DNA of 64,000 nucleotides from Gloeomargaritales cyanobacterium VI4D9 (lineage in GTDB: Bacteria > Cyanobacteriota > Cyanobacteriia > Gloeomargaritales > Gloeomargaritaceae): contig OV696605.1 of the NCBI GenBank assembly GCA_927797885.1, positions 1,525,157 to 1,589,156 of the forward strand. Reading direction: 5' to 3'. Of the stretch, positions 1 through 64,000 are shown piece after piece. The notes beneath the pieces were generated by a model that worked only from the letters and a program-made list of their open reading frames with translations, did no database searches and was not told the origin of the DNA. Both the position numbers and the translations under genes were made by a program. How positions within the stretch are numbered: position 1 is the stretch's first letter; the number at the start of each line of letters is the position of its first letter.

Positions 1-76
1 TAACTTCGCCACGAATTTTTGTGGTGGATTTCGGCTTCATCGCATCGAACTGTTTAACTGTTGAGGAGTTATGGCT

Positions 77-625
77 ATGCGTCCCCAAATGTTATTTTCC
101 TTGTCCGTAGCTGGCACAGTGCTGGCGGCGGCAATGGCTCCGGCGAGTGCCCAACCCGCCCCGAAACTGTACGACCCCCCGGTGATGACCACGACAGCGG
201 CGAAAGCTGAGGCTTGGCCTCCTTTTACCAAGCCCTTCCTGTGGAATCAGCCCAAGACCACGATTCAGTTTCCCAAGCCCTCCTACTACGAGCATCCCTT
301 CGCCATCGAGCGGAGTATGGAGCCGTTCAGAATTGGCATCAAGAAAGTCAGTGGTACCTCCGCTACCCCGGTGAGTGACAAGTTCCGCATCCCTCCTTTC
401 CGGGATTACACCGGGGATGGGGTGCAAAACCTGGACGACATCCCTGCCCACCAAAAGAACTTTAACGATCAGTTGAAAAGGTGGGCTAGCACCATAAGCA
501 CCTGCTCCAAACAACGGGGGGTGATGTTCCGGCTCGTGGGCAAAGAAGAAGTACCCATTCAAATCAACGGCGACCCCGGCAAGGTGCAGTTGAATGCCAA
601 CAACGTTCCCGTCTGCCCCGGCTAA
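77..625 (+). CDS. Secreted protein with EF-hand/dockerin-like loop (paralogue A)
   Basis: Function not recognised. The N-terminus is a signal peptide (hydrophobic run to about residue 22, cleavage likely after ASA), so the protein should be exported to the periplasm or thylakoid lumen. Residues 110-121 read DYTGDGVQNLDD, which fits a dockerin/EF-hand calcium loop (D at 1, D at 5, G at 6, N at 9, D at 12). Two cysteines in the mature part (TCSK and VCPG) could form a disulfide. The C-terminal half is strongly similar to the protein at 61919-62440, with PFRDYTGDGVQNLDDIPAHQ identical, while the N-terminal halves differ. ATG at 77 is preferred to ATG at 71 because GAGGAG (63-68) is 8 nt from it; the paralogue has the same double-ATG arrangement. 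Calcium binding is inference. Confidence 0.75.
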   Translation: MRPQMLFSLSVAGTVLAAAMAPASAQPAPKLYDPPVMTTTAAKAEAWPPFTKPFLWNQPKTTIQFPKPSYYEHPFAIERSMEPFRIGIKKVSGTSATPVSDKFRIPPFRDYTGDGVQNLDDIPAHQKNFNDQLKRWASTISTCSKQRGVMFRLVGKEEVPIQINGDPGKVQLNANNVPVCPG

Positions 626-652
626 ATTGGGTTTTTAGTTTTAAATTTGCGT

Positions 653-685
653 GGCTCCCTGGGCGACTGGGGAGCTTATTTTTTA
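653..685 (+). terminator. Rho-independent terminator after paralogue A
   Basis: A GCTCCC stem pairs with GGGAGC across a short loop and is followed by a T-rich run, about 30 nt after the stop codon of the secreted protein gene. Confidence 0.6.
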
Positions 686-803
686 TAAATCAAATTATCA
701 AATTCCTTACGTCTAATTCACAAACACCTATGAATCCCCGTCTTTTTTACTTCACCAATGGTGTTGAAGAACGATTAATACACAGTTTTTTGGTTAACTC
801 GAC

Positions 804-1556
804 ATGTTAGAAGAAAGCACTTTATCGAGACTGTTGTTACTAAACTGTTCTCAGCGCAAGAAGTTTGATGAACGACTATTACCGGCAATCGAACGCTACG
901 ATGGACCTGCCTACCGTGTATTGCGACGATACCTAAAACACAATTTAACCCCATCTGTTGATGTCAGAATTCTTTCGGGGAAGTACGGGTTAATCCCTGC
1001 TGATTACTATTTGCCGTACTATGATCGCAAGCTAACGAAGGGACAAGCCCAAAAATTACACTATCAGGTTATCACGGAATTAGAAGCAATTCTTAACAGA
1101 AAATCTTATACAAATCTTTTGATTTGCTTAGGAAAAGAGTATCTTGAAGTAATCTGTGACTATGAAACTATAATCCCAGATAGTTTACCAGTCCAAGTTG
1201 CCACTGGCGGAATTGGCAAAAAGCTGTCAGTTCTGTACAATTGGCTTTATGGAGGGTTCAGTTTGGAGACCAAGCAGGATTTGGCTTCTACGAAAGGAAC
1301 AGGTCGCATTAGAGGCGTTGAGGTGACTTTAACAGCAGAACAAGTCCTTGATGTTGCCAGACAGGCGCTCACCACCCAAGATGAGAGAGCCACCCGTTAC
1401 CAATCTTGGTATGTGCAGGTTGATGATCTGCGAGTAGCCCCAAAATGGTTGGTCAGTCAAATTACCGGATTGCCAGTGAACAAATTCCACACGGGTAGTG
1501 CAAAGAAATTATTAAGGGAACTAGGAATTTCAGTTCTTTTTGATGCACAGATTTAG
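804..1556 (+). CDS. DUF6884/YaaA-like protein, first gene of HerA-NurA-TGT cassette
   Basis: 250 aa. Residues 9-20 (LLLLNCSQRKK) and 57-67 (LSGKYGLIPAD), then PYYDRKLT, match the layout of DUF6884/YaaA-like proteins (a Cys-Ser pair near the N-terminus, a KYGLI segment, a later LGKEYL strand). The C-terminal ~80 residues form a separate small domain (YQSWYVQVDDLRVAPKWLV region) that I cannot name; it looks helical and may bind nucleic acid. Its stop lies just upstream of the HerA-like gene start, and the four genes 804-5880 are co-directional and nearly touching, so they are probably one operon. The block is clearly more AT-rich than the flanking core genes, which suggests horizontal transfer. 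DUF6884 proteins often lie near 7-deazaguanine or phage DNA-modification genes; a role in base modification here is inference. Confidence 0.7.
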   Translation: MLEESTLSRLLLLNCSQRKKFDERLLPAIERYDGPAYRVLRRYLKHNLTPSVDVRILSGKYGLIPADYYLPYYDRKLTKGQAQKLHYQVITELEAILNRKSYTNLLICLGKEYLEVICDYETIIPDSLPVQVATGGIGKKLSVLYNWLYGGFSLETKQDLASTKGTGRIRGVEVTLTAEQVLDVARQALTTQDERATRYQSWYVQVDDLRVAPKWLVSQITGLPVNKFHTGSAKKLLRELGISVLFDAQI

Positions 1557-1578
1557 TTGTTTACAGGAGAAATTAAAC

Positions 1579-3204
1579 ATGAAAAGTTTTTCAAGTGATG
1601 AGAATCTCTCAGTTAAGACAGTCGCCAATAGCAACAAGCAACTGGTTGTTGGCACGGTAATTTCTGATCAGGAGACCCCAACGTTTGAAACTGTCAGGAT
1701 TAAGTTGAAGGCGGGTCAAGATCTGAAGCCTGGAACGCTTGTTCGGGTTCCAGTTATGCGTAATGAACAAACTATTCTTATTGGACGGATTCGTAGTGCT
1801 TATGAATGTAATCCAAATGAGCGTGTGGAAAGCGTTGGCGTACGTGATGCTTTGAAAATACCAAAGATGCATCCGACAGAAGAACATAGCACAAGAATCT
1901 TTCGCTTAGCTGAGGCAGATTTAATTGAAGAGATTTTTAACCGGGAGTTTGTTGAAAATGGTGAAAAGAAAATAAAAACAGAAACAAGGGCACCTCAGAA
2001 TCTTCCTAATTCAGGTGCTGATGTGTTTATTGCTGATGTTAATGAGATAGTCCAGACATTAGGACTTGAACAAGACGAAAATCAAGGGTTATTTATTGGT
2101 GAAACTACTAGTGGAACCATCTCAAAGATTATCCTAAAGCGTCAATCAATTCAGCGTCATTTTTTTATCTGTGGAACTACAGGTAGTGGTAAAAGTTATG
2201 CAATGGGAGTTATTACTGAAGAACTTGTTCAAAAACACAAACTCCCTGTTGTGTTCATTGATACTCAGGATGAATATTCCGAGTTGGTTAAAAAACTAGG
2301 TGGTGTAGTTGTTGAACCTGGAAAAGATTTTAGTATTCGGATTTCTTCACTAACCGAATCGGAACTTTTAGATCTGCTACCAGAGGCAATGAAAAAAAGT
2401 CCCTTGCAGTGTGACATTGTAGCAAAGGCTTTTGGTGAACTTCAAACTAAACTGACCAATGAGGATATGGCTAAATTCACACTAGACGATGTTTTAGCTA
2501 AAATTCCAGAGGTATCCGCAGAACTAACTGCTAAGGAAGGGGATATTCGAAGAGTAATTGATGCAGTACAGCGTAGATTAGGCACCCTTGCAAAGCTCAA
2601 AATTTTTGGACATGGAGTAGCAGATTGGCGAAAATTCTTATATCCATGTGTCACTATAAATTGCAAAAAACTTACATCTTCACAATTACAGTCTGTAGCA
2701 ACCGCAGTTCTCCGAGAACTACAAAATCTACGTCTTCGTAATCATATCCCTCCCTATGTAGCGGTGATTGATGAAGCCCATTTATTTGTCCCAGAAGGTA
2801 CAAGTAGTCCGTGTAAGCAAATCATCAGGGAAGGTGTGAGGATTGGTAGGCATCATGGAATTTGTATGGTTCTTCTAACTCAAAGTCCAGTGGATATTGA
2901 TAAAAGTACAATTCGGCAATGTAACACCAGATTAGTCTTTGCACTAGAGCCAGATCAACTTGATGCTATTAAGGGTGTCAAGGCAGATGCAACAGATGAA
3001 ATGCTTCGTGCTTTACCTAAAATGCCTCAAGGAACTTGTTTACTTTCTGGAACTTATGAAAGCGTAAAGCATACCATACCAGTTAGAATCAGAAAGAGAA
3101 ATACGGAGGATTCAGAGGGAGGAAAGACACCCAATATTTTTGAGGAAATGCAAGAAAAATGGATAAAAATAATCGAAGAGCTAAAGACTGAAGGTGGGGA
3201 ATAA
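1579..3204 (+). CDS. HerA-type DNA translocase ATPase
   Basis: Hexameric FtsK/HerA-superfamily ATPase. An N-terminal beta-barrel-like (HAS-barrel) region is followed by Walker A GTTGSGKS (about residues 199-206), an aspartate-rich strand VVFIDTQDEYS, Walker B VAVIDEAHLF (about 394-403), and a sensor/arginine-finger region (IGRHHGICMVLLTQSP). HerA normally works with NurA nuclease in end resection; in defence islands HerA partners many effectors. A NurA-like gene follows immediately, with stop and start overlapping as TAATG. ATG at 1579 is chosen because CAGGAG lies 9 nt upstream; an upstream ATG at 1540 would overlap the previous gene. AT-rich like its neighbours. Confidence 0.9.
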   Translation: MKSFSSDENLSVKTVANSNKQLVVGTVISDQETPTFETVRIKLKAGQDLKPGTLVRVPVMRNEQTILIGRIRSAYECNPNERVESVGVRDALKIPKMHPTEEHSTRIFRLAEADLIEEIFNREFVENGEKKIKTETRAPQNLPNSGADVFIADVNEIVQTLGLEQDENQGLFIGETTSGTISKIILKRQSIQRHFFICGTTGSGKSYAMGVITEELVQKHKLPVVFIDTQDEYSELVKKLGGVVVEPGKDFSIRISSLTESELLDLLPEAMKKSPLQCDIVAKAFGELQTKLTNEDMAKFTLDDVLAKIPEVSAELTAKEGDIRRVIDAVQRRLGTLAKLKIFGHGVADWRKFLYPCVTINCKKLTSSQLQSVATAVLRELQNLRLRNHIPPYVAVIDEAHLFVPEGTSSPCKQIIREGVRIGRHHGICMVLLTQSPVDIDKSTIRQCNTRLVFALEPDQLDAIKGVKADATDEMLRALPKMPQGTCLLSGTYESVKHTIPVRIRKRNTEDSEGGKTPNIFEEMQEKWIKIIEELKTEGGE

Positions 3205-4823
3205 TGCCTCGAAGACGTAACCCTCAGCAAGAATCTCAAAACACGGAGCAGTTATCGTTAGATTTTGGCTCAATTATTAAATCTGCTACAGTTTTTAGTC
3301 GTGAAGATTTGGCTAGTTACGATCCAGTGACTAGAACAATTGATATTATGAGTCGGATTGTTGATTCTGAAAGGGCTTGGAATACGACAATCGAATTAGC
3401 TCGGAATCAACTACTGGAAAAAGATCCACGAGAGCTATATTTAGAGTTTCTAACAGACCTAAAAGGTACTATTGAGCAAGACTCAACTAAAGCACCTCGA
3501 TTATCACGTCTTCTCGAACAGGTTGCTATCCGTGGTTTTGGTATGACTTATGAGCAAATACGAGTACATAATCCCCGTCAGAGAGGAACCGGATGGAGGG
3601 TTGACCCTTTCAATAAAGAATCGATTAGTGCTCATCTTGAAAAACATATTGTAGGAAAGTATTTTCTCAATTTAATTTCTGCAGATGATTCTATATGGAA
3701 TGGTGTAGTTCCCTTAATTGGATCGTCTGACGTCAGCCAACATCGAAGTGCTGTACCTATCCCTGCTCCTTTCTTTAGGCGCCGAGTTCCATTTGTACTT
3801 AATAATTCTGCCGGTACTCTTTTGAAAGTAGAACAGGGCAAACCTGAGTATGAAGCTTTGTTTGATCCTCGACCTGATGATGAGTTACTACAATGGATGT
3901 TAATAGACCCTTCCTATCAGGAAGAACTAGAACCCGAACACTATCAAAGATGCCTTGCTTCTGCAATGGATGTAGGTCAATATAAGTTTGATCACCGATA
4001 CCTTTTGAAACCCGATTCCAAACCACCAAATATCATTCTTAGAGATGGTAGTCTCTTTCCTCAAGATGCTTATTTAGATAACTTTATCCTTGCTAACAGA
4101 AGAGGAGAATTTACTCGTGAAGCAATTCGTGAACTTATAAACTGTCTCACTTCTGCCAGAGATGCTGGAATCATTTATTGCGGTGTTGCTAAAAGTGTTC
4201 AACTAAAAGTTTATAGTGCGCTAGTTGATTGGTACATAAGCAAATACATAGATAAGAGATGGGTAGCTGGGAATTACACACTAAATGACGGGCAAGCAAT
4301 GACACTACTTCTTTCTTCTCCGTCGGTTATAAGCGATAATTTGCGGGAAACAATTTGTACTTGTATGATTCGTCGCTCATTTACCACAAGAGCAAATCTA
4401 AATACAAAAGCCGATCTAAATGATTTGAATTCCTATTTCTCACACTATGAAAATTTATCTAGTTTTAATATACAACCTTTTCGTCAATTATGTGACCTTG
4501 GTCATCTTTATATGTTTTTCATGGGACACTGCAAAAGTCCAGAACTGCTTTTGCCTCGATATGATTTCTTTTACCATGACTCCCTCGGTTCACCTGAATT
4601 AATAATGAAAAAGATTTTCTACTCTCTTCAGTACTCTACTCCTGATATTGATGAAGACCATTCATTTATGATTGACAAAAAAGATGAACCAGTCATGTTT
4701 TTAATCCCCAGCGTAACACTTCAAGCACATAACTTCTCTAAGAATCTTGGAGAATTCATAACTGAGCAGACAGAAGACCGGATTATGGCTCGTTATATAT
4801 CTTATCTCTCGCAACTGACCTGA
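3204..4823 (+). CDS. NurA-like nuclease domain protein
   Basis: 539 aa. The region from about residue 165 to 345 carries NurA-type landmarks: a strand ending in GSSDVS (173-178), then LRDGSLFPQ (279-287) and the GVAKS turn (327-331), which in NurA proteins lie near metal-binding aspartates. The first ~160 residues and the C-terminal ~190 residues are unrecognised extensions. NurA is the nuclease partner of HerA; the one-base overlap with the HerA-like gene strongly suggests a stoichiometric complex. The first motif is weaker than in archaeal NurA (the aspartate sits after the GSS), so catalytic competence is uncertain. The next gene starts 10 nt downstream. Confidence 0.7.
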   Translation: MPRRRNPQQESQNTEQLSLDFGSIIKSATVFSREDLASYDPVTRTIDIMSRIVDSERAWNTTIELARNQLLEKDPRELYLEFLTDLKGTIEQDSTKAPRLSRLLEQVAIRGFGMTYEQIRVHNPRQRGTGWRVDPFNKESISAHLEKHIVGKYFLNLISADDSIWNGVVPLIGSSDVSQHRSAVPIPAPFFRRRVPFVLNNSAGTLLKVEQGKPEYEALFDPRPDDELLQWMLIDPSYQEELEPEHYQRCLASAMDVGQYKFDHRYLLKPDSKPPNIILRDGSLFPQDAYLDNFILANRRGEFTREAIRELINCLTSARDAGIIYCGVAKSVQLKVYSALVDWYISKYIDKRWVAGNYTLNDGQAMTLLLSSPSVISDNLRETICTCMIRRSFTTRANLNTKADLNDLNSYFSHYENLSSFNIQPFRQLCDLGHLYMFFMGHCKSPELLLPRYDFFYHDSLGSPELIMKKIFYSLQYSTPDIDEDHSFMIDKKDEPVMFLIPSVTLQAHNFSKNLGEFITEQTEDRIMARYISYLSQLT

Positions 4824-4833
4824 GGCAAAGCTT

Positions 4834-5880
4834 GTGCAAATAGTTGCCGGAACTACTCTGAGTTCGCTCAAGCCAGATGTTTGGAATCCCAATTCTGAGT
4901 ATTATTTGCCTACCTTGACAGCAATAATGATTTCCTATGCCGATTTTCATAAAAAGCCTGCTCTTAGACGGAAGGCAATGGATCAAGGACTCCATAACTA
5001 CTTAGGTGTTCCCAGTCACATCAAAATCTATCTGGATAATGGAGCTTTCTACTTCATTACTCATGGGGGTGAGACACCTGTGGAGGAATATACAGAGTTT
5101 GTCAAGAATGCTCAGCCTGATTGGTTTCCCATTCCTCAAGATTTTATTCCCACACCTAAAATGACCCTAGAAGAGCAACAAAAGTGTCTTGATCGCACAA
5201 TGGATATGAACATTTGTTATTCACAGGAGAACTATATACCTGTTGTGCATATCAGTCCGCTTTTAGAAGATTATCTTAGCCGCTTTAAGTCCCATAAGTC
5301 TCTTCTGGAGAAAGGAGTGATTGCATTAGGAGGAATTGTGCCTAACTTGCTTAAAGCTCCGAAAGCAATGCACCCCCAGAAAATTTTGGAGAAGCTGATA
5401 CATATACGCCAAGAATTTCGAGATAAAAAACTCCATATTTTTGGGATTGGCGGAACGATTACTCTACATATTGCGGCATTATTACGTATCAATTCGGTTG
5501 ATTCTAGTGGATGGCGCAATCGGGCTGCGCGTGGCATTGTGCAATTGCCGGGAAAAGGTGATCGTATGGTTGCTAATCTGGGAAGTTGGCGGGGTCGAAA
5601 ACCTGACGCTAAGGAGTGGGAGATGCTTGCTGAGTGCAAGTGTCCAGCCTGCCAGCGATATGGTGTTGATGGGTTGAAAGCAAATTTAGTGCATGGATTT
5701 CGTAATCGAGCCACTCATAACCTTTGGATTCTTTTAGAAGAAGTGCGTTTAATTCAAGAACATCTAGTTGCTGGCGATTATGAAAATTGGTTTCTAGATC
5801 ATCTGGACAATACACTCTATAGACCACTAATTAATAAAATTCTTGAACTAGAACAGAGTAACTATAGCAATCCTAAATGA
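4834..5880 (+). CDS. TGT/DpdA-like base-exchange enzyme
   Basis: 348 aa, tRNA-guanine transglycosylase (TIM-barrel) superfamily. Compared with the canonical Tgt at 12229-13329: LDNGAF (D68) replaces DSGGFQ; ALGGIVP and FGIGGT correspond to the IGGVSVG and MGVGT strands; VDSSGWRNRAARG (D223) aligns with the nucleophile loop [13 protein letters not shown]; and the zinc ligands are kept (C268, C270, C273 and H295 in ATHNLW). The substrate-binding residues have diverged, as in DpdA proteins that put 7-deazaguanines into DNA. I infer DNA or another nucleic acid as substrate, not the tRNA anticodon. GTG start at 4834. The last five residues (YSNPK) and the stop codon are encoded by a MITE beginning at 5863, so the native C-terminus is lost. 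Confidence 0.75.
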   Translation: MQIVAGTTLSSLKPDVWNPNSEYYLPTLTAIMISYADFHKKPALRRKAMDQGLHNYLGVPSHIKIYLDNGAFYFITHGGETPVEEYTEFVKNAQPDWFPIPQDFIPTPKMTLEEQQKCLDRTMDMNICYSQENYIPVVHISPLLEDYLSRFKSHKSLLEKGVIALGGIVPNLLKAPKAMHPQKILEKLIHIRQEFRDKKLHIFGIGGTITLHIAALLRINSVDSSGWRNRAARGIVQLPGKGDRMVANLGSWRGRKPDAKEWEMLAECKCPACQRYGVDGLKANLVHGFRNRATHNLWILLEEVRLIQEHLVAGDYENWFLDHLDNTLYRPLINKILELEQSNYSNPK

Positions 5881-5964
5881 GAATGGAACAGGGGATCGCA
5901 GGGGCACCGCCCCCGTATTTGGTTCTGGGGAATCTCTGTTCACTAATCAAGTAGGATTGCTATA
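5863..5964. repeat. MITE (IS630/Tc1-mariner type), truncating the TGT-like gene
   Basis: About 100 bp element with terminal inverted repeats TAGCAATCCTA / TAGGATTGCTA and a central palindrome GGGGCACCGCCCC. The left TA lies inside the TGT-like gene and supplies its last codons; the right end abuts the IS630 transposase fragment. Confidence 0.85.
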
Positions 5965-6340
5965 TATTGACCAGTCTGGGATGGATAATCGAGATATTTA
6001 TGAATTGGGGGCTAAAAGGACAAAGAATATATGGTCAACGACCTGGCAAAAAGAGAGAGAGAATAAGCATGATGAGTGGTTATCATTTAGGGAAATTGGT
6101 TGCACCATTTACTTGGATTGGTAGTTGTAATTTGCAAGTATTGATTACCTGGTTAACAGAGATGTTGTTGCCAACCATTGGAGCAGGGAAGAAAATCGTT
6201 TTAGATAATGCAAGTTTTCATCGTTGCAAACTGGTTAGGAAGGTTGTGGAAGCCGCTGCGTGCGAATTGATATATCTACCGAAATACTCTCCCGATTTAA
6301 ATCCGATTGAGCATCAATGGCATCAAGCAAAGAGTTAGAA
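5965..6340 (+). pseudogene. IS630-family transposase, C-terminal fragment
   Basis: The C-terminal half of a DDE transposase: GQRPGKKRERIS, then LVAPFTWIGSCN, VLDNASFH (second catalytic Asp) and YSPDLNPIEH (Glu) are typical of IS630/Tc1-mariner enzymes. The beginning is missing, and the first ~15 codons (YIDQSGMDNRDIYELG) read in a different frame from the rest, so a frameshift lies near 6010-6030. This type of enzyme inserts into TA, matching the MITEs in the window, so an intact relative elsewhere is a plausible source of their mobility. Confidence 0.85.
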
Positions 6341-6684
6341 AAACCATGACATCTACAACCCAAAATCTTCATGATCTTATAGATTCAGTCATCTGCTCTA
6401 TATGCCAACCTTTGCCTGCTTGGCTATAACGGTAGCATGGGACATAATTTTGACAAACCCTTCTCTGTGAAGGGATTTTGAGTGTTTATTGCAGTACAAC
6501 ATTAGGCACCTCCATTTATGGATTCTTGTACTTACACGGCAGGCTTGGAAGCCCCATGCTCTCGTTGGCAATGATCAATAACGCAGGGGTCATTCTCAAT
6601 AGCCGTGAATCAACAGAGGTACCCTTAATTTTTTAATAATCTGATCTTAATCTTGGCAAAAATGAATCATTGCCTGCCGGGGGG
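6341..6684. other. Intergenic region with IS remnant and hairpin
   Basis: The remainder of the IS630 element (to about 6430) is followed by a hairpin CCCTTC/GAAGGG with a short T run at 6458-6480 and a solo sequence like an IS5-type terminal repeat near 6510. No gene seen. Confidence 0.4.
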
Positions 6685-8154
6685 TCAGGGTTGGGAGCGC
6701 CTCATCCGCAGGGGGAAGGTGGGTTGGCGCAGGCGTTCGGGCGAGAGGGCGGGGGCATTCGGGAATAGATGGGTACGGAAAAATTCCCGGCTCAGGTGGG
6801 CGAGGGCATAGGGCAGGGGGGGGAGTCGCTGGGGAGCAAATTGGCGGGCTTCGTCCAGTCCATCAATATGGTTGGCGGTGGGCAGGATCAGTAAATAATG
6901 GTGCCGTCCCCGCAGTCCGGCAAAGGGCTGGATTTGCTCCGGCAAAACGGGGGTGACCCAATCCCCGCCCCCACCCATCACCATCACGGGCACGGTGAGG
7001 GGAGATAAACCCTCTGCCCCCAAAATCCCGCCAATCGCTGGGTTGATGGCAATCACGGCCCGAATCCGGGGGTCAGGGATGGGGGTTGGCCAAGGGTTAA
7101 GTTCCAGGGCACGGCATTGCAGGAGGAGCAGGGAAAGGTTGAATAAGGCCCAATCGCTCTGGCATTGGCGTTGTAACCCCTGGGCTTGGGGTTGGGCACC
7201 GGCGGCCACCAAGACGGTGTAGCCCCCCAGGGAATGCCCCAGCAGACCCACCCGTTCCAGGTTCAGCCGTTTTTTCCAAGCCTGGTGCGCCGCTAGATGA
7301 TCCAAAACCCGTCCCACGTCCCGGGGGCGTTCGGTAAACTCCCGGAGGGCGCTGGAGGGGGGGTGGGTGACCACGGCGGCGGCGATGCCCTGGCTGGCTA
7401 AATATTCCCCCAGATACATCAAACTGCGCCCGGTTTGACCGATGCCGTGGCTGAGTAATACCAGGGGTACCGGCTCTGACCCAGGGGGATAGAATAAATG
7501 CACCTTGAGGGAACGCTGGGGTTGGTCGGGGGGGGTAAAACTCCAGGCTTGTTCCCGCCAGGTCGTACCCGTAAAAGCGGGGGTGGTGCCGGTCGGCGGC
7601 AGGAGGGGGAGGGCGGCCAGGGCTTGGGCCGTTTGTTGCTGGTGGGTCTGGGCATTGATCAACAAATTGGCTACTGCCAGGGCATCCACCGCCACGGTTT
7701 CCGCCGGCAATGCCTGGAGGAGGTTGAGGGCGGTAATGGGTTGGCGTTGTTGCACCACCAGGGTGAGGGCTTGCTTGAGGGCTTGGGGGTCAGGGGGGAT
7801 GAGCAATTGCCCCAGCCGGTACAGGGCTTGACTGACCGCTTCCGTATGCAATAAACGCTGGCTTTGGCTTGGGGTCAGGGGTACGGGGTGGGTCAACCAA
7901 TTGCGTAATTCCTCCAGGGTGGGCGGTGCCAAAAGTTGGGCCAGGGGCGTTAAACTCCCCTGGGGACGACCGGACTGCACCCAGGTTGCCACATCCGCCA
8001 GGGTGACGCTCCAGGTGGTCTGACCAGCGATCAGATCGACCCGTTCGGCGGCGCGGGCGGCTTGGGGCAAAAACAACCACCCCACCAGCACCCACCAGCC
8101 AAAAAGTTGCCGACCCCACTGCCAAATCCGTAGGTTTGCAGGCATGATAAACAT
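6685..8154 (-). CDS. Alpha/beta hydrolase with DUF1400-type N-terminus
   Basis: About 489 aa from ATG at 8154 (MFIMPANL); a longer start at 8190 would only add residues ahead of the signal sequence. N-terminal hydrophobic signal or anchor ending near ARAAERV, then a helical region of the cyanobacterial DUF1400 type, then an alpha/beta-hydrolase domain with the oxyanion-hole segment LLSHGIG and the nucleophile elbow GHSLGG (Ser about residue 308), and a late His in ANHIDGLDE. Likely an exported or membrane-attached esterase, lipase or dienelactone-hydrolase-like enzyme; substrate unknown. Divergently oriented to the pentapeptide gene, with about 100 bp between the starts. Confidence 0.85.
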   Translation of the reverse strand: MFIMPANLRIWQWGRQLFGWWVLVGWLFLPQAARAAERVDLIAGQTTWSVTLADVATWVQSGRPQGSLTPLAQLLAPPTLEELRNWLTHPVPLTPSQSQRLLHTEAVSQALYRLGQLLIPPDPQALKQALTLVVQQRQPITALNLLQALPAETVAVDALAVANLLINAQTHQQQTAQALAALPLLPPTGTTPAFTGTTWREQAWSFTPPDQPQRSLKVHLFYPPGSEPVPLVLLSHGIGQTGRSLMYLGEYLASQGIAAAVVTHPPSSALREFTERPRDVGRVLDHLAAHQAWKKRLNLERVGLLGHSLGGYTVLVAAGAQPQAQGLQRQCQSDWALFNLSLLLLQCRALELNPWPTPIPDPRIRAVIAINPAIGGILGAEGLSPLTVPVMVMGGGGDWVTPVLPEQIQPFAGLRGRHHYLLILPTANHIDGLDEARQFAPQRLPPLPYALAHLSREFFRTHLFPNAPALSPERLRQPTFPLRMRRSQP

Positions 8155-8256
8155 AGGATGTTTGCTTCTCCCCTCCCCAGCGGTTCCCAATTAGTTCTGC
8201 GGAACAATCCATTTTTAGACCAGCTTGCGACCTTTGTCCCATTCCGCCTAGTCCCT

Positions 8257-9468
8257 ATGCCTACCCCCTCCGAACTGCGGGATGCCTACAATGCCGGTGC
8301 CCGGTCGTTCCCCCAGGTGCAATTGGCGGGACAGATGTTGGAAGGGATCGTCCTGAATGAGGCATTCCTCGCCCGGGCCAACCTGCGGGGGGTCTATCTC
8401 TGTTATAGCCAGATGGTGGGGGTGAATTTATCCCAGGCCAACCTGCGGTATGGGGAACTGGTGCGGGTGAATTTGAAACAGGCCAACCTGAGTGAGGCGG
8501 ACCTGCGGGGGGCCAATCTCCTGGAGGCCAATCTCACCGGGGCGAGTTTGTTCCGGGCGCAGTTGGACGGTGCCAATCTCACCGAAGCCGACCTGGCCTA
8601 CGGGAATTTGCGCCAGGCCAGTTTGAGCGGTGCCACGTTATCCGGGTGCAACCTGCGGGCGGTGGCGATGCAGGGTGCCTATCTGGCTCGGGTTGCCCTG
8701 GCGGGGGCGGATTTGGGGGAGGCCAACCTGGAGGGGACGGTGCTGATCCAGGGGGAATTGAGCGGGGTGAGTTTGACCCAGGCCAACCTGCGGGGGGCGG
8801 ATTTGGCGGGCAGTAACCTCACCCGGGCAGACCTGTACCGGGCGGATTTGACCGGAGCCAACCTGATCCGAGCCAACCTGACGGCGGCGGAATTGGGGCG
8901 AGCCTGTCTGCGCCAAGCCTGTTTGAGTGCGGCCACCTTGAACCGAGCCATGTTGCAGGGGGCGGACCTGAACGGGGGGGAGGAATGGACCGATTTAAGT
9001 TCCGCCATTTTGACCGATGCCAATCTCACGGATGCGGACCTGCGGCGGGTCAACCTCACCCGCGCCAATTTAAGTGGTGCCGTGCTGATGGGGGCGGATT
9101 TGCGGGGGGCGCAACTGTGGGGCACCAATTTCACCAATGCCAACTTGGTGGGGGTCACCTTGGCGGGCACGGATTTACGCATGACCCTGCTGACGGATGC
9201 CAGAATGCACCGCTGTGACCTCTCCGGCTGTAATCTCCAGGGGGTAGATTTGAGTCGGCGGGAGCTAACCGGGGTGAATTTCCACCGGGCAGACCTGCGG
9301 GGTGCCAATCTCAGCCGGACGGTTCTGACCCAGGCGGACTTGATGGATGTGTTGCTGGAGGGAGCGGACTTGAGCGAAGCGGATTTGCGGGGGGCACGGC
9401 TGACTCAACAGGTGGCCGGGGCGAACCTCAAGGGTGCCCGCCTGCCCAACGGTCGCTTGGTTGCTTAG
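8257..9468 (+). CDS. Pentapeptide-repeat protein
   Basis: 403 aa made almost entirely of A(D/N)LXX pentapeptides (for example ANLSEADLRGANLLEANL), predicting a right-handed quadrilateral beta-helix. ATG at 8257 (MPTPSELRDAYNAG) is preferred to 8158 because the upstream 33 codons are not repeat-like and overlap the promoter zone of the divergent hydrolase. No transmembrane segment or kinase fusion is seen. Such proteins are very common in cyanobacteria and mostly have no known function; gyrase protection (MfpA/Qnr) is only one possibility and nothing here supports it specifically. Confidence 0.9.
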   Translation: MPTPSELRDAYNAGARSFPQVQLAGQMLEGIVLNEAFLARANLRGVYLCYSQMVGVNLSQANLRYGELVRVNLKQANLSEADLRGANLLEANLTGASLFRAQLDGANLTEADLAYGNLRQASLSGATLSGCNLRAVAMQGAYLARVALAGADLGEANLEGTVLIQGELSGVSLTQANLRGADLAGSNLTRADLYRADLTGANLIRANLTAAELGRACLRQACLSAATLNRAMLQGADLNGGEEWTDLSSAILTDANLTDADLRRVNLTRANLSGAVLMGADLRGAQLWGTNFTNANLVGVTLAGTDLRMTLLTDARMHRCDLSGCNLQGVDLSRRELTGVNFHRADLRGANLSRTVLTQADLMDVLLEGADLSEADLRGARLTQQVAGANLKGARLPNGRLVA

Positions 9469-9518
9469 CACCCGCTTCGGTTACAATTGGGAAGTGAATT
9501 AAAATTTCCGGCAACACC

Positions 9519-9641
9519 ATGACTCCAACCTTGGCGAATTTTTTGTATAGTTTGTTAGCGGGGACGTTGATTGTCGTGATTCCCGTCACAGCGGCGTTGA
9601 TCTTTGTTAGCCAAAAGGATAAAATCCGGCGGTCGTCCTAG
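9519..9641 (+). CDS. psbX: Photosystem II protein PsbX
   Basis: A 40-codon gene. The product starts [16 protein letters not shown], has one transmembrane helix (about residues 8-30), and ends [12 protein letters not shown], the characteristic PsbX tail. PsbX is a single-span subunit at the periphery of photosystem II near cytochrome b559, involved in quinone turnover. It lies 50 nt after the pentapeptide gene and 80 nt before ycf66; psbX-ycf66 adjacency is common in cyanobacteria. Confidence 0.93.
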
Positions 9642-9720
9642 GAAATGCCATTTAGAATGGGCTTAGGCGTGAACCACTAAGGTCTCCGCCGCCTTGTATT
9701 GATCTGTAAAGGAGCCTGCC

Positions 9721-10434
9721 GTGGGTATTGGTATTCCCGCCCCGATTTTTCTGGGCATCATTTTGATTCTGGGAAGTTTGATTTTATTCTTCCTAGGGCG
9801 ATTGCGGCCTTCCCTGCGGCGGGACTCGGATGTAGTTTATGCGGTAATTGGTCTGCTGAGCGGGCTGATCCTGCTGGCGAATTTTGGGAATCTGGGGTTT
9901 GGGCTGGTTTTTCAACAGGTGTTGATGATCGGGGCATTGGTGGCCTTGACCTGGGAAAATTTAATTTTGCGGGGGAAAAATCCCCCCAACCGGGGCAGGG
10001 AAATTCCGCCCCGTCGCCCCCGGGAAAACTACACTCCCCCCAGTTATCGGGAAGCGGAATCCTACCGGGATTACCAACGGGACTATGACTACGAGGAAGC
10101 GCCCCGTCGCCCCAGTCGCCGTCGTAGCGAAGTGGTGCTTGACCCGGTGGATGCCTGGGAAGCGGAATTGCCCCAATCTCCCCGGGCACGGATGCGGGGA
10201 GAAGCTTCAAATCAACCCTCAACCCGCTATCGGGATTGGGATAGGGAGGAAACCGACCGGGATGAGGAAGAAACCGCTATTGTGACGGCGGCACCCCCCC
10301 GCCAGGAAGTTACTCCTCCCCGACCCCGCCGCCCACGCCCCCAATACCCCCCCCGCCGCAAGCGTCCCACTGACCTGGAATTAGATAATTTGGAATTGGA
10401 TAATTCCAATAACTTTGATGATGAGGATTTTTAA
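9721..10434 (+). CDS. ycf66: Ycf66 family protein
   Basis: 237 aa from GTG at 9721 (MGIGIPAPIFLG). Three hydrophobic segments in the first ~85 residues are followed by a long, low-complexity, Arg/Pro/Asp/Glu-rich cytoplasmic tail ending in repeats of LELDN. This is the architecture of Ycf66 proteins of cyanobacteria and some plastids; function unknown, thought to be thylakoid-related. The position after psbX supports the call. Confidence 0.88.
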   Translation: MGIGIPAPIFLGIILILGSLILFFLGRLRPSLRRDSDVVYAVIGLLSGLILLANFGNLGFGLVFQQVLMIGALVALTWENLILRGKNPPNRGREIPPRRPRENYTPPSYREAESYRDYQRDYDYEEAPRRPSRRRSEVVLDPVDAWEAELPQSPRARMRGEASNQPSTRYRDWDREETDRDEEETAIVTAAPPRQEVTPPRPRRPRPQYPPRRKRPTDLELDNLELDNSNNFDDEDF

Positions 10435-10483
10435 GCTACAAACGTCCTGAAACTCGGATCATGCCAAACATTATTTATGGGAA

Positions 10484-10718
10484 TACAGCCTATTTATCAA
10501 TTAAAGGATACAAAAAGCCTCGATTATCCTAAAGGCTTACCATGATTGACCTGCGGCAGGTGGGGTTCAACTGTATCCCATAACCACTCAAAAGACTGTA
10601 ACTTTATGCGAATAACGGGATTACAGTCTATCATCAATTAAAGGATACAAAAAGCCTCGATTGTCCTAAAACAGCAAGTGGGGTTCAACTGTATCCCATA
10701 ACTACTCAAAAGACTGTA
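10484..10718. repeat. Two copies of a second MITE-like family
   Basis: Copies at 10484-10600 and 10622-10718. Each starts TACAG(T/C)CTAT, contains AAAAAGCCTCGATT and GGGGTTCAACTGTATCCCAT, and ends AAAAGACTGTA, giving short terminal inverted repeats TACAGTCT. Further copies lie at 17239-18472 (split by an IS4 element) and, divergent, at 58551-58673. Confidence 0.75.
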
Positions 10719-10800
10719 CCTTCATAATCAAGGCGGTTTTATACCCTAAGATCATTGACTTTTTAAGTAGGCACTTTTCTAAATATGATGTGAGATTTGT

Positions 10801-11060
10801 GTAGCAATTTTAGACGGTCTATGTGAATCATAAAAGTTACTCAGAACCGAAGACGGGGGCGGTGCCCCTGCGACCCCTGTTCCATTTTCTTACAGCAATT
10901 TCAGTCTATGTGAATCATAGAAGCTACTCAGAACCAGAGACGGGGGCGGTGCCCCTGCGACCCCTGTTCCATTTTCTTACAGCAATTTCAGTCTATGTAA
11001 ATAATAAAAATTACTCAGAACCAGAGACGGGGGCGGTGCCCCTGCGACCTCTATGCTCAT
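10801..11060. repeat. 87-bp tandem repeat derived from the MITE core
   Basis: Nearly three copies with an 87-bp period (units begin at 10817, 10904 and 10991), each containing the MITE core GGGGGCGGTGCCCCTGCGAC. An open frame crosses it because 87 is a multiple of three, but there is no sign of a real gene. The last unit runs into GCGTGGTGTAGCC near 11066. Confidence 0.85.
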
Positions 11061-11143
11061 AGCGACAGCGTGGTGTAGCCATACTTAGTTAGAATTTTTA
11101 TATATTTACGATGCAGATGAGCTTAGGATAGATTGTAACTTCT

Positions 11144-12251
11144 CACAAGTGTTGAATCCTGCAATAAAACTTTACATATTTAGGCGTGGGACGACCCGAT
11201 TGAGCCAATGGACAAAATTCCACTCCTGCCGTATTAAGATTTGTATATATCGGAACTTATCTGCCAATTTACTTCCGTACATCCGTGGAACTTTTAACAG
11301 TTGCAATATCAAGTAAACTATTAAAATTACATAAATTTGAATGGTAATTCCATTCAAATTTTTACTCATCATTTTATCGAGCTTTAAGTTCATCTTTAGA
11401 AATTTCCATAGTACCTCTATCGCCCAGCGTTGTCTATAGGCTTCCCCTATCTCTTCATTACTCATTACATCCTCAGGAATATTGGTAGCTAAATAATAGT
11501 CTACTTTCTGTTGAACATTGCCAAAACAAACTACTCTCGCCTTACCTCGTTCTGTGGTGATATGATAGTTTTCATCCCATTTCCAATTCGACTTAATACG
11601 GATAATAAAAAGGGCATCATTTTCGATAAATTGTTCAAATACTTTGTGACTGCAAAACCCTCTATCCCCGACTGCGACTCCATTTTCCGGTAGCATTTTC
11701 ACAATATCTTCACCAAAATTAATCTCATGTGCCTGTCCAGGACTAACAATTAAATGACCAGTAGATTTCGTATCTTGATTCAAAGTGGTTATTAACTTTA
11801 CTTGGCGATAGCCTTGGAGCCAAAATAACTTACTCATCAGCGGTATTACGGTAGCATCAAAAGGACATAAAACCAACCTCTTTTCAGGATGAGCTTCCTC
11901 AATATAATGCAATAATTTATGATAAAGATGCATAAAAATTTGTGGGTCTCTTGTCTTGTTCGCCTTAGAAAACGTGGATAAGTCAACCTTAATGCCCGCA
12001 TGATTTAATTGGTAAAATAAGTCCCGTAAACTGTTGATTCCTTTGTCTAAAATGCCAGCAAACCAGATTGAACAAAATAAGCGAGAATTTAGAACTGGAT
12101 AATCATTAGTTGGCAGGTCTTTGAGTAAAAATTTGACAATCCCGGGAAAAGAATTGAATTTCATAGTTGTTTCATGTTTTGGTTTATATGAATTAGAATA
12201 CCATATTTTGACCCCTCTTTTTCTGCCTTTACCTACCTTTCAACACTTCTG
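11144..12251 (-). mobile_element. IS4-family insertion sequence, copy 1
   Basis: 1108 bp. Ends CACAAGTGTTGAA and, inverted, CAGAAGTGTTGAA. Flanked by a 9-bp direct duplication GTAACTTCT at 11135-11143 and 12252-12260. Same length and apparently same sequence as copies at 17328 and 57031. It is inserted in the last codons of tgt. Confidence 0.95.
11172..12164 (-). CDS. IS4-family DDE transposase (copy 1)
   Basis: 330 aa, intact. N-terminal helical DNA-binding part, then FDATVIPL (first catalytic Asp), VGDRGFCS (second Asp) and the IS4 signature Y-x2-R-x3-E-x6-K in YRQRWAIEVLWKFLKMNLK. The 9-bp target duplication fits the IS4 family. The reading frame is the same in all three copies, so the element was probably active recently. 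Confidence 0.95.
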   Translation of the reverse strand: MKFNSFPGIVKFLLKDLPTNDYPVLNSRLFCSIWFAGILDKGINSLRDLFYQLNHAGIKVDLSTFSKANKTRDPQIFMHLYHKLLHYIEEAHPEKRLVLCPFDATVIPLMSKLFWLQGYRQVKLITTLNQDTKSTGHLIVSPGQAHEINFGEDIVKMLPENGVAVGDRGFCSHKVFEQFIENDALFIIRIKSNWKWDENYHITTERGKARVVCFGNVQQKVDYYLATNIPEDVMSNEEIGEAYRQRWAIEVLWKFLKMNLKLDKMMSKNLNGITIQIYVILIVYLILQLLKVPRMYGSKLADKFRYIQILIRQEWNFVHWLNRVVPRLNM

Positions 12252-13329
12252 GTAACTTCTCTGCAAAATTCCCATTGATAATCCCTTGCCTTAAACCCAA
12301 AGTGAAACCCATCAATTCTGTCAAATTGTGAATCGAAAGCAGGGTGTAACCTAGTAATTCCCGGGAACGAAATAAATGACTGAGATAGGCGCGACTGAAA
12401 TGTTGACAGGTATAACAAGGACAGGTGCTATCCAAAGGGCGTTCATCCCGCTGAAAGGCACGATTTTTCAAATTCCAGCGCTCCCCCCGTACCAACACCG
12501 CCCCATGCCGTGCCAACCGGGTGGGAATCACACAGTCAAACAAATCCACCCCGGCACTGATCGCCAAAGCCATTTCCCGGTAGGTGCCCACCCCCATCAA
12601 ATAGCGGGGTTTGTCCTGGGGTAGGTAGGGGGCAACCGTCTTGACAATGTCATGAATTAACTCGCTCGGTTCCCCCACACTCACCCCGCCAATGGCATAA
12701 CCGGGGAGGTCATACTCGGTAATTTGTTGGGCGGATAACCGGCGCAATTCGGGATAAACACCCCCCTGGACAATGCCAAACAATGCCTGATCCGAACGGG
12801 CGTGGGCGTTGATACAGCGTTTTAACCACTGCGTCGTACGATTCACCGCATTTTTCACCTCGTCATAACTGGCAGGATAGGGGGGACATTCATCAAACGC
12901 CATGATCACATCCGCCCCTAGCGCATTTTGAATCTGGATGGATTTTTCCGGGGTGAAATGAATGAGGTCCCCGTTGCGGGGGGATTGAAAGGTCACACCC
13001 TCATCTGTAATTTGTCGTAATGAACTCAAACTAAAGACCTGAAACCCACCCGAATCGGTCAAGATGGGTCCCGACCAATTCATAAACCGGTGCAAGCCGC
13101 CGCAGTGCTGGACAATCTCCTCCCCCGGTTGCAGATGCAGGTGGTAGGTATTTCCCAAAATCATCTGCGCCCCCGTGTGCGCTAACTGGTCGGGAGCCAC
13201 CCCTTTCACCGTGCCCAAGGTGCCCACCGGCATAAAAGTTGGGGTCAGCACCGGTCCGTGGGGCGTGTAAAAGATGCCCGCCCGGGCGTGTCCAGCTGTT
13301 TTGATCACCCGAAAGGAAAAGGGTTGCAT
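12229..13329 (-). CDS. tgt: tRNA-guanine transglycosylase (queuosine), C-terminus replaced by IS
   Basis: Canonical bacterial Tgt, which swaps guanine-34 for preQ1 in tRNAs with GUN anticodons. Visible: DSGGFQ (D93), the nucleophile loop [13 protein letters not shown] (D266) and zinc ligands CPCYTC (C304, C306, C309) with H335. ATG at 13329; a GTG lies one codon upstream. The IS4 element entered the last codons. The ancestral reading frame, rebuilt across the 9-bp duplication, would end EKLQSILSSSAS, whereas now it ends [10 protein letters not shown] with an IS-encoded stop. Only the extreme C-terminus changes, so activity is probably kept. Divergent from typA. Confidence 0.93.
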
Positions 13330-13403
13330 CACACATTCGCCCCAAACTCTGCTAAATTTTTAACAAGATTTAATTTTTTCTGTAGCCCTCATCCCCATTC
13401 TCT

Positions 13404-15194
13404 ATGACTGCCCACATCCGCAATGTCGCCATTATCGCCCACGTTGACCACGGCAAAACCACCCTGGTGGATGCCCTCCTGAAACAGGCGGGAGCCTTTC
13501 GACAAGGGGAGGAGGTGCCCACCTGTGTGATGGATTCCAACGACCTGGAGCGGGAGCGGGGGATCACGATTCTGTCCAAAAATACGGCAGTACGATATAA
13601 GGACTATTTGATCAACATTGTGGATACACCGGGACACGCTGACTTTGGGGGTGAGGTGGAACGGGTGTTGGGAATGGTGGAGGGGTGTTTGTTGATTGTG
13701 GATGTGAACGAAGGTCCGATGCCCCAGACCCGGTTTGTGTTGAAAAAAGCGTTGGAAAAGGGGTTGCGCCCGATTGTGGTGCTGAATAAAATTGACCGGC
13801 TGCGGACTGACCCCCATGTGGCTTTGAATAAGGTTTTGGATTTATTTTTGGAACTGGGGGCGGATGATGACCAATGCGAGTTTCCTTATCTGTTTGCTTC
13901 GGGAATGGCGGGTCATGCCCGTTTGCAATTGGAAGATGAGCCGGTGGATATGCAACCGTTGTTTGAATCGCTTTTGCACCATGTCCCGCCCCCGGCTGGG
14001 GATGAAAACAAGCCCTTACAATTGCAAGTCACGACCCTGGATTATTCCGATTATTTGGGGCGGATTGTGATTGGCAAAATCCACAACGGCAAAATTACCA
14101 GTGGGCAACAGGCGGCGTTGATCAATGCGGAGGGCAAAATTACCCGCTCAAAAATCACCAAGCTCCTGGGTTTTGAGGGGTTGAAACGGGTGGAATTGGA
14201 ATCTGCTAGTGCCGGTTATATCGTGGCGGTGGCGGGTTTTAGTGATGCCAATATCGGAGACACCATTACCTGTCCAGAAAACCCGATGGCTCTGCCTTTG
14301 ATCAAGGTGGATGAACCCACATTGCAAATGACGTTTTCAGTGAATGATTCTCCTTTTGCGGGTCAAGAGGGCAAATTTGTCACCTCTCGGCAGTTACGGG
14401 AACGGCTGATGCGGGAGTTGGAAACCAACGTGGCATTGCGGGTGGAGGAAGCGGAAACCACGGATAGTTTCCTGGTGTCGGGGCGGGGGGAATTGCACCT
14501 GGGAATTTTGATTGAAACCATGCGCCGGGAGGGCTATGAATTTCAGGTTTCCCAGCCCCAAGTAATCTACCGACAAATTGAGGGACAACCCTGTGAACCC
14601 TTTGAATATCTGGTGCTGGATGTGCCCGATGAAGCGGTGGGGAGTTGCATTGAAAAATTGGGGCAACGGCGGGGGGAAATGCAGGATATGCAAGCCGGGG
14701 GGAATGGTCGTACCCAGTTGGAATTTATCATTCCAGCACGGGGGTTGGTGGGCTTCCGGGGTGAATTTTTGCGCCTCACCCGGGGGGAGGGAATTATGAG
14801 CCATAGTTTCCTGGATTACCGTCCCCTAGCCGGGAGTGTGGAAACTCGCCGTAATGGGGTTTTGATTTCCATTGAAGAGGGAGAAGCCACGTTTTATGCC
14901 CTCAAAAATGCAGAAGACCGGGGGGTGTTTTTCATCAGTCCGGGCACCCGGGTGTACAAGGGCATGATTGTGGGGGAACACAACCGTCCCCAGGATTTGG
15001 AACTGAATGTGTGCAAAACCAAACAGTTAACCAATATGCGTTCGGCGGGGGCGGAAGAACTTACCCAATTGCAAACGCCGGTGGATATGAATTTGGAGCG
15101 GGCTTTGGAATATATTGGTCCCGATGAATTGGTGGAAGTTACGCCCAAATCCGTGCGCCTACGCAAATTGAATAAAAAGCTCGCCCGCCGTTAA
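13404..15194 (+). CDS. typA: Ribosome-associated GTPase BipA/TypA
   Basis: 596 aa, full family length. G1 AHVDHGKTT (residues 12-20), switch [15 protein letters not shown]4 NKIDR, then domain II/III with [17 protein letters not shown] and the C-terminal TypA-specific domain ending [13 protein letters not shown]. TypA is an EF-G-like GTPase that acts in 50S assembly and stress responses. Divergent from tgt (75 bp between starts), convergent with the Rieske gene, whose stop overlaps by 4 nt. Confidence 0.97.
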
Positions 15195-16222
15195 CTACGC
15201 CAGCGCAATACCTGGGAGGAAAGGGGGTTCACAAACGGGCGTTTTTCGAATACGGAACGGGCATATTCCTGCTTGATTTGGTGATACCAACGGGCTTGGG
15301 TATCCGCATCTTTGATTAACATTAAAGCGGGGTTATACTTCAACCCCTCCTGTTGTTTGATGACCATTTGGCGATCCTGTTCAAAAAACGTCCGCATAAA
15401 CCACCGCAAAATTGGTTTGGCGAGGGTGAACCCCGGATGGCTCCAATAGAACTGGGAAATCACCTGGGTTTGCTGGGCGGAAATCGGGGTAACGGTGGTT
15501 AAATTGGTGACCTGATGCCGGTCGCCCTGGACAATTTCAATCCGCACCCCTGGCAGATGAAATTGGATTTCCGTCTCAGGATTGGCTCCCAATAACCGAT
15601 AGAAAAAAGATGTTTTTAACAAACGATGTCGGCGCATCACAAACCCCAAGGGCAAGGGGTCAAATTGCTTGGATTTGACAAACAATTCCCCCCGGGAACG
15701 CCACCACCACACCTGATGCACAAAGGGACCGTGAGCCGGGTCCATGAGCCCCACAATCGCATGATCTACATAACAGGGAAAATCAAAGGATTCACTCAAT
15801 TGGGGGTGTTGGTTTGGGTCACCTGGAACCAGCGGGATGGGGACTTGGGGGTCAGATTCCTCCCCCAAATAAATCCAGAGATTTCCCTGCACCTCCCGCA
15901 CGGGATAGCTAGGCACGTTAATGCGGGAAATATCCAAATCCGTTGGGTCACACAGGGAGGGAATGTGCGTACATTGACCACCGGGATTGAACCGCCAACC
16001 GTGATAGCAACACATCAATTCTTCACCCAGCATTTTCCCATAGGAAAGGGGAATCCCCCGGTGGGGGCAAATATCCCGTAGGGCGAAGGCTTTACCGCTA
16101 GTGGTACGCCCAAAGAGGATGGGTTCCCCCAGAAACACTCGCCCCAAAACGCTCCCTGGGGGTAACTGCCTGGCAGGTAGGGCGAAATACCAAAGATTGC
16201 GGAGGAACATCGGTGATTCCAT
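15191..16222 (-). CDS. Rieske [2Fe-2S] non-haem iron oxygenase
   Basis: About 343 aa. Rieske cluster ligands CPHRG (C-x-H) and CCYHGW (C-x2-H), then the mononuclear-iron motif D-x2-H-x4-H in LMDPAHGPFVH. Resembles vanillate O-demethylase or Pao/Cao/PTC52-like ring-hydroxylating oxygenases; substrate unknown, chlorophyll catabolite or aromatic. Starts possible at ATG 16222 or 16210, with a TTG at 16231. A CAST-type transposon end sits at 16238, only ~16 nt upstream of the ATG, so the original promoter has probably been displaced. Confidence 0.85.
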   Translation of the reverse strand: MESPMFLRNLWYFALPARQLPPGSVLGRVFLGEPILFGRTTSGKAFALRDICPHRGIPLSYGKMLGEELMCCYHGWRFNPGGQCTHIPSLCDPTDLDISRINVPSYPVREVQGNLWIYLGEESDPQVPIPLVPGDPNQHPQLSESFDFPCYVDHAIVGLMDPAHGPFVHQVWWWRSRGELFVKSKQFDPLPLGFVMRRHRLLKTSFFYRLLGANPETEIQFHLPGVRIEIVQGDRHQVTNLTTVTPISAQQTQVISQFYWSHPGFTLAKPILRWFMRTFFEQDRQMVIKQQEGLKYNPALMLIKDADTQARWYHQIKQEYARSVFEKRPFVNPLSSQVLRWRS

Positions 16223-16237
16223 AGTTATCAAATGACC

Positions 16238-16280
16238 TGTACATTCTCACATTATTTGACGTTATCTCAAATTAGGGTAG
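16238..16280 (+). mobile_element. Isolated left-end sequence of a type V-K CAST-like transposon
   Basis: TGTACATTCTCACATTATTT and the following GACGTTATCTCAAATTAG closely match the left end at 24889 (TGTACAGTCTCAAATTATTT, GACATTATCTCAAATTAA). No transposase or matching second end is visible nearby. Confidence 0.65.
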
Positions 16281-16283
16281 TGC

Positions 16284-16384
16284 TATAGCAATCCTAAATA
16301 AAAATAGAATAGGGGTCGCAGGGGCACCGCCCCCGTCCCTGGTTCTGGAAAATTCTTGTTTGTAAATCAAGTAGGATTGCTATA
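16284..16384. repeat. MITE (TAGCAATCC family)
   Basis: Full-length copy with terminal inverted repeats TAGCAATCC/GGATTGCTA and central GGGGCACCGCCCC, between the CAST-end relic and the TnpB remnant. Confidence 0.85.
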
Positions 16385-16515
16385 TCTTTGTAATAGACAT
16401 CTTCGGAAAATAGTTCAACTATGGTAAAGTGGTAAAGATGATGATTCTCACTGAGATGTTATGAGCAGGTAGTGCTATCCAAGTAATGCTTCATTGTAGA
16501 AAGGGAAGAGAAGCA

Positions 16516-16975
16516 AGAATATACAGGCAACCTGATAGGAATTGATCTTGGGCTAAAACATTCCTACACTGACCAAAACGGAAATACCGTAGATTGTCCC
16601 ATAGCGAAGCGTGGCGTAGCCATAGTTTTTGCGCTGCAGTGACAAGCGGCTGAAAAGGCATCAACGTAAGTTGAGTAGGATGTTCGTGAAAGGAGCCAAA
16701 CCGCAGTCCAACAACTACCACAAACAGAGAAAACGACTAGGGAAGGTGCATCTAAAAGTCCAACGCCAGCGTAGAGACTGGGCGATTAAATTAGCCCGGT
16801 GTGTCGTGATGTCTAACGACAATACACGACCCAGGATTGCAGTTATTGCGGGCATCGAGTGCCGAAATCCTTATCCACCAGAACCCATGTTTGCCCTCGG
16901 TGCAAGGGGGTTGAGCTAGATAGAGACCACAACTCTTATGGATACTCCACGTTGTCAAAGTCTTGTGTAGCCTAA
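16516..16975 (+). pseudogene. TnpB (IS200/IS605-type) remnant
   Basis: Pieces of TnpB in several frames: GIDLGLKHSYTDQNGNTVD (RuvC-I region, about 16540-16596), LKRHQRKLSRMFVKGAK with WAIKLARCVVM (about 16648-16812), and CPRCKGVELDRDHNS (zinc finger/RuvC-III, about 16893-16935). Stop codons and frame changes separate them. A short repeat containing GCGTGGCGTAGCC lies inside at about 16600-16626. Not functional. Confidence 0.75.
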
Positions 16976-17106
16976 ACAATAGCCTCTATCTTCCACGACA
17001 TAACCTCTTTTGATACTCTCTAGCCTCCCTCCAGGGCATGACTTGATAGCCCCCAGAACGACTCTTATCCAGTTGCCAATCCTAATAAACACCCTGTGAT
17101 AGAAAA

Positions 17107-17207
17107 TATAGCAATCCTACTTGATTTACAAACAAGAATTTTCCAGAACCAAGGACGGGGGCGGTGCCCCTGCGACCCTTGTTCTAAACTCATTTGGGAT
17201 TGCTATA
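17107..17207. repeat. MITE (TAGCAATCC family), opposite orientation
   Basis: Full-length copy with the same terminal repeats and GGGGGCGGTGCCCC core, oriented opposite to the 16284 copy. Confidence 0.85.
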
Positions 17208-17327
17208 TATGTAGAGAGGCAGGATACCAACCCTCAATTACAGTCTATTTATCAATTAAAGGATGCAAAAAGCCTCGATTATTCCAAAGGCTTACGATGA
17301 TTGACCTAGGGCAAGTGGGGTTCAACT

Positions 17328-18435
17328 CACAAGTGTTGAATCCTGCAATAAAACTTTACATATTTAGGCGTGGGACGACCCGATTGAGCCAATGGACAAA
17401 ATTCCACTCCTGCCGTATTAAGATTTGTATATATCGGAACTTATCTGCCAATTTACTTCCGTACATCCGTGGAACTTTTAACAGTTGCAATATCAAGTAA
17501 ACTATTAAAATTACATAAATTTGAATGGTAATTCCATTCAAATTTTTACTCATCATTTTATCGAGCTTTAAGTTCATCTTTAGAAATTTCCATAGTACCT
17601 CTATCGCCCAGCGTTGTCTATAGGCTTCCCCTATCTCTTCATTACTCATTACATCCTCAGGAATATTGGTAGCTAAATAATAGTCTACTTTCTGTTGAAC
17701 ATTGCCAAAACAAACTACTCTCGCCTTACCTCGTTCTGTGGTGATATGATAGTTTTCATCCCATTTCCAATTCGACTTAATACGGATAATAAAAAGGGCA
17801 TCATTTTCGATAAATTGTTCAAATACTTTGTGACTGCAAAACCCTCTATCCCCGACTGCGACTCCATTTTCCGGTAGCATTTTCACAATATCTTCACCAA
17901 AATTAATCTCATGTGCCTGTCCAGGACTAACAATTAAATGACCAGTAGATTTCGTATCTTGATTCAAAGTGGTTATTAACTTTACTTGGCGATAGCCTTG
18001 GAGCCAAAATAACTTACTCATCAGCGGTATTACGGTAGCATCAAAAGGACATAAAACCAACCTCTTTTCAGGATGAGCTTCCTCAATATAATGCAATAAT
18101 TTATGATAAAGATGCATAAAAATTTGTGGGTCTCTTGTCTTGTTCGCCTTAGAAAACGTGGATAAGTCAACCTTAATGCCCGCATGATTTAATTGGTAAA
18201 ATAAGTCCCGTAAACTGTTGATTCCTTTGTCTAAAATGCCAGCAAACCAGATTGAACAAAATAAGCGAGAATTTAGAACTGGATAATCATTAGTTGGCAG
18301 GTCTTTGAGTAAAAATTTGACAATCCCGGGAAAAGAATTGAATTTCATAGTTGTTTCATGTTTTGGTTTATATGAATTAGAATACCATATTTTGACCCCT
18401 CTTTTTCTGCCTTTACCTACCTTTCAACACTTCTG
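17328..18435 (-). mobile_element. IS4-family insertion sequence, copy 2
   Basis: 1108 bp with the same ends as copy 1. Target duplication GGTTCAACT at 17319-17327 and 18436-18444. Inserted in a MITE-like repeat. Confidence 0.95.
17356..18348 (-). CDS. IS4-family DDE transposase (copy 2)
   Basis: 330 aa, same predicted protein as copies 1 and 3, with FDATVIPL, VGDRGFCS and the Y-x2-R-x3-E-x6-K signature. Intact. Confidence 0.95.
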   Translation of the reverse strand: MKFNSFPGIVKFLLKDLPTNDYPVLNSRLFCSIWFAGILDKGINSLRDLFYQLNHAGIKVDLSTFSKANKTRDPQIFMHLYHKLLHYIEEAHPEKRLVLCPFDATVIPLMSKLFWLQGYRQVKLITTLNQDTKSTGHLIVSPGQAHEINFGEDIVKMLPENGVAVGDRGFCSHKVFEQFIENDALFIIRIKSNWKWDENYHITTERGKARVVCFGNVQQKVDYYLATNIPEDVMSNEEIGEAYRQRWAIEVLWKFLKMNLKLDKMMSKNLNGITIQIYVILIVYLILQLLKVPRMYGSKLADKFRYIQILIRQEWNFVHWLNRVVPRLNM

Positions 18436-18505
18436 GGTTCAACTGTATCCCATAACCACTCCAAAGACTGTATTTATACACCTGAAGAACTTTTAGGAGA
18501 TGACT

Positions 18506-18715
18506 ATGTGGAATGAGCCAATTATCGAGGAACTACATAAAATTCAAGCCGATCGAGATGCTCAATTTAAAAGGATCGAGCAGGAATGGCTATTAAAATT
18601 TCCTAAGCTGATGTCAGGGGAGATTCGGGTAAAAGATGCAGAGAAAATGGCGGAGGATGTGGTGGGGTCAATCGCCGTCTTTACAGTCACACTCATTATA
18701 CGTCATAGAATCTAA
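18506..18715 (+). CDS. Small hypothetical protein (MWNEPI-type N-terminus)
   Basis: About 69 aa. ATG 18506 is preferred to 18500 because TAGGAG (18494-18499) touches the first ATG but is correctly spaced from the second. The start MWNEPIIEELHKI resembles a family of small cyanobacterial proteins beginning MWNDPIVEE that often occur near mobile or toxin-antitoxin genes. The C-terminus is hydrophobic (GSIAVFTVTLII). No function assigned; it could be an orphan antitoxin. It directly follows the MITE/IS4 block. Confidence 0.5.
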   Translation: MWNEPIIEELHKIQADRDAQFKRIEQEWLLKFPKLMSGEIRVKDAEKMAEDVVGSIAVFTVTLIIRHRI

Positions 18716-18766
18716 GACTTCTATATTTTAACATCTAAAACTTTGTTGTTGGTGTTCTTTTTTCCT

Positions 18767-19006
18767 TGTCGTGTAGTAAGATATTGGGGTCTCCAGAAAA
18801 ACGCCGCCATCAACATCCTGAAGAAGGGTTTGGAGATGCTAGGGATCATCTGGAACAACGGTACCTTTGGGCAAAAGGGAACTGCCCCGCCAGGGGAAGT
18901 GGGGAGAGATGCACCGCTACTACTGAGGGGCAACCCGATAAGTGCGCTCGTGAAACCAAGAACAAGAATCCTCTCGCTAATGCCTAAGGGCACGGCTAAC
19001 GCCTAG
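18767..19006 (+). pseudogene. TnpB C-terminal fragment
   Basis: QKNAAINILKKGLEMLG followed by NGTFGQKGTAPPGEVG and a final EPR-like KPRTRILSLMPKG resembles the C-terminal tail of TnpB proteins after the RuvC-III Asp. The rest of the protein is missing here. It could be the tail of the remnant at 16516-16975, separated by MITE and IS4 insertions, or an independent copy. Confidence 0.65.
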
Positions 19007-19174
19007 AGCGAGGGGAGTATGTCAAGGTAGTCTGATCGGTCTGCTGGCATACCAAAAAGCGGCCAAATTTGTTGCCCATTGGTTCCAATTTTAGCCCAAA
19101 TATAGTTCCTAATAGGCAGTGGTTAGTGGGGCACTTTCTTCTGGAATCCCAGCTATCATTGGTATTTCAAACTA

Positions 19175-19258
19175 TGGGCAGAGCGAGAATCGAACTCGCA
19201 AGGTATTGCTACCGGCAGATTTTGAGTCTGCTGCGTCTACCAGTTCCGCCATCCGCCC
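19175..19258 (-). tRNA. trnL: tRNA-Leu(CAA)
   Basis: 84 nt. Acceptor GGGCGGA pairs with TCTGCCC, discriminator A. Anticodon stem GCAGA/TCTGC with loop CTCAAAA gives anticodon CAA. A long class II variable arm and T-arm GCGAG-TTCGATT-CTCGC are present. CCA is not encoded. Confidence 0.95.
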
Positions 19259-19357
19259 AGGGACTTATTAATATACCATAAGCAGAACCATAGAAGTTGT
19301 GTGGGCAATCCTTAATCTTAACAGCTACCCTAAGTGAGGGTGCATTGAGGGGGGGCG

Positions 19358-20797
19358 ATGCAATTCACGATCCTTAGCCATGCGGGACTATGGGTGCAAC
19401 ACGCAGGCGTATCTCTGGTGACCGACCCTTGGCTGTGGGGTTCCTGCTATTGGCGCAGCTGGTGGAATTTCCCAGAGGCTCCCCCCGAGTTGATTAATGA
19501 ATTACAACCGGATTACATATATATTACCCATCTACACTGGGATCATTTTCATGGTCCATCCCTGCGCCATTTTCACCGGGAAACGCCCATCTTAGTCCCC
19601 CTGGTGCATACCCGCCGCATGGTCAAGGATTTGCAGAGTTTAGGGTTCAAAAATATCATCGAAATTCCCCACGGTGGCAAAATTAAGTTAGGTGAACATT
19701 TGTTTTTACATTCCTTTCAATTTGGGATTACCGTTGATTCAGCAGTAGTGATCACGAATGGGGAAATTACTCTATTGAATGCTAACGATTGCAAATTATT
19801 TGGGTTACCGCTCCAGCACATTCAAAAGCAGTTTCCACAGATAGATTTTGTCCTGCGAAGTTTTTCGAGCGCCTCAGCAATTCCCTATTGTATTGAAGAT
19901 TATCAACAACGGTTTGGGGAGTTCCGTTCTGCGGCACAATATATGCAGGAATTTACGGAATTTAGTTTAACCGTTGGGGCCAAGTATGCCATTCCCTTTG
20001 CGAGTAATCATTGCTTTTTACACCGGGAAACCCAAGAGTTTAATGCTACGGCAGTTTCTCCAGAAGCCTTAGCGACGTACTTTAATCAAATCAGTCAGGA
20101 ACGGGGGCTAAAAACCCAATGCGTTCTCATGCCACCGGGTAGTTCTTGGTCAGAGGCAGGGGGGTTCCAACTGCGGGAATTTGACTATCAAAAAGCCGAT
20201 GAATACATTACTTATTTACAGCATAAGTATCACAATACCTTGGAAAAACAATATTCTAAAGAAGCCCAGGTCAAACCAGATTATTCCGCCTTTGAGCGAT
20301 ATTTCCGGGAATTGTTGAACGCTCTGCCTCCGAAATTGCCGAGAATTTCTAAAATGACGGTTTTATTCCATATTCATCAGCAGGAACATTACTATTGGTT
20401 ATTGGATTTTCGCAGTCGTAGGATCACGGTTTTAACTGAACCGATCACCGCCACCTTAACCATTCAAGTGCCAGCATTAGTAATCAATGACTGTTGCCGC
20501 AAACGGATGTTTTCCACTTGGGGACCCTCCAAACGATTGTGGATTCGCTTAGCTCCAGAGGCATCTTGGGTGGATGTGCGGGTGTTTTTATCCCTTTTGG
20601 ATGCCTGGGAAAATGAGTACTTACCCATTTGGAATCATCTCCGACCTCGTTATGTGGGAATTTGGCTACGTCGCTGGCGGGAATTTGTGGAAGCGGGACG
20701 TTTGGCTTGGCGATTACGCCGGGGGAAATTGCCGGTGGAAGCGTTGTATCGTTCCCCATCTGCTCCGACTGCAACCAGTAAACTTGTTAATGAATAG
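19358..20797 (+). CDS. Metallo-beta-lactamase-fold protein (UlaG/CMAH-like)
   Basis: 479 aa. N-terminal MBL fold with SLVTDPWL and the metal motif THLHWDHFHG (H58, H60, D62, H63), then LLNANDCK, typical of UlaG/CMP-Neu5Ac-hydroxylase-like members. The C-terminal ~200 residues are an unassigned alpha/beta domain (LDFRSRRITVLTE region). Likely a cytosolic metal-dependent hydrolase; substrate unknown. The GST-like gene starts 15 nt after its stop, so they probably form an operon. Confidence 0.85.
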   Translation: MQFTILSHAGLWVQHAGVSLVTDPWLWGSCYWRSWWNFPEAPPELINELQPDYIYITHLHWDHFHGPSLRHFHRETPILVPLVHTRRMVKDLQSLGFKNIIEIPHGGKIKLGEHLFLHSFQFGITVDSAVVITNGEITLLNANDCKLFGLPLQHIQKQFPQIDFVLRSFSSASAIPYCIEDYQQRFGEFRSAAQYMQEFTEFSLTVGAKYAIPFASNHCFLHRETQEFNATAVSPEALATYFNQISQERGLKTQCVLMPPGSSWSEAGGFQLREFDYQKADEYITYLQHKYHNTLEKQYSKEAQVKPDYSAFERYFRELLNALPPKLPRISKMTVLFHIHQQEHYYWLLDFRSRRITVLTEPITATLTIQVPALVINDCCRKRMFSTWGPSKRLWIRLAPEASWVDVRVFLSLLDAWENEYLPIWNHLRPRYVGIWLRRWREFVEAGRLAWRLRRGKLPVEALYRSPSAPTATSKLVNE

Positions 20798-20812
20798 GCA
20801 AATGGTTCGCTT

Positions 20813-22027
20813 ATGAATGCGCTCACTTGGACGGAATTGATGGCTTTAGATCATTGGTCGCTTGACCGGGTAAATGGGGCGACGAATGCTCAGGCTCGTC
20901 TGCGTTTATTTGGGCAAAGTGAAGAGGCGGTGCGGGTGACGTTGTACCGGGATCATCATGCTTGGTGCCCCTATTGCCAGAAGGTGTGGCTGTGGTTGGA
21001 GGAAAAGCAAATTCCCTACCGCATCGCCAAAGTGACGATGTTTTGCTATGGACAAAAGGAGGCTTGGTACACCCAAAAAGTGCGTTCGGGGATGTTACCG
21101 GCGGTGGAATTGGATGGGCGGCTGATTACCGAAAGCGATGATATTTTAATTGCTTTAGAACGAACGTTTGGTCCTTTGGGAATTAGTTTGCAAGCACCCG
21201 AGGCAATTCCTTTGCGCCAGTTGGAACGGTTGCTGTTTCGGGCGTGGTGTAACTGGCTATGTCAACCGAGCATTTCATCCCGACAAGAACAGGCGAATCA
21301 ACAGCATTTTCAACGGGTGGTTGACCAGGTAGAAGCGGCATTAACTCGCACACCTGGGGCGTATTTTTTGGATGATTTTAGTGTGATTGATGTGATTTTT
21401 ACTCCCTATGTGGAGCGGATGCACGCCAGTCTTTACTATTACAAAGGGTATGGACTGCGGGAGCAAAATCCGGCTTTGTCCGCCTGGTTTGATGCAATGG
21501 AATGCCGGTCAACCTATCGGGGTACCCAGGGTGATTTTCATACCCATGCCCATGATTTGCCTCCTCAGATGGGTGGGTGTTGGGCGAATGATACGTCGGT
21601 GACCAAAGCCAACCAAATCCGGGTGGATCAGGGACCTTGGTGGGATTTGCCTGATGCCCGTTACCCCGAACCGGCAACCAGCCGCCAAGAAGCGTTGCAT
21701 CGGGTGCTAAAACACCGGGGCAATATCATCCGGGTCAATCCCGCCCCCCCTGACCTGATGGATGAGGCATTGCGGTGTGCCCTGACCCATTTGGTGACGG
21801 GGAACCTGTGTCAGCCTCCCAAGGGTGCCGATGCGGCTCTGCGTTACCTACGGAACCGGATCAGTGTGCCGAGGGATATGAGTATCTATGCGGCCAAGCG
21901 ACTGCGAACCTCCCTGGAAGCAACGGCGGCACTGGCGGGGGATCGGCAGGGGATACCAATTCCGACCCACCACCGACGGGATCAGGACCCGGCTCAATTT
22001 GCGATGGTGGAGGAATTGCCTGGTTAA
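20813..22027 (+). CDS. Glutathione S-transferase-like protein
   Basis: 404 aa. The thioredoxin-fold GST N-terminal domain carries a redox-like CPYC (C52-C55) in [17 protein letters not shown] and the cis-Pro/ESDD glutathione-binding segment [17 protein letters not shown]. An all-helical GST C-terminal domain follows to ~residue 230, then a ~170-residue cyanobacterial extension. The CPYC resembles glutaredoxin/omega-type enzymes. Probable glutathione-dependent reductase or transferase; substrate unknown. Co-transcribed with the MBL gene. Confidence 0.85.
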
Positions 22028-22052
22028 TTATTAATTACAAATAAAAAATTAA

Positions 22053-22190
22053 GAGCATCTCTAAAAATTAAAGGTAGGTCACAGGGGTGCAACCTACGTC
22101 TGTGGTTCTCGATAGCCTGCGTGGCGTAGCCATTAATATGGGCATTTCAGCAAAATAATCTTCCAGTGGTGACAATTAATAGAGGTGCCC
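22053..22190. repeat. Short element with IS5-type termini
   Basis: Begins GCATCTCTAAAAATT and ends TAATAGAGGTGCCC, matching the terminal repeats of the IS5 element at 23643. The interior holds a degenerate MITE core and a GCGTGGCGTAGCC motif. Probably a non-autonomous derivative. Confidence 0.5.
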
Positions 22191-22247
22191 TGATTAGAAA
22201 AAATTATCCCCTTAAACCCAGGAGAGCCCATTTTCTGTAATACTTAT

Positions 22248-22369
22248 ATAGCAACCCTAAATGAAAATGAAACAGGGGGTCGCAGGGGCACCGCCCCCAT
22301 ATTTGGTTCTGAAAAATTTTTATATGCCTACGGCACGCAAACTAATCCAAATCAAGTAGGATTGCTATA
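22248..22369. repeat. MITE (TAGCAATCC family) with a small extra insertion
   Basis: Terminal repeats as in the other copies, about 20 bp longer because of an added stretch containing GCCTACGGCACGC. It ends a few bases before the first copy of the triplicated gene. Confidence 0.8.
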
Positions 22370-22397
22370 GGATTAATAATTTTGGGAGGAACCCCTG

Positions 22398-22703
22398 ATG
22401 GCGCAACGGTGGACCGATGAAATGTTAGACAAAATGGCGGAGGAAAACGCCCATGCCTTTCGAGAATTGCGGGAAGCCATCAGTCGCCTCGAAACCCAAG
22501 TTTCTGCCAATACCCAAGCCATTGCCGCTAATAATCAAGCCATTGCCGCCAATACCCAAGCGATTAACGAACTGCGGGAGGGGCAGGCGATGATGATGCA
22601 AATTATCATGCAACAACAGACCAACATCGAAGAATTACGCCAGGATACCCGCCGGATTTTGGATGCCCTGATCAACCCCCCGCCCATGAACGGACATCGC
22701 TAA
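22398..22703 (+). CDS. Small coiled-coil protein, tandem copy 1
   Basis: 101 aa, starts MAQRWTDEMLDKMAEE. A predicted coiled coil built on 7-residue repeats (ANTQAIA, ANNQAIA, ANTQAIN), then a helix rich in Met/Gln and the tail LINPPPMNGHR. GGGAGG lies 7-12 nt upstream. Function unknown. The same gene, with nearly identical upstream and downstream DNA, is repeated at 22799 and 23179; this copy has the most heptads. Confidence 0.75.
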   Translation: MAQRWTDEMLDKMAEENAHAFRELREAISRLETQVSANTQAIAANNQAIAANTQAINELREGQAMMMQIIMQQQTNIEELRQDTRRILDALINPPPMNGHR

Positions 22704-22798
22704 TTCTAATGGGGAAATTTAACATTTTTGGGAGTAAACATATTCCCATCAATCCCTAGCGAATATACTAGAGTTAATAATTTTGGGAGGAACCCCTG

Positions 22799-23083
22799 AT
22801 GGCGCAACGGTGAACCGATGAAATGTTAGACAAAATGGCGGAGGAAAATGCCCATGCCTTTCGAGAATTGCGGGAAGCCATCAGTCGCCTGGAAACCCAA
22901 GTTTCTGCCAATACCCAAGCCATTGCCGCTAATAATCAAGCGATTAGCGAACTGCGGGAGGGGCAGGCGATGATGATGCAAATTATCATGCAACAACAGA
23001 CCAACATCGAAGAATTACGCCAGGATACCCGCCGGATTTTGGATGCCCTGATCAACCCCCCGCCCATGAACGGACATCGCTAA
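22799..23083 (+). pseudogene. Small coiled-coil protein, tandem copy 2 (nonsense mutation)
   Basis: Same gene as copy 1, but the fifth codon TGG has become TGA, so translation from the normal ATG would stop after MAQR. A downstream ATG (22823, MLDKMAEEN) could restart but lacks the original ribosome-binding site spacing. It has one heptad fewer than copy 1. Confidence 0.8.
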
Positions 23084-23178
23084 TTCTGATGAGGAAATTT
23101 AACATTTTTGGGAGTAAACATATTCCCATCAATCCCTATTGAATACACTAGAGTTAATAATTTTGGGAGGAACCCCTG

Positions 23179-23442
23179 ATGGCGCAACGGTGGACCGATG
23201 AAATGTTAGACAAAATGGCGGAGGAAAATGCCCATGCCTTTCGAGAATTGCGGGAAGCCATCAGTCGCCTGGAAACCCAAGTTTCTGCCAATACCCAAGC
23301 GATTAGCGAACTGCGGGAGGGGCAGGCGATGATGATGCAAATTATCATGCAACAACAGACCAACATCGAAGAATTACGCCAGGATACCCGCCGGATTTTG
23401 GATGCCCTGATCAACCCCCCACCCATGAACGGACATCGCTAA
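23179..23442 (+). CDS. Small coiled-coil protein, tandem copy 3
   Basis: 87 aa, intact; identical to copy 1 except that only one ANTQAI heptad is left before the SELREGQ segment (14 residues shorter). Same upstream GGGAGG context. Function unknown. Confidence 0.75.
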   Translation: MAQRWTDEMLDKMAEENAHAFRELREAISRLETQVSANTQAISELREGQAMMMQIIMQQQTNIEELRQDTRRILDALINPPPMNGHR

Positions 23443-23507
23443 TTCTGATGAGGAAATTTAACATTTTTTGGAGTAAATATATCTATATCAATCCCTATTG
23501 AATACAC

Positions 23508-23609
23508 TAGAGCAATCCTAAATGAGAATGGAACAGGGGGTCGCAGGGGCACCGCCCCCGTATTTGGTTCTAAGTAATTCCCATTCGTTAATTAAGTAGG
23601 ATTGCTATA
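23508..23609. repeat. MITE (TAGCAATCC family) at the right edge of the tandem array
   Basis: Full-length copy with a slightly mutated left end (TAGAGCAATCC). With the 22248 copy it brackets the three-gene array. Confidence 0.8.
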
Positions 23610-23642
23610 GAAGTGCCTATTAATTGATAACAAATAATTTGA

Positions 23643-24878
23643 GGGCACCTCTATTTATTCAAAATATGAGAACGAAACACAAAAACAGCATAGCATTGCT
23701 CAGTACTTTTTTGTACTAAGATGACTGGGTTTTATAGATTGGTGTAGATATGACTGAAAAGAGACTTAGTAGGGGGTCAAAACTCACAGATTATCAGCCG
23801 CCGCTCCCAAAACGCATAACGGCGGAAATTATAAGCGAGATTTTTCAAACCAATTGCCGCCTGTACTCTGGTTTTACCAATCAGACGCATGAATTTACCC
23901 CCAAGACACATTACCCACTGACCAAATACGTGTTCCACCTTGGCTCTCACTTGAGATTTGATGCGATTCCGTTCCTTTTGCTCGGCGGTTAGGGGCTGAT
24001 TTCGGTAGCCTTTTTCATGGATTTGACTGGTAAACCCAATCCTGGCTAACGTCCATTCTAAATCCGTGCTGTGATAAGCACTATCTCCCCAGATTTCCGA
24101 CCCATCAATATCCACAAGTTGACTGAATACTTGGGAGTCATGCACGGAGGCATCCGTGACCACATAATGACGCACAAAACCATATTTTACATCCACGCTG
24201 ATATGATTTTTATAGCCAAAATAGCTGATACCCTTTTTCTTTACCCAACGGGCATCTCTATCCTTTTGCCGTAAAACATGGAGTTTTTCCTCCCATTGTT
24301 TAGGAATGTTCCCTTCCTTCACTTCTTGATTTTCTTGCCGAGTATTCCGTTAAACTGGCACGGGAATGAGAGTGGCATCCACAATCTGGCCAACTTCGAC
24401 AATATATCCTTTTTCTCTCAGGTAATTATCAAAGCAAGCAAATAGTTCTTTGACCAGCTCATGCTTAGCGAGATTATCCCGAAATAACCAGATAGTTTTG
24501 GCATCAGGGATAGCGTCTTCGATACCCAATCCTAGGAATTCCATGAACGAGATACGGTCATTCACTTGCAACTCGAGTTCATCATCACTAATGGCATACA
24601 TTTGTTGGAGAATCAACAATTTAAACATCACAATCACGTCGGTGGGTTTACGACCTGCATTGCTCTTTCTTTCCTTGTCATATATTGTTTCTAATATTGG
24701 GCGGAAATCTTCCCAGTTAATATGTTCATTGAGCCACTTCAGCATGGGCTTTTTTTGATTGAGTTTTTCCCGCCGCTCTTGCTCATCCCAAAATCCTTTT
24801 TGACCCATTTTCCCTCTCCACGTCGTTAGTAGTAATTATCTCACAAATCCCTCCCAAAATCAATTAATAGAGGTGCCC
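23643..24878 (-). mobile_element. IS5-family element
   Basis: 1236 bp with termini GGGCACCTCTATTTATT and, inverted, GGGCACCTCTATTAATT. 4-bp target duplication TTGA at 23639-23642 and 24879-24882. The right end lies 10 bp from the CAST left end. Confidence 0.88.
23777..24808 (-). pseudogene. IS5-family transposase with one in-frame stop
   Basis: The N-terminal part (24350-24808) has NAGRKPTDVIVMFKLLILQ and VDATLIPVPV (first Asp); the C-terminal part (23777-24349) has RNTRQENQE, WGDSAY (second Asp) and RAKVEHVFGQ (Glu). They are in the same frame, split only by TAA at 24350-24352 where a Gln or Arg codon would be expected. The element is inactive unless the stop is read through. Confidence 0.85.
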
Positions 24879-24888
24879 TTGAGATTGT

Positions 24889-25045
24889 TGTACAGTCTCA
24901 AATTATTTGACATTATCTCAAATTAACTGTCACCGGAAGTAACGTTCCTAAAATGCAACGTCCATCGGGGATAGAGGGCTTTGGGTATTCTGTTTTGGAA
25001 TACTCTCCCCCTCATCAACAATCTCAAATTAGCTGACATATTCGG
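24889..25045 (+). mobile_element. CAST left end (LE) with transposase-binding repeats
   Basis: Starts TGTACA, followed by short repeats (TCTCAAATTA three times, at about 24896, 24917 and 25022), the pattern of type V-K CAST ends where TnsB binds. tnsB begins downstream, as expected for the left end. Confidence 0.75.
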
Positions 25046-25100
25046 AGGTCATCTCACTTTGGATGTCACAATCCTTGTCCTTGGTTCGCTATAATAGCGT

Positions 25101-26766
25101 ATGTGTTCTATAGAGTTATATGGGCGATACTTCAAACCCACAAGCTATAGTCATTTCAAACAAGTTTGCAACATCCGCCTTCACCTACAAACCCTCTCCT
25201 GGAAAGGAATAGAGCGATTGCCAATACCTAAAAAGTGTCGCATTCTAAAACGGAATGACCATAATCAAGACCTTCTCGATGCCCTCTTGCCCCTGATGGA
25301 GCCGTGTGACAAGGTGACCTACGGACAAAGGCTTCGGGAGACAGCCGAGCGGTTGGGGAAGTCGGTCAGGACGGTTCAACGCTGGATGCAACGCTGGCAA
25401 AACGACGGTCTTGATGGGTTTGTATCAACACAACGTGCGGATAAAGGTCAATTTCGCCTCACCAAGGATTGGCAGGATTTCATCCTCAAGACGTTTCAGC
25501 AGGGGAATCGGGGGACACCCCAGCAAGGTGCAAGTCAAACTCATGGCTCAGCAAGCGCAACTGAAACCCCCAAGCCGAGCCTCGGTCTATCGCTTCCTGG
25601 CTCCTGTATGTGAAGCAAAAAAGGTAAAAAATTCCATTTCCCCGGGTGGCGAGGGGAGCGACTGGCTCTCAAAACCAGGGATGGCAAAGAATTACGAATT
25701 GAGTACAGTAACCAAGTCTGGCGACCATACCCAGGTGGATGTTTTACTGGTTGATAACGATGGCAGGTTGCTTGGTCGCCCTTGGTTGACCACCATCATT
25801 GACAGTTATTCCCGGTGCATCATGGGGTTTCACCTTGGATTTGATGCGCCTAGCTCGACGGTTGTGGCACTGGCTCTACGCCACGCAATTTTGCCAAAGA
25901 ACTATGGGAAGGAGTATGGACTTCATTGTGAGTGGGGCACCTTTGGCATCCCTCAATATCTCTACACCGACGGGGGCAAAGACTTTCGCTCCCAGCACCT
26001 TGAACACATCGGGGTACAACTTGGATTCACCTGTCATTTACGCCGACAACCCTCGGATGGGGGACTGGTGGAACGACCGTTCAAGACCTTGAATACGCAA
26101 CTTTTTTCTACTTTGCCTGGATACACCGGTTCTCATGTGCAGGAGCGTCCCAAAGAAGCAGAGAAGGAGGCTACTTTGACGCTCACCGATTTGGAACGGT
26201 TGTTGGTGGGGTATGTGGTGGACAACTACAACCAATCCCTGGATGCGCGCATGGGTGACCAAACCCGCTACCAGCGGTGGGAGTCGGGGTTACCTGCATT
26301 GCCGGATTTACCGACCGAGCGGGAGCTAGATGTGTGTTTGATGAAGTCCACCCAGCGGCGGGTACAGCGAGGGGGTTGTATCCAGTTCGAGAATTTCATT
26401 TACAAGGGGGAACGCTTGAGCGGTTATGAAGGGACGCAAGTGAGTCTACGGTACAATCCGACCGACATCACCACGGTTTGGGTGTACCGTCTGGAGCAGG
26501 GGAAGGAAGTCTTTGTGACCCAAGCCCATGCCCAAGGGTTGGAGGGAGCGAAAATATCCCTCTACGAGGCGAAAGCGGCACAGCAACGACTGAGGGAACA
26601 ACAAAAGAGCTTAAGTAATGCGGCTATTTTGGCAGAAGTGGAGCGTCGTCAACAGGAAGTGACGAACACAAAAAAGGCACGGCGTAAGCAAGCCCAGGCG
26701 GATATTGGGGGTACATGGGATGAGCCTCAACCCACCATTACAGCCGATGAATTAAACCCAGCTTAA
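25101..26766 (+). pseudogene. tnsB: TnsB transposase of type V-K CAST (frameshifted)
   Basis: The N-terminal part (to about 25515) has the winged-helix/HTH segments YGQRLRETAERLGKSVRTVQ; the C-terminal part has the DDE core: GDHTQVDVLLVD, LYTDGGKDF and GLVERPFKT, followed by a beta-barrel and a basic, Ala/Gln-rich C-terminal tail. The two parts are in different frames. Removing one G from the run at about 25511-25515 restores RGHPSKVQVKL and one protein of roughly 550 aa, close to the ~580 aa of V-K TnsB. This is either a simple frameshift, an error in the homopolymer, or less likely programmed slippage. tnsC and tniQ, which should follow, are absent. Confidence 0.85.
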
Positions 26767-26823
26767 GAGAAACTTTGATGCAGAGAAATAAGCCACAGCC
26801 CGCATCAAAATACTAAGGGTGTT

Positions 26824-29397
26824 TTATGCACTGTGTTCCCGTGCTACTACAGTGTCGTACAGCCCGTAGTAAGCTAGTCCTTTATGACTTTCAATACCGG
26901 TGTAGCGCAGGGATGCGTCTTCATAACGCCGGAATGCAAATACCGCTTGGTTCATCTGCTCGGTATTGAATACTTTCAGTTGCACAAGTAAATGAAAATC
27001 TTGGACTGTCAGACCAGTTATAGTGAGGAATAGACCTGGTTCGAGCCTAGTGATGACATCCTGTAATGTGTTCTCACGAAAGTCAGTTAGGTACATAAAC
27101 GGGGGGATGCGGGTGGCAAACTTGATGAGTTTCTCTTGAATCTGCTTGCGCTTGGACTTATATTCTTTCTCTTCCTCTGTTAGCTCTATTTTTTCCTGTT
27201 GCGATAATTCCCCACTTTTCGCCTTCTTTTTCAACTCTTTGATTGTCTCACTCTTATTGATAATGGTTTCAATGACGTTATCCCCCAGGCTCCGCCACCC
27301 CTCAATACGTTCTACTGCCGCCAGTGCCTCTGGGTTATCAAGGATGCGGCGCAGGGTATCATTATCCACATTCACCAAAAGGGCACTCTCCCACTTGCGT
27401 GCCAATAGGGTTCCTGAGGTACCCGCCATCGCAATGTCAAGGATGCCACCAGCGTCAATCTGCGTCATCTTTGCCCCATCATAGGCAAGGACGGGAAGGA
27501 AGGACACCAGCTCTTTGACCGCATTTTCTGGGTTTGGTTCGTTGGGGGCTAAGCCGATTGCATATTCGGAAATCTGCCGCAACGCACGGGTGGGGGCAAA
27601 GTCGAACACAAAACAGGCGGGCTTTAGTATCTCTTCTCTGTTGGGATCATCGCCCTCAGGATTTGGGATTACCCAAGGGGACTGCACACGAAAAGCGGCT
27701 TGAAAGTATGTTTCGGGGGACTGTAAATTGCGTAACATAAGAATTGCCGACCACTGTTTTACCGTGATGCCTGTGGTTAGTTTGCCGCAGGAAAGGGTGA
27801 TGGTTTTAGTGTCAAACCCACTACCAATTGCCTGCCGTACTGGTGGTAAAGCTGACAATCCAATCCCTGCCGATGCCCCCGCCGCTACGACCACTTTGTA
27901 GTCATGCCAGAAGGTATTTTGCCGCTCAGCCAGCAGGTTAGCCATTGCATGACAGGATGCTACATTCGGGAGAAACCAAAATGAGTGCTGTAGATAGGGC
28001 AGTAGTCGCACATCCGAGTAGGGAAATGGTGGGCGAGTGCCGACTTTCAAGTGTTCAGTAGTTTGTGGGAAATACTGACCACGGATGATTTCAAGCCACT
28101 TTTGCACTTCATCTTTGTGTTTGAACTGGGCACTATCCCCTGTACCAGTAGCACTGAAAAACTCGTTCAGGTCAAACTCGTCAAACTCCCCTGCACTGGC
28201 AACCATCAGGAGTTCATCGGGCATCTGGTAGGTGAGTAGCCGCATCTCTGGGAGTGCCGCATAGGGGTTGGGCTGGTCGGGATGCGCTTGGGCAAAGGCT
28301 TGCTTAGCCCGTTGTTCATCCGTGTATGTCCAGTTAAAGATTTGTTCCTCGATGAACTCGCCCGTCGCCAATGCACGAAATGGTGTCCCAGACAGGTAGA
28401 GATAAGCACGGGTTGTAATAGGAAGAAAATCCGACTCCTCCTCGCCCAGTTCCTTAAGCTCTTCCTCAAAATCGACAAGGCTCGCCTGATTAGTCCGACG
28501 GTTGGCAAGAGAAGTGCCATATTCTGCATTAAGCTCGGCAGTGGTGTTTTCCTCGCCCTCAAATAATTCTTTAGCCGTGTCGCGCCAAGCCCCAAAATGA
28601 TACTCATCAAAGATAACTAAATCCCAGTTGATGGTATGGATCCACTCGTTTTTTGGTTTGATGTTGCCTGTTTCATCTCGCCCCAACAGGTCTTGAAATG
28701 AGCCGAAATAGACCAACGGGTGGGTAGGATCGGCGTTACTTGGATTGCCATCTGAATTGCGTGAAAAGAACTGCCAGCCGTCAAAATCTACATGGTTTTC
28801 AAGGTCGTTTTGCCAGGCATCCTCTACAGCAGGTTTGAAGGTAACAATGAGTACCCGCCGCACTTTGAGTTTTTTGGCGAGTTGGTAGGCGGCAAATGTT
28901 TTACCGAAACGCATCTTAGCATTCCATAGAAAGCGGGGGGTGGCATTGGGGTTTTCTGCCCAAATGGATTGGTAGTAGTTGTGGGTTTTTTCTACTGCCT
29001 CCGCTTGCTCACGACGCATCTTAAAGGTGGCATGGTGGGTGCCGGAAAACCGTTGCCCCGTACGCAATTCCGTCAGTACCGTTTTCACGTCGGCAACTGT
29101 ACAGCGCATCCATTCCTGCTCTACCCGCTCAAACCCCTTGCGCTCTAATGCCGCACGCACCTCAAAGTCGGTAAACAGGCTACCATCTTCCCGTTCGGCG
29201 GGTTCGTCCAGTTCGATGCGGTAGTTTTTGATAGCGGCGGTCTTGAGTTGCTCTGCCACACGCTGTTTGACCTCACGGGTGGTCTGACCAACCTTAAGTA
29301 GTCCCCGATGCGCTTCATCATCAATGGCGTAGGCGTAGATGCGTAGCCGTGCGGTAGGTTTGGTGCTAAGGATTTCTTCGATGGGCTTAGTTATCAT
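26824..29397 (-). CDS. Restriction protein: GIY-YIG-like nuclease plus DEAD-type helicase
   Basis: 857 aa. Residues ~18-110 resemble a T5orf172/GIY-YIG-like nuclease domain (RIYAYAID, LLKVGQTTREVKQRV). A superfamily 2 helicase follows: AKMRFGKT (160-167), DEYH (264-267), LSGTPFR, and later conserved SF2 motifs (CGKLTTGITVKQW, QAAFRVQSPW). The C-terminal ~250 residues are helical. This is the restriction/translocase component of a plasmid- and island-borne R-M system whose two methylase genes lie just upstream in the same operon (11-bp overlap). Inside the CAST boundaries, so probably cargo. Confidence 0.85.
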   Translation of the reverse strand: MITKPIEEILSTKPTARLRIYAYAIDDEAHRGLLKVGQTTREVKQRVAEQLKTAAIKNYRIELDEPAEREDGSLFTDFEVRAALERKGFERVEQEWMRCTVADVKTVLTELRTGQRFSGTHHATFKMRREQAEAVEKTHNYYQSIWAENPNATPRFLWNAKMRFGKTFAAYQLAKKLKVRRVLIVTFKPAVEDAWQNDLENHVDFDGWQFFSRNSDGNPSNADPTHPLVYFGSFQDLLGRDETGNIKPKNEWIHTINWDLVIFDEYHFGAWRDTAKELFEGEENTTAELNAEYGTSLANRRTNQASLVDFEEELKELGEEESDFLPITTRAYLYLSGTPFRALATGEFIEEQIFNWTYTDEQRAKQAFAQAHPDQPNPYAALPEMRLLTYQMPDELLMVASAGEFDEFDLNEFFSATGTGDSAQFKHKDEVQKWLEIIRGQYFPQTTEHLKVGTRPPFPYSDVRLLPYLQHSFWFLPNVASCHAMANLLAERQNTFWHDYKVVVAAGASAGIGLSALPPVRQAIGSGFDTKTITLSCGKLTTGITVKQWSAILMLRNLQSPETYFQAAFRVQSPWVIPNPEGDDPNREEILKPACFVFDFAPTRALRQISEYAIGLAPNEPNPENAVKELVSFLPVLAYDGAKMTQIDAGGILDIAMAGTSGTLLARKWESALLVNVDNDTLRRILDNPEALAAVERIEGWRSLGDNVIETIINKSETIKELKKKAKSGELSQQEKIELTEEEKEYKSKRKQIQEKLIKFATRIPPFMYLTDFRENTLQDVITRLEPGLFLTITGLTVQDFHLLVQLKVFNTEQMNQAVFAFRRYEDASLRYTGIESHKGLAYYGLYDTVVAREHSA

Positions 29398-30976
29398 TTC
29401 CTTCGCTGTTAAGTTCCATCGGGCGAATCACTGACTCGATGTAGTCAATTTCCTCCTGCGTCAGTCCATATTTTTGGTAAAGCTCAGCATCAGTCCAAAT
29501 GCGATCCCAAGTCTGCATGGGAACCCATAAGTAGGTTGAATGTGTCGCATGCTGAGTAATCTTGCGAAGAGATACAAGAAAGCGGAAAAAGCGAGTTCTT
29601 AAGTACGATTCTAGGCTTTGAGCTTCCTCCTTTGTTTTCAAAAAGAAAAATAAGAAAGACTGGGTGCAAACAGAGGGCGGAGCGACAATCATTGGTTTAC
29701 CTAGCACTATGTCAGGAATCTTCTGTCCACCATCTGATCCAGCTTCTGGTACAAGTACCTTCCATGTGTTAATCAAGTGTGCACTCTTTTTGACCTCACT
29801 ACGAGCGATGTACCCTACCCTACGTTTGCCAGAACAAATGTAATTAAGGGGAACATCCCCAGGTTGTTCTCTGGCATGGAAACCTTTAAAGTTCGATGTC
29901 CAGCCAAATTCTTTGTCCCGAGCCAAAATGGTATTGACAGACGGCTCTCTGTGAGTAAGGACTTTACGCAGAATTTCCACTGCCTGTGAATCACGGACGA
30001 AAATATCAAACTCGCCAAGATTACGCCAATAAGGTCCGATTACCTCTTTGTTACGAATTGTCTGTACCTGGCAATCCCTGTCGTATGAAGCATCCCAAAG
30101 AAAGTAGCAAATGCCCCCTTTTACTTCGACTCCAGGGAAAACTTCTTTCGAGTTGGGGAAGTCCACTAATGCACGAATTCGTCGATCATTAAGTATGGTT
30201 TGGCGGAATTTGCTTAGACCTAGTCCTGTTGCCATCCAACGTGATGGGATCACCATAATCAAATACCGAGGGTCTAGCTTTTTGGCTTGCTCGACAAAAT
30301 GATGATAAATTGGAATGTCGCGAGTGCCACCATCACTAGGTAACTGATACGGCGGGTTACCAATAATCACATCAAACTGCATAGCTTCTCCAAACATCTG
30401 GGCGATTCTTGCTTTGATATTATCGGTGTGAATAAATGGATAGGCGTAATTTTCTCGATCTTCTCCCCGATCCAACTCACTCCGGGGCGCACCGCAGTAA
30501 CGACATTTATTCCCCTCCCAAGTGTGCTGTACCCGTTCAAACCAGATGTTGCCGTCATCCGTCTGAAACTCCTTGCAGATTGAATGCGGTCCCATAGCGT
30601 GCTTACTACAATACACCGTCCGCCGTGCCATCAACGCCGTTAGCCTTGTAATGCCAATGCCAAACACCTGCCTGGTCAAAATATGATTCACCCGTGCTTG
30701 TAGGTCGGGAATTTGCTCCTTTAGTCCTGCCACGAGCCGCCGGGTGATTTCCCGTAGAAACACGCCCGACTTGGTGCAGGGGTCAAGGAAGCGTACCTCT
30801 GAGTTTGCCCATAGGTTGGCTCCATCGTGCTCCTGTGCCCATGCCTCGGTCAGGGTATCCAGCATACGGTTCGCAAATTCCGGCGGGGTAAACACCTCAT
30901 CACTAGATAAATTGGCGATGCAGGTCAGTACATCAGGATTACGCCCACGCAAGGTAAAGGGTGCCTGTGCAGTCAT
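29387..30976 (-). CDS. DNA N6-adenine methylase, Eco57I-like, NPPY-containing
   Basis: 529 aa. Divergent motif I FLDPCTKSGVFL, motif IV IIGNPPYQL (NPPY 207-210), and a probable zinc ribbon (YCSKH at 122-126 and CRYC at 158-161). The C-terminal half resembles target-recognition regions of type I/Eco57I methylases. The start overlaps the upstream methylase stop as ATGA, so coupled translation is likely. Expected to modify adenine and protect the host DNA from the helicase-nuclease. Complete by length. Confidence 0.88.
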   Translation of the reverse strand: MTAQAPFTLRGRNPDVLTCIANLSSDEVFTPPEFANRMLDTLTEAWAQEHDGANLWANSEVRFLDPCTKSGVFLREITRRLVAGLKEQIPDLQARVNHILTRQVFGIGITRLTALMARRTVYCSKHAMGPHSICKEFQTDDGNIWFERVQHTWEGNKCRYCGAPRSELDRGEDRENYAYPFIHTDNIKARIAQMFGEAMQFDVIIGNPPYQLPSDGGTRDIPIYHHFVEQAKKLDPRYLIMVIPSRWMATGLGLSKFRQTILNDRRIRALVDFPNSKEVFPGVEVKGGICYFLWDASYDRDCQVQTIRNKEVIGPYWRNLGEFDIFVRDSQAVEILRKVLTHREPSVNTILARDKEFGWTSNFKGFHAREQPGDVPLNYICSGKRRVGYIARSEVKKSAHLINTWKVLVPEAGSDGGQKIPDIVLGKPMIVAPPSVCTQSFLFFFLKTKEEAQSLESYLRTRFFRFLVSLRKITQHATHSTYLWVPMQTWDRIWTDAELYQKYGLTQEEIDYIESVIRPMELNSEGNDN

Positions 30977-31632
30977 GGTAGTAGCTCCAGTTGCGTATAG
31001 CCCATCTCTGCCCTAGCCAACTCCCTGACCGTCATTGGCGAGTAGGTCTTAACCGGCGTAAAAACCTCATGCTTATTAAGGGGTGAAAACGCACTGAATG
31101 TGGAAGACATAGCAAGTGTATCAAGACGGAAATCACGCCGCTGAAACTTACCCTTACCTAGATAGCCCCATTCAGCAAAGGTAATGGGTTGACCGTCGTG
31201 CGTACACATGGTGAGCGCATCCCCATGCACTAGGTTTTGAGACAAAACATAATCTGCCGCCAGGTAGAACTGATCCGATTCTCCTACTCCCAGATACTCC
31301 GCAAAAATTTCGAGTAGGTTCGCCTTACACTCGGCGATGTTATCAGCTAATAGCTCGATACCGTAAATGCACATCAACCCCAGCAGTGCATAGTGCCGCT
31401 TCTCAAAGTCAGACCGTCCATACTTTATCTCTACAGCGGCGAGTTTACGGCGTAGGATTTGCACAAGGAAGTTACCACTCCCACAGGCTGGTTCTAGGAA
31501 GCGGGAATCAATGCGTTCGGTTTCGTCTTTTACCAAATCAAGCATTGCCTCTACCAACCAAGGCGGGGTGAATACCTCTCCATGATCGGCGACACGCTGT
31601 TTGGACTTGACGTAGCTATTGATTTGTTGCAT
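30973..31632 (-). CDS. Small DNA N6-methylase subunit
   Basis: About 219 aa from ATG 31632 (MQQINSYVKSKQRVADHGEV). Motif I FLEPACGSGNFL and flanking helices are present, and the sequence ends shortly after AEWGYLGKGKFQRRDF without an NPPY motif. Such short SAM-binding proteins regularly precede the NPPY-bearing methylase of this R-M type, and the two probably act together. An earlier in-frame ATG (31725) would overlap the upstream gene; the chosen start begins just before the conserved KSKQRVADHGEVFTP block. Confidence 0.75.
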   Translation of the reverse strand: MQQINSYVKSKQRVADHGEVFTPPWLVEAMLDLVKDETERIDSRFLEPACGSGNFLVQILRRKLAAVEIKYGRSDFEKRHYALLGLMCIYGIELLADNIAECKANLLEIFAEYLGVGESDQFYLAADYVLSQNLVHGDALTMCTHDGQPITFAEWGYLGKGKFQRRDFRLDTLAMSSTFSAFSPLNKHEVFTPVKTYSPMTVRELARAEMGYTQLELLP

Positions 31633-31684
31633 ATTTGCGACAACTTTTTTACATTCCCTGGAGTTAGTATAACCTTGAAACTGC

Positions 31685-32506
31685 TCAATCAAAGGTTTGG
31701 AAAGACCATCTCTCCCAAAGTTCATGAGGGGTGGGAAAATCATCTCTTTCTGTGGTGATATGACTACTAAAATCGTATTCAACAATGCCAATGCCATTGG
31801 TGGAATAAGCAAATTGTAGCCCTAACATCTCAGCATAATTTTTCGCTTGCTTCAGCCCATCATCCGCATCCATATAAACCGCTTTAGCCTCGACTAAAGC
31901 AATAGCTCCATGATGACCGTAGTTCAGAATATAATCAGCTTTAGCTCTATTCTTGCGCCTTGAACGGCTATTTACAGCCATGTTATTCTTTGCCGCAACT
32001 TCCCCCTCAACCGTAATCGAGTGTGGACTTTGACCCCAACCCGCTGCCATCAGTTTTGCCATGACCAATTCCCCAACAGATTGCGGATTTTCGATGGTTC
32101 TTTGAATGTTTTCTTGTAGGACATCTATCGGTATAACCGTCATACTAAAAACCCCTTGCCTCACCACAGCCACTACTTTCTGAGGGTCAAATTCCTCAAT
32201 TATTAACCGTTGGTTGTCATCATCCCACCGCCACAGAAACCGCCGGGCTTGTTCCGGCTGGGCATACCCCGCATCCAGCTTTTTTAGATGCCCTAAACAC
32301 GCCCCTATCGCCGCCAAATCATATCCCCGTTGCAACAGATAATGCACGATGGCTAGGTTCACCAAATTCTCCCGGTCGTAATACGCACTGTAACCCGTAC
32401 CTGCCGGATTCACCACCGGGACGACCAACCCCTTACTGCGCCAGTATTGCAGTTGCCGGATAGTACAGCCCGTGATGCGCGCCGCCTCCTTCGTGCTGAA
32501 AAACAT
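31685..32506 (-). CDS. CvkR-like MerR regulator fused to HsdR N-terminal nuclease-like domain
   Basis: About 273 aa from ATG 32506. The first ~75 residues are a MerR winged helix (FFSTKEAARITGCTIRQLQY, W/GLVVPVVNPAGTGYSAYY) like CvkR, the repressor of cas12k found divergent to cas12k in V-K CASTs. From about residue 130 the sequence becomes a type I restriction R-subunit N-terminal (PD-(D/E)XK) domain: VGELVMAKLMAAGW, ADYIL (D194), LVEAKA (E209, K211), QAKNYAEMLGLQFAYSTNG and a final FPTPHELWERW. The catalytic D/E-x-K set is present, but the helicase part that normally follows is absent. One uninterrupted frame; a natural fusion or a recombination product. Likely still binds the cas12k promoter 100 bp away. 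Confidence 0.78.
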   Translation of the reverse strand: MFFSTKEAARITGCTIRQLQYWRSKGLVVPVVNPAGTGYSAYYDRENLVNLAIVHYLLQRGYDLAAIGACLGHLKKLDAGYAQPEQARRFLWRWDDDNQRLIIEEFDPQKVVAVVRQGVFSMTVIPIDVLQENIQRTIENPQSVGELVMAKLMAAGWGQSPHSITVEGEVAAKNNMAVNSRSRRKNRAKADYILNYGHHGAIALVEAKAVYMDADDGLKQAKNYAEMLGLQFAYSTNGIGIVEYDFSSHITTERDDFPTPHELWERWSFQTFD

Positions 32507-32557
32507 CGTTCCCAAGTATTGATTGGCTTTATCGTACCCTGAAGTGCTTTCAATGGC

Positions 32558-32613
32558 TAGACAACTTTTAATACAGATATGCTATTATTAAATTATCAAC
32601 CTCTTATGGATAT
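32558..32613 (+). promoter_or_regulatory. Probable cas12k promoter and CvkR operator region
   Basis: AT-rich 98-bp divergent spacer between the MerR fusion and cas12k. A TAGACA at 32558 and TATTAT at 32583 are possible but poorly spaced -35/-10 elements. In studied V-K CASTs CvkR represses cas12k from this position; the exact operator cannot be defined here. Confidence 0.4.
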
Positions 32614-34419
32614 ATGACTAAGTTAACGATTCAGTGCCGTCTGGTTGCTGAAGAGGAAACCCGCCGCTGGGTGTGGGAGATGATGGCGGGTCGTTATGCG
32701 CCGCTGATTGCCACCACCTTGGGACAAGTTTCCCAACACAAGGATTTTCCGCAATGGGTAGCTACTGGGGAACTGCCCGCCCAGGTGGTCAAAAATTTAG
32801 TGAACCAGGCGAAAAGCGGTCTGCCTGCTCGCTGGTGTGCCTCCGCCCAACGACAGGTGCAGGAAACCTACAAGGCTTGGTTGAAAAGACGGCGGAAATT
32901 ACAGCAAAAGTTACAGGCTCAGCAAACCTGGTTGAGTGTCCTCAGACCGGATGCAGAATTGGCTCAAGATGCGGGTTTATCCCTGGAGGAAATGAAAATT
33001 CGGGCACAAGCACTTCTCCATAGGGAGATCAATAATTGGTTTCAGGCGTACCAACAATGTCAGGATGTCGTTGAGCGGTCTATCTTTGCCTACTTGCTGA
33101 AACACCGTTTGACTGTGCCCACGGAGCCGGAAGATACGGACAAACTCAGGCGGAAACGGCGGCAAGTGGAAATTAAAATTGAGCGGCTAGAAACGCAGCT
33201 TGCGGGTCGTAGTCCTCAAGGTCGGGATTTGACGGGCAATCGGTATGCAACCGCATTGCACGAAGGGGAACAGTGTTATTGGGAAGATGACGCTGATTTT
33301 CTGGCATGGCAGGCGGAAATCCTGTCTCGCCCTGACTCCCTGCCGCCCCCGGTGGAATATGCCACCAACACAGACATGACCTGGCACAAGGATGAACAGG
33401 GGCGTTTGGCGGTCACCTTCAACGGACTGGGCAAGCTGAAATTCAAAATTGCCTGCGACCAACGGCAACTGCATTGGTTTCAGCGGTTTTACCAAGACCA
33501 AGAGCAGTTCAAAGCTCAGAAAGGGCAACGCAGTCAGGCATTGTTTACCTTGCGTTCTGTGGAATTACTTTGGAAGCCGGGGAACTGCTCAGGAGAGCCT
33601 TGGCAGGCTAATTTTTTGTACCTTCACTGCACGGTTGATTCCCGCCTTTGGACACAGGAAGGAACGGCTATGGTTCAACAAGAAAAAGCAAAGAAATCGC
33701 AAAGGATTGTTGAGAAGTTATCAGAGCGAAGTGATTTAACCGCCCAACAAAAAGAGTGTTTGCAACGTCATCAGTCCACCTTAGTTCGGTTACAAATGGG
33801 GTATGACCGCCCCCAACGGCGAATGTATCAGGGCAAGAGTCACCTTGCTGTGGGCATCAGTCTGGACATGGAGAACCTGGTGACCGTGGCACTGGTGGAT
33901 GTCGTGAAACAAAAAGTGATTACAGGTTGCACAATGAAGAGCCTACTTGGTCAAGATTATGCCTTGGTTCAGCGTCTCAGGTATGAAAAAAGGCAAAATT
34001 CCCACCTGCGAAAAGTCGCCCAGGAACGAGGGAGTAAAATCGTTAATTATGAAGCGAATTTAGGCATTCATGTCGAGCGGTTGCTTGTGAAGGCGATTAT
34101 TCATTTTGCCCAGCAACATCTGGCGGGGAGCCTATGTGTGCCGACATTGAAAGATATACGGGAAACCATCCAATCTCATCTCCAATGCCGGGCAGAGGAG
34201 CGTCATCCCAATAGCAAAGAACTCCAACACAGATACGCCAAAGAATATCGTATCAATGCCCATCGTTGGAGTTATAATAGGTTATTGAAATTACTTAATC
34301 AGCAAGCCAAGATTGCTGGTTTAGTAGTAGAGCAGGGGGTGCAAAGTGCGGGTGAAACTGCTTTAGAAAGAGCGTTAGGGGTCGCCTTAAGTGCTTATTA
34401 TCAACGCAGTGCCGCTTGA
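32614..34419 (+). CDS. cas12k: Cas12k, nuclease-dead effector of type V-K CAST
   Basis: 601 aa. Matches the Cas12k pattern throughout: TIQCRLVAEEETRRWVWEMM at the start, SIFAYLLKHR, KRRRQVEIKIERLE, RQLHWFQRFYQDQ, LFTLRS, QSTLVRLQMGYDRP, YQGKSHLAVGISLDMEN (degenerate RuvC-I), AKEYRINAHRWSY and LALSAYYQR-like end. About 40 residues shorter than the Scytonema hofmannii protein, mainly for lack of a Lys/Ser-rich insertion. Cas12k binds crRNA-tracrRNA and directs TnsC/TniQ/TnsB insertion beside the target without cutting. It looks intact, but its partners tnsC and tniQ are missing in the window. Confidence 0.95.
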   Translation: MTKLTIQCRLVAEEETRRWVWEMMAGRYAPLIATTLGQVSQHKDFPQWVATGELPAQVVKNLVNQAKSGLPARWCASAQRQVQETYKAWLKRRRKLQQKLQAQQTWLSVLRPDAELAQDAGLSLEEMKIRAQALLHREINNWFQAYQQCQDVVERSIFAYLLKHRLTVPTEPEDTDKLRRKRRQVEIKIERLETQLAGRSPQGRDLTGNRYATALHEGEQCYWEDDADFLAWQAEILSRPDSLPPPVEYATNTDMTWHKDEQGRLAVTFNGLGKLKFKIACDQRQLHWFQRFYQDQEQFKAQKGQRSQALFTLRSVELLWKPGNCSGEPWQANFLYLHCTVDSRLWTQEGTAMVQQEKAKKSQRIVEKLSERSDLTAQQKECLQRHQSTLVRLQMGYDRPQRRMYQGKSHLAVGISLDMENLVTVALVDVVKQKVITGCTMKSLLGQDYALVQRLRYEKRQNSHLRKVAQERGSKIVNYEANLGIHVERLLVKAIIHFAQQHLAGSLCVPTLKDIRETIQSHLQCRAEERHPNSKELQHRYAKEYRINAHRWSYNRLLKLLNQQAKIAGLVVEQGVQSAGETALERALGVALSAYYQRSAA

Positions 34420-34502
34420 GATTTACACCCGTCCCGATAGCAAAGCGTGGCGTAGCCATTAGCGGAGTGTGGCGTTAGCTGTACCTTGACAACTTAATAG
34501 TG
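34420..34502 (+). other. Spacer with short dispersed repeats and possible tracrRNA promoter
   Basis: Two copies of a GCGTGGCGTAGCC-type repeat (34436-34480) are followed by TTGACA at 34486, a possible -35 box for the tracrRNA. Confidence 0.4.
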
Positions 34503-34751
34503 AAAATAGCGCCGCAGTTTAAGCTCAGTAAGCCTCTGGACTGCGAAAAGTATGGGGTAGTTTGACCGTCGGTAAACGGTTGTGCTTTCTGCCCCTGGCG
34601 ACTGTCCACCCCGATAGCGTAGCGTGGCGTTAGCCATTGCTGTCGATTTCTTAACTGGGAATCGAGATGAGGTGCGCCCCCAGCAAAAGGGAACGGGTTT
34701 ACTGGAGTGGTGGTCGCCGAATCACCCCCGAGCAAGGGGGACTCGTCCTTT
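34503..34751 (+). ncRNA. tracrRNA of the type V-K system
   Basis: Contains the conserved V-K tracrRNA blocks in order: AATAGCGCCGCAG, AGCCTCTG, GGTAGTTTGAC with a hairpin, GCTTTCTGCCCCTGG, GGTGCGCCCCCAGCAA, TGAATCACC-like GAATCACCCCCGAG and CAAGGGGGACT. Compared with the known Scytonema arrangement, it has an extra ~22 nt piece at about 34615-34637 (AGCGTAGCGTGGCGTTAGCC) identical in type to the short palindromic repeats scattered in the window. Ends approximate. Confidence 0.85.
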
Positions 34752-34946
34752 GCAGTTTGGCAAACCTCTAGTGTGGTTCTATCGCCTGGGGGTTTGCCAA
34801 ATCCTGCAAACTGAATAGGGGCGGTACTTTTGAGCCGGAGGTCTTTTGACCAAAGGGCTAAAACCGTCCCTCACAGGGGAAGGCTACATGACCTTTGCCA
34901 AAACTGGAACTGGAGCAACGTGATGACCGGAGTTTCAGGGGGTAGA

Positions 34947-35205
34947 GTTGCATCCGCCTTCCAACCACAAGGGCGGGTGAAAGTGATCTTCGAAAATCAC
35001 AGGAGGAAAACTCTGCCTATGTTGCATCCGCCTTCCAACCACAAGGGCGGGTGAAAGGCGACAAATTCCGAGCCTGCGTTGGGTGCATTGTTAGTTGCAT
35101 CCGCTTTTCAGCAACTAGGGCGGGTGAAAGGGGGATTTTTGCGCCACCGATTGCAGGCGGGATGTCAAGTTGCATCCGCCTTCCAACCACAAGGGCGGGT
35201 GAGAG
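34947..35205 (+). CRISPR. Short CRISPR array for Cas12k (four repeats, three spacers)
   Basis: 37-nt repeats at 34947-34983, 35021-35057, 35094-35130 and 35169-35205. Consensus begins GTTGCATCCGCCTTCCAACC and ends AAGGGCGGGTGAAAG. Spacers are 37, 36 and 38 nt. The third repeat is diverged in the middle (CTTTTCAGCAACTAGGG) and the fourth ends GAGAG instead of GAAAG. No cas1/cas2 nearby. Confidence 0.92.
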
Positions 35206-35320
35206 GCGATATGCTATCCTTTAGGACTGCGTGGCGTAGTAATGCCATGACCAATTCCGGTATGTCTGCCTTCCCACAGCTAAGTCAGGAATGTTTCTTG
35301 TGGATGAGGACAAAGAGGGT
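35206..35320. other. Region between array and right end
   Basis: Includes a GCGTGGCGTAGTAATGCC repeat. This is where V-K elements usually keep a delocalised homing spacer; none with a convincing match to the adjacent tRNA was found by eye. Confidence 0.35.
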
Positions 35321-35370
35321 GTATGACGACACTAATTTGGCACTGGCGGCAAATAATTTGGCACTGTACA
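35321..35370 (-). mobile_element. CAST right end (RE)
   Basis: Read from the outside on the minus strand it begins TGTACAGTGCCAAATTATTT and continues with a second AGTGCCAAATTAGTGTCGTC. This has the TGTACA terminus and short repeats of V-K elements. It lies 12 bp from the 3' end of tRNA-Ile(CAU), the usual type of attachment site. Confidence 0.8.
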
Positions 35371-35382
35371 ACAGTACAACAA

Positions 35383-35454
35383 TGCACGAGGAGGGAATTG
35401 AACCCACATACCGGCGATTATGAGTCGCTTGCCTTACCAGTCGGCCACTCGTGC
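35383..35454 (-). tRNA. trnI: tRNA-Ile(CAU), lysidine type (CAST attachment site)
   Basis: 72 nt without CCA. Acceptor GCACGAG/CTCGTGC, D-arm GCC/GGC, anticodon loop CTCATAA (CAU), T-loop TTCAATT. The overall pattern (CTCATAA loop, TTCAATT) fits the tRNA-Ile2 of cyanobacteria and plastids rather than elongator tRNA-Met. Two mismatches are seen (first anticodon-stem pair, one T-stem pair), so the fold is slightly weak. A CAU tRNA-Ile needs TilS modification. Confidence 0.75.
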
Positions 35455-35491
35455 AGGCTGATACAATGGCACCAGTTATCCTAACAAAATC

Positions 35492-36172
35492 ATGGTGCAG
35501 TCAAAACGGTGGATGGGGATCGTCACCCTGGGCATGATGGCGCTGGCGGTCATCGGGGGGGGGGTGTCGGCTTGGCTGGGCTATCGGATCGGCCAGGAGG
35601 CCTTGGGTAAAGTTCGCCAACCCGTGATTAGTCCCGCCGCTACAAACACGAATGACGACCCAGAACCATTCCGTTTGCTGACCGAAGATGAGGTCATTCA
35701 GCAGGTGGGGGTGGTGATGGGGACAAGCCAGGTGACACCCATTAACCCGACGGCGGTTCGACCTGACCCAGCGACTCGTTTGCCTCTGCTGGCGGTGCAG
35801 GAGGGGGGCGTGTACATTGCCCTGGAACGGATCGAAGCAGTCGGTAATCAGGCGGTGCTGGTATTGCGGATTCAAAATGAACGGGCGGTGGCAGTCCAAT
35901 TGCAACGGCAGTTTATCGTGCGGGATGACCAGGGAAATATCCTGGAGCCGGAAATCGCAGGGTTGCCGGTGCAGTTGGCTCCTGGTAATCAGGCCACGGC
36001 AATTCGGGTGAAACTCCCGGCGGGTTTGCGTAAAGTCCGGGTGGGACTGACCGATGTGGGTCAAACCATTCCCTTTATTGAAATGCGAGATATTGCCCTG
36101 GAGCAAGCCCAACCCGTTGCGACTCCCACCGTTAGCCCTAGCCCAGAGGCGGTACCCTCCCCAGTTAACTAG
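35492..36172 (+). CDS. Membrane-anchored hypothetical protein
   Basis: 226 aa. One N-terminal transmembrane helix (about residues 9-31), then a soluble beta-rich domain (VYIALERIEAVGNQAVLVLRI, FIVRDDQGNILEPEI) and a Pro/Ser/Thr-rich C-terminal tail (ATPTVSPSPEAVPSPVN). Probably periplasmic. The family is not recognised. It starts 38 nt beyond the tRNA gene, reading away from it. Confidence 0.75.
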   Translation: MVQSKRWMGIVTLGMMALAVIGGGVSAWLGYRIGQEALGKVRQPVISPAATNTNDDPEPFRLLTEDEVIQQVGVVMGTSQVTPINPTAVRPDPATRLPLLAVQEGGVYIALERIEAVGNQAVLVLRIQNERAVAVQLQRQFIVRDDQGNILEPEIAGLPVQLAPGNQATAIRVKLPAGLRKVRVGLTDVGQTIPFIEMRDIALEQAQPVATPTVSPSPEAVPSPVN

Positions 36173-36199
36173 GTTGCCGTTCCTGCACCTGTAAAGTAC

Positions 36200-36297
36200 T
36201 ATAGCAAGCCCATCTGAATTGTAAGTAAAAATTTGATACTGAGAGAGCTAGGGTTAGCAGGGCATCCCCCGGTTCTGGTTTTGGATAAACTTGCTAT
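36200..36297. repeat. Diverged MITE-like sequence
   Basis: Ends TATAGCAAG and CTTGCTAT, internal GCATCCCCCGGTTCTGG. An older member of the TAGCAATCC family or a relative. Confidence 0.5.
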
Positions 36298-36343
36298 TCA
36301 CATAAATTACCTGGGATTAGCACATGACTTCCCTGTTGCGGAT

Positions 36344-36877
36344 TTAGGCCAGGGGTTCGGGATTCCCAGCGGGTTGACTGCGGAGATAGTGCAAAAAATC
36401 CAGCAATTCCTGGTCATTCAAATCCTGACGACTGTTCCGGCCATAGGTGCGCCGCAGATACTCCCGCCCCTGGGTATTGCTCCACCCCAACCGCTTCATC
36501 TCCGCCGTCGTCTGTGCCAAAACGTCCAACATATCCAGCTTGGGGGCGGGGGTTTCGAGCGTTGCTGGGGCAGGGGTCACGGTGGTCACCGCCTGGGTTT
36601 CAATCGTAGCCGGGGGCGGTGGTTTCCCTTCTGTGGGGGGTAAAACGGGACGGTTGGGTTCCTTAACTGGGGGTGGGGTCAGCCCCAAGGCCACCAATGC
36701 CCGCTCCCGTGCCCGGTCTTCCGCGGCTTCAATCGTCGTTCCCCCCCCCAGCCCGGTCGCCAACGTCACCCCGCCCACCTGCACCGTCACCCGCACCAGG
36801 TACTGCCCCTCATGGATTTGGAGCAATTCACTGGTCAGGCATCCCAGGGGATACCGCTGACGAAATTCCCCCAACAC
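36344..36877 (-). CDS. Hypothetical cyanobacterial protein with Rad52-like N-terminal part
   Basis: 177 aa. The N-terminal ~65 residues (LVRVTVQVGGVTLATGLGGG, EAAEDRARERALVALGL) recall the single-strand-annealing fold region of Rad52-like or double-stranded-RNA-binding proteins: a beta-sheet followed by an Ala-rich helix. A Pro/Thr-rich linker leads to a conserved C-terminal helical domain (MKRLGWSNTQGREYLRRTYG, LNDQELLDFLHYLRSQ) seen in other cyanobacterial proteins. Function unknown; a nucleic-acid role is a guess. Next to the CAAD gene, same strand, 15 nt apart. Confidence 0.65.
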   Translation of the reverse strand: MLGEFRQRYPLGCLTSELLQIHEGQYLVRVTVQVGGVTLATGLGGGTTIEAAEDRARERALVALGLTPPPVKEPNRPVLPPTEGKPPPPATIETQAVTTVTPAPATLETPAPKLDMLDVLAQTTAEMKRLGWSNTQGREYLRRTYGRNSRQDLNDQELLDFLHYLRSQPAGNPEPLA

Positions 36878-36891
36878 CGCCGTAATTCGGG

Positions 36892-37302
36892 TTAACTTTG
36901 GCCGGTGATTTTGCCAATGAACTCGCTAAACTCCTGCACCACTGCCCGGCGGGATTCCGCCATCACCAGATAGCGGGCGGCGAACCACAGCCCCAGAATT
37001 TCCAACACCGCCGGTAGGAAGGGAATGGCATTGATGATCCCCAACACCCCCGATACCAAAACCAGCACCAGCACCGCTAGGGAAATCAGTACCACACCAG
37101 TAATGGTCTTGCGTTGCTCCGCAAAAAACGCCCGCACCTTGTCCCAGGTCGGCCCCAAAAAACTGAGGGAATCCGCCACCGTTTGCCGCAATGAGTCCAC
37201 CAACGAGCCAGCCTTGTCCGCAGGGGCTTCCGCCGGTTCCGCACTCGCTTCAACACTGGGAGCCGTTTCCTGGACTTCCGGGGTCTGCATTTCAGATTCC
37301 AT
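36892..37302 (-). CDS. CAAD-domain (CURT1-type) membrane protein
   Basis: About 136 aa from ATG 37302 (MESEMQTPEV); an upstream ATG at 37323 is possible. Acidic, Ala/Glu-rich N-terminal tail, amphipathic helix (SLVDSLRQTVADSLSF), then two transmembrane segments separated by NAIPFLPAVLE and a C-terminal amphipathic helix. This is the CAAD/CURT1 layout. CURT1 proteins bend thylakoid membranes; CAAD domains are also fused to tRNA synthetases in cyanobacteria. Confidence 0.85.
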   Translation of the reverse strand: MESEMQTPEVQETAPSVEASAEPAEAPADKAGSLVDSLRQTVADSLSFLGPTWDKVRAFFAEQRKTITGVVLISLAVLVLVLVSGVLGIINAIPFLPAVLEILGLWFAARYLVMAESRRAVVQEFSEFIGKITGQS

Positions 37303-37402
37303 CAAACCTACCTCATGAAACACTGTTTGATGCGACTTTACCCCTGGAGCGACTGTTCCGGCAAGCCCTCTTGGGATGACAATTCCGCAAGCCTTGCCCC
37401 AT

Positions 37403-38392
37403 TTACCGGAACATACTGCTCACGGAACTGTCCTCATGCACCCGCCAAATCGCCTCCCCAATCACATTCGCCACCGAGAGGATTTTCAGCTGGGGAAAAT
37501 GCTTGACCGGGGGCACGGGAATCGTGTTGGTCACCACCACCTCCGTAAACACGCTCTCCGCCAAAATCTCCGGCGCCCGCCCCGACAGTACCGCATGGGT
37601 GGCACAGGCATACACGGATTGTGCCCCCTGTTCCATAAGCAACCGCGCCCCCTCCGTCATTGTCCCCCCCGTATCAATCATATCGTCCACCAGGATCGCC
37701 GTCTTCCCCGCCACATCCCCGATGATGTTCAACACCTCCGCTACGTTATGCCCCTGGCGCCGTTTGTCAATGATGGCTAAAGGCGCATCGTTCAGTTTTT
37801 TGGCAAATGCCCGTGCCCGCGCCACCCCCCCCACATCGGGAGAAACCACCACAAAATCCCGCAATCCCTTACTGACAATGTATTGCTGAAGCACATGGCT
37901 GGCATACACATGGTCAAAGGGAATATCAAAATAGGCTTGAATCTGCGCCACGTGCAAATCCATCGCCAAAATCCGGCTGGCTCCCGCCCCGGTAATCAAA
38001 TTCGCCACCAGCTTAGCGGTAATCGCCTCCCGTCCCGCCGTTTTCCGATCCGCCCGGGCGTAGCCATAGTAGGGAATCACCGCCGTAATCTGCCGTGCCG
38101 AAGCCCGCCGACAGGCATCAATCATGATCAGCAATTCCATCAGGTGGTCGTTCACCGGATGGCAGGTGGGTTGCAGGAGGTACACATCACAGCCCCGCAC
38201 CGACTCCTGAATTTGCACGTACAATTCCCCATCCGAGAACCGCTTGCGGACAATCGGCCCCAAATCTACCCCCAGATAGCGGGCAATTTCCTCCGCCAGG
38301 GGCACGTTGGCCGACCCAGCCAACAGCCGTAACCGACTGTGGTCATTAGTCACCGGCAGGGGTGACGGCAGGGGATGGGGGGTTTGCAACAC
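37403..38392 (-). CDS. prs: Ribose-phosphate pyrophosphokinase
   Basis: 329 aa. Makes PRPP from ribose 5-phosphate and ATP for nucleotide, His and Trp synthesis. RFSDGE near the N-terminus, the ATP-site segment IPYYGYARADRK, MDLHVAQIQ, and the PRPP-binding loop VDDMIDTGGT (235-244). Full length; class I enzyme. Upstream of ftsZ in transcription terms it lies 70 bp after the ftsZ stop, same strand. Confidence 0.97.
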   Translation of the reverse strand: MLQTPHPLPSPLPVTNDHSRLRLLAGSANVPLAEEIARYLGVDLGPIVRKRFSDGELYVQIQESVRGCDVYLLQPTCHPVNDHLMELLIMIDACRRASARQITAVIPYYGYARADRKTAGREAITAKLVANLITGAGASRILAMDLHVAQIQAYFDIPFDHVYASHVLQQYIVSKGLRDFVVVSPDVGGVARARAFAKKLNDAPLAIIDKRRQGHNVAEVLNIIGDVAGKTAILVDDMIDTGGTMTEGARLLMEQGAQSVYACATHAVLSGRAPEILAESVFTEVVVTNTIPVPPVKHFPQLKILSVANVIGEAIWRVHEDSSVSSMFR

Positions 38393-38462
38393 GGCTATGA
38401 GTTGGAAATGCTACCTGACATCCTACCATTTCCCTTTGGCAGTGGCAGGGCAAAACCTGGCG

Positions 38463-39686
38463 CTACCGCCGGGGCCGCCGCCGTTTTAGGAAATCAGGAA
38501 TATCAATCTCCGGGGGTGGCTCCTCCGGTTTGGGCTTCACCTCCGGGCTGGGCTGGGGTACCGGGGACACGGAACGCAAGGGGGGGGTACGGGGCAAAGG
38601 GTCAGTGCTGGGCAGAGCCGGTTGAAACCCCGTGGCAATCACCGTAATCCGCACTTCCCCCTGCAAACGGTCATCCAAAACCGCCCCAAAAATAATATTC
38701 GCATCCGGGTCAACCACGCTGTAAATGGTTTCCGCCGCCGTATTCACCTCATGCAGGCTCAGGTCATTCCCCCCGGTGATATTGAACAGCACCCCCTTGG
38801 CGCCCTGGATGGAGGATTCCAGCAGGGGGGAGGCAATCGCCATATTCGCCGCCTCCTGCGCCCGACCCTTCCCCGAACCGGTGCCAATCCCCATCAAGGC
38901 TGACCCGGCATCCGCCATGATCGCCTTCACGTCCGCAAAATCCACATTCACCAACCCCGGAATGGTGATAATATCGGAAATCCCCTGCACCCCTTGCCGC
39001 AGAATATCATCCGCCACCCGGAAGGCTTCCTGCACCGGGGTAGATTCCCCAATGGCGGTCAAGAGGCGGTCGTTGGGAATGACAATCAAGGTATCCACCC
39101 GGCTCTGGAGCATACTGATCCCCTCCTCCGCCTGCGCCGCCCGTCGTTTGCCCTCAAAGGTAAAGGGACGGGTGACAATCGCCACGGTCAACGCCCCCAA
39201 CTCCTTCGCCACCTCCGCCACAATCGGCGCCGCCCCAGTACCTGTGCCTCCCCCCATTCCAGCAGTGATAAACACCAAATCCGACTGATCCAGGGCGGCC
39301 ATAATTTCTTCCCGGGACTCTTCGGCGGCCTTTTGCCCAATCGCCGGATTACCCCCCGCTCCCAGCCCCCGGGTGAGTTTTTGACCGATCTGCAACCGCT
39401 TGGTATTGACCGCATGGTTGAGGGCTTGGGCATCCGTATTCACCATCCAAAACTCAATCCCCCCCAGACTGCCCGCCACCATGCGACTGACCGCATTCCC
39501 CCCGCCGCCACCAACCCCAATGACCTTAATCCGAGCCAAACTGCCGGGGACAATCTCGTTGCTATAACTCACAGCGTCAACCTGATGATAAGTTTGCCCA
39601 GGCGTGGAGTTCCCGTCTGTCCCCGCCGCAGGGGGAGCCAGGATTCCAGCCTCAAAGTCCGGCACATCACACCCATATACAGACAT
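38463..39686 (-). CDS. ftsZ: Cell-division GTPase FtsZ
   Basis: 407 aa. Tubulin signature [10 protein letters not shown] (145-154), N-terminal [15 protein letters not shown]7 loop [11 protein letters not shown], and a C-terminal variable linker ending [15 protein letters not shown], the conserved peptide that binds FtsA/SepF-like partners. The ~50-residue N-terminal extension before the GTPase domain is common in cyanobacteria. Builds the Z ring. Confidence 0.97.
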
Positions 39687-39841
39687 TTATAGTCATTATC
39701 TGCTAAGGAATCCAAATCTGCTCCAGGCAACCGGAACAATTTTATCCCTAACATATTAAGGGGTAAATTGTAAAAAAGAAACCATCTGTGGCACAATTTT
39801 CCTCCCCACACGTCCACCCGTATTGTACCCCCCCTGGTTCT

Positions 39842-41059
39842 ATGGACATTCGTGAATCCCTGGGGATGGCCACCCGCACCCTGGCCGCCAATCGGTTACG
39901 CAGTTTCCTGACCGTGCTGGGAATTGTCATCGGCAATGCCGCCGTGATTGCCATGGTGGGGCTAGGACAGGCCGCCCAACGCTATACCCAGGGGCAATTT
40001 GCCTCCTTGGGAACCAATGTGCTCTTTGTGGTGCCGGGGCGGGAGGATGCCCGACGGCGGGGAATTCAACCCCCTGCGACCCTCACCTGGGAGGATGCCC
40101 AGGCCATTGCCACCCAGGTCCCGGCGGCTCGGTGGGTTGCCGCCCAGATCAGCGACAGTTTTTTAGCCAGCTACGGCAGTCGCACCACCCGCACCAATGT
40201 CACGGGCACGGAGGCGGATTTTTTCCGGGTGCAGAGTTTTGACCTGGCGGCGGGGCGGTTTTTTAACGAACTGGATGTGCAACGGCAGAGCCGGGTGGTG
40301 GTGCTGGGGAGTGATTTGGCGGTGAAATTATTTGGCGACCGTCCCCCCCTGGGCAACCGCATCCGCCTGAATAATCTCAGTTTTGAGGTGATCGGGGTAC
40401 TGGAACCCAAAGGGGCATTTCTGGGCAGTAACCGGGATGATGCGGCTTACCTTCCCCTGACCACGATGGCGAATCAACTCACCGGTCGCCGTTCCCCCTA
40501 TGGCTTAACGGTGGGGTTTATTTCCGTCTCGGCGCGGGATGAGGCGAGTGTCAGTGCCGCCCAGTTTCAAATTACAAATTTATTACGCCGTCGGCACAAA
40601 ATTACCGATGAGGACGATTTTTACATCCGCACCCAAAAAGAAGCGGTGGCAATTGCCGGGAATGTGACCGGGGTGTTAACGATTGTCCTGGCGGCGACGG
40701 CGGGCATTTCTCTGCTGGTGGGCGGGATTGGGATCATGAATATCATGCTGGTTTCCGTGACCGAACGCACCCAGGAAATTGGATTACGCAAGGCGATTGG
40801 GGCGACGGAACGGGATATTTTGCAACAGTTTTTGCTGGAAGCGGTGGTGCTCGCCATCGCTGGGGGGGTGTTGGGGACGGCGGTGGGAACGGCGGGGGTG
40901 GTCACCATTGCCCTGGTCACTCCCTTGTCAGCCCAGGTATCCTGGGGGGCAGTGGCGCTGGCGGTGGGGGTGTCGGGAACCATTGGGCTGGTGTTTGGGG
41001 TCGCCCCGGCACAACGAGCCGCCCGATTAGACCCGATTGTTGCCTTGCGAACGGCATAA
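39842..41059 (+). CDS. ABC transporter permease, MacB/FtsX type
   Basis: About 405 aa from ATG 39842 (MDIRESLGMATRTL). One N-terminal transmembrane helix, a large periplasmic MacB_PCD domain, and three C-terminal helices with GGIGIMNIMLVSVTERTQEIG and LRKAIGA, the FtsX/MacB hallmark. The ATPase gene follows 14 nt later. A MacA-like adaptor gene is 2.8 kb downstream. Mechanotransmission exporter of unknown substrate, or a DevC-like glycolipid exporter. Confidence 0.9.
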   Translation: MDIRESLGMATRTLAANRLRSFLTVLGIVIGNAAVIAMVGLGQAAQRYTQGQFASLGTNVLFVVPGREDARRRGIQPPATLTWEDAQAIATQVPAARWVAAQISDSFLASYGSRTTRTNVTGTEADFFRVQSFDLAAGRFFNELDVQRQSRVVVLGSDLAVKLFGDRPPLGNRIRLNNLSFEVIGVLEPKGAFLGSNRDDAAYLPLTTMANQLTGRRSPYGLTVGFISVSARDEASVSAAQFQITNLLRRRHKITDEDDFYIRTQKEAVAIAGNVTGVLTIVLAATAGISLLVGGIGIMNIMLVSVTERTQEIGLRKAIGATERDILQQFLLEAVVLAIAGGVLGTAVGTAGVVTIALVTPLSAQVSWGAVALAVGVSGTIGLVFGVAPAQRAARLDPIVALRTA

Positions 41060-41073
41060 GGGAGAATGGGGCA

Positions 41074-41790
41074 GTGGGAAATTTAATCCAATTCGAGCGG
41101 GTCAGCAAAACCTACGGACAGGGGGATAACCTCGTCCACGCCCTGCGGGAGGTGTCCCTGACCATCCAACGGGGGGAATACTGCGCCATCATGGGAGCTT
41201 CCGGCTCCGGCAAGTCCACAGCGATGAATATCATTGGCTGTTTAGACCGTCCCACCGCTGGGGATTACTACTTCCAGGGGGAGAACGTGGCAGGCTGTAG
41301 TTCGGCGCAGTTGGCACACATCCGTAACCGGCAGATTGGGTTTGTGTTTCAGCAGTTCCATCTCCTGCCCCAACTCACCGCCCTGGAAAATGTGACCCTG
41401 CCCCTGGTGTATGCGGGGGTACCGCCCCGGGAACGGCAACGGCGGGCGCGGCTGGCTCTGGAGCAGGTGGGGCTGGGACATCGCTTGGAGAATAAACCCA
41501 CCCAACTCTCCGGCGGGCAACAACAACGGGTGGCGATTGCCCGGGCGATGGTCAACCAACCCGCCTTACTCCTGGCGGACGAACCCACCGGGGCGTTGGA
41601 TTCCCGCACCAGCCATGAGGTGATGGAATTATTCGCCCAACTGCACCAGGCAGGGGTAACGATTGTGATGGTGACCCACGAACCGGATATTGCTCGCAGG
41701 GCGGAACGGATCATCTGGTTCCGGGATGGGCAGGTGCTTCAGGATCATTTGCGCCCAGAAGATGTCCAGCACGCCATCATGACCATGTGA
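41074..41790 (+). CDS. ABC transporter ATP-binding protein, MacB/LolD type
   Basis: 238 aa from GTG 41074. Walker A GASGSGKS, Q-loop FVFQQFHLLPQLTALENV, signature LSGGQQQR, Walker B LLLADEPTGALD, and the H-loop MVTHEPDIA. LolD/MacB subfamily; pairs with the permease just upstream. Confidence 0.95.
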   Translation: MGNLIQFERVSKTYGQGDNLVHALREVSLTIQRGEYCAIMGASGSGKSTAMNIIGCLDRPTAGDYYFQGENVAGCSSAQLAHIRNRQIGFVFQQFHLLPQLTALENVTLPLVYAGVPPRERQRRARLALEQVGLGHRLENKPTQLSGGQQQRVAIARAMVNQPALLLADEPTGALDSRTSHEVMELFAQLHQAGVTIVMVTHEPDIARRAERIIWFRDGQVLQDHLRPEDVQHAIMTM

Positions 41791-41866
41791 TGCTAATACA
41801 CCAATCTAATAAATCGTTTCGGACAAATGGCATTAGCATAGAAGACATCTGTCAGTTTAGGGTGAA

Positions 41867-42295
41867 ATGATGAATGCCACCGATAGCAGAACCCTGGAAA
41901 TTCTGGGGTTGGAGGTACCGGATGAGCCATTGTCCCTTAGACAGGCGATTCAATCGGGATTTCCCCCGGAGGTTTTACCTCGGATCATGAATTATTTGAA
42001 GTTAAAGTCGGCGATGGTACCCAAATTGGTGGGAATTTCTGAACGTACCCTAGCTCGGAAACGGCATCGTCAAACCCGTCTCGATCCCATTATTTCGGAT
42101 CGGATTTATCGCCTTGCCCGGATTGTGGCGCAAGCAGAAATGGTTTTTGAAAATCGAGAAGCGGCGGAAACCTGGCTCAAACGACCCAATCGAGCTTTGG
42201 GAGGCGGGATTCCTTTAGATTTTCTGGATACGGATGCCGGTGCGCTGACTGTAAGTAATCTTTTGGGGAGGATTGAGCATGGGGTCTTGAGTTAA
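41867..42295 (+). CDS. Antitoxin of RES-Xre system (DUF2384/Xre-MbcA-ParS)
   Basis: 142 aa. N-terminal HTH-like segment, then PKLVGISERTLARKRHRQTRL and RLARIVAQAEMVFENREAAE, the Xre/MbcA/ParS toxin-binding domain including WLKRPNRALGGGIPLDFLDT. Its stop codon overlaps the toxin start by 1 nt. The antitoxin covers the RES toxin's active site and represses the operon. Confidence 0.92.
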   Translation: MMNATDSRTLEILGLEVPDEPLSLRQAIQSGFPPEVLPRIMNYLKLKSAMVPKLVGISERTLARKRHRQTRLDPIISDRIYRLARIVAQAEMVFENREAAETWLKRPNRALGGGIPLDFLDTDAGALTVSNLLGRIEHGVLS

Positions 42296-42759
42296 TGCAG
42301 ATTTGGCGGATTACCAAGGCAAAATATGCCGCCAGCGCCTTTACGGGTGAAGGAGCAAGACAATTGGGTGGACGGTGGAATAGCCAAGGAATTGCCGTCG
42401 TTTATTGTGCCAGCAGTTTGTCACTCGCCGCTCTAGAAATGTTTGTTCACATGGAAATTTCTGATGCCAATTATTTATCACTAGTGGCAATTTCTGCGAC
42501 CATTCCTGAGACGGTAGAAAAAACAGAAATTACTGCAACAATGCTCCCTGATAATTGGCGAAATTTTCCAGCCCCGAGTAGCCTTGCCCATTTGGGTGAC
42601 AATTGGGTTAGGTCAAATAAAACCGTGGCGCTGATTGTTCCTTCCGTCATTATTCCCCAAGAAAATAATATTTTACTTAATCCCAATCATCCTCATTTTT
42701 CGCAAATTCAATTCCATGAAGCACAACCATTTGCTTTTGATCCGAGGATGTGGAAATGA
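42295..42759 (+). CDS. RES-domain toxin
   Basis: 154 aa. The R-E-S pattern is visible: GARQLGGRWNSQGIAVVYCA (Arg), ALEMFVHM (Glu) and VPSVIIPQENNILLNPNHP (Ser). RES toxins degrade NAD+ (some are phosphorylases, others ADP-ribosyl-transferase-like). Paired with the upstream antitoxin. The next gene starts inside its stop (ATGA). Confidence 0.92.
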   Translation: MQIWRITKAKYAASAFTGEGARQLGGRWNSQGIAVVYCASSLSLAALEMFVHMEISDANYLSLVAISATIPETVEKTEITATMLPDNWRNFPAPSSLAHLGDNWVRSNKTVALIVPSVIIPQENNILLNPNHPHFSQIQFHEAQPFAFDPRMWK

Positions 42760-43838
42760 AAACCCTACCCCACCTATACGTTGCCATCAGTGGACACGGA
42801 CTAGGACACGTCACCCGCACCCTCGCAGTAATTCAAGAATTGGTGGCGCTTCAGCCCCATCTGCAATTAACCCTGGCGACTGAAGTACCCCAAACGGTTT
42901 TGCAACGTTATTTGGACAAACCATTTGCTCATCGCCCGGTGCGATTGGATGTGGGGGTGGTGCAACGGGATAGTTTAATTCAAGATTTAGAGGCAACCCG
43001 CTCAGCGTTAGCAACCTTAGCTCAGCAAAGCGAAATACGGGTGCAACAGGAAGCGGATTATATGCAAAAAAAGGGGGTGAATTTAATTTTTGCGGACATT
43101 CCGGCGCTGGCGGGTTTGATTGCCCAAAAAGCGGGGATTCCCTGCTGGATGGCGAGTAATTTTGGCTGGGATTTTATCTACCGCCATTGGGGGGATGATT
43201 TCAGGGAATTAGCTGACCAATACGCCCAAGGGTATCGCTATTGTCAGCGGTTATTTCGTTTGCCCTTTTGTGAAGAAATGTCCGCATTTCCCAATAAAAT
43301 AGATGTGGGTTTAACCGGACAAAATCCCCGTTTTCCAGTGGATATAATTCGCCAAAAACTAGAAATGTTTACCCCGCCGGAACGCACAGTCTTATTGGCA
43401 TTTGGGGGTTTCGGTGTGCAGGGGATTCCCTACCAGGATTTAGACCAATTTCCCGATTGGTGTTTCCTCAGCTTTGACCCCCAAGCCCCCCCGTTACCCA
43501 ACCTGTGCCGGTGTCTGGACAGCCCCTATCGTCCTGCGGATGTGATGCCCTTGTGTGGCAAAGTGGTGACCAAACCCGGTTACAGCACCTACTCGGAAGC
43601 CTATCGCCTGGGCATACCCATCTATTCCCTGGAACGGCGGGGTTTTGCGGAAGCGGATTTATTGCTGAAGGGGCTGGCAAAGTACTGCTACCATCGGGTG
43701 ATCCCCGTCGCCGATTTTTACAGCCATCCCTGGGAATTTTTGCGGTTAGAACCCTTGCCCCCCCAAGCCCCAGAGCGCTTGGCTACGGATGGGAATTCCC
43801 GGATTGCCCAGGCGTTGTCCACTGCCCTTTGCCCTTGA
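42756..43838 (+). CDS. GT-B glycosyltransferase-like protein
   Basis: About 360 aa from ATG 42756, overlapping the RES stop as ATGA. N-terminal GHGLGHVTRTLAV is the nucleotide-sugar-transferase glycine loop of MurG/UGT-like proteins, and the C-terminal domain has VTKPGYSTYSEAYRLGIPI, the donor-binding segment. Related to UDP-glycosyltransferases and the family used for glycolipids; acceptor unknown. Translationally linked to the toxin gene, so it may belong to the same mRNA. Confidence 0.82.
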   Translation: MKTLPHLYVAISGHGLGHVTRTLAVIQELVALQPHLQLTLATEVPQTVLQRYLDKPFAHRPVRLDVGVVQRDSLIQDLEATRSALATLAQQSEIRVQQEADYMQKKGVNLIFADIPALAGLIAQKAGIPCWMASNFGWDFIYRHWGDDFRELADQYAQGYRYCQRLFRLPFCEEMSAFPNKIDVGLTGQNPRFPVDIIRQKLEMFTPPERTVLLAFGGFGVQGIPYQDLDQFPDWCFLSFDPQAPPLPNLCRCLDSPYRPADVMPLCGKVVTKPGYSTYSEAYRLGIPIYSLERRGFAEADLLLKGLAKYCYHRVIPVADFYSHPWEFLRLEPLPPQAPERLATDGNSRIAQALSTALCP

Positions 43839-43898
43839 GGGAACCCCCCAACCAGGGAAAAAGTCTTTACAATTGTTAATAATTCCTTCCCTGCCAGG

Positions 43899-45188
43899 AT
43901 GCCTATGGCTCCCATCAGTTTTGTTGGTAAAACCGTCAAGGTCGTTCCCCGGTGGTTGGTCATCGGTGGGGTGGCGGTCTTAGTCCTTTTCGGAGCCGGG
44001 CTGTGGGTGCGGGGCAACCGCCAACGCAGTCAACCGGATATAAGTACTTTGACTGTACCTGTGACCCCCCGGAATTTAACGGTACGGATACCGGCGAGTG
44101 GCAGGGTGGAGCCACAGCAACGGGTAAATCTCAGCCCGAAGGTGTCTGGGCAGTTGGTGGCGTTGAATGTGGAGCAGGGAGAGCGGGTGACCCGGGGGCA
44201 GGTGATTGCCCGCATGGATGACCGGGAATTGCAAGCCCGTCGGCAACAAACCCTCGCCAATTTAGCCCAGGCGGAAGCCCGACTGCTGGAGTTGGAGCGG
44301 GGAAATCGTCCCGAGGAAATTGCCCAGGTGCGGGCGCAGGTGGTAGCGGCTCAGTCCCGTTATGAATTGGCACGGCAACGGCGGCAACGGAATCAGGAAC
44401 TTTTTGCCCAGGGAGCGATTGCCCAGGACACCCTGGATGCGGCGATTACGGAAGAGGCAACGGCGGAAGCCACCCTCAAGGAGACCCAACGCCGGTTGGA
44501 TTTATTGCAAGCGGGAACACGGGTGGAAGCCATTGCCCAGGCACGGGCACAGGTAGCCGCCGCCCAAGCCCAACTGCGTACCATCAATGTACAAATCAGT
44601 GATACGGTGATCCGGGCACCCTTTGACGGGATCATTACCCAGAGGTATGCCTCCGTGGGTGCGTTTGTGACCCCCAGCAGTTTCACTTCCGCCACGTCTT
44701 CGGCGACTTCCAGTTCGATTGTGGCATTAGCCAGCGACCTGGAAATTATTGCCCGGCTAGCGGAGACGGACATCAGCCAGATTCGCCCTGGGCAGGCGGT
44801 GGAGATTCGGGCGGATGCCTATCCAGGGGAAACCTTTCGGGGGCGGGTGGCGTTGATTGCGCCGGAAGCGGTGGTGGAACAAAATGTCACCTTTTTTGAG
44901 GTGCGGGTACAACTGGTCACGGGGCAGAACCGGCTGCGGTCGGGGATGAATGTGGATGTGGTTTTTGTGGGGGAACAGTTGCCCCAAGCCCTGACGATTC
45001 CCACCGCTGCAGTGGTGACGGAACGGGGTAAAACCGGGGTTTTGGTACCCAATGCCCAAGGCAAACCCCAGTTTCAGCCGGTGGTCTTGGGGGTAACCTT
45101 GAATGAATACACCCAGGTCTTGCAGGGCTTAAAAGCTGGGGAACGGGTGTTTATTGACTTGCCCAAGGGCATGGTGCCGCAGAATTAG
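43899..45188 (+). CDS. Periplasmic adaptor (MacA/HlyD family)
   Basis: 429 aa. N-terminal transmembrane anchor (VVPRWLVIGGVAVLVLFGAG), biotinyl-lipoyl-like halves (RVNLSPKVSGQLVALNVEQG; DTVIRAPFDGIITQRYA), a long alpha-hairpin in between (LAQAEARLLELERG to RLDLLQAG), and a C-terminal membrane-proximal domain. Likely partner of the MacB-type genes at 39842-41790, although RES-Xre and glycosyltransferase genes lie between. Connects to TolC. Confidence 0.9.
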   Translation: MPMAPISFVGKTVKVVPRWLVIGGVAVLVLFGAGLWVRGNRQRSQPDISTLTVPVTPRNLTVRIPASGRVEPQQRVNLSPKVSGQLVALNVEQGERVTRGQVIARMDDRELQARRQQTLANLAQAEARLLELERGNRPEEIAQVRAQVVAAQSRYELARQRRQRNQELFAQGAIAQDTLDAAITEEATAEATLKETQRRLDLLQAGTRVEAIAQARAQVAAAQAQLRTINVQISDTVIRAPFDGIITQRYASVGAFVTPSSFTSATSSATSSSIVALASDLEIIARLAETDISQIRPGQAVEIRADAYPGETFRGRVALIAPEAVVEQNVTFFEVRVQLVTGQNRLRSGMNVDVVFVGEQLPQALTIPTAAVVTERGKTGVLVPNAQGKPQFQPVVLGVTLNEYTQVLQGLKAGERVFIDLPKGMVPQN

Positions 45189-45220
45189 CCAGTGCCCTTG
45201 ACAGTAATTACACAGAAAGA

Positions 45221-45322
45221 TGTGGCAATCCTATTTAATTAACCAACAAAAATTTCCCAGAACCAAGGACGGAGGCGGTGCCCCTGCGACCCTTATTCCA
45301 TTTTCATTTAGGACTGCTATAG
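45221..45322. repeat. MITE (TAGCAATCC family), slightly degraded ends
   Basis: GGCAATCCTATTT at the left, AGGACTGCTATA at the right, core GGAGGCGGTGCCCCTGCGAC. Confidence 0.75.
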
Positions 45323-45444
45323 TTTTCACATGGCATCGCCTTTGCTGTAGGGATGACCCGCAATGCTATCCAGGTAATTGTTTATTATTACAATCTTATT
45401 ACGATTAGCATCCTGAGTTCCTGACAGGTGCCGTTGTAAACCAT

Positions 45445-45592
45445 CGGCTCTTTAACTTTTTGCGGGGGAGTCAATTCCCGTGAAGCCTTATCTTGGGAGC
45501 ATTTGAGCAGTGTCTAGCACTTCACTCCTGGGGCTTCGGGTCAGTTGCCTAAGGAGGCAAAAGAACTTACCCCCAGTGGCTCAGAGCCGCCC
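45445..45592 (+). ncRNA. 6S RNA candidate
   Basis: The ends pair (CGGCTCT with AGAGCCG), then GGGGG with CCCCC, and an inner rod is formed by GAAGCC...GGCTTC around GGGAGCATTTGAGC and ACTTCACTCC. A long rod with a central bubble and GGCAAAAGAACTTACCCCC is typical of cyanobacterial 6S RNA, which holds RNA polymerase. No good open frame on the plus strand. Call based on structure and motif memory, so moderately sure. Confidence 0.6.
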
Positions 45593-45763
45593 TATGTCTG
45601 CGACACTCAGGCTATCGCTACCAGAGTTTGTGTTCGCCGTTCTTGACCATGACCAAAATAGCACTGCCCCTAACCTTGCCGTCAAAAGACAAACGGAAAA
45701 AGAATCCTCTACAATACAGCCAACCACCCAACACCATGAATCGCCCCTACAGGAACCGGAATT

Positions 45764-48700
45764 ATGGCAGATTACCTCGGCATGACCCCCACCATCGTCG
45801 TCGGTCTCGGCGGTACGGGTAAGGAAGTGATCATCAAAATCCGGCGCATGATTGTGGAAACCTACGGCAGTTTGGATGCTTTGCCCATCGTTTCTTTTCT
45901 GCATTTGGATACGGAGCAAAATGCCAAAGTATCCGAACCTCAAACCGTCTTGAAACAGGATATTTCCCTGCGCCCGGTGGAGCAAGTGTGGGCAAAAGTG
46001 GACAATGCCAAAGCCATTTTGAACCGCATCGCCGACTACGAATATCTCACCGAATGGTTTCCCCCGGAACTCGCCGGTACGGACTCCATTTTGGCGGGGG
46101 CGGGACAAATTCGTGCCCTGGGAAAATTCGCTTTTACGGTGAATTATCAAACCATTAAACAAGCCTTTGCCAATGCCCGTTCCCGGATTGTGGGGCATGA
46201 GAAATTTATGCTCGACCGCTGGGGTGTCCAATTGGATAAAGGGGTGAATGTGTTCGTGATTTGCTCCCTAAGTGGGGGCACGGGTTCTGGCATGGTATTA
46301 GACCTGGCTTATAACGTGCGGGATTGGGTGCCGCCTTCTGATTTGCCCCAAACCTGTGCTTTTCTCGTCCTACCTGGGGCATTTTCCGGCTTGGGCGACC
46401 GGGTAATTGCCAATGCCTACGCCGCCTTAAGTGAACTCAATTACTATTCCCGTCCCACCAGCCGTTTTGAAACCCAATATAGCAATAATATTACCGACCG
46501 AATTAGTAGCCAAAACGCCCAGGATACCCCCTTTGGGTTCTGTTATTTGGTGGGCAATAGTAATGATAAAGTCACCCTGCCCAATTTGGAATCGGTTTTG
46601 GAAATGGTGGCGCAAAATGTATTTTTAGATTTTTCCTCCGGGTTCAGTCAGTATAAAAAATTGGTGCGGGATAACATTCGCAAACATTGGGCGAGTCCTG
46701 ACCCCCTGGGTTATCCCCAAAATTACATCACCTTTGGTTTAGCGAGTATCCAATTTCCGGTGCAACGGGTGCTGAACGCCTGTGCCTCCCGGTTGGCAGT
46801 GGCTCTGGCGGATTGGTGGAGCAACCCCACCCCCGCTCCCACGGCCATGCGGGATGTGATTAAAACGGAAATTTTACCCAATTTGGGCTTGGCAGAATCG
46901 GAAAACAACCATCAACTTTTGGATAATTTGAGTGTGGGGGACAACATGAAACCCTACAGCAAAGAGGTGGCGGATTGGGTGGCGGGTTTACGCAAAAAAC
47001 GCAATGATTTGAACGTGCCTTTTGAGAATTTATTGCGGTTTATTTCCGTAGAAGAGGAAAAATATCGAGTGCATTTCAACGATGCGGACAGCGACCCCCG
47101 CCGTTGGAGTGATTACTTCCAGAAAATGTGGGACAATCTCAACCGCATGATCCCCCAAAAAACCAAGGAATTGCGAGAAACCGTGGCGCAAATGGTGGAA
47201 GACCGCTTCCGGGGTCCCAAATGGACCAGGCAATTTTTAGAAGTATTGCTGGAAGTTTTATTGGAATTTCGCACTACCTTTGACCAGTCCCGGCAGAAAG
47301 ATTGGTTAGTGCGGGAGCGTTCTTCTAGTCAAGCCCTGCAAATTTTACTCAAACAAATTGATAACCACGCCAAGCAGATGATGTTGCTGAATCGCAAAAA
47401 AGTCATTGATGACGATTTCAATGCGATCATGCAAGCCTTGGAGTCTATTTATGTTTCAAAAGTCGAGGTCAAAGCCCGTACCTTGGCGGCTCCGCTTTTG
47501 GATGCCCTGCGGGAAGAAACCCAACGGTTAATTAATGACCTGAATAATTTTGATAAAAATTTGGAAACCCTGCGGCGGAATTTGGCAGAACGAGAGCAGG
47601 TTTATACCCGGGAAACCAGCACCCTGACGGTGAATGGAATTTTACTCTATGACCCCCAGGATATTGAACAGGTCTATCAAAAAACCCTGGCGAATCGAAC
47701 GGAAACTGTCTATCAAAGTATCACCCAGGATGTGTTAAATGGCATGGGTTGTCGGTTGTTTGACCTCCATACTTTTGAGCATTTGCGGCAACAGGATTTG
47801 TACCAGCGGATTCTCAACCGTGCCATTGATGAATTTAGTACCAGTGAGCAATTGAAAATCTCCGTTGCCCAAAAATTTATTACCCAATATCCCACCCTGG
47901 AGCAACAGGAATCCCAGTTAAAAACCACCTTTGAAAAAAGTGAGGCATTCTTGCGCTTCAGCCAGGAACAATCCCGTTTGGGTTGGGATGACCGCCCGGA
48001 AAAACGGCAAACCTTGGTGGGGATTCAAGGGGGGAATAAGCCGACTGATCCTGCCGTTTCTGCCTTGTTGCCTTTACTGCGAAAAAGCACGACTTTGACT
48101 GATAAAGATATTCGCCCGTACAACGACCCCCATCATATTTATTTCGTGCGGGAAATTGGCGCGTTTCCTCTGCGGTTGATTGAAGGCATGGAGCGGATGC
48201 GTACCATCTACCGCACGGTTTCCCAAATGGACCGCAATCCCCTGCATACCCACAAGGACAGTCAACGGTTTGGGGACATTATGCCCGCTTCGTCGGAAGA
48301 GATTCAGGTGCGGGAAAATCTGGTTTTAGGGCGGGTGTTTCAACTGGTAACCGCTTCGGAAAATCAAATTACGGGCTACACGGAAATCAAACTCAGTTAT
48401 CAAGATAGTGCGACGGGTTTGGAACGAAATTTGAACCTGGGAACCACTTGGAAAGAAGCAGAGGATTACCTGTTGGCTGACCAAAATCGGCGGGCGAGGG
48501 AATTACTGAATGATGGGATTCAAAAAATACTGAAACAGGCGAATAATCGGGATACCAAACGGGCATTGTACGAGCAGTTAATGGGCTATTTGCAACAGTT
48601 TGAACAAACCATACCGGGGGGGCGGGACAATCCTGAGTATCAGGCGGTGGAAACGGCGATTAGTAATTGTGTGCGAACCCATCGCCTATTTGAACCGGGG

Positions 48701-49132
48701 GCAACTGCAACTCCCCCTGCCCCCAAAACGGCGGTTAAACCCCCGGCGGTATCCCCTAAACCTCCAGCCGTTACCCCTGCGGTTGTTGACGGGGCGGTGG
48801 AGAAATTTACCAAATTGGTAGAAGCCTGTTACAAAGGGGGCAAAACGCCTTCAGAAAAAGAATTACAAATGTTAGATAAATTGCGGGAAAAATACGGTGT
48901 CACCCCGGAAATAGCGCAGGAAATTATTGCCCGGTTTCAACCCAAAAACCATGACCCAGAATTAGCAGGTTATGAATATGCCCTGATGTTCCGAGCCTGT
49001 TTGGAAAATGATGGGGAAATTGGTTTGGATGAACGGGCGCAACTTTTGGAACTTCAGGAGGAATTGGGGTTGAGCGATGACCAGGTAGCCACCATCGAAG
49101 CCAACGTCCAGGAGGAATTGGGTCTCGGTTAA
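45764..49132 (+). CDS. Very large tubulin-like (tubulin_2) protein
   Basis: 1122 aa. N-terminal GTP-binding fold: TIVVGLGGTGKEV (10-22), FLHLDTEQNA, and the tubulin signature SLSGGTGSGM (about 168-177). A long helical middle region follows (coiled-coil rich, residues ~380-720), then a Pro/Ala-rich linker (about 980-1010) and a C-terminal TerB-like helical pair (KFTKLVEACYKGGKTPSEKE; YEYALMFRACLENDGEIGLDE). Tubulin_2 proteins occur in scattered bacteria, sometimes beside vWA and TerB-type genes; function unknown. ATG 45782 (MTPTIVVG) is an alternative start. Probably cytoplasmic and GTP-binding. Confidence 0.8.
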   Translation: MADYLGMTPTIVVGLGGTGKEVIIKIRRMIVETYGSLDALPIVSFLHLDTEQNAKVSEPQTVLKQDISLRPVEQVWAKVDNAKAILNRIADYEYLTEWFPPELAGTDSILAGAGQIRALGKFAFTVNYQTIKQAFANARSRIVGHEKFMLDRWGVQLDKGVNVFVICSLSGGTGSGMVLDLAYNVRDWVPPSDLPQTCAFLVLPGAFSGLGDRVIANAYAALSELNYYSRPTSRFETQYSNNITDRISSQNAQDTPFGFCYLVGNSNDKVTLPNLESVLEMVAQNVFLDFSSGFSQYKKLVRDNIRKHWASPDPLGYPQNYITFGLASIQFPVQRVLNACASRLAVALADWWSNPTPAPTAMRDVIKTEILPNLGLAESENNHQLLDNLSVGDNMKPYSKEVADWVAGLRKKRNDLNVPFENLLRFISVEEEKYRVHFNDADSDPRRWSDYFQKMWDNLNRMIPQKTKELRETVAQMVEDRFRGPKWTRQFLEVLLEVLLEFRTTFDQSRQKDWLVRERSSSQALQILLKQIDNHAKQMMLLNRKKVIDDDFNAIMQALESIYVSKVEVKARTLAAPLLDALREETQRLINDLNNFDKNLETLRRNLAEREQVYTRETSTLTVNGILLYDPQDIEQVYQKTLANRTETVYQSITQDVLNGMGCRLFDLHTFEHLRQQDLYQRILNRAIDEFSTSEQLKISVAQKFITQYPTLEQQESQLKTTFEKSEAFLRFSQEQSRLGWDDRPEKRQTLVGIQGGNKPTDPAVSALLPLLRKSTTLTDKDIRPYNDPHHIYFVREIGAFPLRLIEGMERMRTIYRTVSQMDRNPLHTHKDSQRFGDIMPASSEEIQVRENLVLGRVFQLVTASENQITGYTEIKLSYQDSATGLERNLNLGTTWKEAEDYLLADQNRRARELLNDGIQKILKQANNRDTKRALYEQLMGYLQQFEQTIPGGRDNPEYQAVETAISNCVRTHRLFEPGATATPPAPKTAVKPPAVSPKPPAVTPAVVDGAVEKFTKLVEACYKGGKTPSEKELQMLDKLREKYGVTPEIAQEIIARFQPKNHDPELAGYEYALMFRACLENDGEIGLDERAQLLELQEELGLSDDQVATIEANVQEELGLG

Positions 49133-49168
49133 TGTGATAGGCTACAAATCACTGTATCTCCTGAATTC

Positions 49169-50095
49169 ATGCGTGTTTTGATTACCGGCGGGGCGGGTTT
49201 TATTGGTTCCGCTATTCAAGATATTTATCTGCAAGCGGGTCATGAGGTGGCAATTTTGGATAATTTTGCCGCTGGGAATCCTGCCTATGTCCACCCCCAC
49301 AGCCGGGTTTATCAGGCGGATTTGCGGGAATCCAACCTGGTATGGCAAATTTTCCAGGATTGGCAACCGGAGGTGGTCAGCCACCATGCGGCTCAGATTG
49401 ATGTGCGGCAGTCCGTTGCGGAACCGGTGGCGGATGCCCAGATTAATATCTTAGGTTCCCTGAATGTGCTGGAAGCGGCGGCGCAGATGGGGGTTAAACA
49501 ATTTATTTTTGCCTCATCTGGGGGGGCGTGTTACGGGGAATTGCAGCAGATTCCTGCCCCGGAAACCCATCCATTACAACCTATTTCTCCCTATGGAATC
49601 GCCAAGGTGACGATGGAACATTACCTGCATTTTTATTATCAAGTGCACGGGTTATGCTATGGGATTTTACGCTATGCGAATGTGTATGGCCCTCGCCAGG
49701 GGATTACGGGGGAAGCGGGGGTAATTACGGCTTTTATGACGGCTTTATTAACAGGGCAAACGCCGGTGATTTATGGCCAGGGCACCCAAACCCGAGACTA
49801 TGTGTATGTGGATGATGTGGCGCAGGTGAATTTGCAAATTTTGGGGCGTTTAGAACCCCTAACGCTGAATATTGGCACGGGTCAAGAAACCTCCGTATTG
49901 GCTTTATATGAACTGATCCAAAAACTCATGCCCAGCAAAATCAGCCCCCAATTTTTGCCGAAACGGTTGGGAGAAATTACTCGCAGTGCCCTAGATGTGA
50001 CCCGGGCGAGGGAAACCTTGGGGTGGCAGGCACAGACTTCCTTAACCCAAGGGTTACAAGCTACCTTGGACTGGTATCGCCAAGTATTGAATTAG
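49169..50095 (+). CDS. NAD-dependent sugar epimerase/dehydratase
   Basis: 308 aa. Extended SDR: GGAGFIGS (glycine motif GxxGxxG, residues 6-13), VSHHAAQIDVRQS, active-site SSGGACYG (Ser-x-Gly) and YGIAKVTMEHY (YxxxK). Resembles UDP-glucose 4-epimerases (GalE-like) of exopolysaccharide pathways. Starts 36 nt after the tubulin-like gene. Confidence 0.92.
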   Translation: MRVLITGGAGFIGSAIQDIYLQAGHEVAILDNFAAGNPAYVHPHSRVYQADLRESNLVWQIFQDWQPEVVSHHAAQIDVRQSVAEPVADAQINILGSLNVLEAAAQMGVKQFIFASSGGACYGELQQIPAPETHPLQPISPYGIAKVTMEHYLHFYYQVHGLCYGILRYANVYGPRQGITGEAGVITAFMTALLTGQTPVIYGQGTQTRDYVYVDDVAQVNLQILGRLEPLTLNIGTGQETSVLALYELIQKLMPSKISPQFLPKRLGEITRSALDVTRARETLGWQAQTSLTQGLQATLDWYRQVLN

Positions 50096-50369
50096 GGCTG
50101 GATTCAGAGTATTCAGAGTGGTGCGGCTCCACGCCCCCTAGTCCCATGAAGTTACAGTGATTCTATCGGAGATTGAAACAGTAATTACAAGCAATTACAT
50201 AGGAAGCCTGCCAGAAGCTGGTTTCTATGATTCCTTGTTGCGTAATCATTTGGGATTGCTATAAATATTCCGTATTCTCCTCTCCGTTAAAAAATTGAAT
50301 TACCCGAATATTCGGATTGGCAGGTTGCGACTTTGTATTATTCTTAATTCGGACAATAAATAAGGTGCC
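50096..50369. other. Intergenic region with a MITE remnant
   Basis: TTGGGATTGCTATAAAT near 50250-50266 is the right end of a TAGCAATCC-family MITE; the remainder is degraded. No gene seen. Confidence 0.5.
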
Positions 50370-51371
50370 TTAAAACAATTTGAAGTCAAATTCATCCTCT
50401 TCCGCCTGCCGTTGTCGCATCTTTTTGGGGTCAGGCGCAAAGGTCAACCACAACGGAAACTGTAACAAACCCACGGGCACCGTCCCATCCCCCTCATCCA
50501 TGACAATAAAGGGCACCAAATCCTCCCGCTCCAATCGATCCGCCTTTTGCGCCAAAGCCTCCGGGGACTCAAACAGTAAAATTCCTCCATCTGCCCCAAA
50601 GTCCGCCCGACTGATGCCCAGGCAGTCCTGTAAACCCCGCCGCCATTCCCCTAGGCGTTCGGGGCCATTGGCGAGTACTAATACCCGCAGGTCAATGTCA
50701 TAGAGTTGCCGCAGGATAGAAATAATCGCCGCCGTGACCAAGATATTTTGCAACCGACTGCCCAAACTCCGCAGGGCACCCCGACCCCCCTGTTCCAAAA
50801 ACCACCGGCGTACCCGTTCCTCATGTACCGGCTCAAAGGTACGGCGCAATTGCCACGCTGGCCCGTAGTAATCCGGTTGGGTGCGGTATTGTTCCAGACA
50901 TTCCTCGATCACCTCCACCTGGTCGGCATAGGTGGCGGCGGCTAATTTCAAGGGAGCGGCTTTGGCAGGCACCGGGGAGGGGGGTTCCGGCTCCACCACC
51001 GGGGCAGAGGGAGGCGTAGGCAGGAGGGGCAATTCCTCCACACTGGCGACCAAATCCTGCAATGCCCCCCGCAGGTAATCCTTGAACCCCTGCACCCGCA
51101 CGGCAATATCTTGGGAAGCCCCGGCAAAGGTTGAGCGCATTTCCTTTTGGATGCGTTCCTGGCGCCGTTCCAACTGTTCGATGCTAATTTGCAGTTTTTG
51201 CTTGCGCTCTTCTAACTCCCGCAGGGCCTGGGGCAACACCTGCTGGTACTGGCTTTGCACCTGTTGGAGTTGGTTTTGCCAGTCCGCTTTTTCCGCCTGC
51301 AACCGGGCAATTTCCGCCTGCAATTCTTGAATTTGTGCTGTCAGCGCAGCGACATCCGAGGGTTCCATCAA
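50370..51371 (-). CDS. DUF3086 protein
   Basis: 333 aa. N-terminal coiled coil (about residues 5-110, IQELQAEIARLQAEKADW), Pro-rich linker, and a C-terminal conserved domain (YYGPAWQLRRTFEPVHEERV; WLTFAPDPKKM). The DUF3086 family is restricted to cyanobacteria; function unknown. The start overlaps the DUF3119 stop as ATGA, so the two are translationally coupled; this pair is conserved in cyanobacteria. Confidence 0.9.
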   Translation of the reverse strand: MMEPSDVAALTAQIQELQAEIARLQAEKADWQNQLQQVQSQYQQVLPQALRELEERKQKLQISIEQLERRQERIQKEMRSTFAGASQDIAVRVQGFKDYLRGALQDLVASVEELPLLPTPPSAPVVEPEPPSPVPAKAAPLKLAAATYADQVEVIEECLEQYRTQPDYYGPAWQLRRTFEPVHEERVRRWFLEQGGRGALRSLGSRLQNILVTAAIISILRQLYDIDLRVLVLANGPERLGEWRRGLQDCLGISRADFGADGGILLFESPEALAQKADRLEREDLVPFIVMDEGDGTVPVGLLQFPLWLTFAPDPKKMRQRQAEEDEFDFKLF

Positions 51372-51760
51372 GCGGTTTCTCTAGGGGGACAATAGTGGGT
51401 AAGATAACGGCGCAAAGCCACCGGGTCAAACAAAACCGGCACAAAATGAATGCGGTCATTTTCCCGAAAAAATAAAATCACCGGCAGACCTGGCCAAAAC
51501 ACATACCAATCTTGCCAGTCCTGGTAGGGAAAGGCTCGCAGGGGTTGGCCGTTGCGGGTCAAAACCACCGCCGTTTCCGTAAATGTCCAGCGCAATACCG
51601 TAGTTTGCCACCCCAAAAAGCCAGCCAGCACCCCTAGCCCCAAACCGGTCGCCCACGACCACACCGCCACCGTTGCCCCCACTGCCGCCAAGCCCATGGC
51701 TACCCGATAGTCCGGGGCAAGGGTCAAGGGCACCGTCAGGGCGGGGGAAGTAGTCTGCAT
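51368..51760 (-). CDS. DUF3119 protein
   Basis: 130 aa. Two hydrophobic segments (residues ~20-52), then a PH-like beta domain (TFTETAVVLTRNGQPL, WQDWYVFWPGLPVILFFREND). Membrane protein of unknown role, transcribed with DUF3086. Confidence 0.88.
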   Translation of the reverse strand: MQTTSPALTVPLTLAPDYRVAMGLAAVGATVAVWSWATGLGLGVLAGFLGWQTTVLRWTFTETAVVLTRNGQPLRAFPYQDWQDWYVFWPGLPVILFFRENDRIHFVPVLFDPVALRRYLTHYCPPRETA

Positions 51761-51896
51761 CGCTCAAAGGGGGATAGGTTTTATCTGCTTTATCTAATTG
51801 TAAAGAAAGTGTAGCCGAAACCGGCGTTGCCCCGCTTGCCCTCTACAATAAAGGCAATAAAGGCAAACCTGTGTGGCCGTTTGGCTGGGATTTACC

Positions 51897-52874
51897 ATGA
51901 CGTTAACCCCCCAAGAAGCCCTGGCGGGCATTAAGGTACTGATTTTCATGGCGCGTGCCGACGGCATTTTTCGGGCGGAGGAGGAGCAAATTCTCCTGGA
52001 AACCTGCGAAACCCTGGGGTTGCCCCCGGAAGTCTCCCTTTTGGATTTGGTGCGGGAGGACATTGACCTGGAGGCGGAACTGGCGCACATTACCACCCCC
52101 GCCGCCCGGGAGCAGGTGTATGCCGCCGCTTTAGCCCTCGCCTGTGCTGACCGCAACCGCTCGCCGGAGGAACGGGAAGTGCTGGCACGGATCAAAAACG
52201 CCTTTGGGAGCGCCCCCGCCAAAACCGACCTGGTGCAACGGTTCATGGACGACACCCGCAATACCCTGTTACCGGCGGAGATTGCCCCGATTAGCGACCC
52301 GGCGGAACGGGACAAAACCATTGAGCAGGTGATCCAAAACTACGCCATTTTTACCGCTGTGTTGGGGGCTTTTCCCATTCCCGGCGTGGCTTTGGTGGTG
52401 GATATTGCCATCCTCACGTTTCAACTGAAAATGATTGAGGAAATCGGTCGCTACTGGGGCTACACCACCAACCGCAGAGATGCGGAACTCCTGCGGGACG
52501 GCATGGTGGGGGGGATGGGGGTGTCCCTGTTTCGCATCGCCATCAGTAATGCGGTGAAACTGATCCCCGGTTGGGGCAGTGTGGTGGGGGCTTCCCTCTC
52601 CTATGCCTCCACCTGGGCGTTTGGTAAAGTGGCGAATCAGTACTACGCTTCCGGGGGCAAATTGGATGCCCAAGCCCTGCAAGCCGCCTTCAAACAAGCC
52701 CGCCAAGAGGGGGAACAGAAATACCGGGAAAACCAAGCCGAAATTGCCCAAAAACAACAGGCTTATGCCGACCAAATCACCGAACTGAATGAACAATTAA
52801 AACAGGGCACCATTACCCAGGAACAGTACCAAGCAAAACTCACTGAATTAGAGCAACAATTGGGGAATAACTAA
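51897..52874 (+). CDS. TerB-like plus DUF697-like protein
   Basis: About 325 aa from ATG 51897. The N-terminal TerB-like helical domain (IKVLIFMARADGIFRAEEEQ, LALACADRNRSPEEREVL) carries acidic metal-binding-type positions. A DUF697-like membrane region follows (TAVLGAFPIPGVALVVDIAIL, LIPGWGSVVGASLSYAS) and a C-terminal coiled coil (QKQQAYADQITELNEQLKQG). TerB/DUF697 proteins associate with membranes in tellurite/stress modules and with GTPases; the role here is unknown. Confidence 0.8.
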   Translation: MTLTPQEALAGIKVLIFMARADGIFRAEEEQILLETCETLGLPPEVSLLDLVREDIDLEAELAHITTPAAREQVYAAALALACADRNRSPEEREVLARIKNAFGSAPAKTDLVQRFMDDTRNTLLPAEIAPISDPAERDKTIEQVIQNYAIFTAVLGAFPIPGVALVVDIAILTFQLKMIEEIGRYWGYTTNRRDAELLRDGMVGGMGVSLFRIAISNAVKLIPGWGSVVGASLSYASTWAFGKVANQYYASGGKLDAQALQAAFKQARQEGEQKYRENQAEIAQKQQAYADQITELNEQLKQGTITQEQYQAKLTELEQQLGNN

Positions 52875-53018
52875 GTACCAATTAACTTGAGAAATCTGGG
52901 GGCATAATTGTTCGGGAGTTCACCCTCAAACATACGGCTGACCGCACCTAAACCCGCCGATGCCAGTTCTATACTGGTAAAAGATTCCTGAAAAACCCCT
53001 GATTCCTGGTGATTTCCT

Positions 53019-55619
53019 ATGCAACCCAACGACCCGAATAAATTCACCGAAAGTGCCTGGAATGCCATCGTCCAAGCGGTGGAACTGACCAAACAACAGC
53101 AACAACAACAAATCGAATCCGAGCATTTATTATTGGCACTCCTGAATGCGGAAGGGTTAGCCAATAGTATCCTGCAACGGCTGAATATCAACCCCCAACA
53201 ACTGCGGGACAAAGTGGAAGCCCTGGTGCGCCGGAACCCCAAAATTACCGGTGGGGATGGGCAGGTTTATATTGGCAATAGTTTAGATAAACTACTCGAC
53301 CGGGCGGAACAATATCGCCAGGAACTTAAGGATGATTTTATTGCTGTCGAGCATCTGGTTTTGGCATACACCCAAGATGACCGGTGCGGCAAAAAATTAC
53401 TCCAGGAATTTGGGGTCAGCGGGGATCGCAAACTCAAGGAAATTATTCAACAAATTCGGGGGAGTCAAACCGTGAAAAGCCGCAATGCCGAAGCCAACTA
53501 TGAAGCCCTAGAAAAGTATGGACGAGACCTGACCCGCCAAGCCGCCGAGGGGAAACTGGACCCGGTGATCGGGCGGGATGACGAAATTCGCCGCATGATC
53601 CAAATCCTCTCCCGGCGTACCAAAAATAACCCCGTTTTAATCGGCGAACCGGGGGTGGGAAAAACTGCCATTGTGGAAGGTTTAGCCCGGCGGGTGATCA
53701 GCGGCGATGTGCCCGAATCCCTGCAAAATCGGCGGGTCATTAGTTTAGACATGGGGGCGTTAATCGCCGGTGCCAAATATCGGGGGGAATTTGAAGACCG
53801 ATTGAAAGCTGTACTCAAAGAAGTGACCAGTTCCGAGGGGCAAATTATTCTGTTTATTGATGAAATTCATACGGTGGTGGGCGCGGGTGCCACCGAAGGA
53901 GCGATGGATGCGGGGAATTTACTCAAACCCATGCTCGCCCGGGGAGAATTGCGCTGTATCGGGGCAACGACCCTCGACGAGTACCGCAAATATATTGAAA
54001 AAGATGCCGCCTTAGAACGTCGGTTCCAGCAAATTTATGTGCAAGAACCCAGCGTAGAAGATACGATTTCCATTTTGCGGGGGTTAAAAGACCGCTACGA
54101 AACCCACCACAACGTGAAAATTTCCGATTCCGCCTTGATTGCCGCCGCCACTTTATCCAATCGGTATATTAGCGACCGGTTTTTGCCGGACAAAGCCATT
54201 GATTTGGTGGATGAAGCCGCCGCCAAACTGAAGATGGAAACCACTTCTAAACCAGAAGAATTAGACGAAATTGACCGGAAAATTCTCCAGTTAGAGATGG
54301 AGCGTTTATCCCTCCAAAAAGATGAAAATTCCTCCGCCAAAGAACGTCTGCAAAAACTGGAGCGGGAACTAGCGGAATTGAAAGCCAAACAACAGGAATT
54401 AAATGCCCAATGGCAAGCGGAAAAAGAAATTCTTGACCAACGCAAAGCCATCAAGGAAGCCCTCGCCCAAATTGATGTGGAAATCCAGCAGGCGGAACGG
54501 GAATATGACCTGAACCGGGCAGCCACCCTGAAGTATGGCAAACGGGCAGAGTTAGAGAAACAATTGCAGGCTACGGAGCAAAAATTCCAGGAATTGCAAA
54601 CCTCCGGTGTGAATTTATTGCGGGAGGAAGTGACCGAAGCGGATATTGCCGAAATTATTGCCAAATGGACGGGGATTCCGGTGGCGAAATTGGTGGCTTC
54701 CGAAAAAGAACGGCTGTTGCATTTAGAGGAAGAATTGCACCGGCGGATTGTGGGGCAAGAAGCGGCGGTGACGGCGGTGGCGGAGGCGATTCAGCGTTCC
54801 CGGGCAGGACTTTCTGACCCCAATCGTCCCATTGCCAGTTTCATTTTCCTCGGACCAACGGGGGTGGGGAAAACGGAATTAGCCAAAGCCCTGGCTGAGT
54901 ATTTATTTGATACGGAAAATGCCCTGGTGCGGATTGATATGTCGGAATATATGGAACGGCATACGGTCGCCCGGTTGATTGGGGCACCACCGGGGTATGT
55001 GGGCTACGAAGAAGGGGGGCAATTGACGGAAGCGATTCGCCGTCGTCCCTATGCGGTGATCCTCTTTGATGAGATTGAAAAAGCCCACGAGGATGTGTTT
55101 AATATCATGTTGCAAATCCTGGATGATGGGCGATTAACCGACTCCCAGGGGCGCACGGTGGACTTCAAAAATACGGTGATCATTATGACCAGCAATTTGG
55201 GTTCCCAATACATTCTTGACCTGGCGGGACAACCAGAAAAAGATGAGGAATTACGCCAGCGGATGTTAGACGTTTTGCGGGACAATTTCCGCCCGGAATT
55301 TCTCAACCGCATTGACGAAACCATCATCTTCCAAAGTTTAAGCAAGACTCAATTGCGGCAGATTGTCACCCTGCAAGTGCAACGACTGCAAAAACGTTTG
55401 GCGGAGCAGAAAATCAGCCTGGAATTGACGACAGCGGCGGTGGATTTTCTCGCCGAGGTGGGTTACGACCCGGTGTACGGGGCACGCCCGTTGAAACGAG
55501 CGATTCAACGGCATTTGGAAACCCTGATCGCCCGGGAATTGCTCAAAGGCACGTTCCAGGAGGGGGACACCATCCGGGTGGACGTGGTGGCGGAGCGGTT
55601 AGCCTGCCAGCGAGTGTAA
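53019..55619 (+). CDS. clpB: Chaperone ClpB
   Basis: 866 aa, full length. Clp-N domain ([15 protein letters not shown]), first AAA+ with Walker A GEPGVGKT (about residue 208) and Walker B FIDEIHT, the middle coiled-coil domain typical of ClpB (about 410-545), second AAA+ with GPTGVGKT (about 613) and LFDEIEKAH. No ClpP-binding loop expected. Disaggregase working with DnaK. Confidence 0.97.
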
Positions 55620-55694
55620 AGCTTTTTCACAGGTTTGTCTGCCCAGCCTGGGGGGATGGTAGGATGCCAACCAGTGATTGAGTGTGATACCCCT

Positions 55695-56114
55695 ATGACT
55701 CTAAATCTGGAAACCCCCGCCCCGATTTTTGGTGGCAGTACCGGCGGTCTGCTCCGCAAAGCCGAAGTTGAGGAAAAGTACGCCATCACCTGGACGAGCA
55801 AGAAAGAACAGGTGTTTGAGATGCCCACCGGTGGTGCCGCTACCATGCGGGAGGGGGACAATCTCCTGTACCTGGCGCGCAAGGAGCAGTGTCTGGCTCT
55901 GGGCACACAACTGCGGACAAAATTCAAAATTGATTACAAAATTTACCGCATCTATCCCAGCGGAGAAATCCAGTTTATCCATCCCGCCGATGGGGTGTAC
56001 CCCGAGAAGGTGAATGCGGGTCGTCCCTATGTGGGCAAAAAAGACCGGCGGATTGGGGAAAACCCTGACCCTGCCAAGCTGAAATTCTCCGGGCAAAACC
56101 CCTATGATGTTTAG
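55695..56114 (+). CDS. psaD: Photosystem I subunit II PsaD
   Basis: 139 aa from ATG 55695 ([20 protein letters not shown]); an upstream in-frame start at 55635 would add non-conserved residues. Conserved [20 protein letters not shown] and [20 protein letters not shown]. Docks ferredoxin on the stromal side of PSI. Confidence 0.97.
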
Positions 56115-56166
56115 CTCAATTGAGTTAAATTAAATCTCACCGTTCTTACTCTTCTTACTCTAGGTG

Positions 56167-56189
56167 CCACCCTCAAGGGGTGGTTTTTT
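56167..56189 (+). terminator. Terminator after psaD
   Basis: CCACCC-TCAAGG-GGTGG hairpin followed by TTTTTT, about 50 nt after the psaD stop. Confidence 0.8.
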
Positions 56190-56565
56190 GTGCCCCGCAA
56201 TGGGGATAGAAGGCACAGGTTTACCCCTCCTGCCGACTCAACGGGTCAGAGTTTTGGAAAAGAAAAGCGGGCACAACCGACCACAGGATCAGTAATCCAA
56301 AATAAACATACTCTGGGAATAGGGCAAACCAATTGGCGGCAAACAACCCCCCGACCATAATCATATGCCCCACCACTGCCCATCCAATCGCTGAAATAAT
56401 CTGTATTCTTGCCAAATTTATCGTTTTAAGTACTGCATTGAAATAGGTCAAAGTCAAGGGGATAAAGAGAATAACCGCCGTCAGTAACCCTGGATTATAG
56501 GATTGGGACAGGACCCCAGCCAGAATATGGGTAACCGCATTCACCAACGTCATCCCCGCCATCGC

Positions 56566-56669
56566 TATAGCTAAGCATACAAAGGTTGACATGATATGGG
56601 TCGCAGGGCGTAGCCACGCACTGGTTCTCCAGAATTTTTGAGGCGACAACCTAACCGTACTTAGCTATA
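56566..56669. repeat. MITE inserted in the HXXEE gene
   Basis: Terminal inverted repeats TAGCTAAG/CTTAGCTA, TA on both sides. The core GGGTCGCAGGGCGTAGCC, CTGGTTCT resembles the main MITE family, but GCGTAGCCACGC replaces the usual GCACCGCCCC. Confidence 0.85.
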
Positions 56670-57030
56670 ACGTCGGGAATAAATGGCTCGAACTTCTCCA
56701 AATGGCAAGGGTACCGACCAGCCACACCAGGGAAGTATTAATGACAAAAATCGCCTCTCGGGTTAATAGGATAACATCATTATTTTTAACATTAATGATG
56801 GTTTTTAGTAACCCATTGGTTGCTGTAAAAAATGAGTAATAATTGCCATAGAGATCAACCCAATGTTCCTCATATTGATGCAGAATATAGGCAACCAGGA
56901 GCAGTAATGATATAAACTGAGTATTGAAAAAATTTGGGGATGTGGTTGATGGTCTGGCTGAGAAAAACGACAAGAGCAAGAAGGGGACAGCATAGGTGCC
57001 AATCTTCATCCAGTTATCAATCAAGAAATC

Positions 57031-58138
57031 CACAAGTGTTGAATCCTGCAATAAAACTTTACATATTTAGGCGTGGGACGACCCGATTGAGCCAATGGAC
57101 AAAATTCCACTCCTGCCGTATTAAGATTTGTATATATCGGAACTTATCTGCCAATTTACTTCCGTACATCCGTGGAACTTTTAACAGTTGCAATATCAAG
57201 TAAACTATTAAAATTACATAAATTTGAATGGTAATTCCATTCAAATTTTTACTCATCATTTTATCGAGCTTTAAGTTCATCTTTAGAAATTTCCATAGTA
57301 CCTCTATCGCCCAGCGTTGTCTATAGGCTTCCCCTATCTCTTCATTACTCATTACATCCTCAGGAATATTGGTAGCTAAATAATAGTCTACTTTCTGTTG
57401 AACATTGCCAAAACAAACTACTCTCGCCTTACCTCGTTCTGTGGTGATATGATAGTTTTCATCCCATTTCCAATTCGACTTAATACGGATAATAAAAAGG
57501 GCATCATTTTCGATAAATTGTTCAAATACTTTGTGACTGCAAAACCCTCTATCCCCGACTGCGACTCCATTTTCCGGTAGCATTTTCACAATATCTTCAC
57601 CAAAATTAATCTCATGTGCCTGTCCAGGACTAACAATTAAATGACCAGTAGATTTCGTATCTTGATTCAAAGTGGTTATTAACTTTACTTGGCGATAGCC
57701 TTGGAGCCAAAATAACTTACTCATCAGCGGTATTACGGTAGCATCAAAAGGACATAAAACCAACCTCTTTTCAGGATGAGCTTCCTCAATATAATGCAAT
57801 AATTTATGATAAAGATGCATAAAAATTTGTGGGTCTCTTGTCTTGTTCGCCTTAGAAAACGTGGATAAGTCAACCTTAATGCCCGCATGATTTAATTGGT
57901 AAAATAAGTCCCGTAAACTGTTGATTCCTTTGTCTAAAATGCCAGCAAACCAGATTGAACAAAATAAGCGAGAATTTAGAACTGGATAATCATTAGTTGG
58001 CAGGTCTTTGAGTAAAAATTTGACAATCCCGGGAAAAGAATTGAATTTCATAGTTGTTTCATGTTTTGGTTTATATGAATTAGAATACCATATTTTGACC
58101 CCTCTTTTTCTGCCTTTACCTACCTTTCAACACTTCTG
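57031..58138 (-). mobile_element. IS4-family insertion sequence, copy 3
   Basis: 1108 bp, same ends as copies 1 and 2. Target duplication CAAGAAATC at 57022-57030 and 58139-58147. Interrupts the HXXEE gene. Confidence 0.95.
57059..58051 (-). CDS. IS4-family DDE transposase (copy 3)
   Basis: 330 aa with the same predicted sequence as copies 1 and 2 and the full set of catalytic motifs. Intact. Confidence 0.95.
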   Translation of the reverse strand: MKFNSFPGIVKFLLKDLPTNDYPVLNSRLFCSIWFAGILDKGINSLRDLFYQLNHAGIKVDLSTFSKANKTRDPQIFMHLYHKLLHYIEEAHPEKRLVLCPFDATVIPLMSKLFWLQGYRQVKLITTLNQDTKSTGHLIVSPGQAHEINFGEDIVKMLPENGVAVGDRGFCSHKVFEQFIENDALFIIRIKSNWKWDENYHITTERGKARVVCFGNVQQKVDYYLATNIPEDVMSNEEIGEAYRQRWAIEVLWKFLKMNLKLDKMMSKNLNGITIQIYVILIVYLILQLLKVPRMYGSKLADKFRYIQILIRQEWNFVHWLNRVVPRLNM

Positions 58139-58248
58139 CAAGAAATCATACTGACCCAAGGGCATCCACAGCATGAAATAAAGGAGACAAACAGCTATCA
58201 ATGCAATTTTGGTATTTATCATTTAAGGGAACCTCTATTTAATTAAAC

Positions 58249-58350
58249 TATAGCAATCCTACTTGATTTTCAAACAAAAATTTTTCAGAACTAAATACGG
58301 GGGCGCTGCCCCTGCGACCTATGTTCCATTCTCATTTAGGATTGCTACAT
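58249..58350. repeat. MITE (TAGCAATCC family)
   Basis: Full-length copy, core GGGGGCGCTGCCCCTGCGAC, just upstream of the interrupted HXXEE gene. Confidence 0.85.
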
Positions 58351-58418
58351 ATCTTTCAACTAAGCCTCTAGGGCACTAGCCTCGCCTCTGGTTTTGAATA
58401 GCCTCTTTATTCACATCA

Positions 58419-58527
58419 GGGCACCTCTATTTATTATCACTACTAGAAGATTATTTCGCTAAAATGTCCATACTGTCGAGAACCAAGACGGGGGCTACGC
58501 CCCTGCGACCCATTTTTAGAAGTGCCC
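58419..58527. repeat. Short element with IS5-type ends and MITE-like core
   Basis: Starts GGGCACCTCTATTTATTA, ends TTAGAAGTGCCC, core GGGGGCTACGCCCCTGCGAC: the ends of the IS5 element joined to the interior of the other MITE family. Confidence 0.55.
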
Positions 58528-58550
58528 ATCAATCATCTGGAATTGTTAGG

Positions 58551-58673
58551 TACATCCTGTTCATAGATTAAAGAATACAAGGAATCGGGTTTCCAAGGCT
58601 TGATCTCAATGACCTAATAAGGTTAAAGCAAGTGGGTTGAGAACCGTATCCCATAACCCCTTAATAGGCTGTA
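58551..58673. repeat. Diverged copy of the TACAGTCT repeat family
   Basis: ATAGATTAAAGAATACAAGG and CCGTATCCCATAACCCC correspond to the 10484 copies. Confidence 0.5.
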
Positions 58674-58684
58674 CCATCCCCCTG

Positions 58685-59404
58685 TTAACAATGCCAGGAT
58701 GAGTTTTTTTTCCCCTCATATCTCAAGCCGTAATCATTCACCGAATAGGCATGACGGAGTAATTCCGGGGTCATCACTTCCTGGGGCGTTCCCACCGCAA
58801 TCACCCGTTGATTGAGTAACATCACCCGGTTCATCCGCTGGAGAAATTCACCCCAATGATGGGTACTGACCAAAATGATCGCTCCCTGTTGCCGCAGTTC
58901 ATTCAATACTTCAAGGATAATTTGCTCCGCCTGGGCATCCACCCCCGTCAAGGGTTCATCCAAACAAAATACATCCGCCTTTTGCACCAGGGCACGGGCG
59001 AGAAATACCCGCTGTTGTTGCCCCCCGGACAAAGCCCCAATGCGCCGCCGCTGTAGCCCCCATAAGCCCAAACGTTCCAGAGCTGCCCCCACCCGGGGTT
59101 CCCGCCGCCCCCCACACCCCAGCCGCACCACCTGCTCCACCGTAATCGGATAATCCCAATCAATCTGGGAACGCTGGGGAATGTACGCCACCCGTTGCCG
59201 TTGCTGTGTCAAGGGCTTGCCCCCCAACCACACCCGCCCGCTCACCTGGGGCAATAACCCCAACAGGGCTTTCAGCAGGGTACTTTTCCCCGCACCGTTG
59301 GGTCCCACTAGCCCCATCATCTCCCCAGCCGCCACTGCAAAACTCACTCCCGCCAACACGGGTCGCCCTGGATAACCCGCCGCTAGGGACTCTACTACCA
59401 ACAT
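58685..59404 (-). CDS. Metal ABC transporter ATP-binding protein (ZnuC/MntA type)
   Basis: 239 aa. Walker A GPNGAGKS, signature LSGGQQQR, Walker B VFCLDEPLTGVD and H-loop STHHWGEF. Zinc/manganese importer subfamily. Divergent from the ZnuA-like gene with a shared, palindromic operator between them, so likely the same importer. No membrane-permease gene (ZnuB) follows it; repeats lie downstream of the stop. The C-terminus KKNSSWHC is slightly unusual and may have been altered. Confidence 0.9.
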   Translation of the reverse strand: MLVVESLAAGYPGRPVLAGVSFAVAAGEMMGLVGPNGAGKSTLLKALLGLLPQVSGRVWLGGKPLTQQRQRVAYIPQRSQIDWDYPITVEQVVRLGCGGRREPRVGAALERLGLWGLQRRRIGALSGGQQQRVFLARALVQKADVFCLDEPLTGVDAQAEQIILEVLNELRQQGAIILVSTHHWGEFLQRMNRVMLLNQRVIAVGTPQEVMTPELLRHAYSVNDYGLRYEGKKNSSWHC

Positions 59405-59436
59405 GAATTACCCAAACTTCCACCTACCCAGGGAGC

Positions 59437-59476
59437 GAGAATGATTCTCATTACCTAGAAAAACGATTATCATTTT
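59437..59476. promoter_or_regulatory. Zur/Fur-type operator
   Basis: GAGAATGATTCTCATT (59437-59452) is a near-perfect palindrome and ACGATTATCATTTT follows at about 59463-59476. Both resemble Zur/Fur boxes and lie between divergent znuC- and znuA-like genes, so zinc-dependent repression of both is likely. Confidence 0.75.
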
Positions 59477-59507
59477 ATAACACCTGCGTTCTAAAGGATT
59501 GTTTGAG

Positions 59508-60557
59508 ATGGTGAATCAGCCACGCCGTTGGTTTGTGCCGTTGACTTTGCTGTTAGTGGGCTGTGGGGTCACTTCCCAACCGTCCGCCGAGGTTGCCCCG
59601 ACCCCTGCCGCCGATGCGCCCAAGGTGGTGGCGACCTCCTCCGTGATTTGCGACCTGACCCGCCAGATTGCCGCCGAACGGGTGCATTTGACCTGTTTGG
59701 TGCCCGCCGGGGTGGATGCCCACACCTACCAGCCCACCCCCGCCAACCGGCAAGCCCTGGAAACCGCCCAAGTGGTGTTTTACAACGGCTATGACTTTGA
59801 ACCCCAGGTGGAAAAGTTGATTAAGGCGGCTCCCCCCAGCGTCCTGCGGGTCGCAGTCGGGGAATTAGCCGTTCCCAAGCCCCTGATGGGAACCCATGAC
59901 CATGACCACGGGGCGAAAGCCGGAGGGCACGACCATGATCATGACCACGGACACGACCACAGTCACGGGGACAAAAAAGCGGAACTGGTGCCCGACCCCC
60001 ACGTCTTTCACACGGGTGCCAACGTAGCGAACATGGCAAAGGTGATCGGCGACAAGCTGGCGCAGGTTTATCCCGCCCAAGCCCAGGTTTTTGCCCAAAA
60101 TACCCAAACCCTAGTCGGGGAATTGCAACAACTGGATACCTGGATGGGGCAACAATTCCAAACCATTCCCCCGAAAAACCGCAAACTGGTGACCACCCAC
60201 GAAGCCCTGGGGTACCTCGCCCAAGCCTATGGGTTGCAATTGACCGGCGCCCTCCAGGGCATCAGCACCCAGGCACAGCCCAGCGCCAGCCGTCTTGCCG
60301 CCCTGACCAAGGAAATTCGTCAAGCCCAGGTGCCCACCATTTTTGCTGAAGTGAGCGTCAATCCTAAATTAATTAATACGGTAGCCAAGGAAGCCGGGGT
60401 GAAAATTGCCGAAAAACCCCTGTTTGCCGACGGGCTGGGCGCACCAGGGAGTGGCGGGGAAACGGTGCAAAAAATGTTGATCAGCAACACCTGCACCATC
60501 GTGGACGGCTTGGGCGGCACCTGCACCCCTTTTAGCGGGAACCAAACCCGGTCATGA
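59508..60557 (+). CDS. znuA: Zinc ABC transporter substrate-binding protein ZnuA
   Basis: About 349 aa from ATG 59508 (AAAGGA lies ~9 nt upstream; a TTG at 59499 is less likely). Lipobox LLLVGCG, so a lipoprotein. The cluster A-I fold has metal His in DAHTYQPTP, HEALGYL and a late Asp in ADGLGAPG, plus the His/Asp-rich loop HDHDHGHDHSHGD (about residues 125-155) typical of zinc-specific members. The C-terminal end overlaps the convergent sugar-transferase gene by 26 bp. Confidence 0.95.
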   Translation: MVNQPRRWFVPLTLLLVGCGVTSQPSAEVAPTPAADAPKVVATSSVICDLTRQIAAERVHLTCLVPAGVDAHTYQPTPANRQALETAQVVFYNGYDFEPQVEKLIKAAPPSVLRVAVGELAVPKPLMGTHDHDHGAKAGGHDHDHDHGHDHSHGDKKAELVPDPHVFHTGANVANMAKVIGDKLAQVYPAQAQVFAQNTQTLVGELQQLDTWMGQQFQTIPPKNRKLVTTHEALGYLAQAYGLQLTGALQGISTQAQPSASRLAALTKEIRQAQVPTIFAEVSVNPKLINTVAKEAGVKIAEKPLFADGLGAPGSGGETVQKMLISNTCTIVDGLGGTCTPFSGNQTRS

Positions 60558-61794
60558 TGGTTTTGATGGTTTTGGCAAGGATCAACCCGTCCAACCACAG
60601 GGACAGATATTTCACGTAATACAGGTCGTATTCCAGCTTCAAACGGGTTTCCTGCACCCCGGCGGCGTAGCCCTGGTTCACCTGCGCCCAACCCGTGATC
60701 CCCGGTTTGACCAGATGGCGGCACATATAATAAGGAATGCGCTGGCTAAACTCCCAGGCGAAGGGCACCTGTTCCGGGCGGGGACCGATCAAACTCATTT
60801 CCCCCCGCAAGACGTGCCACAACTGGGGCAATTCATCCAACCGGAAGCGGCGAATCCACTTGCCCACCCGGGTTAAGCGGTGATCCCCCGCCCGGGCAAA
60901 CTGCGCCCCCGCCGGTTCTACCCGCATACTGCGAAACTTGACCATCCAAAAGGGTTTGCCCCCCTGCCCCATCCGTTCCTGCCAAAACAACACCGGTCCT
61001 GGGGAATCCCACCACACCGCCAAAGCCACCAGCCCCGCCAAGGGCACCAGCAGGGGCAAAGCCAGCAGGATCAACCCGGTTTCCCCCACCCGCTTGAGCA
61101 ACAGATAAGCCGGATCGGGGGGCATCGGCAGTAGCCCTTCCCCCAAATGCGCCAGGGAAACCCGTCCCGTCATCCCCTCCCAAACCGCCGCCGCATGATA
61201 GACCGGCAGACCCCGCAGGCGGCAATCCGCCAAAAACCGCATCCACTCCGGGGACAAGGTCTCATGCAAATCCACCACCACCCCATCCAAATCCCCAACC
61301 GGGCTGTTTTCATGTAGCCAATACCAATGCACCCCCGGCAACGGATAAATCCCCTGCGCCAAGGCTCCCGGCACCAGCCCCAGGCACAAACGTCGCCCCC
61401 ACCCCGCCAGCACCCACTGCCACAGGAGCGTCAGCCCGTAGCTTACCCCCAAAAACGTGCGGGAATAGTACCAACGGGTCAGGCTCACCACCCCCAATAA
61501 GCCCAAAAAACACAAACTCACACTCACCAGCACCACCCGGGAACGATGCACCCCCGGGAACCGCCCCACCCGGGTTTCCAGCACCAGCGCCGCCCCGTAG
61601 GTTCCCGCCACCGCCACCGCCAACCGCAACCAGTTCCCATTGCGCCAAAACTGCCATTCCCCCCAAGTCACCTGCGCCGCCAGCAGTAAAATTCCCCCCA
61701 GCCCCAAGCCATAGGCCAGGGTACGCCAGCCCCCCCACTGACGCGCCACCTGTTCCCGCCACGTTACCGCCGTCATGGGTGCCATCATCCCCAT
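60532..61794 (-). CDS. Polyprenyl-phosphate sugar transferase (WcaJ/RfbP type)
   Basis: About 420 aa from ATG 61794 or 61785; a longer frame to 62073 would run antisense through the start of the next gene. Several N-terminal transmembrane helices, an altered Rossmann-like domain, then the catalytic bacterial sugar-transferase domain: KRVGETGLILLALPLLVPL, PVLFWQERMGQGGKPFWMVK, RLTRVGKWIRRFRLDELPQL, GEMSLIGPRPE and KPGITGWAQVN. Puts the first sugar phosphate on undecaprenyl phosphate for exopolysaccharide. Confidence 0.93.
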   Translation of the reverse strand: MGMMAPMTAVTWREQVARQWGGWRTLAYGLGLGGILLLAAQVTWGEWQFWRNGNWLRLAVAVAGTYGAALVLETRVGRFPGVHRSRVVLVSVSLCFLGLLGVVSLTRWYYSRTFLGVSYGLTLLWQWVLAGWGRRLCLGLVPGALAQGIYPLPGVHWYWLHENSPVGDLDGVVVDLHETLSPEWMRFLADCRLRGLPVYHAAAVWEGMTGRVSLAHLGEGLLPMPPDPAYLLLKRVGETGLILLALPLLVPLAGLVALAVWWDSPGPVLFWQERMGQGGKPFWMVKFRSMRVEPAGAQFARAGDHRLTRVGKWIRRFRLDELPQLWHVLRGEMSLIGPRPEQVPFAWEFSQRIPYYMCRHLVKPGITGWAQVNQGYAAGVQETRLKLEYDLYYVKYLSLWLDGLILAKTIKTIMTGFGSR

Positions 61795-61918
61795 CCACCG
61801 CTTCCCTATTATCCCCAAAAGCTGAGCCAGCAGTTGTAAATTTCCAAGTAAACCGTTATCGTAATAGAAATTAGATTCAACGTGATGGATTTCTTGTTCG
61901 TTTGAGGAGTGAATGACC

Positions 61919-62440
61919 ATGCACATCAAGGGTTTGTTTTCTGTATCCCTAGCTACGGTTGCCGCCTTGGTTTTGGGAATGAATACGGCACAGGCCAATC
62001 CCAAATTGGAGACTGTGACCGAGGAAGGGGAAGTGTCGCCGAGTTTCATGATGCCGGGGGGTGGCATTCCCATTTCCTTCCCGCCGGAAGCCCCCTATAT
62101 GTACCCCGCCTTCCTAAACTACGAATCTGGCACCTTTATCCTGGGGGTCAATCAAAATACCAACATTCGCACCAACAGCGTTTTGACGGATAAGTTCAAG
62201 ATTGCCCCTTTCCGGGATTACACTGGGGATGGGGTACAAAACCTGGATGATATTCCCGCCCATCAAAAGCAGTACAATCAAGCCTTGGCCGCCTGGATTA
62301 GCCGAATCCAGAGCTGTTTGGCGGATCGTCCCAATATGTTCCGGGTCGTGGGAGAAGATACCAAAGTGCCCATCAAAGTTAACGGCCAAGCTGGGAAAAT
62401 TTTCTTGAATGCCAACAAAAAACCAGTTTGCCCCGGTTAA
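61919..62440 (+). CDS. Secreted protein with EF-hand/dockerin-like loop (paralogue B)
   Basis: About 173 aa. ATG 61919 preferred (GAGGAG at 61904-61909, 9 nt upstream); ATG 61913 is possible. Signal peptide cleaved after ANA/AQA-type site near residue 26. The loop DYTGDGVQNLDD (100-111) and its flanks are nearly identical to paralogue A at 77-625, and both keep the two cysteines (SCLAD, PVCPG). Shared leader layout suggests duplication and common regulation. Function unknown. Confidence 0.75.
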   Translation: MHIKGLFSVSLATVAALVLGMNTAQANPKLETVTEEGEVSPSFMMPGGGIPISFPPEAPYMYPAFLNYESGTFILGVNQNTNIRTNSVLTDKFKIAPFRDYTGDGVQNLDDIPAHQKQYNQALAAWISRIQSCLADRPNMFRVVGEDTKVPIKVNGQAGKIFLNANKKPVCPG

Positions 62441-62465
62441 ACCTCGATTAAAACCCTAATGATTC

Positions 62466-62500
62466 CTTCCGTAACTCCCCCTGGGTTGCGGATTTTTTTG
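62466..62500 (+). terminator. Terminator after paralogue B
   Basis: CCGTAAC...GTTGCGG stem followed by a run of seven T. Confidence 0.65.
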
Positions 62501-62572
62501 TGATTTGATCAACGGGGGTGCTCTAGGACTTTGATAGGGCACCTCTAAAAATAGGTTGTAGGGGCATTCTAG

Positions 62573-62691
62573 ATAGCAATCCTTAATGAGTATGGCTAGG
62601 CCAGGCTATCCCTATGAAAGGGTCGCAGGGGCACCGCCCCCCTCCTTAGTTCTAGGGAATTTCTGCCCTTATAATCAAGTAGGACGGCTAT
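62573..62691. repeat. MITE (TAGCAATCC family), longer variant
   Basis: TAGCAATCCTTAATGAG left end, AGTAGGACGGCTATG right end, core GGGGCACCGCCCCC; an extra stretch containing GGCTAGGCCAGGC lies inside. Confidence 0.75.
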
Positions 62692-62709
62692 GGCATGACC
62701 CATTCATGA

Positions 62710-62775
62710 TATAGCAATCCGAAATGAGAATGGAATAGGGGTCGCAGGGGCACCGCCGCCGTCCTTGTTCCCCTG
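62710..62775. repeat. Truncated MITE (TAGCAATCC family)
   Basis: The left end and core (GGGGCACCGCCGCCG) are present; the right end is missing. Nothing else is seen between here and clpC except promoter-like AT-rich DNA. Confidence 0.7.
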
Positions 62776-63004
62776 TATGTTTTTTTGCATCTCTGCATTT
62801 TAGCCTGCAGAACTCCCCGGTTCTGGAAAAGTAGCGAGTAACCATTCATACCGGGGGATGGTTCGGCCGAATGGTCACACTGGTAACAAAAAAATCTTTT
62901 ATCTCATGTCGTCCTAAATCCTGGGCGGTTATCCCCCACCATTCCCCCTGTGGACAGGCTACGATATTACTATCTGCACAACCGGCTCAGGGCGGGGAAG
63001 GATT

Positions 63005-64000
63005 ATGTTTGAACGTTTCACGGAAAAGGCCATCAAGGTAATCATGCTTGCCCAGGAGGAGGCTCGTCGCCTGGGGCATAACTTTGTGGGCACCGAACAA
63101 ATTCTACTGGGGCTGATCGGCGAAGGCACCGGGGTCGCCGCCAAAGTACTGAAATCCATGGGGGTCAACCTCAAGGATGCCCGGATTGAGGTGGAAAAAA
63201 TTATTGGACGGGGTTCGGGCTTCGTAGCGGTGGAAATCCCCTTCACGCCCCGGGCAAAACGGGTCTTGGAGCTTTCTTTGGAAGAGGCACGGCAGTTGGG
63301 GCACAACTACATCGGCACGGAACACCTGCTGTTGGGGCTGATCCGGGAAGGGGAAGGGGTGGCCGCCCGGGTGTTGGAAAATCTAGGGGTTGACCTGTCC
63401 AAAGTCCGTACCCAAGTAATTCGGATGCTGGGGGAAACGGCGGAAGTGACCGCTGGCGGTGGGGGTGGGCGCACCAAAACCCCAACCCTGGACGAATTTG
63501 GCACCAATTTGACCCAGATGGCTGCCGAAGGCAAGCTCGACCCGGTGGTGGGGCGGCAAACGGAAATTGAACGGGTGATTCAGATTCTGGGGCGGCGCAC
63601 CAAGAATAACCCGGTGTTGATTGGGGAACCGGGGGTGGGCAAGACCGCCATTGCCGAGGGTTTGGCGCAGCGGATTGCCAACCGGGATGTGCCGGATATT
63701 TTGGAAGACAAGCGGGTGGTGACCCTGGACATTGGCTTGCTGGTGGCGGGCACCAAGTACCGGGGGGAATTTGAGGAACGGTTGAAAAAAATCATGGATG
63801 AGATTCGCCAGGCGGGGAATGTGATCCTGGTGATTGATGAAGTCCATACCCTGATTGGGGCGGGGGCTGCTGAGGGGGCGATTGATGCCGCCAACATTCT
63901 CAAACCGGCGTTGGCGCGGGGGGAATTGCAGTGCATCGGGGCGACCACCTTGGATGAATACCGCAAGCACATCGAACGGGATGCGGCGTTGGAGCGGCGG
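63005..64000 (+). CDS. clpC: ATP-dependent Clp protease ATP-binding subunit ClpC (3' end outside window)
   Basis: 332 codons visible, running off the window. Starts [20 protein letters not shown]. Two Clp-N repeats ([16 protein letters not shown] and [16 protein letters not shown]), then AAA+ module 1 with Walker A GEPGVGKT (about residue 208) and Walker B LVIDEVHT. Gly-rich linker TAGGGGG at about 157-163. HSP100 partner of ClpP, essential in cyanobacteria. Distinct from the clpB at 53019, which has a different N-domain. Confidence 0.96.

Follow-up and report, generated by a model that had tools for sequence, protein, structure and literature searches.

A CvkR-type MerR protein fused to an HsdR N-terminal nuclease domain in a defective type V-K CAST of a Gloeomargaritales cyanobacterium

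The promoters Pcas12k and PtnsB of type V-K CASTs, elements that lack tnsA, are both bound by bona fide CvkR, and an R42E change in CvkR abolishes binding. Ziemann et al. (2023; PMC9938897), who selected CvkR proteins at a BLASTP E value of 1e-20, mention in one sentence four fusions of CvkR to an hsdR-restriction domain; that paper describes these fusions no further and states that it found no evidence for a mechanistic link by which R-M and CAST would cooperate. The general CvkR–HsdR architecture is therefore already reported there, and the proposal of the initial annotation that it is novel was abandoned. Transcriptional regulator and restriction nuclease are also combined in one polypeptide in the C-REase fusions, such as CR.NsoJS138I, for which both regulator and nuclease activities have been shown (PMC3850674).

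Here, we describe such a fusion in a 64,000-nucleotide stretch (hereafter, the window) of contig OV696605.1 from Gloeomargaritales cyanobacterium VI4D9; computation gave its domain composition and folds, its recurrence and conservation, and candidate operators. Like Alr3614 (CvkR of Anabaena sp. PCC 7120; 7xn2), the protein has a MerR winged helix and the CvkR fold, and its gene diverges from cas12k. It is a distant relative of Alr3614 (phmmer E 5.5e-17; two further fusions that were tested scored 1e-24 and 1e-32) and may fall below the 1e-20 limit given by Ziemann et al., although the databases differ and the E values are not directly comparable. It further differs from Alr3614 in carrying Y in place of R42, in the replacement of the canonical operator, and in its EcoAI-type nuclease without a helicase. 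In CR.NsoJS138I, by contrast, the regulator is a C protein with an unrelated HTH that controls its own type II R-M genes, whereas the window regulator is that of a transposon; an entire PvuII-like enzyme makes up its nuclease part, rather than an HsdR N-terminal domain. With the EcoAI/FtnUII-type HsdR (3h1t) and EcoR124I HsdR, the window protein shares the N-terminal PD-(D/E)XK domain, the D/E/K residues and QxxxY; it lacks their motor and helical domain, and a MerR domain precedes the nuclease. New in this work are a route of fusion followed by truncation, repeated helicase loss at one boundary, a signature of purifying selection on the nuclease half, retention of D/E/K by each of the ten fusions, and a diverged putative operator common to the cas12k and tnsB promoters, together with altered DNA-contact residues.

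Domain structure and genomic setting

The fusion frame is open without interruption and would cover 31685–32515 (−; 276 aa) if the TTG at 32515 were used; the ATG at 32506 is the likely start because homologues begin with MFFTS (Table 1). Pfam placed MerR_1 at residues 6–71 (E 1.7e-16) and returned a sub-threshold HSDR_N_2 match (E 2.8e-4, 21.4 bits vs. a curated cutoff of 25), and the NCBIfam profile of the EcoAI/FtnUII HsdR N-terminus matched residues 149–271 (E 2.7e-28). The nearest solved structures by sequence (phmmer) were 3h1t (HsdR; E 1.2e-19, residues 147–266), followed by 7xn2 (residues 2–127). An AlphaFold2 model, with 47 window and locus sequences as input, had a mean pLDDT of 91.2 and a pTM of 0.81. 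On this predicted model, VIA-align superposed 7xn2 on residues 1–143 (Z 18.4 over 142 residues) and 3h1t on residues 142–273 (Z 21.8), indicating that both halves are complete folds; the type IIG enzymes BpuSI, BsaXI and DrdV were also among the fold matches. No helicase remnant was detected by tblastn 3' of the fusion, where the ORF stops at the domain boundary. Since the SF2 helicase/translocase domains are absent, the protein is not an HsdR subunit. Thus, the sequence profiles and the fold matches agree with the initial annotation, which had read one uninterrupted frame as a MerR/CvkR-like regulator joined to an HsdR N-terminal domain without the helicase, and the structure prediction that it had proposed gave two confidently folded halves.

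Table 1. Features of the fusion locus and the surrounding CAST in the window
Feature	Coordinates	Strand	Description and basis
Defective type V-K CAST, approximate extent	24888..35370		Ends TGTACAGT...ACTGTACA, read by eye
Putative second operator ACACATACGCTATTATA	25090..25106	−	At the tnsB promoter; differs from the cas12k site at 3 positions
tnsB, frameshifted	25101..26766	+	Followed by neither tnsC nor tniQ
R-M-like cargo operon 3' of the fusion	26824..31812	−	N6-MTase-like protein, Eco57I-type MTase, T5orf172 (GIY-YIG)+ResIII protein; not type I
CvkR–HSDR_N fusion gene	31685..32506	−	273 aa from the ATG at 32506
Non-homologous tail of the fusion	31685..31709	−	DNA homology to two sister loci stops at 31709 (blastn)
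HsdR N-terminal PD-(D/E)XK nuclease domain, residues 142–273	31688..32083	−	EcoAI/FtnUII type; NCBIfam, 3h1t
Catalytic residues D191, E206, K208	31883..31936	−	Motif ADYILNYGHHGAIALVEAK at 190–208; invariant in alignment A1
CvkR-type MerR repressor part, residues 1–143	32078..32506	−	Winged helix-turn-helix and dimerisation/C-terminal part; phmmer, VIA-align to 7xn2
Putative diverged CvkR operator ACAGATATGCTATTATT	32573..32589	+	Upstream of cas12k; identical in CAST#2
cas12k, 601 aa	32614..34419	+	Divergent from the fusion; NCBIfam NF038191, E 7e-202
CRISPR array	34946..35206	+	Four repeats, period about 73; tandem repeats, sequence, matches to L031

Homology to Alr3614 extends over the winged helix-turn-helix and the dimerisation domain, and the gene lies immediately upstream of cas12k and points the opposite way, as the initial annotation had placed it and as expected of a CvkR. 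An hsdM and hsdS operon was not found beside the fusion in the window, its neighbours being Eco57I-type MTases and the GIY-YIG/ResIII protein. The adjacent operon, which is on the same strand, was indeed R-M-like, as had been claimed, but it is not a type I system and did not supply the HSDR_N domain. Two loci with related fusions, a second CAST in the same genome (CAST#2) and a congener (G085), carry different cargo behind their fusions, and the window operon is absent from both; it is therefore exchangeable cargo, and an origin of the nuclease domain from it was rejected. The operon itself encodes two MTase proteins, one without an obvious NPPY motif, and its ResIII protein and Eco57I-type MTase match different parts of the single type IIG profile PDLC03626, which suggests a split type IIG/ISP-like enzyme. 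The CAST#2 cargo (L102 11971–19341) includes a type I R-M system that is complete and has an MNT/HEPN toxin–antitoxin pair between hsdS and hsdR.

The CAST ends were assigned by inference from known V-K ends, and the element adjoins tRNA-Met (35382–35455). Because tnsC and tniQ are missing and tnsB is frameshifted, the window CAST is defective and not autonomous; in this genome, tnsC and tniQ were found in CAST#2 only. CAST#2 also encodes a fusion 82% identical and a Cas12k 96% identical to those of the window, and its tnsB is interrupted. An intact tnsB is thus present in neither element (L102 8315–10211 and L031 for CAST#2), and cas12k is intact in both with a dN/dS of 0.14; therefore, Cas12k may persist without transposition. 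Synonymous divergence between window 31685–34419 and L031 8956–11690 was uneven (about 0.5 in the fusion gene and 0.17 in cas12k, falling to 0.05 at the cas12k 3' end), which suggests that gene conversion has occurred between the two copies.

Two features elsewhere in the window were also recorded. A 1.1-kb insertion sequence encoding a 330-aa transposase is present in three identical copies (11144–12251, 17328–18435 and 57031–58138), with another copy in L031, and is recently active. Positions 804–5880 hold a cluster of DUF6884, a HerA helicase, an unknown 539-aa protein and a TGT-like protein (Pfam), which may serve in 7-deazaguanine-related DNA modification or defence.

Recurrence of CvkR–HsdR fusions and loss of the motor

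Related loci were collected from a sample of 386 cyanobacterial genomes, from a second, partly overlapping class-level sample of 389, and from GTDB contigs. Three states were found. In 11 loci, cvkR is followed directly by a separate hsdR at a distance of −11 to +126 bp. In loci of four other genomes (L034, L035, L036 [= L050] and L037), a full-length CvkR–HsdR protein of 1018–1044 aa with motor motifs is followed by hsdM and hsdS; the fusion of L034 has no adjacent cas12k. Like the window protein, these carry an N-terminal CvkR on an HsdR with an intact nuclease motif; unlike it, they keep the motor (TGTGKT, DECH), sit in a complete type I operon and belong to another HsdR subfamily. The third state is the truncated CvkR–HSDR_N form, which is of EcoAI type in the window, CAST#2 and G085 (the window trio) and was also found in Chamaesiphon (L044; 292 aa) and Synechocystis salina (L039/L091; 299 aa, from a different HsdR subfamily). 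The search for further MerR–HSDR_N proteins near cas12k that the initial annotation recommended was thus successful. In addition, a 642-aa fusion (L033 7972–9900) has a degenerate Walker A motif (ATESGTT) and DECE for DECH, with the nuclease D/E/K intact; judging from these motifs, it lost the motor by a second path that likewise spared the nuclease motif. No record in the plasmid collection covered 80% of the window protein, the matches being to the HsdR N-domain only, and IMG/VR gave partial matches to one half of it only.

These states point to what we consider the probable history: a CvkR-type V-K CAST repressor fused with the hsdR of type I restriction cargo directly downstream, and the resulting CvkR–HsdR protein later lost its motor and kept the nuclease domain. 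The fusion route is visible because hsdR lies directly 3' of unfused cvkR in the 11 loci of the first state. All truncated fusions end at residues 287–292 of the 1037-aa full-length form. Three independent end points this close would be improbable (a rough estimate of about 3e-4 if random over about 900 positions), and end points at a domain boundary could also be favoured by folding stability alone. Unfused truncated hsdR genes stop at scattered points (187, 288 and 459 aa).

A tree of the CvkR domain, built by a quick method without bootstrap, placed the S. salina truncated form as sister to a full-length fusion (98, starred) and the Chamaesiphon form inside the full-length clade (87), with the window trio apart (100, starred). 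On this tree, the truncated state needs three changes, at least two of them forced by starred branches. Since the nuclease domain was kept and the motor lost in separate lineages, the fusion is probably not mere debris. In G085 and S. salina, cas12k is cut to 204 aa and 78 aa, respectively, beside an intact fusion frame; a broken cas12k beside two of the five truncated fusions counts against the preferred explanation.

Conservation of the nuclease half and operator candidates

The catalytic residues D191, E206 and K208 correspond to D194, E209 and K211 in the numbering of the 276-aa frame, under which the initial annotation had listed them, and they are intact. D/E/K was retained in 10 of 10 fusions. 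Q220xxxY224 is present in the window protein and is replaced by QxxxC in the CAST#2 fusion. Within the window trio, the dN/dS of the nuclease half was 0.14, 0.15 and 0.19 (Fisher p 1e-11, 2e-12 and 8e-7), compared with 0.03–0.09 for the winged helix-turn-helix and 0.27–0.56 for the MerR C-terminal part and linker. These codon-level estimates indicate purifying selection on the nuclease half. The S. salina protein and the full-length fusion of G076 were 73% identical in the nuclease half, 75% in the CvkR half and 50% in the linker. DNA homology among the trio ends where the nuclease domain ends, with unrelated DNA beyond that point in each (blastn), indicating either one old truncation with later cargo swaps at its edge or a repeated identical cut. 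If the copies were cut separately, part of the selection signal would be older than the loss of the motor; the purifying selection may thus partly predate truncation, which counts against the preferred explanation.

The window has no canonical CvkR box AnnACATnATGTnnT, which is widely conserved in cas12k promoters without being a defining trait of the family; the best match in the window had 4 mismatches, the box was rejected as the operator, and its absence also counts against the preferred explanation. Before cas12k, the published box is exact in L035 and L036, has one mismatch in L037, L044 and L091, and is absent in the window trio. The candidate site ACAGATATGCTATTATT has the same sequence in G085 and in the two CAST copies and lies within a stretch more conserved than coding sequence. 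At no more than 3 mismatches, it has one further site in the 64 kb, at the tnsB promoter (0.09 expected per window) and roughly 200 bp from the CAST left end. The consensus of the putative sites matches nothing else in the 3.16-Mb genome, a result that is circular for its own source sites. No site matching the putative operator at ≤3 mismatches was found at the tnsB of CAST#2, again counting against the preferred explanation.

Of the DNA-contact residues of CvkR, which do not define the family, R20 and Q23 are kept as R17 and Q20 in the phmmer alignment to 7xn2, and K40 and R42 are replaced by T37 and Y39. The two replacements count against the preferred explanation, and altered contact residues together with an altered operator are consistent with a diverged yet working repressor.

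Possible roles of the fusion

Taken together, the window protein is most likely a working CAST repressor with a conserved, folded and probably catalytically competent nuclease domain. The MerR half would dimerise and bind the diverged operator of the shared promoter region between the divergent cas12k and cvkR genes and its counterpart in the tnsB promoter, thereby repressing cas12k, tnsB and probably its own gene. The nuclease half would be a selectively maintained PD-(D/E)XK domain held as a dimer at the promoter. Without an ATP motor, any nuclease activity would probably be low or conditional, and the domain may act as a regulated nuclease or have a sensing or oligomerisation role.

It is possible, and in our judgement unlikely, that the repressor works alone and the nuclease is an idle passenger, kept since cutting a folded domain would destabilise the repressor. 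The shared end points at the domain boundary are also expected from folding stability, the second copy has lost the Y of QxxxY, and neither motor, HsdM nor HsdS is fused to activate the nuclease. However, the low dN/dS extends over the whole nuclease domain while linkers of the same protein are looser, the D/E/K residues are intact throughout, and truncated hsdR genes outside fusions have no common end point. An improbable alternative is that the MerR dimer sets two nuclease domains on CAST operators and conditionally nicks or cuts transposon DNA, for copy limitation, for cointegrate resolution or as a stand-in for the missing TnsA. Such steering of a related motorless nuclease domain by another DNA-binding module occurs in BpuSI, BsaXI and DrdV, and the absence of tnsA from V-K CASTs also speaks for it. 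The putative operators, however, are at promoters, that of tnsB some 200 bp from the left end; constant cutting of a chromosomal site would be toxic; and HsdR nuclease domains are not known to be active in isolation.

We also regard it as very improbable that the domain lends its nuclease in trans to the R-M operon directly behind it or to the CAST#2 type I system. The operon shares its strand, and CAST#2 offers hsdM, hsdS and hsdR, but the operon has its own GIY-YIG/ResIII protein and is missing from the sister CASTs, and the CAST#2 HsdR is already complete with its own HSDR_N. A one-off recombination scar or assembly artefact is barely credible and was rejected: the tail after 31709 does consist of non-homologous cargo DNA, but three related copies and two further lineages share the architecture with intact frames. 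The initial annotation had held that a scar would be indicated by the lack of any other example together with loss of a catalytic residue; nine further fusions were found, all with D/E/K.

A broader and rather doubtful proposal is that the repressor of CASTs has become a DNA-targeted nuclease more than once, in which a MerR dimer represses and also nicks or cuts at or near transposon promoters; in full-length fusions, the restriction subunit would itself be the transposon repressor, one protein controlling both restriction and transposition. CvkR has had no known effector, and the recurrent fusion and motor loss make the link between CAST and restriction testable in a 273-aa protein. The window fusion would be a natural example of a MerR-guided PD-(D/E)XK domain, and its diverged pair of CvkR and putative operator would be useful for CAST control.
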